Of a DNA stretch of 64,000 bases, positions 1-64,000 are shown piece by piece. The notes under the pieces are model-generated. The model worked only from the letters and a program-made list of their open reading frames with translations, was not told the DNA's origin and did not search any database. A program made the position numbers and the translations under genes. How positions within the stretch are numbered: the stretch's first letter is position 1; each line of letters opens with the position of its first letter. This DNA comes from Lunularia cruciata (Eukaryota; Streptophyta; Marchantiopsida; Lunulariales; Lunulariaceae): NCBI GenBank assembly GCA_948567375.1, contig OX419756.1:37710333-37774332 (forward strand), written 5' to 3'.

Positions 1-440
1 TGGGCTAATGCAACGTTGCTTTTGGTGGATTGGTCTTGCATGTGACTCCACCTCAATCTTGTGCTCCTCCAAGGTGACTTCCTTCAAATCCTTGTAACTA
101 AAAGCAAACACATGGATGAACTTGCGGATAATCTCCTCAAATCTCACCTTCTCCTCCTTGGTAACATTTGGACCATACTTGGGGATAGCTAACCTTCTCT
201 CTACCTCCTCAAGTGTCAATGGTGATTTATCTGGGCCCTTCAAAATCTTTGGCTTAGGTGCAAAATCCATAGCACACAAAAGATACACATCTGAATCAGA
301 TTCAGATTCATCCTCTTCCTCCTCCTCCGTAGAAGTCTCCTCTTCCATGCTTGTGTCCAAACCTGAAGCTCCTTCTTTAGAATCTAATTCCCAATAATCA
401 AAAGATGGTGTATCTGAATGTGAAGTCTTAGTGATGTTAG

Positions 441-995
441 TCATAGAACTGTGACTCTATGGTTTGATGGCCCAATCCTCAAGTACCCTTTGTGCCATTG
501 ATCAGTTGTGCGTGCTGCTCTCAACAATGGCTTCCCAAGAAGTAAGTTATAGCTTGAATCCTTCAAGACTTGGAAAGTCATGAGATTTTGAACTCCCATA
601 ACTGAAACTACCACCTTATCTATCACCCCTATTGGTCAAACTTGTTGCTTGTTTGCCATGCTCACAACAAATATTGAAGGTCTTGAGGGTGGCATACCCA
701 ACTATTTCATCAACCTTTCTAACATGGCATTTACTGTTGATCCTCCATCAACCAATGCATCCTTGATGTTGTGACCATTTTCTCTCACATCAATCTTAGA
801 GGCATATTCACAAGCCTCCCATAGTGTTTGCTTGGCATCCACCACCCCCAATGATACTGGAGCTTTTTCCTTCTTCTTCTTCTTGCACCTTGATGAACTC
901 GAACCACCTCTAATCTCTTTTCTCAAGGTAGGGTTCAAAGCAATCAATTGGCCTACTATGATGTTAGCCTTGTGGCTACCAACATCCTCCAACAC
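441..995 (-). CDS. Element F retropepsin-like protease region (fossil)
   Basis: Two adjacent minus-strand stretches read as an aspartic protease of the retroelement kind. The first (702-995) carries ALVDGGSTVNAM, the counterpart of the catalytic LxDxGS/A loop. The second (441-626) carries YNLLLGKPLL, the usual (Y)xxLLGxPxL segment near the end of retropepsins. The enzyme would cleave the Gag-Pol polyprotein. It lies directly downstream of gag, as expected for Ty3/gypsy. It is part of a broken element and is not a functional gene. Confidence 0.6.
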
Positions 996-1127
996 ATTGT
1001 AGTTCCACTATTGCTTTGAAATCAAGAAATCCTCCATCCTTAACTTCTTCCTTGGATTCTTTGTGGTTGATGGTGTTGATGTGCAAGTGCTCCTAGTAGA
1101 TATAGGAGTATCCTTGCTTGGAGTAAA

Positions 1128-2283
1128 TCATTGAGAAGAGTGAACATCCTCTACAAACTGAGCTCTCTTCTTCTCTTGTGCCAAAAGCTCCAAATTAAGA
1201 CTCTTGGAGTTTGAGCACTCTTTCTTCTCATACTTGCTCTCAACCATATTTATGGATACTATCCCCTTACCTTTGTTTGGATTAGGAGCCACTTGGGTTT
1301 CACTACCTCCTTCTTTCCCTCTATTGGCTCCCTCATAATCCCTTCCTCCATGGTAAGTGGAATTTGGGCAATTTCTTTGGATATGGCCTCTTCCTCCACA
1401 ACCAAAACAATTTCTATCATTGAAATTTTTGGCTGGTTGGCCTCCTCTATATGGATAGTTTCCATAACTCCTAGGCCCTCTCCCTACATTCTGATCCACC
1501 TCTCTCTTCTCCCATAGTTGCATCACATTGGTTTTGAGATCTACAAGTTGTTCTATGATGGTTTGAAGTAGATCCTTTGGTAGAGGTGCAAGAATTGGAG
1601 CAACTACTACTTATGGTGCAACCCTTGCCTCCAAAGTATAAAAAATTTCACAATACTTGTAGCCTTGAGGAGGATGCACAACCTCCTTCACCACCAAATC
1701 ACTCTCATCTCCTTCCAAACTCTCCTCCATACGAATTGTGATCTTGATAGCTTCAACCTTGAAAGAAGGTTTCTCATATCTCACCTTGCTTCTAATTTGT
1801 GGTCTCAACCCCCCTACAAAATTCTTGTTGAGCATGGCCCCTATGCCAATCATAGTAGTCTCCACATCATCCCCACCCTTCCTCAACACTATGCAAAATC
1901 TGCACTCTAACTTTTCCGATCTTTCCACATAAACTCTCAATTTTTCTCTATCTCCTTGTTTGAGAAAGGGAACCTCCCTCATCAATCTCTCAAAACTCTC
2001 ATCTATGAGAAAGCTCTTAATGAGTGTTGAAGTCAAACTCTCCCAAGACTCTTCTTCCCCATCTCTCCTCTCTCTCTTTGGTATTCTAACTCATACCATG
2101 TAAGTGTTGCATCCTCAAAGAAATCTGGTAATAATGAGGCCCACTCATTCTTTCTCCTCTCATTTTTCCTATGCAAGCTCTCTTGAAGTCTCTCACAAAG
2201 GCCTCCACATCTTTTCCATCCATGCCAAAAGAAAACCGGAAATTTTCCCATCTTAACCCCTCATTATCTTTCTTTTCTCTCAA
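1128..2283 (-). CDS. Element F gag with CCHC zinc knuckle (fossil)
   Basis: The region 1,611-2,283 resembles the retrotransposon gag core (capsid-like): DVEAFVRDFKRAC-type residues, then a stretch ending with FFEDATLTWYELE, then a block rich in Arg and Glu. The region 1,128-1,526 carries a zinc knuckle of the form CxxCGxxGHxxxxC (CFGCGGRGHIQRNC) in a Gly, Arg and Asn-rich tail, typical of nucleocapsid. It would package element RNA. It is broken in more than one place. Confidence 0.62.
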
Positions 2284-2320
2284 TTTTTTTTCTTCTTTTC
2301 TCTTTTCTTTTCTCTCATTC
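2276..2320. repeat. Pyrimidine-rich low-complexity tract
   Basis: A run dominated by T and C (ttttctttct-like) within element F, between gag and the extra zinc-knuckle frame. It is purine-rich on the element's coding strand. No function is inferred. Confidence 0.5.
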
Positions 2321-2492
2321 TATAACTAATAGAGTATATACATGACTAACACCATCTGAGAATAATCCACTCTAGGGAACAAAAAAGGTTCAGGTTGCTC
2401 CAAGATTTCCATAGCAATATCAAATCCTAGAGTGCATATTAATCTAACTCTCATGGATAGTTTATCCATAGATTGAAAGATTATCTCCATCA

Positions 2493-2966
2493 CTAATCTT
2501 GAGAACTAGCTGATGAAGGTGCTAGTATTTCTGTAGCTGTACTAAGACTCTCTCCAAAATCCTTCACCAAAGTCTCCAAAAGTGCTTTTACTCCACTACA
2601 CTCATATCCTTTTGGAAGTCCTTCAACTCCACAAACCTCACACAACTCCTTGGTCTTAGATCTTCTCCCTCCCAATCTTGGTGAAGAAGGTCCAACATGC
2701 AAACCCAAGTCAAGTAAGCCTCTCCGTTCCCTCAATCTCTTGCTCTCAAAGGTCAATGGACATGAACTTGCCTTATGTCCCTTCTCTCCACATAGAAAGC
2801 ACTTAGACTCACTCTTTCCTCCAAGTGGTGTAGGTTTTTGGATCCTCTCAACATTCTCTTCAAATTCTATTGTAAACTCTGTTTTCCTAAAATCCACTCC
2901 TACAATCACCTCAAACCCTTGAGGAACCTTGAATAGTCTCAATTTCCACTCTTGATGACCCTCCAT
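2493..2966 (-). CDS. Element F extra zinc-knuckle reading frame upstream of gag (fossil)
   Basis: A minus-strand frame of 157 codons between the N-terminal frame and gag. It has a good CCHC knuckle, CFLCGEKGHKASSC, then a basic Arg-rich block (RLRERRG) and a second Cys pair (CEVCG). Its position 5' of the main gag block is unusual, because most Ty3/gypsy elements carry one knuckle region after the capsid. It could be a duplicated nucleocapsid or a captured zinc-finger exon. No homolog is recognised. Confidence 0.45.
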   Translation of the reverse strand: MEGHQEWKLRLFKVPQGFEVIVGVDFRKTEFTIEFEENVERIQKPTPLGGKSESKCFLCGEKGHKASSCPLTFESKRLRERRGLLDLGLHVGPSSPRLGGRRSKTKELCEVCGVEGLPKGYECSGVKALLETLVKDFGESLSTATEILAPSSASSQD

Positions 2967-3811
2967 GTTCCCAAGATGAATCTAAACACTCAAACATGCT
3001 TTTTGTTGCTCTCAAACTCCTCATGCATGAGATCTACACTTTGCAGAATTGACCCTTCTTCACAATGTCACTCTAATCTCCCAACCAGTATGTCATAGTC
3101 CTCTGAAAATTTTCACACTTGATAAAAACTTCAGAGCGTCTCTCCTTGCAAATTTCAGATCTTTTTGTGGAGCCATTTGGCCTAGACACCTTTCTATTCA
3201 GCACACATATTTCAGATTTGGTCTAAAAACCACCCCCTTCACTTTAAAAGCTCATGACTCCTTGTGCAAGAATGGTCTCTCTCTATTTCTTGTAGTAGCA
3301 AGTAGGATACAATGCACTTAATTTTCTTGAAAATTTTCAGGACAATTCATTGAAAATTGAAGAAATGGCAGACTCTGTGCAATTTTCGAGAGAGCATGCA
3401 GTTGCAGGAACACTTTACCCTATCAACTTTCAAAAATTCTAGCCCAGTGTGCATAGTAGCTCTCACAATAATTTCAAGTGTGATAATTGGAAGATAACCC
3501 AAGCTATCATGTGTAGAAATTTCAAGTCCAGATCTCAAACTTGAGATTTTGCCCAAAATCACCTTAATCCCCAAAATCTGCAATCCACCTCACACAATCT
3601 CTCCAATTCCTCTCATGTGTGTATAAGATGTACAAAATCACCTCAAAGACATCATAATGAACTACAGGGTATACAAATGGATCTTGGTTCTCTAACATAA
3701 GTTCAGCCCTCTCCTCTCCTAATGTTCTCTCCAAGTGAGCTCTCATAGCCTCCTTTTGCCTAATGTAGAATTGAACACGGAACATTACCTTGCCTTCTAG
3801 AGAGGTCCCGG
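2967..3811 (-). CDS. Element F leader and N-terminal frame (fossil)
   Basis: The region 3,564-3,842 is open on the minus strand and encodes a segment with KVMFRVQFYIRQKEAMR and a VYPVVHYD motif. A segment of similar arrangement (KVMYIQREQMRVSLVFHFG and ILPVVIYD) occurs at the same place, just after the primer site, in chromovirus E (53,279-53,500). So the two elements share an N-terminal gag extension. The last 31 bases of the open stretch belong to inserted element A. Nothing recognisable lies in 2,967-3,563. Confidence 0.4.
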
Positions 3812-3916
3812 TGTCATGCGTATATACATTGCTACACAACATACATTGTTGTCAACATCATACACTATAAAAGCACAACTCACACATAAGTCATACATAG
3901 ACTCTAAAGTGCCACA
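3812..3916 (-). repeat. Terminal unit Y, outer copy, element A
   Basis: A 105-bp unit that starts TGTCATGCGT on the plus strand and ends GTGCCACA. It recurs at 4,369-4,473 with 3 differences, and in element B at 27,206-27,310 and 27,764-27,868. On the element's own strand it runs TGTGGCAC...GACA, so it has TG...CA ends. Both copies in A share a variant (ATAAAAGCAC) where both copies in B read ATAGAAACAC. Confidence 0.85.
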
Positions 3917-3918
3917 AT

Positions 3919-4366
3919 AATCAGATTGCTTAACATTCTCAACTCGACTCAACTCAGATCAGTACTTGATCTGTCACTCTATAAACTGCCAACAACTGGG
4001 CACTGATTACAGTCAAGCCACACCCACTCAAGCATAGAGAATCCAGGTGACGCTTGCCGGCCTCTGTCCACCATAGCCAGGAACTCGAAGGCTCAACATC
4101 AGAGAAGTGAGCTCTCTGGAGCTCACTTCAAAACTATACCTCCTGGACTCGAGCTAGCCCTGAAACCCTAACGGTCCTGCTGACGGCACACTCAACGGTG
4201 CAAACGGTGCAAAGTGACGGTGGGCCCTACCGTGAAGTCAGTACCCCAAACACGAAATCTAACCGTCGGAAAGTAGTCCCTGAGAAACTACTAGAATAAC
4301 TCTAACTACCATCACTGGAACTCTAGTGTCCGAGCATCTAGATGCGGAACTACAAATGGCGTGACA
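3919..4366 (-). repeat. Terminal unit X, 3' copy, element A
   Basis: A unit of about 449 bp matching 12,988-13,438 (5' copy of A), both X units of B, and the split X of C. On the element strand it begins TGTCACGCC and ends CTGATTA. Inside are a TATA-like TTTATAGA and two short perfect hairpins (see 4,104-4,129). It is joined directly to the outer Y on one side and to the inner Y through a 2-nt GC spacer on the other. Confidence 0.85.
4104..4129. repeat. 11-bp perfect hairpin inside terminal unit X
   Basis: GAAGTGAGCTC, four loop bases, GAGCTCACTTC. The same arms with loop TCTG or TCTA occur in the X units of A and B; C has a decayed version near 16,650. A second hairpin, ACGGTGGG-C-CCCACCGT, is present in most X copies (for example 13,280-13,310). 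These are candidate RNA structures or protein-binding palindromes of the terminal repeat. Confidence 0.55.
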
Positions 4367-4368
4367 GC

Positions 4369-4473
4369 TGTCGTGCGTATATACATTGCTACACAACATA
4401 CATCGCTGTCAACATCATACACTATAAAAGCACAACTCACACATAAGTCATACATAGACTCTAAAGTGCCACA
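4369..4473 (-). repeat. Terminal unit Y, inner copy, element A
   Basis: A 105-bp unit 97% identical to the outer Y. It is followed on the plus strand by a C-rich run (TGCCCCCCTAGC), which on the element strand is a purine tract (AGGGGGGCA) immediately before Y. This is the expected place of the polypurine primer at the start of a 3' terminal repeat. Confidence 0.8.
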
Positions 4474-4490
4474 ATTGCCCCCCTAGCTGG
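4474..4490 (-). promoter_or_regulatory. Candidate polypurine tract, element A
   Basis: On the minus strand AGGGGGGCAAT precedes the TGTGGCAC start of the inner Y. Element B has AGGGGAGCGAT at the same place. Polypurine tracts prime plus-strand DNA synthesis in LTR retroelements. Position and composition fit, though the tract is short. Confidence 0.5.
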
Positions 4491-4642
4491 CGGTTAGGTC
4501 CCTCTAACTCCAGATAGCCATCTACTCTAAATATATGGTATACCCTCTAATGGGCAAAGATCAGGAGGCCGAGTGCTATGGAGCCCCTTTGTTAGTCGCC
4601 TGTCTGCAATCTATACCATATAAAGAATGAACTAGCTATAGG
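4491..4642 (-). other. Element A 3' untranslated stretch
   Basis: A stretch of about 150 bp between the PHD-finger reading frame and the candidate polypurine tract. It is closely matched at 27,880-28,037 in element B. No further motif was recognised. Confidence 0.5.
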
Positions 4643-5230
4643 TCAAGTACATCTAGGACATAACCACTGTCCCTGAGGAACCACCATGAGGGGAGGAGTC
4701 ATACATGCCATATGCCATCCTCTCGAACAGCTATCACACACTAACATAGTAGCAACTCCACCAAAAGAGCCACATAACATACACCTCAAGCCTGCACGTA
4801 CAAGTGCCAAGCTTGGGTCCATAGTACCATCAATGTTTGGGAGGTGGCATGGTGCACAATTGCACACATGATCCTTCCAAACAACACCATCACGTCCTTC
4901 TAACACAAGGACTCTAGATGGCAAAACCTCGTGCAATCTCAAGATAGTGCGGCCTGTAGAAACATCAAGTGTCATCGGTGCTGTCTGCTGTAGATATACA
5001 TAGTCGCGTGGATGAAATCGACAGATCGAGGGTCTATAACCTCCTCCTTGAATGGTAGCATAGCGTAAAGTATCTCTATGCTGAGCAATCGCCAAGTTCT
5101 CAAAAGCCATCGGCATCACTCTCCGAAAGATCTCTGCCTGCTGAGAACATGCGCTCATCCATACATTGGGGTCATCCAAGTCCAAAACTACAGTAGCATC
5201 TTGACGAATGGCTGCAGGTAAATCTGGATC
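4643..5230 (-). CDS. Element A integrase C-terminal part with PHD finger (fossil)
   Basis: The minus-strand frame begins with an integrase tail (DLDDPNVWMSACSQQ..., then FHPRDYVYLQQ and RTILRLHEVLPSRVLVLEGRDG, a GPY/F-like or SH3-like module). It ends in a Cys/His cluster: CMLCG ... CDSC..GWHMAC ... WLCPRC, at about 4,646-4,786. The spacing is C4-H-C3, the PHD finger pattern, and the Trp two residues before the final CPxC is the usual PHD residue. PHD fingers commonly read histone H3 tails. Here it takes the place that a chromodomain holds in chromoviruses, so a role in choosing integration sites is a reasonable inference. Copy B has the same finger at 28,041-28,180. Confidence 0.75.
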   Translation of the reverse strand, partial: DPDLPAAIRQDATVVLDLDDPNVWMSACSQQAEIFRRVMPMAFENLAIAQHRDTLRYATIQGGGYRPSICRFHPRDYVYLQQTAPMTLDVSTGRTILRLHEVLPSRVLVLEGRDGVVWKDHVCNCAPCHLPNIDGTMDPSLALVRAGLRCMLCGSFGGVATMLVCDSCSRGWHMACMTPPLMVVPQGQWLCPRCT

Positions 5231-6406
5231 TCATCCAAAGAGTAGAAAGTATGGAGAGAAGGATGCAAAGGAGGCTTGCCGGCTGAACCAATAGCCCATG
5301 GCCAACCAAGGTAACTGGAGATCCCAATCTCCCAAGTGGCCTCTTTGCAAACCATACTTTCTCAATCCTCTCTTCACCGTCTGAACCACTCTCTCTGCTA
5401 AGCCATCTGCCTCAAGGTGATCTCGGAATGTAGTACAATGATCAATCAAAGCCTTGTCACACAAGACCTAAAACTCTCCCAAGAACTTTGTACCTTGATC
5501 AGTCAAAACCTCAGTTGGTGCACCAAAATGACTAAGAACTCGATCCAAGAACGAGTAAGCTGTCCCTTCACTAGACTTGTCAGGAAGTGCCACCAACTCA
5601 ATCCACTTGGAGAAGTGCTCCACCATCACCAAAACATACCGATGATGTCTCACAGTCAGCGGTAAAGGCTTGGCGAAGTCCAAACTCCAACGGTAACCCA
5701 ATCCCATGATAGGTAATGGATGTAACTGTGGCGTAGGAGCATTGAATGATGCTCTAACTTGGTCACAAACCATACATCTTGCAACAAACTGCTGTACCTC
5801 GGTCTGCATACCGTGCCACCAATAATGACTCTGGAGTAAGCTATATGTACGCTTTACTCCAAAATCTCCTAGCTCCTCATGAGCATGATGGACCAATTGT
5901 GGTCTCTGTGATGGAAGTGGTACTACTCGCACTCTACCATCCTCCCATACACGCAAAAGGTGTCTACCCTCCAATCTGAACCGTTTGGCTCGCTGAAGAA
6001 TACAGCCTCTCTTCTTGGCCCCAACTGTGCCACCCACAACACCAGTGCAAAGATAGTCCATCACTAAGACATCATCATGAATGTCTCGCTGAACTTTACC
6101 AATATCTTCACTCTCTGGATCTGTGACCTCAATAACTCCTCCTGTATGTGCTAAGAGAGATACCACCAAAGTCTCTGCAAATATACACAGAAAGGCCGAT
6201 GCATGCCAACCTGGCACCATCTCCTCATCTGTCTCACCATGCCAACATGCTCCGGTCTGATCCTGCTGGCTGGGACATGGGTTTCTACTCAACCCATCTG
6301 CATCACGGTTCACCACTCCAGGTCTGTGAACAACCGTGAAATCATACTCCTGTAAAATCAGAGCCCATTGTGCAAGCTTCCTTGAAAGCTTGTCGGACTC
6401 CATCAA
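5231..6406 (-). CDS. Element A integrase core (fossil)
   Basis: Ty3/gypsy integrase. The N-terminal zinc-binding segment reads HAHEELGDFGVKRTY...SHYWW...CMVCDQVRA (HHCC). The catalytic core follows: WSLDFAKPLP with the first Asp, then VEHFSKWIELVAL and GAPTEVLTDQGTKFLGEF with the second Asp. The downstream part at 5,231-5,464 has WLAMGYWFSRQASFASFSPYFLLFG, the usual post-core segment. It catalyses insertion of element cDNA and is expected to leave a 4-6 bp duplication; the CCGG flank agrees. It is broken. Confidence 0.82.
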
Positions 6407-7708
6407 CCACTTCAGTAGCTAATGATCAGTGATGAGAGTGAAGGGGTTACCAAATAGGTAACATCGGAAATGTGCTACTGCCCAAACTGCTGCCAAGCAC
6501 TCTCCTTCATATGAACTATACTTTGCCTCCGCTGAATTGTTGGAGCGACTAGCATAGGCCACCACAAACTCCTTCTCCTCATCATCATGCTAGGTGAGCA
6601 CCGCTCCAAGCCCCAACATACTCCAATCAGTGTGAACCTGAAATGGTCATCCCTTGATCGGTCTCCTCAAAATAGGAGCAGATGTCAACCTCTCCTTGAG
6701 CTCTACAAAAGCTCTCTCCTGCTCATCTCCCCAACACCACTCTTGTGTAAGCTTGGTCAACTTTATCAAGGCCTTGGCAATGGCACTAAATCCTCTAACA
6801 TAGCTGCAATAGGAGTTTGCCAACCCAAGGAATGCTCGCACTCTCCTCACATCCGTAGGCCGAGGAATATGTGCAATAGCCTCCACCTTGGTCTGCTGAA
6901 CACCAAGTCCTCCGGGGTAGATAGTGTGACCCAAATACTCAACCTGCTCATGGAAGAACCTACACTTCCCAGGATGTAATTTGAGTCCATGAGATCTCAA
7001 CCTCTCAAACACCTCCAACAACTGTCACTCATGCTCCTCCATAGTAGTGCTATAAACCAAAATGTCATCAATATAGCACCGAGCAAAATCCAATCCAGCT
7101 AGGATCCTATCCATGACCCTCAAGAACTCAGCGGGAGCATTCTTCAACCCAAATGGTAAGAACCTCCACTGATATAACACATCCTTGCCGTGAGGATCAA
7201 TAGCCCAAAATGTTGTCTTGGACTTATCTTCCTCCCTAATCCGCAACTGATGATATCCCGCTCGAAGATCCAAAGTACTGAAGATCTTTGCATGCCCAAT
7301 CGCATCAAAAATCTCCTCCGGTGTAGGCATGGCATACCGATCAGCCCTGGTCTGTCGGTTGATAGGACAGTTATCTCCACACATCCGCCTATCTGTATAG
7401 TTGCTATGCATATCCTTCTTGGCTGGCATCACTGTCGTTGATGCATACTCTCCATGTGAAATCTCCACCAAACCAGCCTCAAAAAGGTCAATACTCCGGC
7501 TCTGAATCAATGTCCTCTCCATCTCACTATATCGATAAGGACGTCGGAAAACTGGTGTGTCACTAGTCAGCTCAATCCGTATACCAGGTCCTTCAGAGCA
7601 CCCAAATCCTTCATATTGAAGGCAAAACAACTCGTGTGACTCCTCAAGAACCTCCAAACCCTCCGTCTTTCCTCTCCAGTAAGCTTGGGTCCAAGATCTG
7701 GCTCCCAA
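6407..7708 (-). CDS. Element A reverse transcriptase and RNase H (fossil)
   Basis: The reverse transcriptase at 7,025-7,708 shows FSTLDLRAGYHQLRI, FLPFGLKNAPAEF and the catalytic box YIDDILVYS. The thumb and connection follow at 6,647-7,021 (KCRFFHEQVEYLGHTI, then RAFLGLANSYCSYVRGFS). RNase H lies at about 6,380-6,640 and is clearer in copy B (29,760-29,960: YSSYKGECLAAVWAV..., TNHQPLKWLM). The motif set and the RT-RH-IN order place the element in Ty3/gypsy. It is broken by several interruptions. Confidence 0.85.
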
Positions 7709-8475
7709 GTATCCTCTGTAACTGTAGTAGGAGTGGAAGACGTACTGACTAGCTGCTACACTGGGCCCTTGGGAGCAATGGTGTCATGCTCCCGACCACT
7801 AGAGGTCCCAACCTCTGTGTGAAAAACTCCCTCCACTCTGGCTGCAAGCTCCATAAGTCCTCTGGCTGCATCCCATGTGGACCAAGGGTGTAATCCAAGT
7901 AGCCCACGCTCGCCTGGATGGACTCCAAGTAGACCACTCTCCCTAGTAGCTACTGGATGTGTCCCAAGAATACCATGTCCACTCGGTCCATCGCCCCCAG
8001 CATGTGCCTGAATCGTCTCAATAGGCACAGGGCTCACAAGTGTCCGAGTGGTGATGCCTATCAAGCGCATCCTATGTTGCTGTGCCAAACCAAGGCTCAC
8101 AATCCAGGTCAAACAGTTCAGGTCCATAGCCTGACCTAACACCTGACGCCTGGATGCCTCTGACACTGCTGGAACAGCGGTAATACCGGTGCGAAAACCC
8201 ATTGCCCGCTCTCTCTCATCAGCATTGGGCTCCACCAATTGCTGTAATTGTGAGTCCCAAACAAGTCCAAGTCCTCCCTCTCAAAAAGCATGAGAGCCTG
8301 GGAAACTCATGAGTGTAGGAAATGCAGCTCTAGGCTGTCCAACTAGGTTCACCACTGCCATAGGTGACCTATCAGCCACTACCATTGTCTGAGCCTGATG
8401 TCCAACATCCAAGATATCATCAACAAGAATGTGGTCTAGTCGCTGAATCCCATCATAACTACGTTGTAGAGAGGT
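7709..8475 (-). CDS. Element A linker with short GLLGxHP repeats (fossil)
   Basis: Lies between the methyltransferase and reverse transcriptase. The frame at 7,756-8,238 has no family I recognise, but contains three imperfect repeats around GILGTHP, GLLGVHPGE and GLLGLHP. Copy B keeps the same repeats (31,265-31,594). It is probably a flexible or interaction linker of the polyprotein. Confidence 0.5.
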
Positions 8476-9160
8476 TTAGGGTTTAGGGGGGTTCGTCCAC
8501 CAAAGACGAAGACGATGAGCCCGTGATCCCACTCTGGCTGCATCTAACAATACAGCAGGTCCTATCCAAGAATGGACCTGATGTGTACTCGCCACCACTC
8601 TAGTGCGAGAATCACCCATCAATGGAACGTTCTCCAAAAGGTAAGCTGGAGAAACAGACTGATGAACCTGGAGATGTTGTAGTATCCATAACATCTCCCA
8701 AAACACACCAGAACGAGGATCCTGAAGACCCAAACCGCGGCCCGCACGTGTATGTCCCTAACATGGCCATCCACAAATCACCAAGTGAACAGGCCCATGT
8801 CTCTCTAGGTCATGCGCCCCCAGTAAGGAAATGTCTCCTGGTAAGGCCTTTTGGTAACCTCTGACTACTGACATTGGTAATAACTCCGGTACCGATAGGC
8901 CAAGTGTGCCACATGATGTAGAGAGACTTGCCTAGCAGTCTCATCTCTCTCTACATACAAGTACCTCTGTACTCGGATACCCGCATGTAACACCATAGCT
9001 AGTTTGGTGCTGATCCCACCAAACAACTCCAATAGGCATATCCCCTCTACTGGATATTGCCAAGCAATGAGTGTGGTATCCAGAGGTGTCAAAGCAATCG
9101 CCTCTGGAGGCTCATCCTCACACTCATCCCTTGATGGTACGAAGGCTCCACTCCAAGCCT
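8476..9160 (-). CDS. Element A cytosine-5 DNA methyltransferase domain, DNMT3-like (fossil)
   Basis: Minus-strand segments carry the ordered motifs of C5-cytosine methyltransferases. Motif I is LLELFGGIST near 9,010-9,050 (S-adenosylmethionine binding, cf. LFDGIATG in DNMT3), followed by VQRYLYVERDETARQVSLHHV (motif II, with the acidic residue). The motif IV region (GWPC) is near 8,765. Then QDPRSGVFWEML and the motif VI core YLLENVPLMGD (Glu-Asn-Val at about 8,626-8,634), then DAARVGSRAHRLRLWWTN, which resembles the DNMT3 segment VSAAHRARYFWGN. Order and spacing fit DNMT3/DRM better than DNMT1 or CMT; the order I-to-VIII is not permuted as in DRM. No separate ADD domain is seen. It is broken; copy B (31,834-32,460) is clearer. 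Confidence 0.78.
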
Positions 9161-9960
9161 GCTGCACCAACTGATCTGCATGCTGCTGCAATGCCTCCTC
9201 TGAACTCCACAATGGAACATCCAAGGTGGATGGAACAATCCCAAGTGGATGGAACAATCCCACTCGTACTCCATAGCCGAGTGATCTCCTCTGGTACTGG
9301 AGTATCCTCTGCATGGGCGTTCCCCTCCAACAAGTCACCAGGCCAAGTAACTGCACCGCTGAAAGCCAAAACTGATGCTGCCATGGTCCCGGACTGTACT
9401 GAGCCAAGACTGCCACTACTGAAACGTACTGGTAGGCGACATACCCGTCCCTCACCAGACTGCCAACCAGGTCTATAAGAGGCTGTCTCCTCCCAATAGT
9501 CAATGCTGAAACCCATAGGGTATAACACTGCTCCTCCAACTAGCACATCATATGACTCAGCTATCGTCGCAATAGCCTGAGCTCTCACCACCGAGCTATC
9601 AGTCGGATGACCAGGCTGAACTTGGACAACAAGCTCCCCACGTGTGATGTACTATGTCAAACCACCACCTAGAGATGTCTGGATCTGAAATGGACACCTC
9701 TCTACATCGGTCTTCCATAACTCCAGACCAACAACTGCAGCCTTCCCCAACATAAGGGGCTGCGCACCAGAGTCTAACAAGACTTTATGTGGTGTATAGA
9801 CCTTCCCTAAAGGTCCCACTAAACGAAAGATCCCCCTCTGGTTATCCAATAGGACAACACCAGGTGTAAACCGCGCTCTCTCAAAGGCCGGTCTAGCTGG
9901 CAACTCCTCTAGTCTAGCCGTTGCTGCCTGCCACAACCCACTGGTTGCTGAACGGATCCC
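9161..9960 (-). CDS. Element A protease region and spacer to the methyltransferase (fossil)
   Basis: The region 9,700-9,900 encodes KVLLDSGAQPLMLG, a retropepsin active-site loop (xLLDSGAxxxx). The region 9,500-9,560 encodes SYDVLVGGAVLYPMGFSIDYW, the counterpart of the (Y)DxLLGxDxL segment. A block of about 300 bp of unassigned sequence then leads into the methyltransferase motifs without a spacer that looks non-coding, so the two were probably one polyprotein. Confidence 0.68.
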
Positions 9961-11893
9961 ATGCTCCTCAACCAAGTCAGATCCACTACCAACCACCTCT
10001 GCTCTAGTAGTAGGAACTACACCATCCCTACTCTCACACAATGTGGCAGCCAACCGGAACATTGGAGCTGGGTCAACTCCCAATGTAAACATGTCACTGG
10101 CTAAAAACAAAGGATGCCGCATAATCAGCTGAGCCGCCCCCAACATCATGCTAGACTCAGTCTGTGTAGTAGCAGGTGGCTGACTAGCAGGTAGTCCATC
10201 ATGTACTCCATCACCACCTACCACACCTGCACTGGGACGTCTAGGAACCATGGATGTCGTCTGCAATGCCTCAGATAGCGTGAAAGACTGGGGAAGTCTG
10301 ACCTGTCTCCCAACCTCTCCTCTTTGTGGGTCCAACTCCCTTGATGCTCCTCTAGGCTCTGGAGCACGTATTGCACTCTTAGTCACTGTTGCAGATGCAT
10401 CCACCTGTGTTGCTCCGCACATGAAGTCCAAAGCATCTCTATCACCCGCATATGAGGTGGAAGCCCCAGCACCCGAATCTGATCTCCTCTGAGCAATAGC
10501 CATACTAGCCAATCTCTGCTCCAACTACTCAATCCGAGTAGCCATAGTTGTGTCAGAAGTAAGGGTAGGTACTGCACCCCTACTAGGTGTAGATCCTCGA
10601 CCACCACCTCTACCACCTCGTCCTCCATGAACTGGAGCTCCTCTACTACATGCCATAGCAGCCCTCCCACTCCATAACTCCGGGTGTAGGTCAAAATACC
10701 GGTCACTAGTGTGACCAAATCTGTGGTTGTGCTCACACTGCCTCTGTGCTGGCTGTGATGCACCAGAGGTATCAGGTCCGCTGCCCTGAGTACACTCTCT
10801 CCTATGGTGAGGTCCACCACAAGTCCAACAAGCAACACCACCACTCACTGGCTGCTGCTGACCCGAAAATGAGGGTAAGGGTCTAACTCCACTAGGCTCT
10901 CCACTCGCTCCATAGGATCTGGGCTGTCCACCCTGTCCTCAAAAACCAATTGGGCGTGGTGCACTTTGTTGCACTCTAGCAGAAGTCACAGCGGTGGATG
11001 AGGTCTCCCTACCAAATCCAGATGTCACCACTCTCTCCTCCACCATGTTGAGCTCAATACGCTCAGCCAAACCAAAGACTACTGCCAAAGTGGGCAAAGT
11101 AGCCTGCAACAACGTAGCATCACAAACTCTACGTCGCAACTCCCTGTCCAGTATCCCATACCAAAACTGGACTGCCTAGGCCTAAGTAACTCCCTGAGTG
11201 AAACTGATCAGCCGCCTCATGCGAGTGTATGCCTCGCGTAGGCTCTCTCCAGCCTTCCGCTGGAACTCCTGCAAGCTCCTCAGCTTGTCAGTCCGCACTC
11301 CCTGGTAGTTCTGCCTCAAACATAGGAAGAACTCAACCATGGGGTTAAACCCCACTACATGCCAATGTTACCACATGATAGCTTGGGTACCACACCACCT
11401 CCTGAGCGGTACCTCCACTCGTAGTAGCACTATCTCCAGCTAGTGCACCTCCACTAGCTCCACCAACACTACTCGAGCTAGAACTCGTAGGTACAACCGA
11501 TCTACTCCTGACCACCGAGCCTGAAGTGATGGAGACATAGTGTGGAGACCAATACTGTCTCCATAACTCAATCTCCTCCAAATGAGCTCTCCTGAACTCA
11601 TGGTAGTCATCCATCGGGGGATCCTCCAAGTGCTGAAACAACCCCTTCCATGCCATGAAGGGTGTGAACAAAGTCGGGTTCCGCATCTACTGCAGATCAC
11701 ACCAACTGTCAAACTCTTGGATGAAGGCATCTAACTCAATGGTACCCATTGTACCAGAGTAACGCCTAGGGCCTTTGGAGGCCCTATAAATCTCGTCCAT
11801 GTCCCACAACAACGGTGCTGGCACACCAAGTGCACTCTCAACTGAATCAGCTCCTGTGTTGAACTCCAACTTAGAGTCAATCTCCTCCCTCAC
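9961..11893 (-). CDS. Element A gag with two zinc knuckles (fossil)
   Basis: The capsid-like part lies at 11,000-11,893: AWKGLFQHLEDPPMDDYHEFRRAHLEEIELWRQYW, then, as in copy B, a gag core with FQRKAGESLREVYTRMRRLI. It is followed at about 10,690-10,850 by CWTCGGPHHRREC and a second knuckle ending HTSDRYFDLHPEL. The second knuckle resembles the plant copia nucleocapsid signature GHTxDxCFxLH, odd in a Ty3-like element. A Ser/Ala-rich acidic stretch separates the knuckles from the protease. It is broken. Confidence 0.68.
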
Positions 11894-12987
11894 TGGGACC
11901 TAAGATACAGGCTGATACCGAGCACCACTCTGAGTAAACCCACTGCATCCTGCAAGGCTAACTCCTCTAGAATCTCCAAAGAACTCCGTCGTGACCACGT
12001 AACCACACCAACAAACCCGAACCACCAACTGCAACCGCAAGTCGTAACTGCAAGTACCCCACCAAGTGCCAACACCACCACATGCCAACACCAACTAAAC
12101 ACCACCCACTAATGTAACTCTACCGAGATAACTACACTAAGGGAAGGGCAACCTGTAACCTGCCATCATAACACGCACTCTCACGGTCTGCAAGTCATCA
12201 CTTCCTACCTCACCGGAGAGAAACAAAGGTAGTCTGACTGGTCATCACTCTAGCCTCACCACCGAGAGCACACCAGAGCACCAACACTCAAAAGTGAGGG
12301 CACCTCACACAAACGTGGTGCACAAACAAGAAGCAGAGAATGGAGGGGATCCAATCACAAGAAATCTAAACAAAAACCCTCCATCTCATAACACAACACG
12401 GGACTGACTCTGCCACCATTTGGCATTTGACATAAGAGTAGTTTGTATCTAAGTCCTAAGCTACCAGGATCACCAAGAATGGGATCAAACTGCCTCTCCT
12501 AGCCAAAGCTACATGTGTATAGATAACAGTGGCACAGTCACTATGACAACAAGTGAGGGTGGACCAGTTGGCTAGGGCACCAGTCTAGGAACAAGAGATC
12601 TAGGGGTCAAACCCTATTGCGCACAATCTAGCAAGAAAGGCAGATTTTGCCAACCAATGACCAAGATCTACACTAAACTAGCTAGCCTCACGCCAGCAAG
12701 CTGGCTTGCTGGCCCTTCTAGCCCTTCTAGGCCTTCGTAGCCTCTCATAGCCCACAGCCCTATGCCTCAAAGCCTCTCATAGCCCTATGCCTCAAAGCCC
12801 TATGCCTCAAAGCCTCTCAAAGCCCACAGCCCTATGCCTCAAAGCCAAATTTGCATCAACTACACGAGCTTCTGCACACTAGGGAAACACAGAATCTGAA
12901 TCGAGCTACCACGATCCACCGAGCTTGGAGATACCACCAACACTCAACGTTCCTGCACCCGATTTCCCCCTGACTTCACTTCTCTGA
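11894..12987 (-). other. Element A 5' leader
   Basis: About 1.1 kb of untranslated sequence between unit X and gag. It has no long open frame on the element strand. Next to X the element strand reads CATCAGAGAAGTG, which shares ATCAGAG with the initiator-Met primer site TGGTATCAGAGC but is otherwise poor, so the primer is unresolved. It contains the short tandem array at 12,712-12,850. Confidence 0.5.
12712..12850. repeat. Short tandem repeats in the element A leader
   Basis: Repeated words AGCCCTATGCCTCAAAGC, TCTCATAGCC and CCTTCTAG-GCC, in about six to eight imperfect copies. C and B leaders have only one or two copies at the same place (15,855-15,895; 36,050-36,095), so the array expanded in A. 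Confidence 0.65.
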
Positions 12988-13438
12988 TGTAATCAGATTG
13001 CTTAACATTCTCAACTCGACTCAACTCATATCAGTACTTGATCTGTCACTCTATAAACTGCCAACAACTGGGCACTGATTACAGTCAAGCCACACCCACT
13101 CAAGCATACAGAATCCAGGTGACGCTCGTCGGCCTCTGTCCACCATACCCAGGAACTCGAAGGCTCAACATCAGAGAAGTGAGCTCTCTAGAGCTCACTT
13201 CGAAACTATACCCCCTGGACTTGAGCTAGCCCTGAAACCCTAACGGTCCCGCTGATGGCACACTTGACGGTGCAAACGGTGCAAAGTGACGGTGGGCCCC
13301 ACCGTGAAGTCAGTACCCCAAACACAAAATCTAACCGTCGGAAAGTAGTCCCTAAGAAACTGCTAGAATAACTATAACTGCCATAACTAGAACTCCAATG
13401 TTTGAGCATCTAGATGCGGAACTACAAATGGTGTGACA
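12988..13438 (-). repeat. Terminal unit X, 5' copy, element A
   Basis: A 451-bp unit with TGTCAC...GATTACA ends on the element strand, about 94% identical to the 3' X at 3,919-4,366. No Y unit lies outside it: the sequence goes straight into the CCGG duplication and element F. It would supply the promoter for the element. Confidence 0.85.
13050..13058 (-). promoter_or_regulatory. TATA-like box in the 5' X unit of element A
   Basis: The minus strand reads GTTTATAGAG about 65 bp before the internal edge of X. The same box is present in every X copy, including C (about 16,522). If used, transcripts start in the last 30-40 bp of X, so the repeated RNA end (R) would be the tail of X. Confidence 0.4.
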
Positions 13439-14146
13439 CCGGCAACAGAACCAAAAATATGAGCGGCATGTCTCTCACTCAGGATGAACCTCTGATGGCC
13501 ATTATGGTAGTGCACCATGGACTAAGAAGGCAAGGAACCCCAACTCCATCATACTCCTCCAAGGCTAACACTCCAAGACTCAAGACATTACTCACTAGAG
13601 AACTCAATGAGAGAGAGATAGTTTCAAATGAAAGGATGATGAGTACCTCCTCACCCCTTGTTTATATACTTGTGAAATAGTTACAAACCAAAGTTACTAA
13701 TTACCGCAGTAACTCAAGTTACTAGACTAAAAGTCAAGTAAAGTCAAAACGTAGAAAGGAATATCCATTCACATGGGCATATTCCACTAGCATATGATCT
13801 TATCTTGAGCCAACCACAAGTCAAGGATTCCTTCACATGGGCTATCCTTGGACTAAAGAAGAATCCAAAACAAAAGGGCTTGCGGGCCCAAGAGTTCTCA
13901 ACTCTTTCCTCAAAGCCAAACACCTAGGAATAATACCAAGTCAACACACTAGAATCCAAAATAGTGGTGCTCATCTTTTCCACTTCCTCTAAAGTAAGGT
14001 CCCTTCTATCTTAGCTATGACTAAATTTAGCTAATCATGACTAATGTAGAACTATCCTTTATCTCTATATAAATAATATCTCTCAAGTACCTATAATACC
14101 AAGCTAAATATCACAATACCACACACATGCACAAATGGGTGTTACA
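13439..14146 (-). repeat. Element F leader and probable 5' LTR
   Basis: Continuation of element F across the insertion of A. On the minus strand the outer end reads TGTAACACCC, the commonest start of plant LTRs, and lies exactly where element C sequence begins (14,147). A strong TATA box (TATATAAAC, minus strand, 13,660-13,669) fits an LTR promoter. The inner edge is probably near 13,505, where TGG...CCA ends meet TGGCCATCAGAGG (about 13,488-13,500), a degraded initiator-Met primer site. The left LTR of F is outside the window, so length and age cannot be checked. Confidence 0.55.
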
Positions 14147-14177
14147 ATCCTCAAAAACCAATTAGGCATGGTGCACT

Positions 14178-15120
14178 CTACTGCACTCTAGAAGAAGTCA
14201 TAGCTGTCGATGAGGTCTCCCTACCAAATCCTGATGTCACACACTCTCCTCTCCACCATGTTGAGCTCAATACGGTCAGCCAAACCAAAGACCACTGCCA
14301 AAGTAGGCAAAGTAGCCTGTAACAATGTAGCATCACAAACTCTACGTCGCAACTCCTTGTCTGGTATCCCATACTAAAATTGGACTACCTTGGCCTCAGT
14401 TATGCCTTGTATGAAACTAATCAGTTGCCTCATGCGAGTGTATGCTCCATGTAGGCTCTCTCCAGCCTTTTGTTGGAACTCTTGCAAGCTCCTCACCTTG
14501 TCAGTCTGCACTCCTTGGTAGTTCTGCCACAAACACTAGAAGAACTCCACCATGGGGTTAAACCCCAATACCACACCACCTCTTGTAGTGGTACCTCCAC
14601 TTGTAGTAGCACTATCTCCAACTAGTCCACCTCCACTAGCTCCACCAACACTACTCAAGCTAGAACTCGTAGGTACAGCCAATCTACTCATGGCCACCGA
14701 GCCTAAAGTGATAGAGACATAGTTTGGAGACCAATATTGTCTCCATAAGTCAATCTCCTCCAAATGAGCTCTCTTGAACTAGTCATCCATCGGTGGACCC
14801 TCCAAGTGCTAAAACAATCCCTTCCATGCCATGAAGGGTGTAAAAAAAGTTGGGTTCTGCATCCACTGCAGATCACACCAACTATTGAACTCTTGGATGA
14901 AGTCATCCAACTCAATGGTACCCACTATACCAGAGTAAAGCCTATGGTCTTTGGATGCCCTATAAATCTTGTCCATGTCCCACAACAACGGTGTGGATAC
15001 ACCAAGTGCACTCTCAACTAAATGAACTCATGTGTCAAACTCCAACTCAAAGTCAATCTCCTCCATCACTGGGACATGGTATACAGGCTGATACCGAGTA
15101 CCACTCCAAGTAAACCCACT
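14178..15120 (-). CDS. Element C gag remnant (fossil)
   Basis: Minus-strand stretches parallel to A 10,940-11,930: a segment with the GRETSSTAMTSSRVQ tail, then the gag core and the SITLGSVAMSRLAVPTSSSLSSVGG Ser-rich stretch, then the capsid-like N-terminal part. The zinc knuckles and everything downstream lie beyond the junction with F and are not visible. Confidence 0.6.
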
Positions 15121-16461
15121 ATGTATTGCAGGGCTATCTCCTCTAGAAGTCCCAAAGAACTTTGTCATGACAAAGTAACCACAACTACAAAATGCAACCA
15201 CAAGTCACAACCGCAAGTTGCAAACCAAGTGCCAACACCAACTAAGCACCACCCACTAATGTAACTCTAACCAAGATAACTACACTAGGGGAAAGGGCCA
15301 CACGCACTCTCACGGTCTGCAAGTCATCACTTCTTGCCTCACCGGAGAGAAACAAAGGTAGTCTGACTATTCATCACTCCAGCCTCACTACCAAGAGCAC
15401 ACCAAAGCACCAATACTCAAAAGTCAGGGCACCTCACACAAACGTGGTGCACAAACAAGAAGTAAAGAATAGAGGGGGTCCAATCACAAGAAATCTAAAT
15501 GAAAACCCTCGATTTCATAAAACAACACGGGACTGACTTTGCCACCATTTGGCATTTGACATAAGAGAAGTTTGTATCTAAGTCCTAAGCTACCAGGATC
15601 ACCAAGAATGGGATCAAACTACCTTTCCTACCCAAAGCTACAAGTGTATAGATAACAATGGCATAGTCACTAGGACAACAAGTGAGGGTGGACCACTTGG
15701 CTAGGGCGCCAATCTAGGAACAAGAGATCTAGGGGTCAAACCCTGATGCGCACAATCTAGCAGGAAAGGCAAAATTTTGCCAACCAATGACCAAGATCTA
15801 CTCTAAACTAGCTAGCCTTATGCCAGCAAGCTAGCTTGCTGGCCCTTCTATGCCTTTGTAGCCTCTGATAGCCCACAGCCCTATGCCTCTAAATGCCAAA
15901 ATTCAGCCAAATGAGGCCTTTCTTCTTGCCACTTTGAACCTCCTCCAAAATTTGGCAAAACTCCTCCAAACTTGCAAAAGTCCTCCAAACTGGCAAAACT
16001 CCTCCAAATCTGGCCAAAATCTGACATAAAATCCAGCCAAAATTTGACAAAATTTGGTGGTCAGCCCTAAAGTTGGCTAACCACCAAATCCCCCGCTAAC
16101 TCTTCACTTGAGCCAAATTGAAAACACAAGTTCCTCCAAATCACAAATTCACAAGAATAGCTTCACAACTCCACCTTCAATTTTACTTTCTGAGCCCAAC
16201 TCGCAACAAATTGGTCCTACCTTCACCTTTTGAGCTCAAAATAACAACCACTACTTGAAATTTGCTCCTTTTGTGCTTGAAAATTGGCTAGTGCTTCCGC
16301 ACACCATTTGCCTTATTGCCAAATCTCCATCAAGCAACAAGCTTCTGCACACCAGGGAAAAACTAAACTTCAATTGAGCTACCAATGATCCACCGAGCTT
16401 GGACAAACCACCAACACTCAAAGTTCATGTACCCGATTTCCTCCTTATTTCACTTCTTTGA
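15121..16461 (-). other. Element C 5' leader
   Basis: Untranslated leader of about 1.3 kb, longer than A's. The part at 15,890-16,330 (rich in 'CTCCAAA' words and ending near CACCATTTGCC) is shared with B but missing from A. It contains no reading frame of interest. Confidence 0.55.
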
Positions 16462-16790
16462 TGTAATCAGATTGTTTACCACTCTCAACTCAACTCAGAT
16501 CAATACTTGATCTGTCAATCTATAAACTACCAACAATTGGGCACTAATTACAGTCAAGCCACACCCACTCTAGCTAAGAGAATCCAGGTGACGCTCGCCG
16601 GCCTCTATCCACCATGGCCAGGAACTCGAAGGTTCAACATCACAGAAGTGAGCTCTCTCGAGCTGCACTTTGAAAGTATACTCTTAGAAAGGTTAGGTCT
16701 GAAACCCTAATGGTCCCACTAACAGCACACTTGATGGTACAAATGGTGCAAATAGTGTAAAGTGATGGTGGATCCCACCATGAAGTTAGT
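16462..16790 (-). repeat. Terminal unit X of element C, inner part
   Basis: Matches A 12,988-13,316. It is interrupted by D1; the remaining outer 130 bp of X are at 20,589-20,718. Confidence 0.8.
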
Positions 16791-19700
16791 TGTGACAACC
16801 CAGAAAATATCACATTTGCGGTAATTGGGTAAGTAAAGTTTGTTCCTATAGAGATACGAGTCAGAAAGGTCCAAATACAAAGCAAAGTAATAATTTGAGT
16901 TCTTCTTGGTTTAGTCTTTAATCTCTTAGGTGGAAACCACACTTAGAAGAGTGTAACAAGCACTGATTCACAGTCTTGTCACAAATTAATAGTTCTTAAT
17001 CACAACTCCATCAAATCTTTCCAAACAATCTTGATTGTGATGATTCAGGCTATCTCAAAAATAGCACTTCATTGCAAAACAACTTTGCCTCAGAATTGTG
17101 TTCTACCCCTACACTCAAGGCACAACTTCCTCGATCAAAATTGCTTCACATCAACTTCTCGCTGCACTCACAAATGCGGAATACTACCAACACTACAATT
17201 CCTCTCAAATTTGTCAAGGCATTGCTTCAATTGCACTTCACTTAGGATCAAACACACAGAATGAAGATCAAGGCTGCGGAATCCATCATCCAATGAGCAC
17301 ACTAACTTGCACTTTGAATTTCTCCACACACTCACAAACACAAGCACAAAGTTGATACTCAAAATCAAGCTCAAGCAACAAGCACTACTTCATAGCACTT
17401 TGTTTTATCTATTCTCAAAAATTATGAGCACTGAACAACATATGACTATGAATGCCACTCTTAAATAGTGAAGCAAATGACAGTTACTAACAACTATACC
17501 GTTCTATAACAACTCTACTAACCTCTAGATCCGAAATGCCAATTCACCTCTTCATATCTACCTCTTCAAATCTCAAATATGTTACTAATCTGATCCGATG
17601 TCTACTTCTTCCTCGGCTTTCAAACCCAATCCCAAAGTAATTTCACTCACTACTACTCTATCCTCAGGTTTCACAACTATTAATTCCTCTACCAATTCTA
17701 ACAATTCTCTTTCCTGATCTGAAATTCCACTAGTGGGTAATCTATCTAACTCCTTATCTCCCGACCCACTCTTCTCTAATGTCTCCAATGGTAACTCCAA
17801 AGACATCTACACTTCTATGTTATCTACTTTGGGTTTTGCTCTGACATCCTTTTGAAGTTTATCTATCTCTATTTTTACTAAGTCTAATCTGATTGTGATA
17901 TTGTCTTCTACCTCCAATATCTTTCTATCTACACAAGTTCTTAGACTAATGAGTAAGGCATTCAAGTCTTTGTCCTTTGCATTTCTCCTCCTTGTCTCCT
18001 GCACCAACAACTTCAACTCGTGCAATCTCGTTTCTTCAATGCGCACGCTGGCCTCTGTACTTAGCATCGTATTCATCTTGATCACAATCTCCTTCAATGG
18101 CTCCAATCTCATTTTCCTCTCCCATTCTTGATCTGCAAGCCAATCTTCTCTATACATTGCCAATTCCGCTTCAAACTCGGCTTTCACAGCTTCCTTCTCC
18201 TCTTCTTTTTGCACAATCTTTTCCTCCTGATTGCAAAGTAACTCTCTCAACCTTTCTTCCTCTCTATATCTCATTGTCAACTCTCGTTGCCATAGTTGCT
18301 TCTTCTCCTCTACACTCTTCATCACCCTATCAAGCTCTTGCTCTTTCTCTGCTACTCTTGCCATAGCATGGATAATTTCTAATCTCAAATCAGCAAATTG
18401 TTGCTTCAAGATTTCATACTCAGTTACTTACCTTTCCCTTGCTATGACATTTTTCTGTACTACTACATCTACTCATAGTACTTCCCTTTCCTCCTCACCT
18501 CGGATTATATTCTTCTTTAATTCCAAGTTTTCTTCTTCTAATCTTGCTAACACAATCTCGCTAACACAATCTTCACCTCCAGACACTTCAACTGCATCCC
18601 TTCTTCTTGTGCTCTAACTTTACTAACAACGGCTACACGACCTCTCGTAGGTACTCTACTCCTTCACTCAGAGTTACCTTGACTTGCGGACTGATCTCCT
18701 TCTTCACCTCTTCCTCACTCGACACTCACCTTCTAAGCCGCAATTGCCTTATAGGAATGGATTCTTTGCTCCCCAAACTTCCATCCTCCTCTTCTCTTAC
18801 CTTACTCAGCCCCGCTCCCCACTTTGCCTTTTGTCTGGAACAAACTCCTCTTTGAATAGTAACTCTCTTCTCCTCTTACTCTAGAACTTCATATTCTAGT
18901 TTTGAGTTACTTCTCTCTTCTCCTCTTGCTCTAGAACTTCATCTTCTAGTTTTGAGTTACTTCTCTCTTCCATCTCTATCTTGGCTTCCTCTTCCTTGGG
19001 TACCGATGTCATCTCTCCTCCATCGTTGCTATCACTACTCGTGTCTCCACTCTGTAGTGTGAACTTGGGTTCTTCCTCTCTTTCTGAGCCATTGGACTTG
19101 CACTCGGCTTTGCCTTCCGATTCTTCTTCCGACAATGCAATTACTACCATTCCTTTCCTTGGGTTTACCCTTCTAGCCTTCCGAGGTCTTGCTTTCTTGA
19201 CTTCTTCTTCTTCTCCTTGTAGACTCCTCTTCTTTGACTTCAGAGTACTCACTTCCAACTGCACACTCTTCCCCATCTATGCATAGTACTCATCACTGCT
19301 CCTGATCTGAAGAATGTATTGTTGCTCCTCCGCGTCGACATCTCTTCTTAAGTCGGGATGGAAATGCGACACTATCCTATTGCGCTCTGCCACATTGAGC
19401 AAGTTCAGCCCCAGATAGAAATAGGCTGCAAACGGTACAATGTAATGTGGAGGTGACTTATCACACAAATTCCACACCATCTATCTTGTCCTCCCATGAA
19501 GACACTTTGCCCAGTTTATTGGCTCTCCTACAAACATCTTATGGAAGAACACCGCTTGGTGCTTCATTACATAAGTTGTTCTCTCCGGCTTCAAGATCAC
19601 CATTAGAGCACTCACGATCCCTCTCTTGATAGGATCCTTATAGCTCTCTACTTTGTAACCATTCTTTGTGCGCTTTGAAGAGAAGGCATCTCTCACTTCT

Positions 19701-20588
19701 TGGGCTTCTTTGGCTACTTCCATGTTCTCCAAGAACGTGGCACCATGCTCCGCGCTTGCTTCTCTTCCAAGTACTAACCTCCAATCCGACTCTGTCTAGC
19801 GAGCCGGATTACCTCTCTTCCCTTCTTCCTCAGGGCCATTAAGACACTTACTCTTGATGATCTCAGTCATGAACCTTGGAAAGCTAACATTCCAATTCCA
19901 TGCTAAGAATGTGATCCAAAGCCTGCTCAAGAGTTCAATTCTTACGATCATATCTAACCTCCGAATCGCATGATTTCTCACTGCAAATTTGGAATTCTTC
20001 TTCCCTCCTCCCATCTTTCTCCCTTCCACTCTGGGCTGGGGACTATTCTTCTTACTGATTCTTCGATTAACTCTCTCGATTTCTTCTTGACACACCAGCG
20101 CATCTTCGACTCTACTTCCCTTCCCATGATCTCTTGCAAGACAAATTCTTAATGGCGATGGAAAATTGCTTGTCATCGCTTTGTCTTTAGCTCAATTTTT
20201 ATAAAGTCGTGCCTTCTTTGTCTTTCTTCAATGCAAGTTTCTACCAACAAATCACACCTCCTGCATGCTCCTATCACTGTCAAGTGTCCTTCATGTGTAT
20301 GACCATTGTTTTTGAACGGTTCCTTCTTGAATGTCTCACCCTGAAGGAAAGTTGTTACACTGTCTACACCTTGGATTGAGCACCCCCAATACAAAGACTC
20401 CTTACTTCAAGTTGTAGGCTGATAGGGCAATTTTGAGTACCTCACCTTATGACCCAAAGCCACGTTACCTCGGGGTTCATCTTGAGGACACTTTTCTTGC
20501 CTTCTTTAGCCATACAAGCGCAATTCGACTTCTCTATACACTTCTTCTTCCAAATTTTAAAAAAAAAACCAAAAATGTGGGTACCACA
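16791..20588 (-). mobile_element. Element D1: TG...CA element with transposon-protein and coiled-coil frames (fossil)
   Basis: A 3.8-kb unit with plus-strand ends TGTGACAACC...GGGTACCACA. Flanks TTAGT (16,786-16,790) and TCAAT (20,589-20,593) are each one base from the uninterrupted TCAGT found in other X units, so this is a decayed 5-bp duplication. Coding on the minus strand spans about 17,585-20,176: an N-terminal region with VRNHAIRRLDMIVRIELLSRL, a middle with TTYVMKHQAVFFHKMF and PPHYIVPFAAYFYLGLNLL, and a long coiled coil. No polymerase or transposase was seen. Close to D2, D3 and D4. It has several breaks. Confidence 0.75.
17585..20176 (-). CDS. D1 protein region (fossil)
   Basis: Same layout as the better preserved D3 region (47,624-50,197). 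The first part has a basic N-terminus (KMGGGKKNSKFAVRNHAIRRLD), the middle has INWAKCLHGRTR and VWNLCDKSPPHYIVPF, and 17,807-18,409 is a 200-codon heptad-rich coiled coil (VMKSVEEKKQLWQRELTMRY...). Between them is an acidic, Ser-rich tract. I infer a gag-like or DNA-binding structural protein; the function is unknown. Confidence 0.5.
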
Positions 20589-20718
20589 TCAATACCCTGA
20601 ACACAAAATCTGACCGGCAGAAAGAAGTCTCTTAGAAACTGCTAAAATAACTCTAACTACTATCATTGGAACTCCAGTGTCCAAGCAATCTAGATGTGAC
20701 ACTACAAATGGCATGACA
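20589..20718 (-). repeat. Terminal unit X of element C, outer part
   Basis: Matches the outer 130 bp of the A and B X units and ends GGCATGACA at 20,718. The following TAAA would be the host side of the insertion; the matching left flank of C is outside the window. Confidence 0.75.
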
Positions 20719-21136
20719 TAAAAGCCATGTTTGGGACCAAAGCTAACATAAGTCTACCTACAATGGTAAGTTTAGGAGATTTTAATCCCACTTCAAGCAA
20801 GATTTGTGGCGAGGAAGAGGTCCATGAAGGTGCACAAGAGTGCTCATAATTCCCATCTCTTCAAGAAGTGGTGCTCCTTGACTCGGGCCCCCAATTGGTC
20901 ACAAACACCCAAGGGGTGGAAAGTTTACCAAGTGGCATGGACAATGGAATCCTATCACCCGCGGATGAGTCTCTATTTGTTCCACTGATCAAGACTCACC
21001 TTTCATTACACCACCACCTTTAACTTCTACAAGGGATGGATCTGAGGATGCTTTCATTGACCAAGAAGAGGAATGTGACCCAAAGAGGAGGAAAGGTGGA
21101 ATATAAGCAAGTAAGGTACACAAGTTGTCACCTAGC
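20719..21136 (+). pseudogene. Sequence H, part 1: unidentified plus-strand coding-like sequence
   Basis: Non-family sequence right of C. Plus-strand frames include 20,806-20,988 (basic, HNSHLFKKWCSL...PKGWKVYQVAWTM) and a following stretch with TPPPLTSTRDGSEDAFIDQEEECDPKRRKGG, a Pro/acidic region ending in a basic cluster like a nuclear localisation signal. The same body resumes at 24,917 and 38,934 after insertions of D2 and D4. It looks like a nuclear DNA-binding protein, possibly the Myb-like partner frame of a DNA transposon, but I do not recognise it. The frame is interrupted, and its left end is lost to C. Confidence 0.4.
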
Positions 21137-24100
21137 TGTGACAACCCGGCAAATATCACTTTTGCGGTAATTGGGTAAGTAAAGTTTGTTCCCGTAGAGA
21201 TACGAGTCAAAATTGGTCAAATACAAAGCAAAGTAACAATTTAGTTCTTCTTGAGTTCTTCTTTAGTCTCTCAGGTAGAAACCACACCCAAAAGAGAGTA
21301 ACAAGCACTGATTTGCAGTCTTGTCACAAATTAACACTCCATAATCACAACACCTTCAATTCTTTCCAAACAATCTTGATTGTGATGATTCAGGCTTTCC
21401 CAAAAACAACACTTCACTGCAAAATGACTTTGCCTCAAAATTGTGTTCCACCCCTCCACTGAAGGCACAACTTCCTCAATCAAAATTGCTTCACATCAAC
21501 CTCGCACTACACTCACAAATGTAGAATACTACCAACACTACAATTTCTCTCAGATCTGTCAAGGCATTGCTTTGATTGCACTTCACTCAAGATCAAACAC
21601 ACAAAATGAAGATCAAGGCTGCGGAATCCAACATCCAACAAGCACACTAACTTGCACTTCAAATTTCTTCACACACTCACAAACATAGACACAAAGTTGA
21701 TACTCGGAATCAAGCTCAAGCGACAAGCATTGCTTCACAACACTTTGCTTTATCTATTCTCAAAAATTATGAGCATTGAACAACATTTGACTGCGAATGC
21801 CACTCTTAAGTAGTGAACAAATTGACAGTTTTAACAACTATACCATTCTACAACAACTCTTCTAACCTGCAGATCCGAAATGACAATGCACGGCTTCATA
21901 TCTGCCTCTTCAAATCTCAAAACTATTACTAATCCAATCCGATGTCTACTTTGTCATCGGCTTTCAAACCCAAATCCAAAGTAATTTTACTTCCTACTAC
22001 TCTTTCCTCGGGTTTCATATCTTCTACTTCTTCTACCGGATCCAGCAATTCTCTTTCCTGATCTGAAATTACTCTAGTGGGTAATCTATCTAACTCTTCA
22101 TCTCTCGACCCACTCTTCTCCAATGTCTCCATTTTTTACTCCAAAGACATCTGCACTCCTATGTTATCTACTTTGGGTTTGGCTCTAACGTCTTTCCAAA
22201 GTTTTTCTATCTCTATTTTCACTAAGTCTAATCTAATTGCAATATTGTCTTCTACTTCTAAGATCTTCCTGTCTACACGAGTTCTTAAACTAATCAACAA
22301 GGCATTCAAATCAGTGTCTTTCACCTGTCTTTGCCTCATCTCCTATACCAACAACTTCAACTCGTGCAGCCTTGTCTCTTCAATTCAAACGCTGGCCTCT
22401 ATACTCAACATTGCATTCATCCTAAGGACTATCTCCTTCAACGGCTCCAATCTCATCTTCCTCTCTCGCTCTTGATCTGCAAGCCAGTCCTCCCTATACA
22501 TTGCCAATTCTACTTTGAACTTGGCTTTCACCGTCTCCTTCTCCTTTTGTACAACCTTCTCCTCCTGATTACGAAGTAACTCTCATAATCTCTCTTCTTC
22601 CCTATACCGTGCTGCCAACTATCTTTGCCAGAGTTGCTTCTTCTCCTTGACACTCTCCATCACCCTATCAAGCTCTTGATCCTTTGCTGCTACTCTCGCC
22701 ATAGCATGGATAACTTCTACTCTTGAATCAGCAAACTGTTGCTTCAAGATCTCGTATTCAGCTACTTGTCTTTCCCTTGCTATGTCACTCTTCTTCACAA
22801 GATCTTCTCAATATCTTATTTCTCTCTTCAAGTCTTCAATTACCTGAGTCCTCACTACTACCTCCGCTTGCAGTACTTCCCTTTCCTTCTCACCTCGGGT
22901 TAGACTTTTCTTCAACTCCCAATTCTCTTTCTCTAATCTTGACAACACCTGCAAGACAATCTTTACCTCTAGACAAGTCGACTGCATCTCCTTCCTTTTG
23001 TACTCTAACTTCACCAGCAAAGGACATACCACATCCCGCAGGTACTCGACTCCATCGCTTGGGGTTACTTCTTCTTGCATGGCCACTTCTCTTTGTACTT
23101 CTTGTTCATCCGATACTCACCTTCTTCTATGCAGTCTTTGGATTGGAATAGACGCCTTGCTTCCCGAGCTTGCATTTGCTTCTTCTTGCACATTACTCGG
23201 ACCTGCATCGTACTTCGCCTTTCATCTTGAGCGGACTCCTCTCTGAACTATGATCATCTCTTCTGCCTCAGGTACTTCGTCTTCCAACTTCATGTTGTCC
23301 TCGGCCTTGATCTTTGCCTGAACTTCTTCTTCTTCTTTTGCAGCAGCTGGTGCCGATGTCATTTCTCCACCTTCATCGCTGTTGCTACTCGTATCTCCAC
23401 TTTGTAGCGTTAGCTCGGGCTCCTCCTTGTGTTCCGAGTCTTTGGTCTTGAGCTTGGCATCACCTTCCGAGTCTTCATCTTTTGACTCGATCACCACCCT
23501 GCCTTGCCTTGGGTTTCCTATCCTGGTCTTCTGAGGTTTCTTTGTGTCTTTGGCTTCACCCTGCCAACTTCTCTTCTTCAAGTTCGGAGTACTCACTTTG
23601 ATCTCCATATTCTTCCTTGTCTTCTTATAGTACTTGTCAGTGCTTCTGATTTGCAAAATGTATTGCTGCTCCTCTACATTGACCTCCTTTCTCAAATTGG
23701 GATGGAAATGCAACACCATCCGAGTTCACTCCGCCAAGTTCAGCAGATTCAACCCAAGGTAGAAATGTGCTGCAAACGGCACGATGTAGTGTGGAGGTGA
23801 TTTATCCCGCAGATTCCACACCATTTGTCACGTTCTCCCATGGAAACATCTTGCCCAATTGATTGGTTCTCCTGCAAACAACTTGTGAAAGAACACCGCT
23901 TGGTGTTTCATCACATAGGTTGTTCTCTCCGGCTTCAGGATTGCCATCAGAGCACTCACAATTCCTCTCTTGACAGGGTCTTTGTAGCTCTTGACTTTGT
24001 ACCTATTCTTCATCCACTTTGATGAGAATGCATCTCTCACCTCTTGGGTTTCTTGAGCTATCTCTCCCTTCCCCAAGAATGTGGCCCCATGTTTTGAGCC

Positions 24101-24911
24101 TGCTTCCTTCCCGAGTACTAGTCTCCAATCTGACTCTGTCCAGCGAGCCGGATTTCCTCTCTTCTCTTCTTCCTCGGGTCCATCAAGACACTTGCTCTTG
24201 ATGATCTCTATCATGAAACCTGGAAAACTCATGTTCCAGTTCCACGCCAAGAAGGTGATCTGAAGTCAGCTCAAGACTTTGATCCTAGCAATCACATCTA
24301 ACCTCCGAATTGCATGATTTCTCACTACAAATTTGGAGTTCTTCTTTCCTCCTCCCATCTCTCCTGCTTTCTCATTGTCTCTTGATTTCACTCTTGTGAC
24401 TTTTCCCTTACACACTAACGCGTTTCCAACTCTTTTTCCCTTCCCATGATCACCTGCAAGACAACTTCTCAATGGCAAAGGAAAATTACTCGACATTTCG
24501 TCGTTGTGAGTTTGATTTTTATAGAGTTGCACTTTCTTTGTCTTTCTTCACTTCGAGTTTCTACCAAGAAATCACACCTCTTGCATGCACCTATCACTAT
24601 CAATCATACTTTGCTCATATGGGCCGCCGGTTTTTGAACGGTCCCTTCTTGAATTTCTTGCCCCGACGAAAGGTTGTTAGATAGACTTCACCTCGGGTTG
24701 AGCTCCCCCCAATACGAAGACTCCTTACTTTGGGTTGTGTGCTGACAGGGCATTTTTGAGTACTTTGCCTTATAACCCAAAGTCACTTTACTTTGGGTTT
24801 CATCCCAAAGACTCTTTTCTTTGCCTTCTTTGGCCATACAGGCACAATCCGACTTCTTTATACACTTCTTCTTCTTTATTATGAAAAAAAACAAAAAATG
24901 TGGGCACCACA
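21137..24911 (-). mobile_element. Element D2 (same family as D1, fossil)
   Basis: A 3.78-kb unit, ends TGTGACAACCCGGCAAATATC and TGTGGGCACCACA, flanked by CTAGC (21,132-21,136) and CTAGT (24,912-24,916), a 5-bp duplication with one change. Protein frames on the minus strand run 21,929-24,532 in the same order as D1 and D3. There are no long terminal direct repeats: neither end recurs inside. It is broken in several places. Confidence 0.78.
21929..24532 (-). CDS. D2 protein region (fossil)
   Basis: Segments in order from the element's 5' side: basic N-terminus with FVVRNHAIRRLDVIARIKVLS; FPGFMIEIIKSKCLDGPEEEEKRGN and WRLVLGKEAGSKHGATFLGKGE; GIVSALMAILKPERTTYVMKHQAVFFHKLFAGEPINWARCFHGRT; a YILQIRSTDKYY segment, then acidic and Lys-rich linkers; then coiled coil. 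Same call as D3. The function is not known. Confidence 0.5.
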
Positions 24912-24916
24912 CTAGT

Positions 24917-25136
24917 ATGTCATTGTTTCATGATTTAGCAAAAATTACAATGTTGAAGGCAGATACTATAGAATCCATGAAGAGGTTACAACCAGCTGAA
25001 CTAGAAGCCACCAACATGAGGAAAAGAGAAAAAAGTTGATGAGAATGGAAGCAAAGCGGGTTAGATTAGAGATAGAGAAGATGAAAATTGAAATTAAGAA
25101 AAAATTGAGTGCAGATAGAAAGAAAGCTAGGGCAAA
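24917..25136 (+). pseudogene. Sequence H, part 2
   Basis: Continues the plus-strand sequence H between D2 and D4. It encodes LFHDLAKITMLKADTIESMKRLQPAELEATNMRKREK and then a strongly charged helix, MRMEAKRVRLEIEKMKIEIKKKLSADRKKARANA. This is a typical C-terminal coiled coil of plant Myb/trihelix-like or transposon-associated nuclear proteins, but no specific family is recognised. Confidence 0.4.
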
Positions 25137-25544
25137 TGCGGTACCCATATTTTTATTTTTTTTTGGAAATGTGGAAGAAGAAGTGTATAGAGAAGTCGGA
25201 TTGCACCTTTATGGCCGAAGAAGGCAAAGAAAAGTGTCTTTGGGATAAAACCCAAGGTAATGTGGCTTCAGGCCATAAGGTGAAGTACTCAAAATTTCCC
25301 TGTCAGCATACAACCCGAAGTAAGTAGTCTTTGTATCGAAGGTGCTCAACCCGAGGTGAGGATAGTGTAACAATTTCCTTTGGGGCGAGAGATTCAAGAA
25401 GGGACCGTTCAAAAATGGCAGTCATACGCATGAAGGACACTTGACAATGACAGGAGCATGCAAGAGGTGTGATTTCTTGGAAGAAACTCAAATTGGACAG
25501 AGACAAAGAAGGCACAATTCTATAAAGATCAGGCTAAAGACAAA

Positions 25545-27205
25545 GTGCTGACAAGCAATTTTCCCTTGTTGTTAAGAAGTCGTCTTGCAGGAGATTGTGG
25601 GAAGGGAAGTAGAGTCGAAGATGCATTGGTTTGTAGAGGAGAATTCAAGAGAGCTAATCTGGGAATCAGTAAGAAGAATAGTCCCCAGCCCAGAGAGGAA
25701 GAAAGAAAGATGGGAGGAGGGAAGAAGAACTCCAAATTTGCAGTGAGAAATCATGTGATTTGGAGGTTAGATGTGATCGTAAGAATTGAAGTCTTGAGCA
25801 GACTTCGGATCACATTCTTGGCATGGAACAGGAATGTGAGTTTTCCAGGATTCATGACTGAGATAATCAAGAGTAGATGTCTCGATGGCTTCAAGGAAGA
25901 GGGGAAGAGAGGTAATCCGGCTTGTAGGACAGAGTCAGATTGGAGGTTAGTACTCGGAAGAGAAGCAGGCGCGGAGTGTGGTGCCACGTTCTTGGAGAAG
26001 GGAGAAGTAGCAGAAGAAACCCAGGAGGTGAGAGATGCCTTCTCATCAAAGCGCACAAAGAATGAATACAAAGTAGAGAGTTACAAGGATCTTATCAAGC
26101 AAGGGATTTTGAGTGCTCTAATGGCAATCTTGAAGCCAAAGAGAACAACTTTTGTGATGAAACACCAAGCGGTGTTCTTCCATAAGATGTTTGCAAGAGA
26201 GCTGATTAACTAGGCAAAGTGTTTTCATGGGCAAACAAGACAGATGGTGTGGCATTTGCGGGATAAATCACCTCCGCATTACATTGTGCCATTTGCAGCT
26301 CATTTTTATCTAGGGCTGAACTTGCTCAATGCGGCAGAGTGCAACAAAATGGTGTTGCATTTCCATCTTGACTTAAGACAGGATGTTGACATGGAGGAAC
26401 AGCAATACATTCTTTAGATTAAGAGCATTGATGAGTACTACGCACAGACGGAGAAGAGTGTGCAATTGGATGTGAGTACTCCGAAGTTGAAGAAGAGGAG
26501 TCAACAAGGAGAAGGAGAAGACACCAAGAAAATAAGACCTTGGAAGACTAGAAGAGTAAACCTGAGGAAAGGTATGGTGGTAATTGCATCATCGGAGGAA
26601 GAATCGGAGGGCGAAGCCGAGTGCAGGTGCAAATACTCCAAAAGAGAGGAAGAACCCAAGCTCACACTGCAGAGTGGAGACACAAGTAGTGACAGCAACG
26701 ATGGAGGAGAGATGACATCCCTACCCGAGGAAGAAAGAGCCACAATGGAGATAGAGGAGAAAGGTAACTCAAAGTTAGAAGATGAAGTGCCAGAGTAGGA
26801 AGAAAAGAAAGTTACCATTCAACGAGGAGTTTGTTCCAGGTGAACGGCAAAGTGTGAAGCGGGGCCAAGTAAGGTAAGAGAACAGGAGAATGCAAGTTTG
26901 GGGAGAGAAGCATCCATTCCTGTATGGCGGCTGCAACTCAGAAGGCAAGCATTGAGAGAAGAAGAGGTGAAGAAGGAGATCACTCCGCAAGTCGAGGTAA
27001 CTCCAAGTGAAGGAGTGGAGTACCTGTGGGAGGTTGTGTGCCCCTTATTGGTGAAGTTAGAACACAAGAAGAAGGAGATGCAATCAAAGTGTCCAGAGGT
27101 GAAGATTGTATTGTAGGTGTTAGCACAATTAGAAGAAGAGAACTCGGAATTGAAGAAGAGTATACTCCAAGGTGAGGAGGAAAGGGAAGTACTACGAGTA
27201 GATGT
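25545..27205 (+). CDS. D4 protein region, first part (fossil)
   Basis: The region 25,545-26,213 is a 222-codon stretch with the family N-terminus (EERKMGGGKKNSKFAVRNHVIWRLDVIVRIEVLSRL) through TTFVMKHQAVFFHKMFA. The region 26,460-26,798 holds the Lys/Arg-rich then acidic linker (KRGEE-like blocks and LTLQSGDTSSDSNDGGEMTS). The region 26,898-27,180 starts the segment before the coiled coil. The rest lies right of element B (37,183-38,100). Confidence 0.5.
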
Positions 27206-27310
27206 TGTCGTGTGTATATACATTGCTACACAACATACATCGCTGTCAACATCATACACTATAGAAACACAACTCACACATAAGTCATACATAGACTCTA
27301 AAGTGCCACA
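27206..27310 (-). repeat. Terminal unit Y, outer copy, element B
   Basis: 105 bp, two differences from the inner copy at 27,764-27,868. It is the left end of B and directly abuts the D4 sequence. Confidence 0.85.
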
Positions 27311-27312
27311 AT

Positions 27313-27761
27313 AATCAGATTGCTTAACACTCTCAACTCAACTCAACTCAGATCAGTACTTGATCTGTCACTCTATAAAATGCCAACAACTGGGCACTGA
27401 TTATAGTCAAGCCACACCTACTCAAGCATAGAGAATCCAGGTGACGCTCGCCGGCCTCTATCCACCATAGCTAGGAACTCGAAGGCTCAACATCAGAGAA
27501 GTGAGCTCTCTGGAGCTCACTTTGAAACTATACTCCCCTGGACTTGAGCTAGCACTGGAACCCTAACGGTCCCGCTGATGGCACACTTGACGGTGCAAAC
27601 AGTGCAAAGTGACGGTGGGCCCCACCGTGAAGTCAGTACTCCGAACACCAAATCAAATTGTTAGAAAGTAGTCCCTGAGAAACTACTAGAATAACTCTAA
27701 CTACTATCACTGGAACTCTTGTGTCCAAGCAGCTAGATGCGGAACTACAAATGGCGTGATA
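27313..27761 (-). repeat. Terminal unit X, 3' copy, element B
   Basis: About 449 bp, matching 36,731-37,182. It lies between the two Y units exactly as in element A, including a 2-nt spacer to the inner Y. It contains the TATA-like box and the 11-bp hairpin. Confidence 0.85.
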
Positions 27762-27763
27762 GA

Positions 27764-27868
27764 TGTCGTGCGTATATACATCGCTACACAACATACATCG
27801 CTGTCAACATCATACACTATAGAAACACAACTCACACATAAGTCATACATAGACTCTAAAGTGCCACA
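27764..27868 (-). repeat. Terminal unit Y, inner copy, element B
   Basis: 105 bp, next to a purine tract on the element strand (AGGGGAGCGAT) as in A. It holds TTCTATAGTG, a possible TATA-like word. Confidence 0.82.
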
Positions 27869-28037
27869 ATCGCTCCCCTAGCTGGCGGTTAGGTCCCTCT
27901 AACTCCAGATAGCCATCTACTCTAAGTATATGGTATACCCTCTAATGGGCAAAGATCAGGAGGCCGGGTGCTATGGAGCCCCATCGTTAGTCGCATGTCT
28001 GCAATCTATACCACATAAAGAATAAACTAGCTATAGG

Positions 28038-28745
28038 TCAAGTACATCTAGGACATAACCACTGTCCCTGAGGAACCACCGTGAGGGGAGGAGTCATACA
28101 TGCCATATGCCATCCTCTCGAACAGCTATCACACACTAACATAGTAGTAGCTCCACCAGAAGAGCCACATAACATACACCTCAAGCCTGCACGTACAAGT
28201 GCCAAGCTTGGGTCCATAGTACCATCAATGTTTGGAAGGTGGCATGGCGCACAATTGTGCACATGATCCTTCCAAACAATACCATCACGTCCTTCTAACA
28301 CAAGGACTCCAGATGGCAAAACCTCGCGCACTCTCAAGATAGTGCGGCCTGTAGAAACATCAAGTGTTGTCGGTGTTGTCTGCTATAAATAAACATAGTC
28401 GCCTAGATGAAATCGCCGGATTGAGGGTCTATAACCTCCTCCTCGAATGGTAGCATAGCGTAAAGTATCTCTATGTTGAGCAATCACCAAGTTCTCAAAG
28501 GCAATCGGCATCACTCTCCGAAAGATCTCTGCCCGCTGAGAACATGCGCTCATCCATACATCGGGGTCATCCAAGTCCAAAACTACAATAGCATCTCGAC
28601 AAATGGCTACAGGTAAATCTGGATCTCGTCCATAGAGTAGAAAGTATGGAGAGAAGGATGCTAAGGAGGCTTGCCGGCTGAACCGATAGCCCATGGCCAA
28701 CCAAGGTAACTGGAGATCCCAATCTCCCAAGTGGCCTCTCTGCAA
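28038..28745 (-). CDS. Element B integrase C-terminal part with PHD finger (fossil)
   Basis: The frame at 28,038-28,337 encodes VREVLPSGVLVLEGRDGIVWKDHV, NCAPCHLPNIDGT and the PHD finger CMLCG..., CDSCSRGWHMAC, QWLCPRC; all eight metal ligands (C4HC3) are visible. The frame at 28,383-28,745 encodes the post-core integrase part (LPWLAMGYRFSRQASLASFSPYFLLYGRDPDLP, then FHLGDYVYL). The strong match to A in an independent insertion shows the finger belongs to the family, not to one copy. Confidence 0.78.
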
Positions 28746-29760
28746 ACCATACTTTCACAATCCTCTCTTCACCGTCTGGACCACTCTCTCTGCTAAGCCA
28801 TCTGCCTCAGGGTGATCTCGGGATGTAGTATGATGATCAATCAAAGCCTTCTCACACAAGCCCTAAAACTCCCTCAAGAACTCTGTACCCTGATCAGTCA
28901 AAACCTCAGCTGGCGCACCAAAATGACTAAGAACTCGATCCAGGAACAAGTAAGATGTCCCTTCACTAGACTTGTCAGGAAGTGCCACCAACTCAATCCA
29001 CTTGGAGAAGTGCTCCACCATCACCAAAACATACCAATGATGTCTCACAATCAGCGGTAAAGGCCCGGCGAAGTCCAAACTCCAATGGTAACCCAATCCC
29101 ATGATAGGTAATGGGTGTAACTGTGGCGTAGGAGCATTGAATGATGCTCTAACTCGGTCACAAACCACACATCTGGCAACAAACTGCTGTACCTTGGTCT
29201 GCATACCGCGCCACCAATAATGACTTTGGAGTAAGCTATATGTATGCTTTACTCCAAAATGTCCTAGCTCCTCATAAGCATGACGGACCAACTGTGGTCT
29301 CTGTGATGGAAGTGGTACTACTCGCACTCGACCATCCTCCCATACACGCAAAAGGTGTCTACTCTCCAATCTGAACCATCTGGCTCGCTGAAGAACACAA
29401 TCTCTCTCCTTGGCCCCAACTGTGCCACCCACAACACCAGTGCAAAGATAGTCCATCACTAAGACATCATCATGAATGTCTCGCTGAACTGTACTAATAT
29501 CTTCACTCTTTGGATCTGTGACCTCAATAACTCCTCCTGTATGCGCTGAGAGAGATACCACCAAAGTCTCTGCAAATATACACAAAAAGGCAGATGCATG
29601 CCAACCTGGCACCATCTCCTCATCTGTCTCACCATGCCAACATGCTCCGGTCTGATCCTACTGGTTGGGACATGGGTTTCTACTCAACTTATCTGCATCA
29701 CGGTTCACCACTCCAGGTCTGTGAACAACCGTGAAATCATACTCCTATAAAATCAGAGCT
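28746..29760 (-). CDS. Element B integrase core (fossil)
   Basis: The region 28,863-29,615 encodes the HHCC segment (RHAYEELGHFGVKHTYSLLQ, CVVCDRVRA), the catalytic WSLDFAGPLPL and VEHFSKWIEL, then GAPAEVLTDQGTEFLREF. An N-terminal extension (MVPGWHASAFLCIFAETLVVSL...) precedes it. Same role and caveats as in A. Confidence 0.82.
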
Positions 29761-31070
29761 CATCGTGCAAGCTTCCTTGAAAGCTTGTCGGACTCCATCA
29801 ACCACTTCAGCGGCTGATGATTAGTGATGAGAGTGAAGGGGTTACCAAATAGGTAACATCGGAAATGTGCTACTGCCCAAACTGCTGCCAAGCACTCTCC
29901 CTTATATGAACTATACTTTGCCTCTGCTGAATTGTTGGAGCGACTAGCATAGGCCACCACAAACTCCTTCTCCTCATCATCATGCTAGGTGAGCACTGCT
30001 CCAAGCCCCAACATACTCCAATTAGTGTGAACCTGAAATGGTCGTCCCCTGATTGGTCTCCTCAAAATAGGAGCAGATGTCAACCTCTCCTTAAGCTCTA
30101 CAAAAGCTCTCTCCTGCTCATCTCCCCAACACCACTCTTGTGTAAGCTTGGTCAGCTTCATCAAGGCCTTGGCAATGGCACTAAATCCTCTAACATAGCG
30201 GCGATAAAATTTTGCCAACCCAAGGAATGCTCGCACTCTGCTCATCCGTAGGCCGAGGAATACGTGCAATAGCCTCTACCTTGGTCTGCTGGACACCAAG
30301 TCCTCCGGGGTAGATAGTGTGACCCAAATACTCAACTTGCTCGTGAAAGAACCTACACTTCCCAGGATGTAATTTGAGTCCACGAGATCTCAACCTCTCA
30401 AACACCTCCAACAACTGTCTCTCATGCTCCTCCACAGTAGTGCTATAAACCAAAATGTCATCAATATAGCACCGAGCAAAATCCAATCCAGCTAGGATCC
30501 TATCCATGACCCTCTAGAACTCAGCGGGAGCGTTCTTCAACCCAAATGGTAAGAACCTCCATTGATATAACACATCCTTGCCGTGAGGATCAATAGCCCA
30601 AAATGTTGTTTTGGACTTATCCTCCTCCCTGATTGGCAATTGATGATATCCCGCTCAAAGATCCAAAGTATTGAAGACCTTTGCATGCCTAATCGCATCA
30701 AAAATCTCCTCCGGTGTAGGCATGGCATACCAATCAGCCCTGGTCTATCGGTTGATAGGATGGTAATCTCCACACATCCGCCTATCTGTATAGTTGCCAT
30801 GCATATCCTTCTTGGCTAGCATCACTGTCGCTGATGCATACTCTCCATGTGAAATCTCCACCAAACCAGCCTCAAAAAGGTCACTACTCTGGCTCTAAAT
30901 CATTGTCCTCTCCATATCACTATATCGATAAGGACGTCAGAAAACTGGTGTGTCACTAGTCAGCTCAATCCATATACCATGTTCCTTCAGAGCACCCAAA
31001 TCCTTCATACTAAAGGCAAAACAACTCGTGTGACTCCTCAAGAACCTCCAAACCCTCTGTCTTTCCTCTC
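29760..31070 (-). CDS. Element B reverse transcriptase and RNase H (fossil)
   Basis: RNase H at 29,760-29,960 (SNNSAEAKYSSYKGECLAAVWAV..., TNHQPLKWLM). Connection and thumb at 29,985-30,507 (RAFLGLAKFYRRYVRGFSAIAKAL). Reverse transcriptase up to about 31,070, with the catalytic YIDDILVYS at 30,440-30,470. Ty3/gypsy type. Broken. Confidence 0.82.
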
Positions 31071-31833
31071 CAGTAAGCTTGGGTCCAAGATCTGGCTCTC
31101 AAGTATCCTCTGTAACTGTAGTAGGAGTGGAAGACGTACTCACTGGCTGCTACACTGGGCTCTTGGGAGCAATAGTGTCATGCTCCCGACCACTAGGTCC
31201 CAACCTCTGTGCAAAAAACTCCCTCCACTCTGGCTTCAAGCTCCACACGTCCTCTAGCTGCATCCTATGTGGACCAAGGGTGTAATCCAAGTAGCCCACG
31301 CTCACCTGGATGGACTCCAAGTAGACCACTCTCCCTAGTAGCTACTGGATGTGTCCCAAGAATACCATGTCCACTCGGTCCATCGCCCCCAGCATGTGCC
31401 TGAATCGTCTTGATAGGCACATGGCTCACAAGTGTCCGAGTGGTGATGCCTATCAAGCGCATCCTACGCTGCTCTGCCAAGCCAAGGCTCACAATCCAGG
31501 TCAAACAGTTCAGGTCCATAGCCTGACCTAACACCTGACGCCTAGATGCCTCTAACACTACTGGAACAGCGGTAATACCGGTGCGAAAACCCATCGCCCG
31601 CTCTCTCTCTCATCAGCATTGGGCTCCACCAACGACTGTAACTGTGAGTCCCAAACAAGTCCAAGTCCTCCCTCTCAAAAAGCATGAGAGCTTGGGAAAC
31701 TCATGAGTGTGGGAAATGCGGCTCAAGACTGTCCAACTAGGTTCACCACTGCCATAGGTGACCTATCAGCCACTACCACTGTCTGAGACTAACATCCAGC
31801 ATCCAAGATATCATCAACAAGAATGTGGTCTAG
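31071..31833 (-). CDS. Element B linker with GLLGxHP repeats (fossil)
   Basis: Counterpart of A 7,709-8,475. The region 31,265-31,594 retains GILGTHP, GLLGVHPGE and GLLGLHP. Conservation in two independent insertions suggests the repeats are an old part of the polyprotein. Confidence 0.5.
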
Positions 31834-32460
31834 TCACTGAATCCCATCATAACTACGTTGTAGAACCTCTCTGGGTAAGAAATTTGTCCACCAAAGACAA
31901 AGACAATGAGCCCGTGATCCCACTCTGGCTGCATCTAACAATACAGCAGGTCCTATCCAAGAATGGACCTGATGTGTACTCGCCACCACTCTAGTGCAAG
32001 AATCACCCATCAAAGGAATGTTCTCCAAAAGGTAAGCTGGAGAAACAGACTGATGAACTTGGAGATGTTGTAGTATCCGTAACATCTTCCAAAACACACC
32101 AAAACAAGGATCCTAAAGACCCAAACCACGGCCTACACGTGTATGTCCCTGACATGGCCATCCAGAAATCACCAAGTGAATAGGCCCATGTCTCTCTAGG
32201 TCATGAGCCCCCAGTAAGGAAATGTCTCCTGGTAGGGCCTTCTGGTAACCTCTGACTGTTGACATCGGTAATGACTCTGGATACTGATAAGCCAAGTGTG
32301 CCACATGATGTAGAGAGACTTGCCTAGCAGTCTCATCTCTCTCTACATACAAGTACCTCTGTACTCATATACCCGCCTGTAACACCGCAGCTAGTCCGGT
32401 GTTGATCCCACCAAACAACTCCAATAGACATATCCCCTCTACTGGATACTGCCAAGCAAT
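31834..32460 (-). CDS. Element B cytosine-5 DNA methyltransferase domain, DNMT3-like (fossil)
   Basis: The clearest copy. Motif I is ICLLELFGGINTGLAAVLQA (about 32,370-32,450), then MYVERDETARQVSLHHVAHL (motif II). Motif IV is VISGWPCQGHT with the catalytic Pro-Cys-Gln at about 32,149-32,160, then GRGLGL. The FW/EML-RILQHL helix and the motif VI core AYLLENIPLMGD are at about 32,010-32,050, then LLDAARVGSRAH and LWWTNFLPRE. The Pro-Cys motif, the Glu-Asn in motif VI and the AdoMet Phe-Gly-Gly loop are all present. Compared with DNMT3 (LFDGIATG, GGSPCND, FENV, AHRARYFWGN) the pattern and short size (about 200 residues) fit, with little room for a target-recognition domain. It lies between protease and reverse transcriptase. 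Confidence 0.82.
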
Positions 32461-33210
32461 GAGTGTGGTATCCAAAGGTGTCAAAGCAATCGCCTCTCGA
32501 GGCTCATCCTCACACTCATCCCCTGATGGTACAAAGGCTCCACTCCAAGCCTGCTGCACCAACTGATTTGCATGCTACTGCAATGCCTCCTCTGAACTCC
32601 ACAATGGAACATCCAAGGTGGATGGAACAATCCCACTCGTACTCCAAAGCCGAGTGATCTCCTTTGGTATTGGAGTATCCTCTGCATGGGTGTTCCCCTC
32701 CAACAAGTCACCAGGCCAAGTAACTGCACTGTTGAAAGCCAAAACTGATGTTGCCATGGTCCCGGACTGTAGTGAGCCAAGACTGCCACTACTGAAGCAT
32801 ACTGGTAGGCGACATACCCGTCCCTCACCAGACTGCCAACCAGGTCTATAAGAGGTTGTCTCCTCCCAATAGTCAATGCTGAAACCCATAGGGTATAACA
32901 CTGCTCTCCCAACTAGCACATCATATGACTCAGCTATCGTCGCAATAGCCTGAGCTCTCACCACCGAGCTATCAGTCAGATGACCAGGCTGAACCTGGAC
33001 AACAAGCTCTCCACGTGTGATGTACTGTGTCAAACCACCACCAAGAGATGTCTGGATCTGAAATGGACACATCTCCACATCGGTCTTTTGTAACTCCAGA
33101 CCAACAACTACAACCTTCCCCAACATAAGGGGCTACGCAAAAGAGTCTAACAAGACTCTCTGTGGTGTATAGACCTTCCCTGAAGGTCCTACCAAACAAA
33201 AGATCCCCCT
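32461..33210 (-). CDS. Element B protease region and spacer to the methyltransferase (fossil)
   Basis: The region 32,575-33,126 encodes SYDVLVGRAVLYPMGFSIDYWEE and upstream MLGKVVVVGLELQKT, matching the second half of a retropepsin; the active-site loop is at about 33,120-33,170. The spacer (EEALQQHADQLVQQAW-like in A) leads into the methyltransferase. Same layout as A. Confidence 0.65.
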
Positions 33211-35213
33211 TTGGTTATCCAATAGGACAACACCAGGTGTAAACCGTGCTCTCTCAAAGGCCGGTCTAGCTGGCAACTCCTCCAGTCTAGCCGTTGCTAC
33301 CTGCCATAAACCACTGGTCGTTGAACGGATCCCATGCTCCTCAACCAAGTCAGCTCCACTACCAACCACCTCTGCTCTAGTAGTAAGAATTGCACCATCC
33401 CTACTCTCACACAACGTGGCAGCCAACCGGAACATTGGGGCTGGGTCAACTCCCAATGTAAACATGTCATTGGCTAAAAACAAAGGATGTCGCATAATCA
33501 GCTGAGCCGCCCCCAACATCATGCTAGACTCAGTTTGTGTAGTAGTAGGTGGCTGACTAGTAGGTAGTCCATCATGTACTCCATCACCACCTACCACACC
33601 TGCACTGGGACGTCTAGGAACCATGGATGTTGTCTACAATGCCTCAGATAACGTGAAAGACTGGGGACGTCTGACCTGTCTTCCAACCTCTCCTCTCTGT
33701 GGGTCCAACTCCACTGATGCTCCTCTAGGCTCTGGAGCACGTACTGCACTCCTAGTCATTGTTGCAGATGCATCCACCTGTGCTACTCCGCACATGAAGT
33801 TCAAAACATCTCTATCACCAGCATATGAGGTGGAAGCCTCAGCACCCAAATCTGATCTCCTTTGAGCAATAGCCATACTAGCCAATCTCTGCTCCAACTG
33901 CTCAATCCGAGTAGCCATAGCTGTGTCAGAAGTAAGGGCAGGTACTGCACCCCTACTAGGTGTAGATCCTCTACCACCACCTCGTCCTCCATGAATTGGA
34001 GCTCCTCTACTACCTGCCATAGCAGCCCTACCACTTCGTAACTCCGGATGTAGGTCAAAACACCGGTCACTAGTGTGACCAAATCTGTGGCAATGCTCAC
34101 ACTGCCTCTGTGCTGGCTGTGATGCACCAAAGGTATCGGGTCCGCACCCCTGAGTACACTCTCTCCTATGGTGAGGTCCACCACAAGTCCAACAAGCAAC
34201 ACCACCACTCACTGGCTGTTGCTGACCCAAAAATGAGGGTAAGGATCTAACTCCACTAGGCCCTCCACTCGCTCCATAGGATCTGGGCTGTCCACCTTGT
34301 CCTCAAAAACCAACTGGGCGTGGTGCACTCTACTGCACTCTAGAAGAAGTCACAACCGTGGATGAGGTCTCTCTACCAAATCCAGATGTCACCACTCTCT
34401 CCTCCACCATGTTGAGCTCAATACGCTTAGCCAAACCAAAGACTACTGCCAAAGTGGGCAAAGTAGCCTGCAACAACGTAGCATCACAAACTCTACGTCG
34501 CAACTCCCTGTCTAGTATCCCATACCAAAACTGGATTGCCGGGGCCTCAGTAACTCCCTGAGTGAAACTGATCAGCCGCCTCATGCGAGTGTATACCTCG
34601 CGTAGGCTCTCTCCAGCCTTCCGTTGGAACTCTTGCAAGCTCCTCAGCTTGTCAGTCCGCACTCCTTGGTAGTTCTGCCTCAAACATAGGAAGAACTCAA
34701 CCATGGGGTTAAACCCCGGTACCACACCACCTCCTGTAGCGGTACCTCCACTCATAGTAGCACTATCTCTAGCTAGTGCACCTCCACTAGCTCCACCAAC
34801 ACTACTCGAGCTAGAACTCGTGGGTACAGCCGATCTACTCCTGGCCACCGAGCCTGAAGTAATGGAGACATAGTGTGGAGACCAATACTGTCTCCATAAC
34901 TCAATCTCCTCCAAATGAGCTTTCCTGAACTCATGGTAGTCATCCATTGGCGGACCCTCCAGATGCTGAAACAACCCCTTCCATGCCATGAAGGGTGTGA
35001 ATAAAGTCGGGTTCCGCATCTATTGCAGATCACACCAACTATCAAACTCTTGGATGAAGTCATCCAACTCAATGGTACCCACTGTACCAGAGTAATGCCT
35101 AGGGCCTTTGGAGGCCCCATAAATCTTGTCCATGTCCCACAACAACGGTGCAGACACATCAAGTGCACTCTCAACTGAATTAGCTCCTGTGTCGAACTCC
35201 AACTCAGAGTCAA
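33211..35213 (-). CDS. Element B gag with two zinc knuckles (fossil)
   Basis: The region 34,330-35,019 is a 229-codon stretch: AWKGLFQHLEGPPMDDYHEFRKAHLEEIELWRQYW, a Ser/Gly-rich hinge, then FFLCLRQNYQG, FQRKAGESLREVYTRMRRLISF and IQFWYGILDRELRRRV, a typical gag core. The region 33,634-34,230 carries CWTCGGPHHRREC and CEHCHRFGHTSDRCFDLHPE, a complete copia-style second knuckle, followed by a region rich in Ala, Arg and Gln. This copy shows the knuckles better than A. Confidence 0.75.
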
Positions 35214-36730
35214 TCTCCTCCCTTATTGGGACCTAAGATACAGGCTGATACCGAGCACCACCCCAAGTAAACCCACTGTGTACTATAGGGCTAACTCCTC
35301 TGGAATCTCCAAAGAACTCCGTCGTGACCACGTAACTACAACAGCAAACCCAAACCACCAACTGCAACCGCAAGTCGCAACCACAAGTGCCCCACCAAGT
35401 GCCAACACCAACTAGACACCACCCACTAATGTAACTCTAACCGAGATAACTACACTAGGGGAAAGGCAACTTGTAACCTACCATCATAACACGCACTCTC
35501 ACGGTCTACAGGTCATCACTTCCTGCCTCACCGGAGAGAAACAAAGGTAGTCTGATTGGTCATCACTCCAGCCTCACCACCGAGAGCACACCAGAGCACC
35601 AACGCTCAAAAGTTAGGGCACCTCACACAAACGTGGTGCACAAATAGGAAGCAGAGAATGGAGGGGATCCAATCACAAGAAATCTAAAGGAAAACCCTCC
35701 ATCTCATAACACAACACGGGACTGACTCTGCCACCATTTGGCATTTGACATAAGAGCAGTTCGTATCTAAGTCCTAAGCTACCAGGATCACCAAGAATGG
35801 GATCAAACTGCCTCTTCTAGCCAAAGCTACATGTGTATAGATAATAGTGGCGCAATCACTAGGATAACAAGTGAGGGTGGACCAGTTGGCTAGGGCACCA
35901 GTCTAGGAACAAGAGATCTAGGGGTCAAACCCTGTTGTGCACAATCTAGCAAGAAAGGCAGATTTTGCCAACCAATGACCAAGATCTACTCTAAACTAGC
36001 TAGCCTCACGCTAGCAAGCTGGCTTGCTGGCCCTTTTGGCCCTTCTAGGCCTTCATAGCCTCTCATAGCCCACAGCCCTATACCTCAAAGCCTCTAAACG
36101 CCAAATGAGGCCTTTCTTGTTGCCACTTCAAACCTCCTCCAAAATTGGTGAAACTTCTCCAAATCTATGAAAGTCCTCCAAACTAGCAAAACTCCTCCAA
36201 ATCTGGCCCAAAATCTAACGTAAATCTGACGTAAACCCTAAAGATGGCTGTCCGCCAAATCCCCCGCTAACTTTCCACTCGAGCCAAATTGAAAAAATGG
36301 GTTTTGGAAAAATCTGACGTAAAATTTGACGTAAACCCTAAAGATGGTTGTCCGCCAAATCCCCCGCTAACTTTCCACTCGAGCCAAATTGACAAAACAG
36401 GTTTTTCCAAATCACAATTTCATGAGAAGAGCTTCCCAACTCCACCTTCAATTTCACTTTCTGAGCCCAACTCGCAGCACATTGGTCCTGCCTTCACCTC
36501 TTGAGCTCAAAATCACAACACTGCTCGAAAATTGCTCCTTCTTTGCTCAAAATTTGGCCAGCGCTTCCACACACCATCCGCCTAACTGCCAAATCTGCAT
36601 CACTTGAACGAGCTTCTGCACACTAGGGAAACACAGAACTTGAATTGAGCTACCACGATCCACGAGCTTGGAGATACCACCAACACTCAACGTTCCTGCA
36701 CCCGATTTCCCCTTGACTTCACTTCTCTGA
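35214..36730 (-). other. Element B 5' leader
   Basis: A 1.5-kb leader between X and gag, alignable to C's and longer than A's. No long frame on the element strand. It contains a tandem duplication of about 80 bp at 36,228-36,407 and 'CCTCCAAA' words shared with C. Confidence 0.55.
36228..36407. repeat. Tandem duplication in the element B leader
   Basis: Two copies of about 80 bp (36,228-36,306 and 36,328-36,407), each from GACGTAAACCCT to a run of A and GGTTTT. They are offset by exactly 100 bp and nearly identical. C has one copy. Confidence 0.75.
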
Positions 36731-37182
36731 TGTAATCAGATTGCTTAACACTCTCAACTCAACTCAACTCAGATCAATACTTGATCTGTCACTCTATAAA
36801 CTGCCAACAACTGCGCATTGATTACAGTCAAGCCACACCCACTCAAGCATAGAGAATCCAGGTGACGCTTGCCGGCCTCTGTCCACCATAGCCAGGAACT
36901 CGAAGGCTCAACATCAGAGAAGTGAGCTCTCTAGAGCTCACTTCAAAACTATACCTCCCTGGACTTGAGCTAGCATTGGAATCCTAACGGTCCTGCTGAG
37001 GGCACACTTGACGGTGCGAACGGTGCAAAGTGACGGTGAGCCCCACCGTGAAGTCAGTACCCCAAACACCAAATCAGACTGTTGGAAAGTAGTCCCTGAG
37101 AAACTACTAGAATAACTCTAACTACTATCACTGGAACTCCAGTGTCCGAGCAACTAGATGCGGAACTACAAATGGCGTGACA
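36731..37182 (-). repeat. Terminal unit X, 5' copy, element B
   Basis: 452 bp, about 93% identical to 27,313-27,761, ending GGCGTGACA next to D4. No Y outside it. Same 5' layout as in A and C. Confidence 0.85.
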
Positions 37183-38100
37183 ATGCAATAGTACAAAATC
37201 AAATAATTGAGAATTTGAGGAGAGAAGCAAGGAATCGAGAGGAGATGATAGAATAGAGTGTCATAGCAAGGGAAAGACAAATTGCTGAATATGAAATCTT
37301 GAAGCAGCAATTTGCTAATTCAAGACTAGAAATTATCCATACTATGGCAAGAGTAGCAGAGAAAGAACAAGAGCTCAATAGGGTGATGGAGAGTGTAGAA
37401 GAGAAGAAGCAATTGTGGCAACAAGAGTTGACAGTGCGGTATAGAGAAGAAGAGAGGTTGAGAGAGTTACTTTGCAATCAAGAGGAAAAGATTATGCAAA
37501 AGGAGAAGGAGAAGGAGGCTGTGAAAGCCAAGTTCAAAGCAGAGTTGGCAATGTACAGAGAAGATTGGCTTGCAGATCGAGAACGAGAAAGGAAAATGAG
37601 ATTGGAGCCATTAAAAGAGATCATGATCAAGATGAATGCAATGTTGAGTACAGAGGCCAGTGGGCACATCAAAGAAATGAGGCTGCACGAGTTGAAGTTG
37701 TTGGTGCAAGAGATGAGGAGGAGACATGCAAAGGACAAAAATTTGAATGCTTTGTTGATCAGTCTAAGAACTCGTCTAGATAGGAAGATATTGGAAGTAG
37801 AAGACAATATCACAATTAGATTAGACTTAGTCAAATTAGAGATAGATAAACTTTGGAAGGATGTCAGAGCAAACCTGAAGTAGATGAAGTAGGAGTGCAG
37901 ATGTCTTCGGAGTTACCATTGGAGACATTGGAGAAGAATGGGTCGGGAGATAAGGAGTTAGAAAGATTACCCACTAGTGGAATTTTAGATCAAGAAAGAG
38001 AACTGTTAGATTTGGTGGAGGAATTAGGAGTTGTGAAACCCAAGGATAGAGTAGTTGGAAGTGAAATTACTTTGGGTTTGGGTTTGAAGGCAGGGGGAAG
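37183..38100 (+). CDS. D4 protein region, coiled-coil part (fossil)
   Basis: The plus-strand frame at 37,299-37,883 encodes a 194-residue heptad-rich segment (RVMESVEEKKQLWQQELTVRYREEERLRELLCNQEEKIMQKEKEKEAVKAKF...). The next segment, 37,853-38,100, encodes the C-terminal SSELPLETLEKNGSGDKELERLPTSGILDQERELLDLVEEL. It matches D1, D2 and D3. Confidence 0.55.
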
Positions 38101-38928
38101 TAGACATCAGATTGGATTAGTAATAGATTTAAGATTTGAAGAGGCAGATATGAAGAGGTGCATTGTCATTTTGGATTTGCAATTTTGTAGAGTTGTTAGG
38201 AAGCAATACATTAGGAAGATAATTGTCTATTGCTTCACTATTTAAGAGTGGCATTTGCAGTCTTATGTTGTTCAATGCTTATAATTTCTAAGAAGAGATA
38301 AAGTGAAGTTCTGTGAAGTAGTGCTCATCGCTTGAGCTTGATTCCGAGTATCAACTTTGTGTTTGTGTTTGTCTTTGTGTTTGTGAGTGTGTGGAGAATT
38401 TTGAAGTGCAAGTCAGTGTGCTTGTTGGATGTTGGATTCCATAGCCTTGATCTTTACTCTATGTGTTTGATCTTCAATGGAGTGCAATTGGAGCAATGTC
38501 TTGACAGATCTGAGAGGAATTGTAGTGCTGGTAGTATTCTACATTTGTGAGTGCAGTGCAAAGTTGATGTGAAGCAATTTTGATCAAGGAAGTTGTGCCT
38601 TCAGTGGAGGGTGGAACACAATTTTGAGGCAAAGTCATTTTGTAGTGAAGTGTTGTTTTCGGGAGAGCCTGAATCATCACAATCAAGATTGTTTGGAAAG
38701 AATTGAAGGTGTTGTGATTAAGGAATGTTACTTTGTGACAAGATTGTGAATCAATGCTTGTTACTCTCTTCTAGGTGTGGGTTCTACTTGAGAGACTAAA
38801 GAAGAACTCAAGAAGAACTACATTGTTACTGTTTGACTTTGTATTTGACCAATTCTGAATCATATCTCTGTGGGAACTAACTTTACTTACCCGATTACCT
38901 CAAAAGTGATATTTGCCAGGTTGTCACA
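38101..38928 (+). other. D4 3' non-coding end
   Basis: About 0.8 kb after the coiled-coil frame, matching the 16,791-17,584, 21,137-21,928 and 46,830-47,623 ends of the other copies. It ends in GATATTTGCCAGGTTGTCACA. No second copy of it exists at the other end of the element. Confidence 0.6.
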
Positions 38929-38933
38929 ACAAA

Positions 38934-39094
38934 CAAACAAAAATTTAAGGAGAAGAGTTTGGAATCAAAGCGCACTCATGAAATCAAAATGAGTCTCAAA
39001 CATGCAAGGAAGATTCCCAAGGAGACAAGTAACTATTTCAAAGTGCTCACTCAGGTTCAACGTCCATCTTACTCTATTGATAGTGATAGCAAAT
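38934..39094 (+). pseudogene. Sequence H, part 3 (C-terminal end)
   Basis: Right of D4 the plus-strand frame continues with KQKFKEKSLESKRTHEIKMSLKHARKIPKETSNYFKVLTQVQRPSYSIDSDSK and a stop at about 39,092-39,094. The charged helix and the same strand as parts 1 and 2 make this the natural end of H. H therefore carries at least C, D2 and D4 as insertions. Not recognised. Confidence 0.4.
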
Positions 39095-39759
39095 AATATA
39101 CCAACATGTAACCTTTATTATGATTATAATAAAGATGAGTTATGGAAACTTGATAAACTTGGCTAGTCCTTAGTCGTTACCTCCCATGTTTTTCCTCCCA
39201 TGTTTTTTCCTCCCATGTTTTTTCTTTGCTGCACCTAGTCTACCCAAGATGCCACAAGTTGTCACTTAGTGCCGCCCATAACTCTTTTTTGCCTACCATC
39301 ACCGCTCATCCCCGCTCGTCCCCGCTTGATGCCACACTTAGTTAAATTAAGGCTAGAGCTACTTGTTTGTGCTTAGCGGTGCTCCTCAATAGTAGACTAT
39401 GCTCATAGGCACTTGAAAATGGTGGTAGGCACTTGTATGGCGCTTGCTTTAAATGGATGGCACTCGTCCTAGCTTGTTGGCACTGAGTGACGCCCTTACG
39501 GGATTAAGTGTGGTGACTCATGATGTGGGTGGCACACATAGGTGCTTGGGTTGTGCACATAGGTGCCCAATGATGTCCTGTTTGATGCACAAGGCACAAT
39601 TGAGTATACAACACATGAAAATATGACAATTAAACAAAATTATGAGAATTTCACAAGTGTAAACAAAATATATATGAGTATAAAAGATAAATGTATACAT
39701 GGGGATAAATGAAAAAAAGATGTATATAAATGGGGAGCCAATAAAACCTGAATGTGTGA
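39095..39759. other. Non-coding stretch with short tandem words
   Basis: No supported gene. It holds three copies of CCTCCCATGTTTTTT at about 39,180-39,228, a cluster of CCGCTCATCC/CCGCTCGTCC words (39,300-39,330) and an AT-rich end. Confidence 0.5.
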
Positions 39760-40400
39760 CTATGGTAGAGGAGGAAATGAAGAAGAAGAGAGAGATACAC
39801 CATGGTGTCTAAGTGTTACTACTATGTCCTCAAGTCTACGATGGTATACATGATGTTGAATCCTAAATGGACTCAATGACCTCCACAAGAACCACTTGCT
39901 CTCATCCAAGTCTTGGTGCTTGATACCGCTAGCAAGAAGAGAATATGGGTCACTATTATAAGAACTCAATCCACTTGATGTCCACTCCTCTTCTACACAA
40001 CTAACAGCAAGCCTATCATCATGGACAAATCTGTCCAAAGCACTCATCAAAGGGTCAAATGACCAAGTGTATGATGCTCTCTATACCCTATAAGGACGGA
40101 AGTGGGTAGGATGGATAGTACCATGTGGATGGTTCCTATAATAAGAGAGTGCATAACTATCTATGATCAAAAGATCATAAAGAGGTAAACCTAATGAAGT
40201 AAGATGCTCATATGATCTAACTTTAAGTCCTCTAAACATTGGATATCTATAGAACAAAAACAAGCCATGAGGCAAGACCATGCTCTGTAGCAACCAGTCC
40301 ACTCCATCTGGAGTAAGATCTATCCACAAGATAACCTCAAAGTGCAGCAAACAAAACTGGATGAAATGGCTAACACCAAGATGGGCTACCTACCCTATAG
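39760..40400 (-). CDS. Unidentified minus-strand coding-like region G1
   Basis: Two frames in series: 40,081-40,350 (HFEVILWIDLTPDGVDWLLQSMVLPHGLFLFYRYPMFRGL...) and 39,760-40,050 (SALDRFVHDDRLAVSCVEEEWTSSGLSSYNSD... ending in Ser/Pro). Amino-acid use is protein-like (many Trp, Tyr and Leu in even spacing), and a further fragment with HAWESEMNRHGWCPH lies just upstream. I do not recognise the family; an old transposon protein is most likely. The frames are interrupted. Confidence 0.3.
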
Positions 40401-40822
40401 GCCTGGCCTGTGTGTGAGGGCACCAACCATGCCGATTCATCTCACTCTCCCATGCATGGAACCCAATAGCACCACAAATCCATAATGATGCCAAACAAGT
40501 AACATCCCCAATAATAATCTTCTTCCATAAGAAGCCTAGGCAGAGGATGCATGGAATAGACTCTCTTGGTAGATGAATCCTCTCTCTAAACTCAGTCTAA
40601 GTGCCTTGAGTCTCCACACTATGAGATAACACATGGGTGGCATCAGTCTGGATCTGCATCTTATGACAAGTATAGGTCTGGCAAGCAATAGTACGTAGTC
40701 TTGGTCCAAGATAAGCTACACAAGCCCTCACGAGCTAGACTACTCTCACTCTCCTCTACCTTAACATGTGCACTCTTGCACCTCTATATAGCATATGCTA
40801 ACTCTTGTGCTTGATTCTGTAA

Positions 40823-41192
40823 CTAGATCCTATAACCCCCCGCCATGGCAACGGCACCTAGTGTGTCCAAGTCCAAGTCAGCTAATCTTTGCTCTCTCTC
40901 CATCTCAAAAGTAAGCAAGGTCGGATGCCTCTCCTCCTTTGCAGGAAGTGAATCCTCTCGCTCACAAAAGAGTCTCTCTCGCTCTAGTAGTAATCTCTCT
41001 CTCTCTCCTCTATACTCTAATCTACTCTTGTGCTCAAGCATTAATCTCTCTCTCTCCTTTACACTCTCTAATCTACTCTTGCGCTCAAGCAATAATCTCT
41101 CTCTCCTTCACACTCTACAATCTATTCTTGCACTCAAGTACTAATCTCTCTCTCTCCTCTACACTCTCCAATCTAATCTCACACTCTAGGAG
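40823..41192 (-). CDS. G2: charged coiled coil with 17-residue repeats
   Basis: The minus-strand frame 40,823-41,092 encodes repeats of the kind RERLMLEHKSRLEYRGE and ends with EMEREQRLADLDLDTLGAVAMAGGYRI. The DNA is a 51-bp minisatellite (about 40,991-41,192, four imperfect copies of AATCTCTCTCTC...GCTCAAGCA). It may be a real coiled-coil domain or a translated satellite; both readings fit. Confidence 0.35.
40991..41192. repeat. 51-bp minisatellite, about 4 copies
   Basis: Successive units begin AATCTCTCTCTCTC, contain ACTCTCTAATCTACTCTTG and end GCTCAAGCA. The period is about 51 bp, a multiple of three, so the minus-strand frame stays open through the array. Confidence 0.7.
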
Positions 41193-41611
41193 ATTTCTCT
41201 CTCTACATTCAGCCACTCAAACACAATCATCTAAAATACAACTAATGTCACTGAACAAGAAGGAGGTGAATGTACTTTGAAATGCATAGGATCACCAACC
41301 ACCTCCATAGACAAAGAAAGTGGTAAAGGAGAAGAAGAGTGAAAAAGAGCTATCTCAACAAAGGGTAAGGGTTGTATCTCAACACGAATCTATTGAACAC
41401 ATGTTCACAAGTGGTACATTTAGTTATCCATCAAGTACAAATTCATATTAGAATTTCAGAAATGCACCAAGTTCACAAGTTCATTAATTAAAGCTTCTTA
41501 AATCAACTCATTTATTAAATCCAATAATGGTATATAAAAAATAACTTTGTATGTCTTCCAACATTAAAAAAAAATTTATATATATATATGACAAAACTCA
41601 AACCTAGTCAA
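41193..41611. other. Non-coding, AT-rich end with a TA microsatellite
   Basis: No supported gene. An A-run followed by (TA)n is at about 41,565-41,590. Confidence 0.5.
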
Positions 41612-42168
41612 TCACTCACCATCCTCTTCCTCTCCCTCATCCTTCCCATCATCAATAGTCTCGATCTCATCTAAGCTATTTGCATCCTCATGATCATCAC
41701 CATGCTCTCTCTTGTGTATAATCTCCTCCTTTCCATCACTCAAGTACATCACATCCTCCTCTGGAATGAAACCTCTCTCCACAAAGAGATGAGTGAGTAT
41801 CTGCCCATGGAAAGTGACCTTGAACTTGCACCCCTTAGGACTACCCAATTGGCTTTGCAAACTCCCCACCTCTGCAATGATAGCTCTAAATGCTAACTCT
41901 CTCCAATCATAATCCTCCACACCAAATCTCCTCAACTTGGTCTTGGTGCATGTACAATCTTGGGCCTAATAGCGGGTGCAACAAGTGCACCTATCAATTG
42001 GAAGAAAGCTCTAAATGCAAGATACACACATTGCCTTGCAAGATATCTTTTTGCAACCTTGTCCCCTTGTGGAAACCAGTCTGAAATAGTTGTGTAAGGA
42101 ACTATCTTCCATCTTGGTGTTCTCCTCCTTGGCATGGCAAGTGCATCTCTATCTATACTTGCAATCAA
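41612..42168 (-). CDS. G3: two overlapping unidentified frames
   Basis: The frame 41,932-42,168 encodes MPRRRTPRWKIVPYTTISDWFPQGDKVAKRYLARQ..., a basic, globular-looking segment. The frame 41,612-41,935 overlaps its end by 4 bp in another frame and encodes FGVEDYDWRELAFRAIIAEVGSLQSQLGSPKGCKFKV, ending in an acidic tail (EEEDGE). The pair reads as one old coding region on the minus strand upstream of G1 and G2. No homolog is recognised. Confidence 0.3.
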
Positions 42169-42995
42169 TTGAAACTATCTTCCTCTTACCAAACTTTGTG
42201 CAAGAGACCTTGTCCCATGAACTCACAAACTTCATACATGGAAGGACCTGCAAAACCCACCAAGAAAATTGACTTAAACCTCAATCACATAGACTCAAGA
42301 CATTGGGTGCCGCTAGCCGCCGCCCCCAGACAAGAAAAAAGTAGCAAATGCCACTGGGGGCTACTTGTTGCCACCACAGGGCACCACTCGAGGATACCCA
42401 AAGGTGCACTAGGACAGTCCCACCATGCGGGGTGCTGGGAGGTCACCCAATGTTGCATGTTGACATGCGTAAGTGCCCGGCGACATGCCCAAAGGCGCAA
42501 CACCATTGGAAGCCACTACGGGATAGTGGTTTTCAAGAAAGACCGCCAGATGCCATTAGGTGATGCTTGGAGCCACTAGAATGCGCTCATGCAAAGGGTT
42601 TAGGGTTTAGGATTTAGGGTTTAGGGTCCAATGGCACTAGGGGATGTTGAGAGACACTATGGACAAGGCTAGGAGGCATTGACAATTTTGAGGCCTTACA
42701 TGCATAAATCACAATCCTAAGTTGCTAGAAAGTGTGAAAGTAGAGAGAATTGAAGAGAAAAAAATTAAGAAGGTTTGAATAATACCTTTGGATATGGGCA
42801 GTGAAGTCCAAGTGTAATTTTGAGTCCAATTACATTTAAATTGACCTCCCAAATTCCCGAGATAGCAATTCAAATCTGATGTTTGTCCAACCAGCACCAC
42901 TTGATGAAATTTTCTAGGTGTTGAATGGTATGAAAAGTTATGCGCTAATGTCCTTTCGGAGTATTTCTCATGTCAGGCCCGTCAACTATCTTTTC
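42169..42995. other. No gene recognised; telomere-like patch inside
   Basis: Several words recur (GGTGCC/GGCACC, ATGCCATTAGG, GCCACTA), suggesting old decayed repeats. It contains the TTTAGGG patch at 42,596-42,628. Confidence 0.45.
42596..42628 (+). repeat. Interstitial telomere-like repeat (TTTAGGG, 4-5 units)
   Basis: GGGTTTAGGGTTTAGGATTTAGGG-type run with one degenerate unit. TTTAGGG is the common plant telomere unit. This short patch can mark an old repaired break or be part of a subtelomeric-type repeat. Confidence 0.6.
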
Positions 42996-43179
42996 ATATC
43001 CCTAGATTTTTGCCATGGTTCAAATTCAGTCTGCTCTTCTTGGAAAATCTCTCTTCTCTATCTATCAAATGCTCTCCTTCTCTCTTGCTCTTTCTTTCGA
43101 ATCTCTTGCTTTTTCTCTTGAATCTCAAATGCTCTCTCCTCTTGAATGCTGATTTTTGCTCTTCCTCTAAAATTTCCAA
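42994..43179 (-). CDS. Short Lys/Arg-rich frame
   Basis: 61 codons, very basic and repetitive (FKRREHLRFKRKSKRFERKSKREGEHL). It is similar in style to G2 and may be a decayed coiled-coil repeat. There is no start context of note and no family. Confidence 0.2.
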   Translation of the reverse strand: MEILEEEQKSAFKRREHLRFKRKSKRFERKSKREGEHLIDREERFSKKSRLNLNHGKNLGI

Positions 43180-44009
43180 CCCTCTCCTTCAACAGCAAGT
43201 TTTCCTGTCTCCTTTGAGTTTGCATGCCTCCTTTGAGTTTGCATCTTTCAAGTTTGCACCCTTCAAACACACCCCACGTAATGAAATCACTCCTTCCCAT
43301 ACCAGCAGCAAAATGACTCCCAAATACCCCACACTCCCACACTCAAGAAATGACACACTCACAAAATGACTTTTGTTCAAATCTGAAGTTTTATATAGCC
43401 CCGCGCAGGAGAGAAAGTTTGAATATCCAAACATCCAAAATGTGCACATTTGGTGGAAAAATCTATATTCAAGAGGAAAAAACTGAAAACTTGAGCAATA
43501 ATATGGGGCACTCCACGTTGCCAATAAGTGCATCCAAGCGGTACAATTATTGCACAGCGCCTACCAATGCCATCACGTGATGCCTACCAATGCCATGCGG
43601 CATCGATAGGTGCAATAATCTTTTCAATAGGAGGGCGGTCCCCAGCATCTTCCAGCGTCAACAAGTGCCATTGCATGGTACCTTATGGGCGGCACCGACG
43701 GGCCTCAATTGGCACAAAGAAAAAAAATTCTCAAGTTGGAGGGCGGCCCCTAGAGTGTACTAGCACAATTGCATTGTGTCTACCAGCGTCATGAGGCCAC
43801 TTGATTTTTTTTACAACAACATATAGCTACTTTGAAATGTAAACTTGCCCAGCATCACACCACACCGTGTAAGTGTTAGCTCAGGCACTACAAATGTATA
43901 GGTTAACCTCTCGAGAATTCTTTTTGCATCACAAATTTTTATTCCAATATTACATAAAGATACATTCATGGTCTAAGTTAGAGACTCATGGTCTAAGTTA
44001 CAGGAATAT
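43180..44009. other. No gene recognised
   Basis: A 14-bp word (GGTCTAAGTTA with CATT/TCATG before it) is duplicated at 43,966-44,000. 'GCC-ATG-CGG' words recur as in 42.3-42.6 kb. The last five bases (AATAT) are the left target duplication of element E. Confidence 0.45.
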
Positions 44010-44754
44010 TTTAATACTCCGAGGACAAAAGAAGAGAGAAAACATAGATTGTACACTCAAACATTTGATGCCCCAAAGGAGCACCTTCTCTTTATTATAT
44101 AGACAAAGAGGATCCCCTCCAAGGAAGCTCCACCATAGGATTAAGGACATAGATAGGTGACATGTCAACAAGCTCCACCCTTGGATTACTTACTTGGATG
44201 GGTGGCATGTTTGGTCTAGGTCCTATTTGGTTGGTCAAACAAGCTTTGACCGGAGGGAATCTTTTAGGGAATCTTCCTATAGGAATCTCAAAATCACATG
44301 AGTAAGGTACCATTGGAAAGCTCTCAACAAGACAAAGCAGGGGGAGGGAAGGCCAGCCTTTCCTCTATTGGGCAGGGAATTTGAACATTTTTTAGGCCTA
44401 ATTCATCCGTTTAGGCCTCCAAAATTGCCTTCAAAGATTTCAGGCTTATTTCAATTCCTGCTCTATTAGTAGAAGTCCCCTTTTGGTGATACCTCATACC
44501 TCTTTCTGATCTGTTTAGTCCATCATGTGTAACATCCTTCCAGATGTTACCAAACCAATTCTCACCTTTAAATCATATGTCTAGCTATTGGTTCTAAGGT
44601 TCTGAAGTATATTTTGGTTTCTACCATATTAGTAGAAGTACTCTTTTGGTGATACTTCTATCTTATCTATTTTAACCATCATGTATAACATCATTCTAGA
44701 TGTTACCAAACCAAATTTCACATCTAGATCATATGGCTAGCTCTTGGTATTACA
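44010..44754 (-). repeat. Element E 3' LTR
   Basis: 745 bp, on the element strand TGTAATACC...TATTA(A)A. It contains a TATA box (CTATATAATA, minus strand, about 44,093-44,102). Flanked outside by AATAT and inside by the polypurine tract. Confidence 0.92.
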
Positions 44755-44769
44755 AACCTCCCTCCTTTT
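44755..44769 (-). promoter_or_regulatory. Element E polypurine tract
   Basis: The minus strand reads AAAAGGAGGGAGGTT, immediately before TGTAATACC at the start of the 3' LTR. This is the plus-strand primer site. Confidence 0.8.
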
Positions 44770-45223
44770 AAGACGCAACGTCCTCGTGCAATTGTTGCTC
44801 AAATGCTTGCACCAACACCGGTGCATGTGCCAAATTGACAATAGGCTCCCAGGTTTCTTCATAGAGGAGGTAACCTTTCCATTGTACTAGATAGTCCACC
44901 CGTGGATGGCGAGTACCACGCATGCATTTTTGGAGAATCCGCTCTACTTCATATTCCTCCCTGCCATCAATGAGTGTTGGACAAGGTCGAATGTCTTGTG
45001 TGGAATGACCCTGGCCTGATTGGGGAGCATATCTGTGTAGTAGGGAAACATGGAACACTAGATGGATCTTCATGTGTGGTGGTAGCTCAAGGTGATAGGC
45101 TATAGCGTTGATGCTACAAAGAATCGAGAAAGGCCCAATAAAACGAGGTCTGAGCTTACGAGGTCCAACTAATATGAGGTTGGTTGTTGATAGCCACACT
45201 TGATCCCCAACATTGAACTCCAT
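44768..45223 (-). CDS. Element E integrase end and chromodomain (fossil)
   Basis: 151 codons. First the GPY/F module (FNVGDQVWLSTTNLIL, RKLRPRFIGPFSIL), then VFHVSLLHRY, then a chromodomain: EYEVERILQKCMRG...RVDYLVQWKGYLLYEETWEPIVNL. The three aromatic positions that cage methyl-lysine (Tyr/Val, Trp, Trp/Glu region) are recognisable. In chromoviruses this domain guides integration to marked chromatin. Confidence 0.88.
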   Translation of the reverse strand: MEFNVGDQVWLSTTNLILVGPRKLRPRFIGPFSILCSINAIAYHLELPPHMKIHLVFHVSLLHRYAPQSGQGHSTQDIRPCPTLIDGREEYEVERILQKCMRGTRHPRVDYLVQWKGYLLYEETWEPIVNLAHAPVLVQAFEQQLHEDVAS

Positions 45224-46253
45224 GTGCCTATGGTGGGCATCAGCATAATGCTTTTGTCAATTTTGCGCAATCTGTAATATGTGCTTGGCGCTCTCCACAT
45301 CTTGTTGGATTCTAGAAACAAATGTGTTGACTACATCGACCTTGGTAGCCACTGGACGGATCTTCATCAAGCTAGAAGGTGTGAAGGGATTCTCACCATA
45401 CATGAGGAAGAACAGAGGGACCTGGGTTGATGCATTCACTGAATTGTTGTAAGCAAATTCCACCAACGGGAGTAGGGTGTCCCACCTCTCTTACTCTTCT
45501 AAGGTGAAGCCGTGTAACATGTCTTCAATCATGCGATTAGCCCACTCTGTTTGGCCATCTATTTGTTGGTGGTAAGCTGTGGACATGGCCAACTTGGTTT
45601 TGAAGAAACAAAGAGTGTTCGCCAAAACAAACTGGTGAATTGGGTGCCTCTATTGGTGATGAGTACTCTAGACAAGCCATGGTGAGCAAAGACTGCATCT
45701 AAGTATAATTGAGCTAGTTGTGGAGCGGTCACCTCCTTGGTGGTAGGGTGTACATGAATCATTTTGCTGAGCCGGTCCACAAAACCACAATGGAGTCAAA
45801 CCGTGAGGTGGTCTTGGGTAATTCTTAGACAAGATCCATACTCACTTGTTCCTAATGTTGGGTAGGAGTGTGGAGAGGTTGAAGGAGCCCTGCAGGAGCT
45901 TGATTAGAAGCTTTGTTCTATTTACAAACTAGGCAACTACGCACATAGTCCATCACGTCATTGCTCATCTTGGGCCAATAGTAATGGCATTTAACTGCAT
46001 CCAAGGTCTTGTCCACTCCGACATGAGCCGCAATGGCCAAATCATGACATTCCGCTAGAATGGTGGTGCATAATTCTGGGACATTTGGGATCCATAATCT
46101 ACCATCCCAAAAGGTGAGTCCTTGGGTGCTGGTGACACCTTTGGATGATTGTGCTTCTACAATCTGTGGATCAGTTTTTGTAGCAGCCAGAATCTCTTGC
46201 CAGAATTCAAGGTTAATCTTAACCTCTACCACCAAGTTGTTTCCCATTGGCAT
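45224..46253 (-). CDS. Element E integrase (fossil)
   Basis: The zinc-binding part at 45,918-46,253 has ILAECHDLAIAAHVGVDKTLDAVKCHYYWPKM and CLVCK (HHCC). The catalytic core (45,559-45,780) has MDRLSKMIHVHPTTKE and FAHHGLSRVLITNRGTQFTS. The post-core part (45,257-45,466) has VEFAYNNSVNASTQVPLFFLMYGENPFTP. Ty3/gypsy integrase; broken. Confidence 0.88.
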
Positions 46254-46829
46254 GCAGTGAATGCATCTGCAAGTTGCTTCTTACCTTCCAAGTAGGTGAT
46301 TGTCATGTTGAAGCATTGTCGCCACTCTGCCCACCAAATTTGGTGATGAGATAGATCCTTCTGCGTCTCGAGGTAGACTAGAGGTCTGTGGTCTGTCTCT
46401 ACTACAAATGCCTTCTCACCGAAGTAGTGCTTCCAATGCTTGGTTGCTAGAATGATGGCCAACTCTTCTTGTTTTGTGGTGTGGTAGTTGCGCTCTACCA
46501 GTAACAACTTTTGAGAGAAATATGCAATTGGATGCCATCCGTCATGCCACTCTTGTTGTAGGACTGCTCCTATTGCTACGCTTGATCCATCTATAGCCAA
46601 CTTGATTGGACGTTTTGGGTCATACCACTTCAAGATTGGTGCATGTAGCAAGGTGGCCTTCAATTCTTGAAAGGCCAACTCTTGTGTAGTTCCCCATGTC
46701 GACTTCTTCCCCTTGCCAAGTAGTGCCATTAAAGGCTATGCAACCTTGGAAAAGTCCTTGACAAATCTATGATAGAATCCCGTCAACCCCAAGAAGCTCT
46801 TAAGTTGAGTCTGATCTTCTAGGGCACTT
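46226..46829 (-). CDS. Element E RNase H (fossil)
   Basis: The frame includes ELAFQELKATLLHAPILKWYDPKRPIKLAIDGSSVAIGAVLQQ, AYFSQKLLLVERNYHTTKQEELAI and FVVETDHRPLVYL, the standard connection and RNase H motifs (Asp of IDGSS, Glu of KQEEL, Asp of ETDHRPL). Its upstream side is cut by D3 at 46,829. Confidence 0.88.
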
Positions 46830-47623
46830 TGTGACAACCCGGCAAATATCACTTTTGCAGTAATCGGGTAAGTAAAGTTTGTTCCCGCAGAGATACGAGT
46901 CAGAATTGGTCAAATACAAAGCAAAGTAACAATTTCAGTTCTTCTTGAGTTCTTCTTTAGTCTCTCAGGTAGAAACCACACCCAGAAGAGAGTAACAAGC
47001 ACTAACTCGCAGTCTTGTCACAAATTAACACACCATAATCACAACTCCATCAAATCTTTCCAAACAATCTTGATTTTGATGATTCAGGCTCTCCCGAAAA
47101 TGGCACTTCACTGCAAAACTACTTTGCCTCAGAATTGTGTTCCACCCCTCCACTGAAGGCACAACTTCCTCAATCGAAATTGCTTCACATCAACTTCGCA
47201 CTGCACTCACAAAAGCAGAATACTACCAACACTACAATTCCTCTCAGATCTGTCAAGGCATTGCTTCAATTGCACTTCACTCAGGATCAAACACACAGAA
47301 TGAAGATCAAGGCTGTGGAATCCAACATCCAACAAGCACTCTGACTTGCACTTCAAATTTCTCCAAACACTCACAAACACAATTGTGAAATTGATACTCG
47401 GAATCAAGCTCAAGCGACGAGCACTGCTTCACAGCACTTTGCTTTATCTATTCTCAAAAATAATGAGCACTGAACAACAATTTCCTGCGAATGCCACTCT
47501 TAAGTACTGAAGCAATTGACAGTTCTAACAACTATACCGTTTCTACAACAACTGTTCTAACCTGCAGATCCGAAATGACAATGCACTTCTTCATATCTGC
47601 CCCTTCAAATCTCAAATCAGTTA

Positions 47624-49525
47624 CTAATCCGATCCGATGTCTACTTCTTCCTCGGCTTTCAAACCCGAACCCGAAGTAATCTTACTTCCTACTACATTTC
47701 CCTCGGGTTTTAGATCTCCTACATCTTCTACCAGATCCAGCAATTCTCTTTCCTGATCTGAAATTGCACTAGTGGGTAGTTTATCTAACTCTTCATTGTT
47801 CAACCCACTCTTCCCTAATGTCTCTGAGGGCAACTCCAAAGACATTTGGATCCCTATGTTATCTACTTCGGGTTTTGCCTTAACATCCTGCCGAAGCTTT
47901 TTTAACTCTATTCTCATTAAGTCTAATCTAATCGCAATATTGTCTTCTACCTCTAATATCTTCCTATCTACACGAGTTCTCAATTTAATCAACATGGTGT
48001 TCATCTCAGTGTCTTTTGCTTGTCTTTGCCTCGTCTCCTGCACCAATAGTTTCAACTTGTGCAATCTCATCTCTTCAATTCGAACGCTGGCCTCTGTACT
48101 TAACATCGCGTTCACTCTGAGGACTATTTCCTTCAATGGCTCCAATCTTGTCTTGCGTTCTCGTTCCCAATCTGCAAGCCATTCCTCTCTGTACATTGCC
48201 AATTCTTCTTCGAATTTGGCCTTCATTGCTTCCTTCTCTTTCTCCTTCTGTTCAACCTTCTCTTCCTGATTACGAAGTAATTCTCGTAATCTCTCTTCTT
48301 CTCTATATCTCACAGCCAACTCTTGTTGCCAGAGTTGCTTCTTCTCCTCCATACTCTCCATCACTCGATCGAGCTCTTGATCCTTCGATGCTACCCTCGC
48401 CATAGCATGGATAAGTTTGACTCTTGAATCAGCAAACTGTTGCTTCAAGATTTCATGCTCCGCTACCTGTCTCTCCCTTGCGATGTCACTCTTCCTCGCA
48501 AGATCTTCTTGATAACTCACTTCTCTCTTCAGGTCTTTGATTACCTGACTCCTCTCAACTGCTTCTGCTTGCAGTACTTCTCTCTCTTCCTCACCTCGGG
48601 TTATACTCTTCTTCAACTCCGAGTTTTCTTCTTCTAATCTTGATAAGACCTGCAACATAGTCTTTACCTCTGGACAAGTAGACTGCATCTCCTTCTTCTT
48701 CTTCTCCATCTTCACCAACAGTGGGCATACTACCATCTGTAGGTAATCTACTCCATTACTGGCAACTTTGTCCTCCCACGGAGTGGTCTCTCTTCTTTCC
48801 TCGTGTTCTCCCAATACTCGCCTTCTTCTCTGGAGTCTTCGTATCGGGATCGATGCCTCACTGCCCGAGCTTCCTTCTACCTCTTCCTTCACTCTACTTG
48901 GTCCCGCTTCACACTTTGCCTTATGTCTCGAGCAAATTCCTCGTTGTACTGCGATCTTCTTCTCCTCACGCACTGGTACTTCGTCTTCCAACGCCGCATT
49001 GTCTTTGGTTTCTACTTTGGCTTGCATTTCTTCTTTGTATTCTTCAGCCACTGGTATTGATGTCATCTCTCCTCCTTCCTCACTGTCACTGCTCGTATCT
49101 CCACTTTGCAATGTCAGCTCAGGTTCCTCCTCACGTTCCGAGTCCTCCGTCTTGAGCTCGGCTTTGCCTTCTGAGTCTTCATCTTCCGACTCAATCACCA
49201 CCATTCCTCGCCTCGGGTTATTTTTCTGCATCTTCCGAGGTTTCTTGTTTTCTTCGGCTTTTGCTTGCCGAGGTCTCTTCTTCATCGGGGTACTTTCAAC
49301 GACCTCCACGTTCTTCCCTGTCTTCGCGTAGTAATCGTCTGTGCTCCGGATTTGGAGAATGTATTGCTGCTCCTCCGCGTTGACTTCTCTTCTCAAATCA
49401 GGATGGAAATGAGACACCATTCTATTGCGCTCCGCCAAATTGAGCAGATTTAACCCAAGGTAAAAATGTGCTACAAATAGTACGATGTAGTGTGGAGGCG
49501 ACTTATCCCGCAAATTCCACACCAT
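47624..49525 (-). CDS. D3 large frame: conserved domain end, acidic linker and coiled coil
   Basis: 633 codons. Residues 1-75 (VWNLRDKSPPHYIVLFVAHFYLGLNLL...VSHFHPDLRREVNAEEQQYILQIRS) continue the domain of the upstream frame. Residues about 80-200 are Lys/Arg-rich then Glu/Ser-rich (TLQSGDTSSDSEEGGEMTS). Residues about 215-340 have RRLQRRRR and a VDYLQMVVCPLLVKMEKKKKEMQSTCPEVKTMLQVLSRLEEEN helix. Residues about 340-560 are a long coiled coil (EEKKQLWQQELAVRYREEERLRELLRNQEEKVEQKEKEKE). Residues 560-633 form an acidic tail. No enzyme motif. I infer a structural, self-associating protein. Confidence 0.6.
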   Translation of the reverse strand: MVWNLRDKSPPHYIVLFVAHFYLGLNLLNLAERNRMVSHFHPDLRREVNAEEQQYILQIRSTDDYYAKTGKNVEVVESTPMKKRPRQAKAEENKKPRKMQKNNPRRGMVVIESEDEDSEGKAELKTEDSEREEEPELTLQSGDTSSDSEEGGEMTSIPVAEEYKEEMQAKVETKDNAALEDEVPVREEKKIAVQRGICSRHKAKCEAGPSRVKEEVEGSSGSEASIPIRRLQRRRRVLGEHEERRETTPWEDKVASNGVDYLQMVVCPLLVKMEKKKKEMQSTCPEVKTMLQVLSRLEEENSELKKSITRGEEEREVLQAEAVERSQVIKDLKREVSYQEDLARKSDIARERQVAEHEILKQQFADSRVKLIHAMARVASKDQELDRVMESMEEKKQLWQQELAVRYREEERLRELLRNQEEKVEQKEKEKEAMKAKFEEELAMYREEWLADWERERKTRLEPLKEIVLRVNAMLSTEASVRIEEMRLHKLKLLVQETRQRQAKDTEMNTMLIKLRTRVDRKILEVEDNIAIRLDLMRIELKKLRQDVKAKPEVDNIGIQMSLELPSETLGKSGLNNEELDKLPTSAISDQERELLDLVEDVGDLKPEGNVVGSKITSGSGLKAEEEVDIGSD

Positions 49526-50197
49526 CTACCTTGTTCTTCCGTGAAAGCACCTTGCCCAATTGATCGGTTCTCCTGCAAATAACTTGTGAAAGAACACCAC
49601 TTGGTGTTTCATCACATAGGTAGTTCTCTTCGGCTTCAGGATGGCCATTAGTGCACTCACAATTCCTCTCCTCACAGGGTCTTTGTAGCTCTCAACTTTA
49701 TACCCATTCTTCGTCCTCTTCGACGAGAAGGCATCTCTCATCTCCTGCGTTTCTTGGGCTATCTCTCCTTTCCCCAAGAACGTGGCTCCTTGCTCCGAGC
49801 CTGCCTCCTTCCCGAGTACGAGTCTCCAATCCGACTCTATCCAGCGAGCCGGATTTCCTCTCTTCCCTTCTTCCTCGAGACCATCGAGACATTTACTCTC
49901 GATGATTTCTATCATGAATCCTGGAAAACTTACGTTCCAATTCCATGCCAGAAAAGTGATCCGAAGTCGGCTCAAGACTTTGATCCTCGCTACTATATCT
50001 AATCTCCAAATTGCGTGATTTCTCACTACAAATTCAGAGTTCTTCTTCCCTCCTCCCATCTCTTCTGCTTTCTTACTGTCTCTCGATTTCTCTCTTGCGA
50101 CTTCTCCCTTGCACACTAACACGAGTCTAACTCTATTTCCCTTTCCTCGATCACCTGCAAGACGACTCCTCAACGGCAAAGGAAAATTGCTTGACAT
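49526..50197 (-). CDS. D3 upstream frame: putative-plant-transposon-protein-like domain
   Basis: 223 codons starting MSSNFPLPLRSRLAGDRGKG. It is directly followed by the 633-codon frame. Core: GGGKKNSEFVVRNHAIWRLDIVARIKVLSRLRITFLAWNWNVSFPGFMIEIIESKC, DWRLVLGKEAG and GIVSALMAILKPKRTTYVMKHQVVFFHKLFAGEPINWARC. The last part resembles the end of the 'putative plant transposon protein' domain (L-P-T-x-H...RA-LL..I..G..INV...I..EI). The match is by eye and moderate. These domains occur in many plant repeat-encoded proteins of unknown function. Confidence 0.5.
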   Translation of the reverse strand: MSSNFPLPLRSRLAGDRGKGNRVRLVLVCKGEVAREKSRDSKKAEEMGGGKKNSEFVVRNHAIWRLDIVARIKVLSRLRITFLAWNWNVSFPGFMIEIIESKCLDGLEEEGKRGNPARWIESDWRLVLGKEAGSEQGATFLGKGEIAQETQEMRDAFSSKRTKNGYKVESYKDPVRRGIVSALMAILKPKRTTYVMKHQVVFFHKLFAGEPINWARCFHGRTR

Positions 50198-50610
50198 TTT
50201 GTCGTTGCAGTTTCAATTTTTATAGAGTTGCACTTCTTCGTCTTCCGTCGCTTTGAGTTTCTATCGAGAAATCACACCTTTGGCATGCACCTGTCACTGT
50301 CACTCAACCTTCGCGCGTATGAGCCGCTAGTTTTGAAACGGCCCCTTCTTGAATTTCTTGCCCCGACGAAAGGTTGTTAGACTGTCTTTGCCTTGGGTTG
50401 AGCTCCCTCCGAGCCAAAGACAATTTACTTCGTATTGTATGCTCACACGGCATTTCCAAGTACTTTGCCTTATGACCCAAAGTCACTTTACTTCGGGTTT
50501 CATCCCAAAGACAATTTTCTTCATCTTCTTTGGCCATACAGGCGCAATCCGACTTCTCTATACACTTCTTCTCCTTTATTTTGAAAAAAACAAAAAATGT
50601 GGGCACCACA

Positions 50611-51376
50611 CACTTCATTTTTGAGTGACCTCTATTTTATCTATCAACACTTGAATGCCCTCTGTACTTACTCTATGCCCCAAGTAGTCTACTTCAGACT
50701 TGCAAAACTCACACTTTGAGATTTTGGCGTACAATTGATTTTGTCTTAGAATCTGGAGGACCTCTTGTAGATGTTGTTTGTGTTCTGTTATCATGTTACT
50801 ATATACTAAGATATCATCCAAGAAGACAATAATTGACTTATCCAAGTATGGATGAAATATGTCATTCATTAGACTCATGAAAGTAGTAGTTGCATTGGTG
50901 AGGCCAAAAGGCATCACAAGATACTCAAAGTGGCCATACTTGGTTTGAAAGGCAATTTTATACACATCCTCCTCTGCAATTTGGATTTGATTGTAACCGC
51001 TCCGCAAGTCCAGTTTGGTGAAGTATCTCGCTCCATAGAGTTGATCAAACAGGTCATCCATGCAAGGTAAGGGGTATTTGTTCTTCACTGTTTGCTGATT
51101 GAGACCCCGAAAGTCAATGCACATGCGCATTGTACCATCCTTCTTCTTCACAAACAAGACAAGGGCCCCATATGGTGATATGCTAGGTTGCAGCATCTCC
51201 TCAATTTGAATCTTACACTCCTCCAACTCATGAGGTGATAGGCAATATGGGGCCTTACAAGGAGGTGTCTTCCCCGAGAGTATCTCAATTTTGTGACCTA
51301 CTTGCCTTTTTGGTGGTAATCCTAAGGGTAGATCATCGGGAAAGACATCTTGAAACTCATCCACCACATCTTTCAA
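50611..51376 (-). CDS. Element E reverse transcriptase (fossil)
   Basis: 253 codons: [77 protein letters not shown], the catalytic [11 protein letters not shown] and [17 protein letters not shown]. Classic Ty3/gypsy. The downstream part is cut by D3. Confidence 0.92.
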
Positions 51377-51967
51377 TTACTCAGGAATTTTTCCATTGAG
51401 TTGTGCACTCTGGACTTCTCTTATTAGACCCATAAAACATCTATCGGTCTTACAGACAGTTGCCGTCCCTATGACATATAGAGGCAGTTTCTGCCTGTGT
51501 GATTTTTCTTTAACCCCAATGATTGACCATTGGTTGGTTCTCACTACTTTCTTCCTCCAATCCACCATAGGGTTGTACTGCTCCATCCATGGCATGCCTA
51601 AAATTGCATCATAACGAGCTAACTGTATCACTCGCCACTCAATTGCTTCCTAATATTCTCCTATAGAGAGGGTTACCTATCTAGGTAATGATTCAATCCT
51701 CTCTATTTGCCCATTTGGTAACTCTACTTATTCATTCCCATCTCTCTCTAGATCCATTCCCAATCTTATTGCAACAGAGCGAGACAAGAAATTCTTTGTT
51801 GCTCCCGGATCTATTAATACTCTCACTTGATTACCTTCTAGGATTCCATTCACAATAATCAATTGTGAGGTTGCCTTTCGAGATCTTTGCACATTATTCT
51901 TCTTCCTTCCCTCGCTTTTTTGCTTCCTTATTAAGCCAGTAAGGCCAAGAGGTACATTTACTAGCAA
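51377..51967 (-). CDS. Element E protease (fossil)
   Basis: The region 51,728-51,967 carries GNQVRVLIDPGATKNFLS, the retropepsin active-site loop (LIDxGAT). The region 51,377-51,631 carries YDAILGMPWMEQYNPMVDW, the usual downstream segment. It cleaves the Gag-Pol polyprotein. Confidence 0.85.
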
Positions 51968-53500
51968 TCTTTGTTTTCCGAAGTGATTTCCACCTCTTCC
52001 TCTTCAATGTGCCTCTCCATGTTGTTCAAAGATTGCCTGTACAAAGGCCGAGGGCCTCTAAGGAAACGAGTGCGACAGTTGGTAGATATGTGCACAATAC
52101 GGCCACAATTGTAACAACGGCGTTGTTCTTCTTGAGTCCATTCTCCTTGTGGGACTCCATCTCTTCATTCTTCTACCCATCCCCGCTCCTCTTGAAGCGG
52201 TCGTGCTCCTTGATCCCGGAATTGAAGGTTGCCCAATTCCATCGGTACTAGTCCACCCATGTGTGGCATTTCTGCTCGATAATGTTAAGGTGGAACTACT
52301 CCTTCACCTCCACCTAATGCTCTTGCTATTCTCTACGCACAAGCAATGGATTCAAATACCGTGCGAGGATTTTGCACCATGACTTCTTGGCAAATCTGCT
52401 CTTTCAATCCTCGTTTGAAATTGTCGAGAACCTCTACTGGACTCATGTCGGTAATTGTGACTTGTAGATCTAGAAATGCCTCTACATACTCTTGTACGCT
52501 ATTCTTCTGTCTCAATCTCCATAGTCGGGTTCAAGCCATCTGCACAAAATCCACCGATTGGAAATTCTTCAGCAGTCCTTCTTGCATTGTTGTCCATGTG
52601 ACCTCCCTTCTGTATGTTGGCATGGATCGTTCCCAAGCATCATAGCATGTGAGAGCTTTATCTGTCAAGTACCCACATGCAAACACGCCTACAGCATGCT
52701 CTGTGATCTCTGTTGAGAACAATCAAAAATATCAATTCATTCTCGAGATCCAATTTTCCACTACTCCCATCGTTTGCTGCCCCTTGTAAGGCTCGATGTT
52801 GCAGTTCTTCTTCATACGGAGTAGCAATGTGGCTTCATTGTTGTTAGGGTTTGTAGGCACGAGTGCCTCTCCAAGTTCTTCAATTGCAGGTACAGGGTTT
52901 TGAGACGGCTCTTCTTCTTGCATGGCTTGATCGTTCTTGAGGATCTGCACTTGACTTTTTAATGTCTCCATGGTCATCTTAATCTCTCAAAATTCATTCA
53001 ACATTCCTTGCACCAACTCTTGCAATTACGAATCCATGGTTCTTGCAACACTCAATTGCTAATATCTACTTCAATATAGAGTCAATATAATCACTCTAGA
53101 AGGCGCACAAACTATCGGAACTACCATTGGGACCTTAGAAGCTATCATACGTTGATAATACTCCTCACCAAAATTCCTAACCACAAAATCTCTAAACATC
53201 ACCTTTGGTCTCACTACATAACGGATTTCTACTTTAGTGTTGAAAGGGAGAGGATTTGGGACATTCATATCCATATTATCATAATAGAATGTAGATTGTC
53301 AAATCCCACTCTCTGTCATATATCACCACAGGTAGAATCATCGGGTTTGGTGAGTTCATCACTTTGTCCATGAATTCTACACCAAAGTGAAAAACTAGCG
53401 ATACCCTCATCTGCTCACGTTGGATGTACATAACCTTGATGTGGAATGGGTTTGAGAATGGAAAGCTAGGTGCGGTAAATTGTCCTCCCAACGTATTCAT
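51968..53500 (-). CDS. Element E gag and N-terminal extension (fossil)
   Basis: A CCHC-like knuckle lies at about 52,080-52,115 (CYNCGRIVHISTNC). The gag core (52,333-52,977) has YKGQQTMGVVENWISRMN, LTCYDAWERSMPTYRREVTWTTMQEGLLKNFQ and VQEYVEAFLDLQVTITDMSPVEVLDNFKRGLKEQI. An N-terminal extension at 53,071-53,500 has two similar modules (VMFRDFVVRNFGEEYYQRM and VMYIQREQMRVSLVFHFG), related in arrangement to element F. Broken. Confidence 0.78.
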
Positions 53501-53627
53501 CCCATCCGCTCTCTAAAGTCCTTCCTAAGTCTAACGATTACTCTATGTTCTCCACCTCAAATTACTCAGTTTCAATAGTTTGTGTTATTCCAAGAGGGGT
53601 GATCCACTCTCTTGGACTAAAACGCTT

Positions 53628-53639
53628 GCTCTGATACCA
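53628..53639 (-). promoter_or_regulatory. Element E primer binding site (initiator-Met tRNA)
   Basis: The minus strand reads TGGTATCAGAGC, one base inside the 5' LTR. This is the standard 12-nt complement of the 3' end of plant initiator-Met tRNA. Confidence 0.92.
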
Positions 53640-53640
53640 T

Positions 53641-54385
53641 TGTAATACTCCGAGGACAAGAGAAGAGAGAAAACACAGATTGCACACTCAAACATTCGAT
53701 GCCCCAAAGGAGCACCTTCTCTTTATTATATAGACAAAGAGGATCTCTTCCAAGGAAGCTCCACCATAGGATTAGGGACACAGATAGGTGACATGTCAGC
53801 AAGCTCCACCCTTGGATTACTTACTTGGATGGGTGACATGTCTGGTCTAGGTCCTATCTGGTTGGTCAAACAAGCTTTGACCGGAAGGAATCTTTTAGAG
53901 AATCTCCCTGTAGGAATCTCAAAATCACGTGAGTAAGATACCATTGGAAAGCTCTCGACGAGACAAAGAAAGGGGGAGGGAAGGCCAACCTTTCCTATAT
54001 TGGGGGGGAATCTGCACATTTTTTAGGCCTAATTCATCCGTTTAGGCCTCTAAAATTGCATTCAAAGATTTCAGGCATATTTCTGTTCCTACTCTATTAG
54101 TAGAAGTCCCTTTTTGGTGATATCTCATACCTCTTTCTGATCTGTTTAGTCCATCATGTGTAACATCCTTCCAGATGTTACCAAACCAATTCTCACCTTT
54201 AAATCATATATCTAGCTATTGGTTCTAAGGTTCTGAAGTCTATTTTGGTTTCTACACTATTTGTAGAAGTACTCTTTTGGTGATACTAATATCTTATTTA
54301 TTTTGACCATCATGTATAACATCATTCTAGATGTTACCAAACCAAATTTCACATCTAGATCATATGGCTAGCTCTTGGTATTATA
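53641..54385 (-). repeat. Element E 5' LTR
   Basis: 745 bp, ends TATAATACC...GTATTACA on the element strand, next to AATAT at 54,386-54,390. A TATA box (CTATATAATA) sits on the minus strand at about 53,724-53,733, so R plus U5 is roughly 55-60 bp. Confidence 0.92.
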
Positions 54386-54439
54386 AATATGGGATATGAG
54401 ATGAAGAATTGAAAAATAAATAATTTATTATATGGAAAC

Positions 54440-55690
54440 TCACTCACTCGAGTATATCATCATTGTGATAATCAAAGCAATGTTGCATCACCCTTGATCT
54501 ACTTTCTTCTCTACCAAGTTCTATATCATGAAAAGACATTTCTGAATCTATTTTTATTTTGTCTATAAATCCGCCATTGTCATCTGACCAAAGGTCTGAC
54601 CTATTGATTAAAAAATCATGTAAAATAATACACACTAACACCCACTTTAAAAAATAAGCATTTCTACTATGTTCTTTGAGTTGCACTCTCAAACTCACAA
54701 AGAGAATGCCATCTAGCTTTCAATACTCCTATACAATGCTTATTTATCACTCTTGCCTTTGCCAAATATTTATTAAAATACTACTTGTCCTTTGATTGGG
54801 CTTGCTTGAAAGTGGGGACTAGGTGATGCATGGGTACATAACTTGAATCACCTAAAAGGTACTCCTTTGCCTCAAAAGTGTGACAACTCACTCTTTGGTT
54901 CCAATCATTCTATAGTGATGATGTTTTCAAACAAGTCATATCATGACATGATCCTAGCATTCTTGCAAATAAAAAAATCAACTTATACTTTTAGTAAACC
55001 ATACAAAGAGGATCACCAATGCATTGAAAAAATACCTAACAAAAAAACACATACCTACCTATAATTGTGTAATTCTCTTTTTATCATCACAAATCACTTG
55101 GCCATTTATAGAATATGAATCCTTGTAACTGAAATATATTTCCCCGTCCGCTGTTGATCAAGTTGCAAGAGGAAACAATGTTCCATCTACCAAACCAACA
55201 CAACCAAAAAAAACCTTTGTATAAAAAAACATTAGATATTCTCCTCCTCTCCTTGAGCTCGGGCCAAGCAACTTTACTCCTCATCACATCTAATATAGTT
55301 GTCATAACTCTGCCAATAATAGCAATTGTTGAACCAGCACTAATGCCCAAATATTTAAACCCCATGCAACACAAGCTCCATTGCCGTGATGCCCAAATGT
55401 ATCCAAGGCTAGGGCAACTTGGATCCACACCGGTGTTTGCTCTCTTTGGTACCTTTTTTCAAAAATTGTATGTTTTAATCAAATCCACTAATGTTGAAAA
55501 AGAATTGACATCCATTCTAGTAAGTTGGCAAAAGGCCTTAGTATCAAGATTTCTAAAATACTCCTTCACAAACTCTCTTCTATGAGGGTAAGTAACATGG
55601 GGTTCCAAGTATGAATGAGTATGTGCATACTCCCACCCACTAATAAAAAATTCTAGCATATCTAAATCTCCTCCTTATTCTTTGTCTTCA
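54440..55690 (-). pseudogene. PIF/Harbinger-type transposase remnant (DDE_Tnp_4-like)
   Basis: Minus-strand pieces in order. 55,459-55,659: YPHRREFVKEYFRNLDTKAFCQLTRMDVNSFSTLVDLI, the N-terminal helical part. 55,087-55,428: SAGSTIAIIGRVMTTILDVM, WPELKERRRISN, then in another frame GCVGLVDGTLFPLA with the first catalytic Asp (about 55,185-55,187). Near 54,810-54,860: LGDSSYVPMHHLVP. Near 54,690-54,760: AKARVINKHCIGVLKARWHSL. 54,444-54,698: CIILHDFLINRSD. The frame shifts at an A/T run near 55,205-55,215, there are other stops and shifts, and the expected catalytic Glu of (E)RxFGxLK is Lys. A dead copy; terminal inverted repeats were not found. Confidence 0.75.
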
Positions 55691-55787
55691 TCTTCTAATC
55701 CTTGTAGCAATATTTCCAAATCTAACTGAATCATCCATTGAATATATTTTCTAATATTTTCTAGTTAGTTCTACACGAGTGCTCCCT

Positions 55788-55860
55788 CTCGGCATGACTT
55801 TACTCTGGAATTTTATTCACCTCCCTCTCGGCATGACTTGACTCTGGAATTTATTCACCA
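55788..55860. repeat. Tandem duplication of about 35 bp (2 copies)
   Basis: CTCCCTCTCGGCATGACTT, then ACTCTGGAATTT and ATTCACC, twice in a row with single-base differences. Confidence 0.8.
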
Positions 55861-55884
55861 CATATAACTCCTCATCGAGCAAAG

Positions 55885-56162
55885 TCATATCTCTATTCTA
55901 TATGTGCAAAGAAAAAAAAACAACCTCATAAATTTTGGTAAAGGAGCATCTCCATTCTCTACGCATAGCACAAAAAAACAACCTCATAGATTTTGGTAAA
56001 GGGGCATCTCCATTCTGTGCGCACAGAACAAAAAAACAACCTTGTAAATTTAGGCAAAGGAGCATTTCTATTCTCTACACATAGAACAGAAAAACAACCT
56101 CCTAAATTTTGGCAAAGGTGCATCTCTATTCTTTGCGCACAGAAAACAAACAATCTCATATT
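55885..56162. repeat. 58-bp minisatellite, about 5 copies
   Basis: Units run CATCTCCATTCTCTACGCA-TAGAACAAAAAAACAACCTC-ATAAATTTTGGTAAAGGAG, with units at about 55,888, 55,948, 56,006, 56,063 and 56,120. The minus-strand frame 55,959-56,213 is open through it and reads as repeats of CAQRIEMHLCQN-like text; it is probably a chance frame. Confidence 0.82.
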
Positions 56163-56282
56163 TCTCATTCCGTAACAAGAAAATAAGTTTATGAATTTCA
56201 TTTCATCACTCAAGGGGGAACAAGAGCATATATTTCATAGTCGTACCAAGAGACAACTATCATAAATAAAAAAATTTTAATA

Positions 56283-56570
56283 ATGAAATCAAGAATTTTG
56301 GAGAGTAACCCTTCAAACAAAATCACTCCTCCTCCTAACCTTCCCAAAACCCGCACTCAAATCTTCCCACTCCAAACCAATTCACTCCCCCTTTCAACTT
56401 TGGCTTCCAACTCAGGCTATGGGTCTCTCAAATCTCCTTCAGTTATCAAAATTCACTCCCCTTCCAACTCTGGCTATGGGTCTCTCAAATCTTCTTCTGC
56501 ATGCCCTCAAATCTTTCAACTCATGGTCCCTCCAATCTTCCTCATTGGTCAAAAATCTCATTCCATCTAG
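56283..56570 (+). CDS. Weak 95-codon frame over a duplicated stretch
   Basis: Low-complexity Ser/Pro/Lys text with NSGYGSLKS twice, reflecting an underlying duplication (about 56,378-56,435 and 56,450-56,500). There is no family and no good context. It is probably not a gene. Confidence 0.15.
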   Translation: MKSRILESNPSNKITPPPNLPKTRTQIFPLQTNSLPLSTLASNSGYGSLKSPSVIKIHSPSNSGYGSLKSSSACPQIFQLMVPPIFLIGQKSHSI

Positions 56571-56654
56571 TGCATAAATCTGTCAACTTTTGATTACTAT
56601 GGGTATTCTCGAACATCATGGATACTCCTTTTGGTGACCGCCACTTTCATGATA

Positions 56655-57095
56655 ACCCTACAAGATATACTTAACTAACCCTAATATATAATCTATGCAC
56701 TACAGAGTGATAACCCTAATATATCATCTATGCTCTAGGGAAGTGATAACGTGTTCCTTATCCCTTATTGTCTCCGGACCACCTCATATGGAGTGTACTA
56801 GTAATAAGGAACTCGGCCCGATCTCTGTATCGAGACCTTTTCTACCTCCCGTTCAACACCCCCAGATTTAGTCAATAGTAATTTTCTATATGAAAAGTTA
56901 TGAAACATCGAATAACTATTTCTGAAACTCCCTCCTGTCATCCATTTCATTGAAGTTAACAAAATGTGTATGTCAAGAGCTCATACTGACATTTCAAGTT
57001 ATACCTACTCAAATAACTGCCATCCACTGCGATTGAAGATAACAAAAAGTTTATGTCAAGCTCATGCTGACATTTCATATTACTACTACTCAAAT
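56655..57095. repeat. Two further local duplications
   Basis: GTGATAACCCTAATATATMATCTATGC occurs at about 56,650-56,697 and 56,707-56,735. A block from AAATGTGTATGTCAAGAGCTC to CTACTCAAATAA (about 56,959-57,018) recurs with changes at 57,040-57,092. No gene is seen here. Confidence 0.6.
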
Positions 57096-57328
57096 AAGGC
57101 AATAATATGTAACTGTAGTTGACATTTAGATACCTGAAGAGTCAATCATGTCAGGACAGGGTCAGAATTGTGATACATGAACTTTGCAATCAATGGATGG
57201 AACAGGACATCTTCCTGTCCGGAGGCTAGTGTCCGAGTTATGGTGACTACTTAGCGTTTACAAATCTCGGATGTTTGCGGTGGGAAAAGCAATTCTTCGA
57301 TTTCAGTCTCTAGCGTAAGACAGTGAAA

Positions 57329-57532
57329 ATGGCGACAACTATAACCAGAGTTGTAAGATGGCTTGAAGAATGTGCACGGACTAATGTACGGGATAAGGCA
57401 AACTTCTTCAAATTTCAAGCTATAGACGGAAATAATTGCAACAACTATTACCTGCAATGCAACATAGATGGTGGAAATGTGCAAGTTCTAAAACAAGAAT
57501 TGAGTGGCAAGAAAGTCCAGATACCAACATAG
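57329..57532 (+). CDS. Small unidentified frame with a good start context
   Basis: 67 codons from AAAATGGCG (a strong plant start context): MATTITRVVRWLEECARTNVRDKANFFKFQAIDGNNCNNYYLQCNIDG..., ending QIPT. Composition is protein-like and not repetitive. It could be a small gene or a first exon. No family is recognised, and the opposite strand is also open here, so coding status is uncertain. Confidence 0.3.
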   Translation: MATTITRVVRWLEECARTNVRDKANFFKFQAIDGNNCNNYYLQCNIDGGNVQVLKQELSGKKVQIPT

Positions 57533-58768
57533 AATGAAATGTGAGATAGAAACACTGATAATATAATAACCACCGCGACGACCTTATATTACACGACCTC
57601 TGAAGGTGTCAAAAATTCGACATCTTTGAAATGATAATACACACAATCGAAGATGCACTGCCAAACGAGGGATATAAAACTACATTTGCTCATGAGGAGA
57701 TAGCGGTTCTAGAATCGCTGACATCCCAAATTGACTTTGCACTTCAAAACAACCAAACCTTCAGTACCGAGCACAATCTGTGTGCTCGTCAAATCACTAA
57801 ATAATGAGTCACAATTCAGCTGCTATATTTCGAAGACATCTAAAAGTTAATAGAAGATTCGAACCAACCAAAAACACATTAGGCTAACTTAAGAGCCCAC
57901 TCCAACATTGGAGAAGGGAGGAGATAGAAATTGGTTGGAGAGAAGTACCCCGATCTCGATCTTTTACTCGATCAAGCTTAGAGCACGTTCCTGCTAAGAT
58001 GAGACTCATCCTCTGAAGATCGGTCGGAGTTTAAGCTCAAGGAATATGGCCTTGGCAGATAGCCAATTCACTGCGGATAGGAACTGTTACCACAAATCTT
58101 ACTGTCGGAATGCAGCGTGTTCCGAGATTCAGTCGAAATCAGGTCGAGCTATGCCGGTCCCTCATGAGTTTGATTTCTGTCGACCGAAGCATGCCGAAAG
58201 CCTTGAGCTGACAACGCGTCTTTGCTGACATCCTTCAGAATTGAGCCACATACCTCCTGATGAAACTAATTTACATTCCTCGGATCAAACCTGAGCTGTA
58301 GCTGTGTTACAGATCATTTGACCTGTTGGTTGAAATCAAACCTTCTAGAGCAGATATCCGTCGATTGCGGCTATATATTTTTGGGTTCAGGAACAGTATG
58401 CTGTATGATGGGTCGGCTAGGTCCCATGTCAGAGATCATCGCCTGCTAGGATAGAAATGGAGCGGCTTTCGTCTCTCGGTTCGAAGAATGGATTGCTTTC
58501 GTGCTTGATCATCTGTCGTGAGGTTTGCACTCCACATAGACCTAAGTCTGTCCACGTCGGTAAGTGACGTACGGTATATCCTACTTGACTTTCCCACAGA
58601 CCGAATTGAAAATTTTAAAATCTAATACATGGTTTCCACACCGAGTAGATCAAGGACCAAAATTTGGAGAATCTCTAATTGCAGTATCTTCGAGAATCGA
58701 AGCTCCTGACCGAAGAATAACTCTGTCGCTAGACTCTTCTTTTCCGTCCGGGCGAAGCTTGTTGTCTC
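57533..58768. other. No gene recognised
   Basis: Mixed-composition, non-repetitive DNA with only short frames on both strands. It may hold the 3' part or untranslated region of the minus-strand candidate gene that begins to its right. Confidence 0.4.
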
Positions 58769-59948
58769 TCAGGCCATCGCGGGACACCCTTGTGGCTTGG
58801 AATGTAATTCCTCCTTCAAAATCTTCAAATGGCTCCGGGTCTGTTGCTTCAACTTGTCCACGACTATCTGCTTGAGACTGATAGCCTTGCAGGAATTGAG
58901 GAACGAAAAGCTCAACGTCGTGCGCCAGCTGTGAAACATGAAACAGTTGATAAGCGACGAGGCCCTCAGTAGAAACATGACAAAGTCCACCAGCTGAAAA
59001 TATATGCTCATCCTACAAGATCCCGCTAGCTGGCCGTTGCTGAAAACGATTGCCAGAATAAATTCTTCCGTTGTAAACTTCTTATACTGTGTATCATAGA
59101 TGGCCAGAAATGAAAGAGTGCAGCATGTACATACCAAGACAGTAGTAGAGTTTCCACCATGTTTGTGTTGATCAAGCCAGTCGCGGAAGCTCACTCCGAC
59201 AAAGTAGGCTTCCACCACAACGAAGCAAACCACAAGCAGCGTTACGATGATTTTCTCTGAAACAATCAAAGGTTTCGAATGGGAAGCGTGCCCTTGATCC
59301 TCGACTTCCGGTGGTGTAATCAAATGCTCCAGCAAAACAGGTGCTTCAGTTTGATATGCTTCCCCTTTTTCCACATCAACTGCAGAAGATGGTCGGTTGT
59401 TGACAGATCTCGAAATTTGCATCTTGCTTTCACTGTCAATCTGATCCTCCTCACCCGAATTTCCTTTCTTCTGTAGACCACGATCCAAACTTGAGTTAGT
59501 GAGATTGCACTGTAATTGAATAGCGACTCGTTTATCTTTTAGAGTGTGCATTCTCAAACACGTGCGAGAATTGACAAGCCTTATCAGCAGGCTTCCTAAT
59601 CTCACGAAGTTGGTTAATAATGTTGCACGCGATGCACATCGTGCTGTGGAAACTCAAGAGAAACAGAAAAAGCAGCATACCCACTTAACCGACAATTAGG
59701 CTGTAGAGCGAGATGAATGAAGACAGTGAATAAGTACACTACTGGATGTGACAACGAGAATCTCACTGATCCAGCAAATCTGAACTGTGGTGATAGGCAT
59801 ATACTAGTAAACCTATGCTCGTCTGTGCCTCATTATCATACCTCCTGAACGCGGACCGACTAAGAGATGACGACAGAGATCTGAAGTGAGTTGAAACTTG
59901 AATCAAGCCCACGAAGGGGAAGGCATTGGAAGCACGAGACAAGGACAA
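58769..59948 (-). CDS. Candidate multi-exon host gene, membrane protein
   Basis: The minus-strand frame 58,769-59,605 (278 codons) contains an acidic, Ser-rich part (EEDQIDSESKMQISRSVNN..., LLEHLITPPEVEDQG), then a strong membrane segment IIVTLLVVCFVVVEAYFVGV and FRDWLDQHKHGG. A consensus donor GTATGT at about 59,134-59,139 and an acceptor ATATATTTTCAG at about 59,005-59,000 suggest an intron. After it comes VDFVMFLLRASSLINCFMFHSWRTTLSFSFL, a second hydrophobic part, then a charged helix. A further frame at 59,763-59,948 (MSLSRASNAFPFVGLIQVSTHFRSLSSSLSRSAFRR) with a donor-like GTATGA could be a first exon. The exact exon structure and family are unknown. It is the best host-gene candidate here. 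Confidence 0.42.
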
Positions 59949-60871
59949 AGATGATGATTCACATCGAGGGAGAAGACAAAGAGGAGGATTTCAAATCGAC
60001 AGAATTACAGCATACTTATGAAGCAATTGCCGGAGTCGGAAATCGATCCGCACACCCCCGGGTTGCTCAACAAAACAGGTGGAACTTCAACAAGCATTCG
60101 TGGTTGCCCGATCGTTTGAGCACAGAAGCAGGTTTAAGAGCTACATGAATTGCACTCCATCTCCCACCTGGTCAAACTTGAAGGACGCCCTCATCTTCTC
60201 CAGTTCGCTTTGCCGTCGACGTAATTAGATGTATACTATTCGCTTCTCCTCCGATTCTATTCAATTCCTTCTCGCATTCAATCACTCCTCTGAATTTCGT
60301 TTCTGAACTTCTGCCACGGGCCCGCACCTGTCTCCAAATTTCCTCCTCCTTTTCCTCGCCTTTGTTGCTCCAGCATCTATCCCTCTTAAACAGCTTCTCT
60401 CAACTGGTTATCAACTTCTCGTACCTCCTAACCTGACAATCCCTTATTCTTCCCTTCTCAACCAAACCTAAACCGAACCCTTCGTCCCCTTCCCAGCCTC
60501 ATTCCAAACCACCGACTCCAGCCACGTATCTAACTGACACCAAGGTAGGACTCCCAAGGAGGGATTCCTTCCTCCTGTCCTGTTCCTGTATCGGTCATCC
60601 TCTTCCCTTTCCTTAGCTCCCAGTTCCTGCTCCCAATCTCGGGCAGGAGAAACACCTGTAAAGGTCTTTGAGCTTAAACTTCCCTCTCCTTCGTGTTCGA
60701 AGTCTCTCTAGACTCTGGAGACAGCAGAGGTACAGTACAAAGTATGGTACAACACGTAGGAAACTTGTGACAAACATTGATGCAGTGAATTTGACCTCGG
60801 ACTTGGGGGAATCTTCTCAAATTTTAAATTTCTAAGTCCGCAGAAGATCGAGCCGTAAGCAGGACATCCGT
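59949..60871. other. Possible promoter or 5' UTR region, CT-rich
   Basis: The region 60,190-60,700 is strongly pyrimidine-rich on the plus strand (CTTCTCCTCCGATTC, TCCTCCTTTTCCTCGCC), typical of plant 5' UTRs. No clear frame follows. It could serve a plus-strand transcript or lie upstream of the minus-strand gene candidate. Confidence 0.3.
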
Positions 60872-61495
60872 TTGCCTACACCTGGTCAAGGACAACTGTG
60901 TGCTACTGACTCGCGAGAAAGGTGGTTCCTACCTCGGATCGCTTTCTCGTCGCGGCTGCTTGCTGTCGTTGGGCAGACAGATGTCAGACGGATGCCCACG
61001 ATCCTGCGTATTCGTCTCCAATCCGACGTTCACCCATTAGCAGCCTGCAACAGCTGGCCGCCTGCAATCGCTGATTGGCGTACAGTGAATAGAACATCGA
61101 ACATCGAACTTGTTACAGTACAAGTAGTTTGCAAGGACAAAGATATTACCATTACAGCCCTCCACAGTGTAAGCACTAAGGTTAGGCGTACCGTGGTTTG
61201 TTTCCTCTTGTATTGCCCAGCAAGAGCAGGAGAGGTGATGGCAGGTGTCCAAAAATTCCAGGACCCATGTGTCGCCGAAAATAGGTTCTCGAGTCTGTTA
61301 CAATTACAACCTCGTAAGAAGAGACGCTCAATCGAAGGTGAGTTCGATAAAATTTCGCTGCAGGTGAAATCGTCTCTCGCAATTCTTTGCGTGAGGTATT
61401 CGTGCTGTTTATGTCTGCACTTACTTAACAAGGCAATCACATGGGCTAAGGAGGTAACCATCATTCAGGACTATTTGAAGAGCATTAACTGTTGA
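60872..61495 (+). CDS. Doubtful 207-codon frame
   Basis: Open plus-strand frame (MPTPGQGQLCATDSRERW... CLHLLNKAITWAKEVTIIQDYLKSINC). The minus strand is open over the same stretch for 144 codons (61,030-61,464), and neither shows a known domain. The strand, if any, is undecided. Confidence 0.2.
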   Translation: MPTPGQGQLCATDSRERWFLPRIAFSSRLLAVVGQTDVRRMPTILRIRLQSDVHPLAACNSWPPAIADWRTVNRTSNIELVTVQVVCKDKDITITALHSVSTKVRRTVVCFLLYCPARAGEVMAGVQKFQDPCVAENRFSSLLQLQPRKKRRSIEGEFDKISLQVKSSLAILCVRYSCCLCLHLLNKAITWAKEVTIIQDYLKSINC

Positions 61496-62348
61496 ATGTA
61501 CTGAAACGTTGTCTTCGTATCCAATAGATCAGATTGAGGTATAACCTTGAGTCCATAATCTCATGATCAAATTCACACCAAAGTGTTGCCATTGCAATGG
61601 ATGAATGACATTGGGAGGTGTTCTCTTGACTTGGTGGCTTCTTCTCTAGAATAGTGAGCAGACAAACACATCAAAACTTTTAATTTGGTGATATCATGCA
61701 TTCGCATTCTTTGATGTTCTGTGTTCTTTATTGTTCAAGCAAAGATTCTGCCACATACTGGTAAAGCAATTCAAAATTAATAGTACCGTAGAAGGAACCT
61801 TTTTAACTCTCCGACAAAGACCAATGATGCGTTTATGATTACCATTGACTCTCTGAAATAGGTAGTCTATTCGACGATGGCTTTAAATGGAAGTTTTCTT
61901 CTTGGGGTACGGTACTGAATTTGAAGCCTAGGTATTTTTCTTTTCTTCAATGAAGTGAGAACAAATTCATCCGCAGAGAATAGTTGTGGTTTAATTTTGA
62001 CTATTTTGCAACATGCCCACCTGAGCTATAACATATTTTAGGAACCTACAACGAGTACTGAAAAGTTCTGGTTAAATTCCTGATAGTTTGGCTTGCTAAG
62101 CCTTCCGCAGATCGCAGTTGGGGACACCGTAGGGCGGGAAAGGGTGCCGACCATTGAGCGGGCCACGTTTCATGGGATCCCTGGCATATTCCAGTTACGT
62201 GAAGCGTCCAGTGGTCTTGGCCCTTATCTTTAGGATAAACGGTGCGGAGAGCTCCTCCGATACTGCGCATACCTCTCCGACGACCGAAATTAGGCTCCTT
62301 TTTGTGCATCGCACCCATGTGGACTGCGCTTTGAGTGCCCTGGTTCAT
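61496..62348. other. No gene recognised
   Basis: AT-rich to mixed DNA with only chance-length frames. No repeat structure was noted. Confidence 0.45.
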
Positions 62349-62485
62349 GGCAAATTTCCCAATCTCTTTCGTTTTGCTTGTTCATGCATGTGCTCTACAT
62401 TCTCACGGGAGTCTCGTTTCCCAATCCTGGCAAATTTCCCAATCTCTTTCGTTTTGCTTGTTCATGCATGTGCTCTACATTCTCA
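62349..62485. repeat. 57-bp direct repeat, spacing 80 bp
   Basis: GGCAAATTTCCCAATCTC through CTACATTCTCA at 62,349-62,405 and again at 62,429-62,485, apparently identical. The intervening TTTCCCAATCC echoes the start of the unit. Confidence 0.88.
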
Positions 62486-62643
62486 TTTTGAGTCGTTCCG
62501 CTCGTTCATGCATAGCTTTAAGGTGTGTCTCACGCGCAGGCCAACAAGTTTCTCGGGCATGTAGTAAAGTTCTCGTGTAAGCAGGTTTTGTAAATTAGAA
62601 GTGACTAGCAAATGTGGAAGGAGGTTATTGAACTCATGTGAAC

Positions 62644-62683
62644 TTAATTCTCTCAGGTCATTCTCATGACCTGAGAGAATTAA
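62644..62683. repeat. Perfect 18-bp inverted repeat with 4-nt loop
   Basis: TTAATTCTCTCAGGTCAT, loop TCTC, ATGACCTGAGAGAATTAA. A long perfect hairpin in otherwise plain DNA. No flanking poly-T or gene end shows a role. Confidence 0.9.
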
Positions 62684-64000
62684 CCTGTCCATTTTGGTTG
62701 ACAGATTCTTAAGGTGTGAAGTTATTTGGATTCGTCCTAATGATTGTTTTAAAATCAACAAATAGAGAGTATGTTCCTGTCCTTTACGTGGAATAACTTT
62801 CGGCCTAGAACACTTTTTCCTATTGCGAGCATATTTGAATTCCCAAAGTGGATAATGTCCGCTCTCGTATCTGCCAACCCAACATAGGACTTGATCAAGT
62901 TGTTCCTCTCGGGATGGTGTGATAAAATAGACCTTTCATTCAAATATTATCATTTATTAATTCTGGGAAATTATGTACTGATAATTTCAGTAATTATTAA
63001 TGATATGAATACTTTTGTAAATTTATCAATGATTTTAAAGTTTTTATCCCCATGGCATTTTAAATAACTTTTTGGACTAACTAGCCGCTCACAAGAATTG
63101 GCAAAGAAGTTACCTTCACTTTCAAGGAGCCATTCTTATTGTTTCTCATGTTTTAGGTATTTTAGAGGCGTTCAAATTCTCAAAATTGAATATTCAGGAG
63201 AAAGCTAAAAGCAAGCTAACTATTTTGTTGCAATGTCTTGATTGAATTCCAGCAGGTGGAGAAAGTAATAACTTAGATTTTCCAATATCAAAGTGAAAAT
63301 TTATACTTGGGGTTAAATATATAACATATAAATATTTCATTTTATTCCTTTATGCATATTTTGGGAATTTTTATTATAAAAAATGACCCCCTTTTTTGGT
63401 ACTCCTCACAATGAACTATATTTTGCAAATAAGTCCAAAACTTTATTGCAAACTACCTAATGAATCATGCATCCCATTTATTTGTCTAAAATAACTCAAA
63501 AAATACACATAATCCAATCATTTACAATATAAAATATATCAAAACTAATTAATATTATCCTTTTAACAATCTCTTGCAGAAATTCAATTACAAAATTCTC
63601 ATTCTATGCTTTATCATTTCCTAAATCCTATTTATATAATAATACTTACTTTGACATCTGAGCTAGATGGTTTTTGCAACGATCTACACCTTTGTCAATA
63701 GAAATTTAGTGCAAATATATTTATGTCTAATCTGAACTATATAAAATCTTTTATCAATTGCTTCCTTAGAATCTTTAGATAATACTCCTTGCTTGGTAAT
63801 TAACTCATTCGCTTGTTCAATAACAACCATTGAATCTAAGCTCTTTCTAGTTCTTCTTTTCCCTTTTGAGATAGTACTTTGTAAAATTTAAAAATTTAAA
63901 ATCTTTGTAAAACTAAATCATTAACCGGGAGCTACTAATTCTACTCCCTCAAGTTTCTAATATCACAAACGGGATATCTACTAATTTTGCTCCCCCGCGT
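62684..64000. other. AT-rich DNA, no clear gene; possible old minus-strand coding fragment
   Basis: The region 63,690-63,870 is open on the minus strand (RRTRKSLDSMVVIEQANELITKQGVLSKDSKEAIDKRFYIVQIRHKYICTKFLL), which looks protein-like. It may be a remnant of a repeat-encoded protein; not identified. The rest shows nothing recognisable. Confidence 0.3.

Follow-up and report, generated by a model that had tools for sequence, protein, structure and literature searches.

Ty3/gypsy-type retrotransposons with a DNMT3-class methyltransferase domain, a PHD finger and split end repeats in the liverwort Lunularia cruciata

The capture of C5-cytosine methyltransferases (MTases) by retroelements has been reported from a few algae and protists, as had been noted in the initial annotation of the locus described here. 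De Mendoza et al. 2018 (PMC5890265) reported a Dnmt3 domain in Pol of a Gypsy element of Klebsormidium nitens, KnitGypsy-Dnmt3, whose repeats are described as having a DIRS structure combined with Gypsy domain content; self-methylation of the cDNA was suggested by these authors. A second case in the same paper, SymbioDIRS-Dnmt3 of dinoflagellates, belongs to the DIRS class. DNMT3 in retrotransposons of streptophytes and dinoflagellates is also a subject of PMC12344493, and in PMC6338049 a loss of transposon-borne methylases in land plants is supposed. Gypsy-Dnmt3 elements with DIRS-like repeats are, hence, an already known kind (PMC5890265). Compared by description only, the element of L. cruciata shares with KnitGypsy-Dnmt3 the Dnmt3-class MTase in a Gypsy Pol, the DIRS-like repeats, the Gypsy domain content, the conserved catalytic residues and a streptophyte host. 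By contrast, the words "PHD" and "circular" are absent from the main text of PMC5890265, and no mention of a leaky stop, a palindrome, target-site duplications (TSDs) or bryophyte copies was found in its available text. SymbioDIRS-Dnmt3 resembles the liverwort element in the presence of Dnmt3 in Pol, in the A-coding-B-A-B arrangement of the repeats and in the coexistence of two domain orders, but has, according to PMC5890265, a separate ORF for a tyrosine recombinase, whereas the element studied here possesses a DDE integrase, a PHD finger and 4-bp TSDs. In the open-licence literature, no published record was found of the Gypsy-Dnmt3 family in liverworts or mosses, of a PHD finger behind the integrase or of two layouts in Gypsy-Dnmt3, of a leaky UAG between MTase and reverse transcriptase (RT), or of gypsy split repeats with TG...CA ends and 4-bp TSDs and an account of their integration.

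The window, i.e. the whole stretch of 64,000 nucleotides that was analyzed, harbours a Ty3/gypsy-type retrotransposon in two decayed copies, A and B, both on the minus strand. Copy A occupies positions 3812-13438 (9627 bp, TG...CA ends) and copy B, which sits inside another repeat, positions 27206-37182 (9977 bp); they are 93.5% identical in an alignment of 8973 columns. Of a third related copy, C, the 5' part was detected at 14148-16790 (minus), its repeat A1 being interrupted by a 3.8-kb insertion and resuming at 20589-20718. Copies A and B both contain stops and frameshifts, and neither of them can make the MTase now. CpG depletion was about equal in the two copies (0.40 and 0.42) and in the window (0.43), i.e. 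not stronger in the copies, and a tRNA search of the window was negative. The sequence interrupting A1 of copy C is one of four copies of a 3.8-kb repeat (16787-20588, 21133-24911, 46829-50611, and 25136-27205 plus 37183-38934), which are about 73-85% alike over aligned pieces and contain a long ORF of coiled-coil appearance (47624-49525, minus; 633 aa). The last of the four is inverted and split by copy B, for which it is the host. Two direct repeats of 750 bp (44008-44756 and 53639-54387; 93.7% alike, 9.6 kb between them) probably represent LTRs that belong to a different element, with an ORF for a gypsy-like RT (50615-51376, minus) in the interval. Gag-like ORFs at 1128-2090 and 2493-2981 (minus), with a zinc knuckle in two, apparently stem from other retroelements.

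In three minus frames of copy A, the domains were read in the order Gag zinc knuckles, protease, MTase, RT, RNase H, integrase and PHD finger. The initial annotation had placed the MTase motifs between protease and RT, at 8476-9160. Their place was borne out on the minus strand of copy A but the extent given was too short, as the motif IX/X region ERERAMGF...RRQVLGQAMDLNCLTW extends the domain from 8476 to about 8083, so that it spans approximately 8083-9098 (motifs I, II, IV, VI, VIII and IX/X). It is broken by in-frame stops and by one frameshift near 8890: motif I (LLELFGGIS, at about 9035) stands in a frame of its own, and motifs IV (GWPC, followed by a stop), VI (LLENV) and VIII (SRAHRLRLWWTN) were read in another frame past the frameshift. 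In copy B (31475-32490, minus), motifs I to VIII share a single frame interrupted by in-frame stops, the frame changing late in the domain; here the PCQ of motif IV is intact and the arginines of motif VIII are altered (AHCLCLWWTN).

That the domain is a C5-cytosine methyltransferase inside a Ty3/gypsy-like polyprotein, as annotated initially, was confirmed by profile searches. Motifs IV-VIII of copy A, with X at one stop, matched Pfam DNA_methylase at 7.9e-06 (25.9 bits, cutoff 22), while the motif I piece alone gave no MTase match; with PF00145, the copy A read yielded 5.1e-05 (above the cutoff) and that of copy B 0.0024 (below it). When the whole copy A domain, with X at stops, was compared to the PDB by phmmer, the best 29 of 44 matches were all DNMT3A/B/C (top 1.3e-09), and the first match to another enzyme was HaeIII at 0.069. 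In the sequence searches, DNMT3 was the nearest class to the MTase, ahead of DRM, DNMT1/CMT, DNMT2 and bacterial enzymes. The motif order I-IV-VI-VIII-IX/X is canonical and colinear with DNMT3A, including a C-terminal stretch of 34 residues that is weak by itself. A DRM identity was rejected since motif I precedes IV, VI, VIII and IX/X, which means that the order is not circularly permuted; the best DRM match covers only positions 12-138 of the profile. Judged from its sequence, the domain is a DNMT3-class C5 cytosine methyltransferase, far above chance. Unlike vertebrate DNMT3A and DNMT3B, it is embedded in a retroelement and is not accompanied by PWWP or ADD domains in the scanned pieces; the reader domain is instead the PHD finger behind the integrase.

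The remaining domains of copy A agree with the protease-RT-RNase H-integrase order of Ty3/gypsy elements, which is present in full in the relatives P0263 and L029. Gag zinc knuckles were recognized by eye at approximately 10740-10827 and the protease active-site segment VLLDSGAQPLMLGK at approximately 9700-9777 by homology to the protease of P0263; the active site itself reads LLDSGAQPLMLGK in the minus frames. The window pieces themselves gave no Pfam match for the protease, that of P0263 did. An open stretch at 7028-7783 comprises most of the RT, 5471-6418 the weakly matching end of RNase H, the integrase zinc-binding domain and the DDE core, and 4649-4783 the PHD finger (all minus). For separate pieces, Pfam yielded 2.1e-17 (RVT_1), 1.3e-15 (Integrase_H2C2), 4e-10 (rve) and 1e-09 (PHD, PF00628); the RT was recognized through Pfam RVT_1 and RT_RNaseH. 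The predicted structure of the integrase-PHD region was poor (mean pLDDT 63.9, pTM 0.33), so no fold is claimed for the PHD finger. Chromoviruses are Ty3/gypsy elements with a chromodomain behind the integrase. The element described here is similar to them in possessing a chromatin-reader domain at the integrase C-terminus but differs in its nature, a PHD finger, no chromodomain match being detectable at E<=1 in the piece with the PHD finger.

An ordinary pair of identical full LTRs around the body was found in neither of the two complete copies. In element orientation, both consist of A1, the body, a G-rich tract, B1, two bases, A2 and B2, which corresponds to the split direct repeats (A-body-B-A-B) of DIRS/PAT-type elements. 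In copy A (minus), A1 is located at 12990-13438 (449 bp, beginning with TGTCAC and ending with CTGATTA), B1 at 4369-4474 (106 bp, TTGTGGCAC...ACGACA), A2 at 3918-4366 (449 bp) and B2 at 3812-3917 (106 bp, ending with ATGACA). The G-rich tract CTAGGGGGGCAA (4475-4486), a candidate polypurine tract, directly precedes B1. Between B1 and A2, the dinucleotide GC (4367-4368) forms the centre of the palindrome CACGACA-GC-TGTCACG, which spans 16 nt and whose two central bases are flanked exactly by the integrated ends of both copies (TGTCAC... and ...GACA, i.e. TG...CA). For copy B (minus), the corresponding repeats are A1 at 36733-37182 (450 bp), B1 at 27764-27869 (106 bp), A2 at 27312-27761 and B2 at 27206-27311; its palindrome contains two changes. 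Full split repeats were seen only in these two related copies. After A1, a weak primer-site candidate was detected, scored against a tRNA-iMet complement (8/12 in A and B; 7/12 elsewhere in C).

Both copies are bordered by 4-bp TSDs which, together with the TG...CA ends, correspond to Ty3/gypsy elements (4-6 bp). The duplication CCGG of copy A is identical on both sides (13439-13442 on the 5' side and 3808-3811, minus); that of copy B (minus) reads GCAT at 37183-37186 and ACAT at 27202-27205, with one mismatch between the sides. The repeat targeted by copy B has three related unoccupied copies. Two of these (22715-23009 and 48422-48700; 75-76% identical) fall a net 4 nt short of the joined flanks, the gap coinciding exactly with GCAT in one case. 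In the third (around 18450), a longer stretch is missing at this point and the 4-nt difference is not seen.

An intact relative was found on CADCWO010000201.1 (L029), a contig of 9285 bp filed under an uncultured Synechococcales (cyanobacterial) MAG. Its ORF1 encodes Gag, protease and MTase, its ORF2 RT, RNase H, integrase and PHD finger, and both are intact. Pfam detected DNA_methylase (6.8e-12), RVT_1, RNase H, the zinc and core domains of the integrase and PHD (4.3e-10), the protease being weak and below the cutoff; the MTase is, in the best segment, 50% identical to P0001. Because of these ORF domains and the lack of a recombinase, L029 is regarded as a retroelement. Its source was presumably a eukaryote in the sample. 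A further member of the family, P0023, is filed under an Obscuribacterales MAG, and both are probably algal retroelements that were binned into bacterial MAGs. Among the five genome-contig loci retrieved, the element was found only in L029, the other four being Streptomyces records. At the ends of L029, 127 nt are exactly repeated, closing the contig to a circle of 9158 bp, which may be a real circle or a loop of the assembly graph. The combination B-GC-A occurs once: a G-rich tract (6936-6946), laid out as in copy A, is followed after about 100 nt by CACGACAGCTGTCACG at 7048-7063. When the noncoding stretch of copy A, 789 nt long, is compared with that of L029, which comprises 1965 nt, this 16-mer is the longest word in common, and it is located just where integrated copies start and end. 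The exact palindrome was also found in eight other contigs, none of which contained any of six P0263 domains at E<=1e-3; as relatives they were rejected and the matches taken as chance.

Homologs of the MTase are numerous in the protein database (181 proteins at E<=1e-3, best 3.7e-152). Among the 120 listed, the source organism is named for 14, of which 13 are liverworts or mosses (Calypogeia fissa, Marchantia polymorpha, Marchantia paleacea, Riccia sorocarpa, Sphagnum troendelagicum and Sphagnum tenellum) and one is the Obscuribacterales MAG. The integrase-end plus PHD piece gave 277 matches, of which the 120 listed include eight from Marchantia polymorpha (69-81% identity) and five from Calypogeia. 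Two integrase-PHD pieces (P0215 and P0229) are named "cbb3-type cytochrome oxidase cytochrome c subunit", which is clearly a misannotation. When long proteins were allowed, a search yielded 45 matches, the named ones including Marchantia, Sphagnum fallax and, as a weak match, Closterium sp. NIES-53; no row named Klebsormidium was present among these 45 or the 120 listed MTase homologs. By comparison with P0263, 42 of the 45 contain another element domain, while P0242, P0253 and P0286 contain only the MTase. Searches of viral contigs revealed no relatives with P0277. A further search retrieved 28 loci; compared with six domains of P0263 at E<=1e-5, 20 of them matched the MTase and none RT, RNase H, integrase or PHD, and they were therefore taken for phage-type enzymes and set aside. 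Three stretches fitted a pattern search, none of them a relative.

Two layouts of the polyprotein coexist in the family. The first, protease-MTase-RT-RNase H-integrase-PHD, is whole in P0263 and partial in others; the second, RT-RNase H-MTase-integrase-PHD, is complete in 17 proteins (P0265, P0267-P0278, P0280-P0282 and P0284) and lacks the end in P0279 and P0285. In an MTase tree of 53 sequences (60 rows less eight broken or partial ones, plus a single, long-branched DNMT3A row as outgroup and without plant DNMT3 sequences), the 35 labelled rows are parted by layout on one branch with a support of 100/99; P0242 owes its assignment to the first layout to its kin alone, and many first-layout rows end before the RT. 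Copies A and B belong to a clade of 15 rows (100/100) together with Marchantia and Calypogeia. The same split appeared in an RT tree of 24 rows (100/99), the bootstrap of which was not fully settled, and MTase and RT distances were correlated among 21 proteins (Spearman 0.48; 0 of 999 permutations). In the alignment of 60 rows, the catalytic cysteine is present in 54 of the 55 rows with a letter at this position and EN in all 58; the MTase with its catalytic residues is kept down to 30-35% identity and in two positions of the polyprotein. In nine of 56 rows with a letter (P0263, P0264, P0086, P0265, P0269, P0270, P0271, P0274 and P0275), motif IV has glutamate instead of proline ahead of the catalytic cysteine, which is unusual for a C5 methyltransferase.

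Between MTase and RT, the window copies possess a stop codon in a particular context, TAG-CAG-CTA in copy A (7756-7758, minus) and TAG-CAG-CCA at the equivalent place of copy B (31150-31152, minus). In L029, a single TAG followed by CAATCA separates ORF1 from ORF2, which lie in one frame. All three stops fit UAG-CAR-YYA, the leaky stop context of tobacco mosaic virus. The copy B read contains 42 in-frame stops, among which this context is confined to the one between MTase and RT; it is also rare among the TAGs of the window (7 of 2072, both strands). Examination of 17 first-layout ORFs revealed that seven (P0244, P0245 and P0257-P0261) stop 88-132 residues past the LG..MD motif, as would be expected of ORF1; six, namely P0262-P0264 and three gene models of Marchantia (P0246, P0247 and P0250), continue into RT, and four (P0242, P0243, P0248 and P0252) were unreadable for the end position. 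With a stop of the leaky type at this place, the MTase would be synthesized together with Gag, and in this branch the enzyme is presumably produced in Gag-like amounts.

The oddly split end repeats suggest that the element entered the genome from a circular form of its DNA. On balance, we lean slightly towards a circle-integrating, self-methylating retrotransposon of the structure Gag-protease-DNMT3-type MTase-(leaky-type UAG)-RT-RNase H-integrase-PHD. The MTase, made at Gag level in ORF1, would be packaged with the RNA and RT. The terminal repeats of the cDNA, bounded by the G-rich tract and the putative primer site, would consist of B-NN-A, and the cDNA ends would be joined into a circle, by which the exact A2|B2 junction would be explained. 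If RT uses the G-rich tract and the primer site in this way, integrated copies correspond to a circle with two repeats that was opened within one of them, at CA-NN-TG. The packaged MTase might methylate the double-stranded circle, resulting in a resemblance to host chromatin or in a quiet insertion. The DDE integrase would then cut at CACGACA-GC-TGTCACG, leaving CA-OH ends like those of processed retroviruses, and the opened circle would be inserted with a 4-bp duplication, the PHD finger, of a kind that reads the H3 tail, possibly helping to choose the chromatin target. In foamy virus and HIV-1, a DDE integrase has been reported to cut an internal palindrome, giving processed ends (PMC1180852, PMC1905944). 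Their palindrome is, however, the LTR-LTR junction, while that of the liverwort element lies inside the reverse-transcribed repeat and its LTR-LTR junction is A2|B2. The broader proposal that a Ty3/gypsy branch abandoned linear, LTR-ended integration, its MTase methylating the circle and its integrase opening the palindrome inside the terminal repeat, in convergence with DIRS, is tentative, and we regard it with somewhat more doubt than confidence.

It is possible, though in our opinion rather doubtful, that the element follows an ordinary LTR cycle with linear cDNA and that its split repeats go back to one LTR rearrangement spread by template switching, without any circle. TG...CA ends, 4-bp TSDs and a DDE integrase are normal gypsy features, and the A1 and A2 repeats share their states copy-wise at eight sites, versus two and three in the other groupings, just as is expected of terminal repeats renewed at each transposition. 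Moreover, exact A2|B2 junctions in both copies fit template copying better than free end-joining, and clean runs of at least nine purines are absent from the 300 nt before B1 in A and B. On the other hand, the G-rich tract precedes B1 and not A2 in copies A, B and L029, so that the termini of a linear cDNA would differ from the integrated ones. The palindrome joining the end of B, GC and the start of A is, in addition, the very word that noncoding DNA of copy A and L029 share at greatest length.

A different matter, compatible with either model of integration, is the role of the enzyme. Many gypsy elements do without an MTase, and in the comparison of copies A and B, the MTase revealed no excess constraint relative to gag or protease (pN/pS 0.55 for MTase, 0.44 for Gag and 0.52 for protease), i.e. 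the three evolved similarly. The MTase might accordingly be a passenger or serve the host, slowing transposition or hitting host DNA accidentally, with the cDNA not being its target; a benefit from slower transposition is discussed in PMC5890265. We consider this unlikely in view of the retention of the catalytic residues at both polyprotein positions and of the correlated divergence of MTase and RT.

That the element is of the tyrosine-recombinase DIRS/PAT type, its integrase-like domain not being the mover, is highly improbable. The A-coding-B-A-B layout is called typical of DIRS in PMC5890265, where the repeats of the Klebsormidium Gypsy-Dnmt3 are included, and PMC12344493 places retrotransposon-embedded DNMT3 under "LTR Copia and DIRS". 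By contrast, a phage-integrase (tyrosine recombinase) domain was found in none of seven window pieces, 11 long ORFs and three L029 ORF pieces; a DDE integrase core with its zinc domain is present instead and recurs across the family. The window copies also show 4-bp TSDs and TG...CA ends; elements with a tyrosine recombinase, the DIRS/PAT type included, are not known to leave either. Finally, a host DNMT3 gene fragment in a repeat, or chance motifs, which the broken state of the window copies might suggest, is a negligible explanation, since the domain recurs at an identical position in two copies whose TSDs differ and occurs in L029 and in long ORFs of many sources, nearly always with another element domain.

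Retroelements carrying an MTase are not confined to one alga but present in liverworts and mosses, which speaks against the loss in land plants supposed in PMC6338049. The MTase and a histone reader have been retained over a wide range of divergence, and the question why an element carries a silencing enzyme of its host can be tested in Marchantia polymorpha. For retroviruses, it is usually assumed that circular DNA leads nowhere as a substrate of the integrase; with its split repeats, its palindrome and its 4-bp TSDs, the element offers a concrete case for such a step. If this is true, an integrase element would have converged on the circular cycle and the split repeats of DIRS, equipped with its own DNMT3 and a histone reader.
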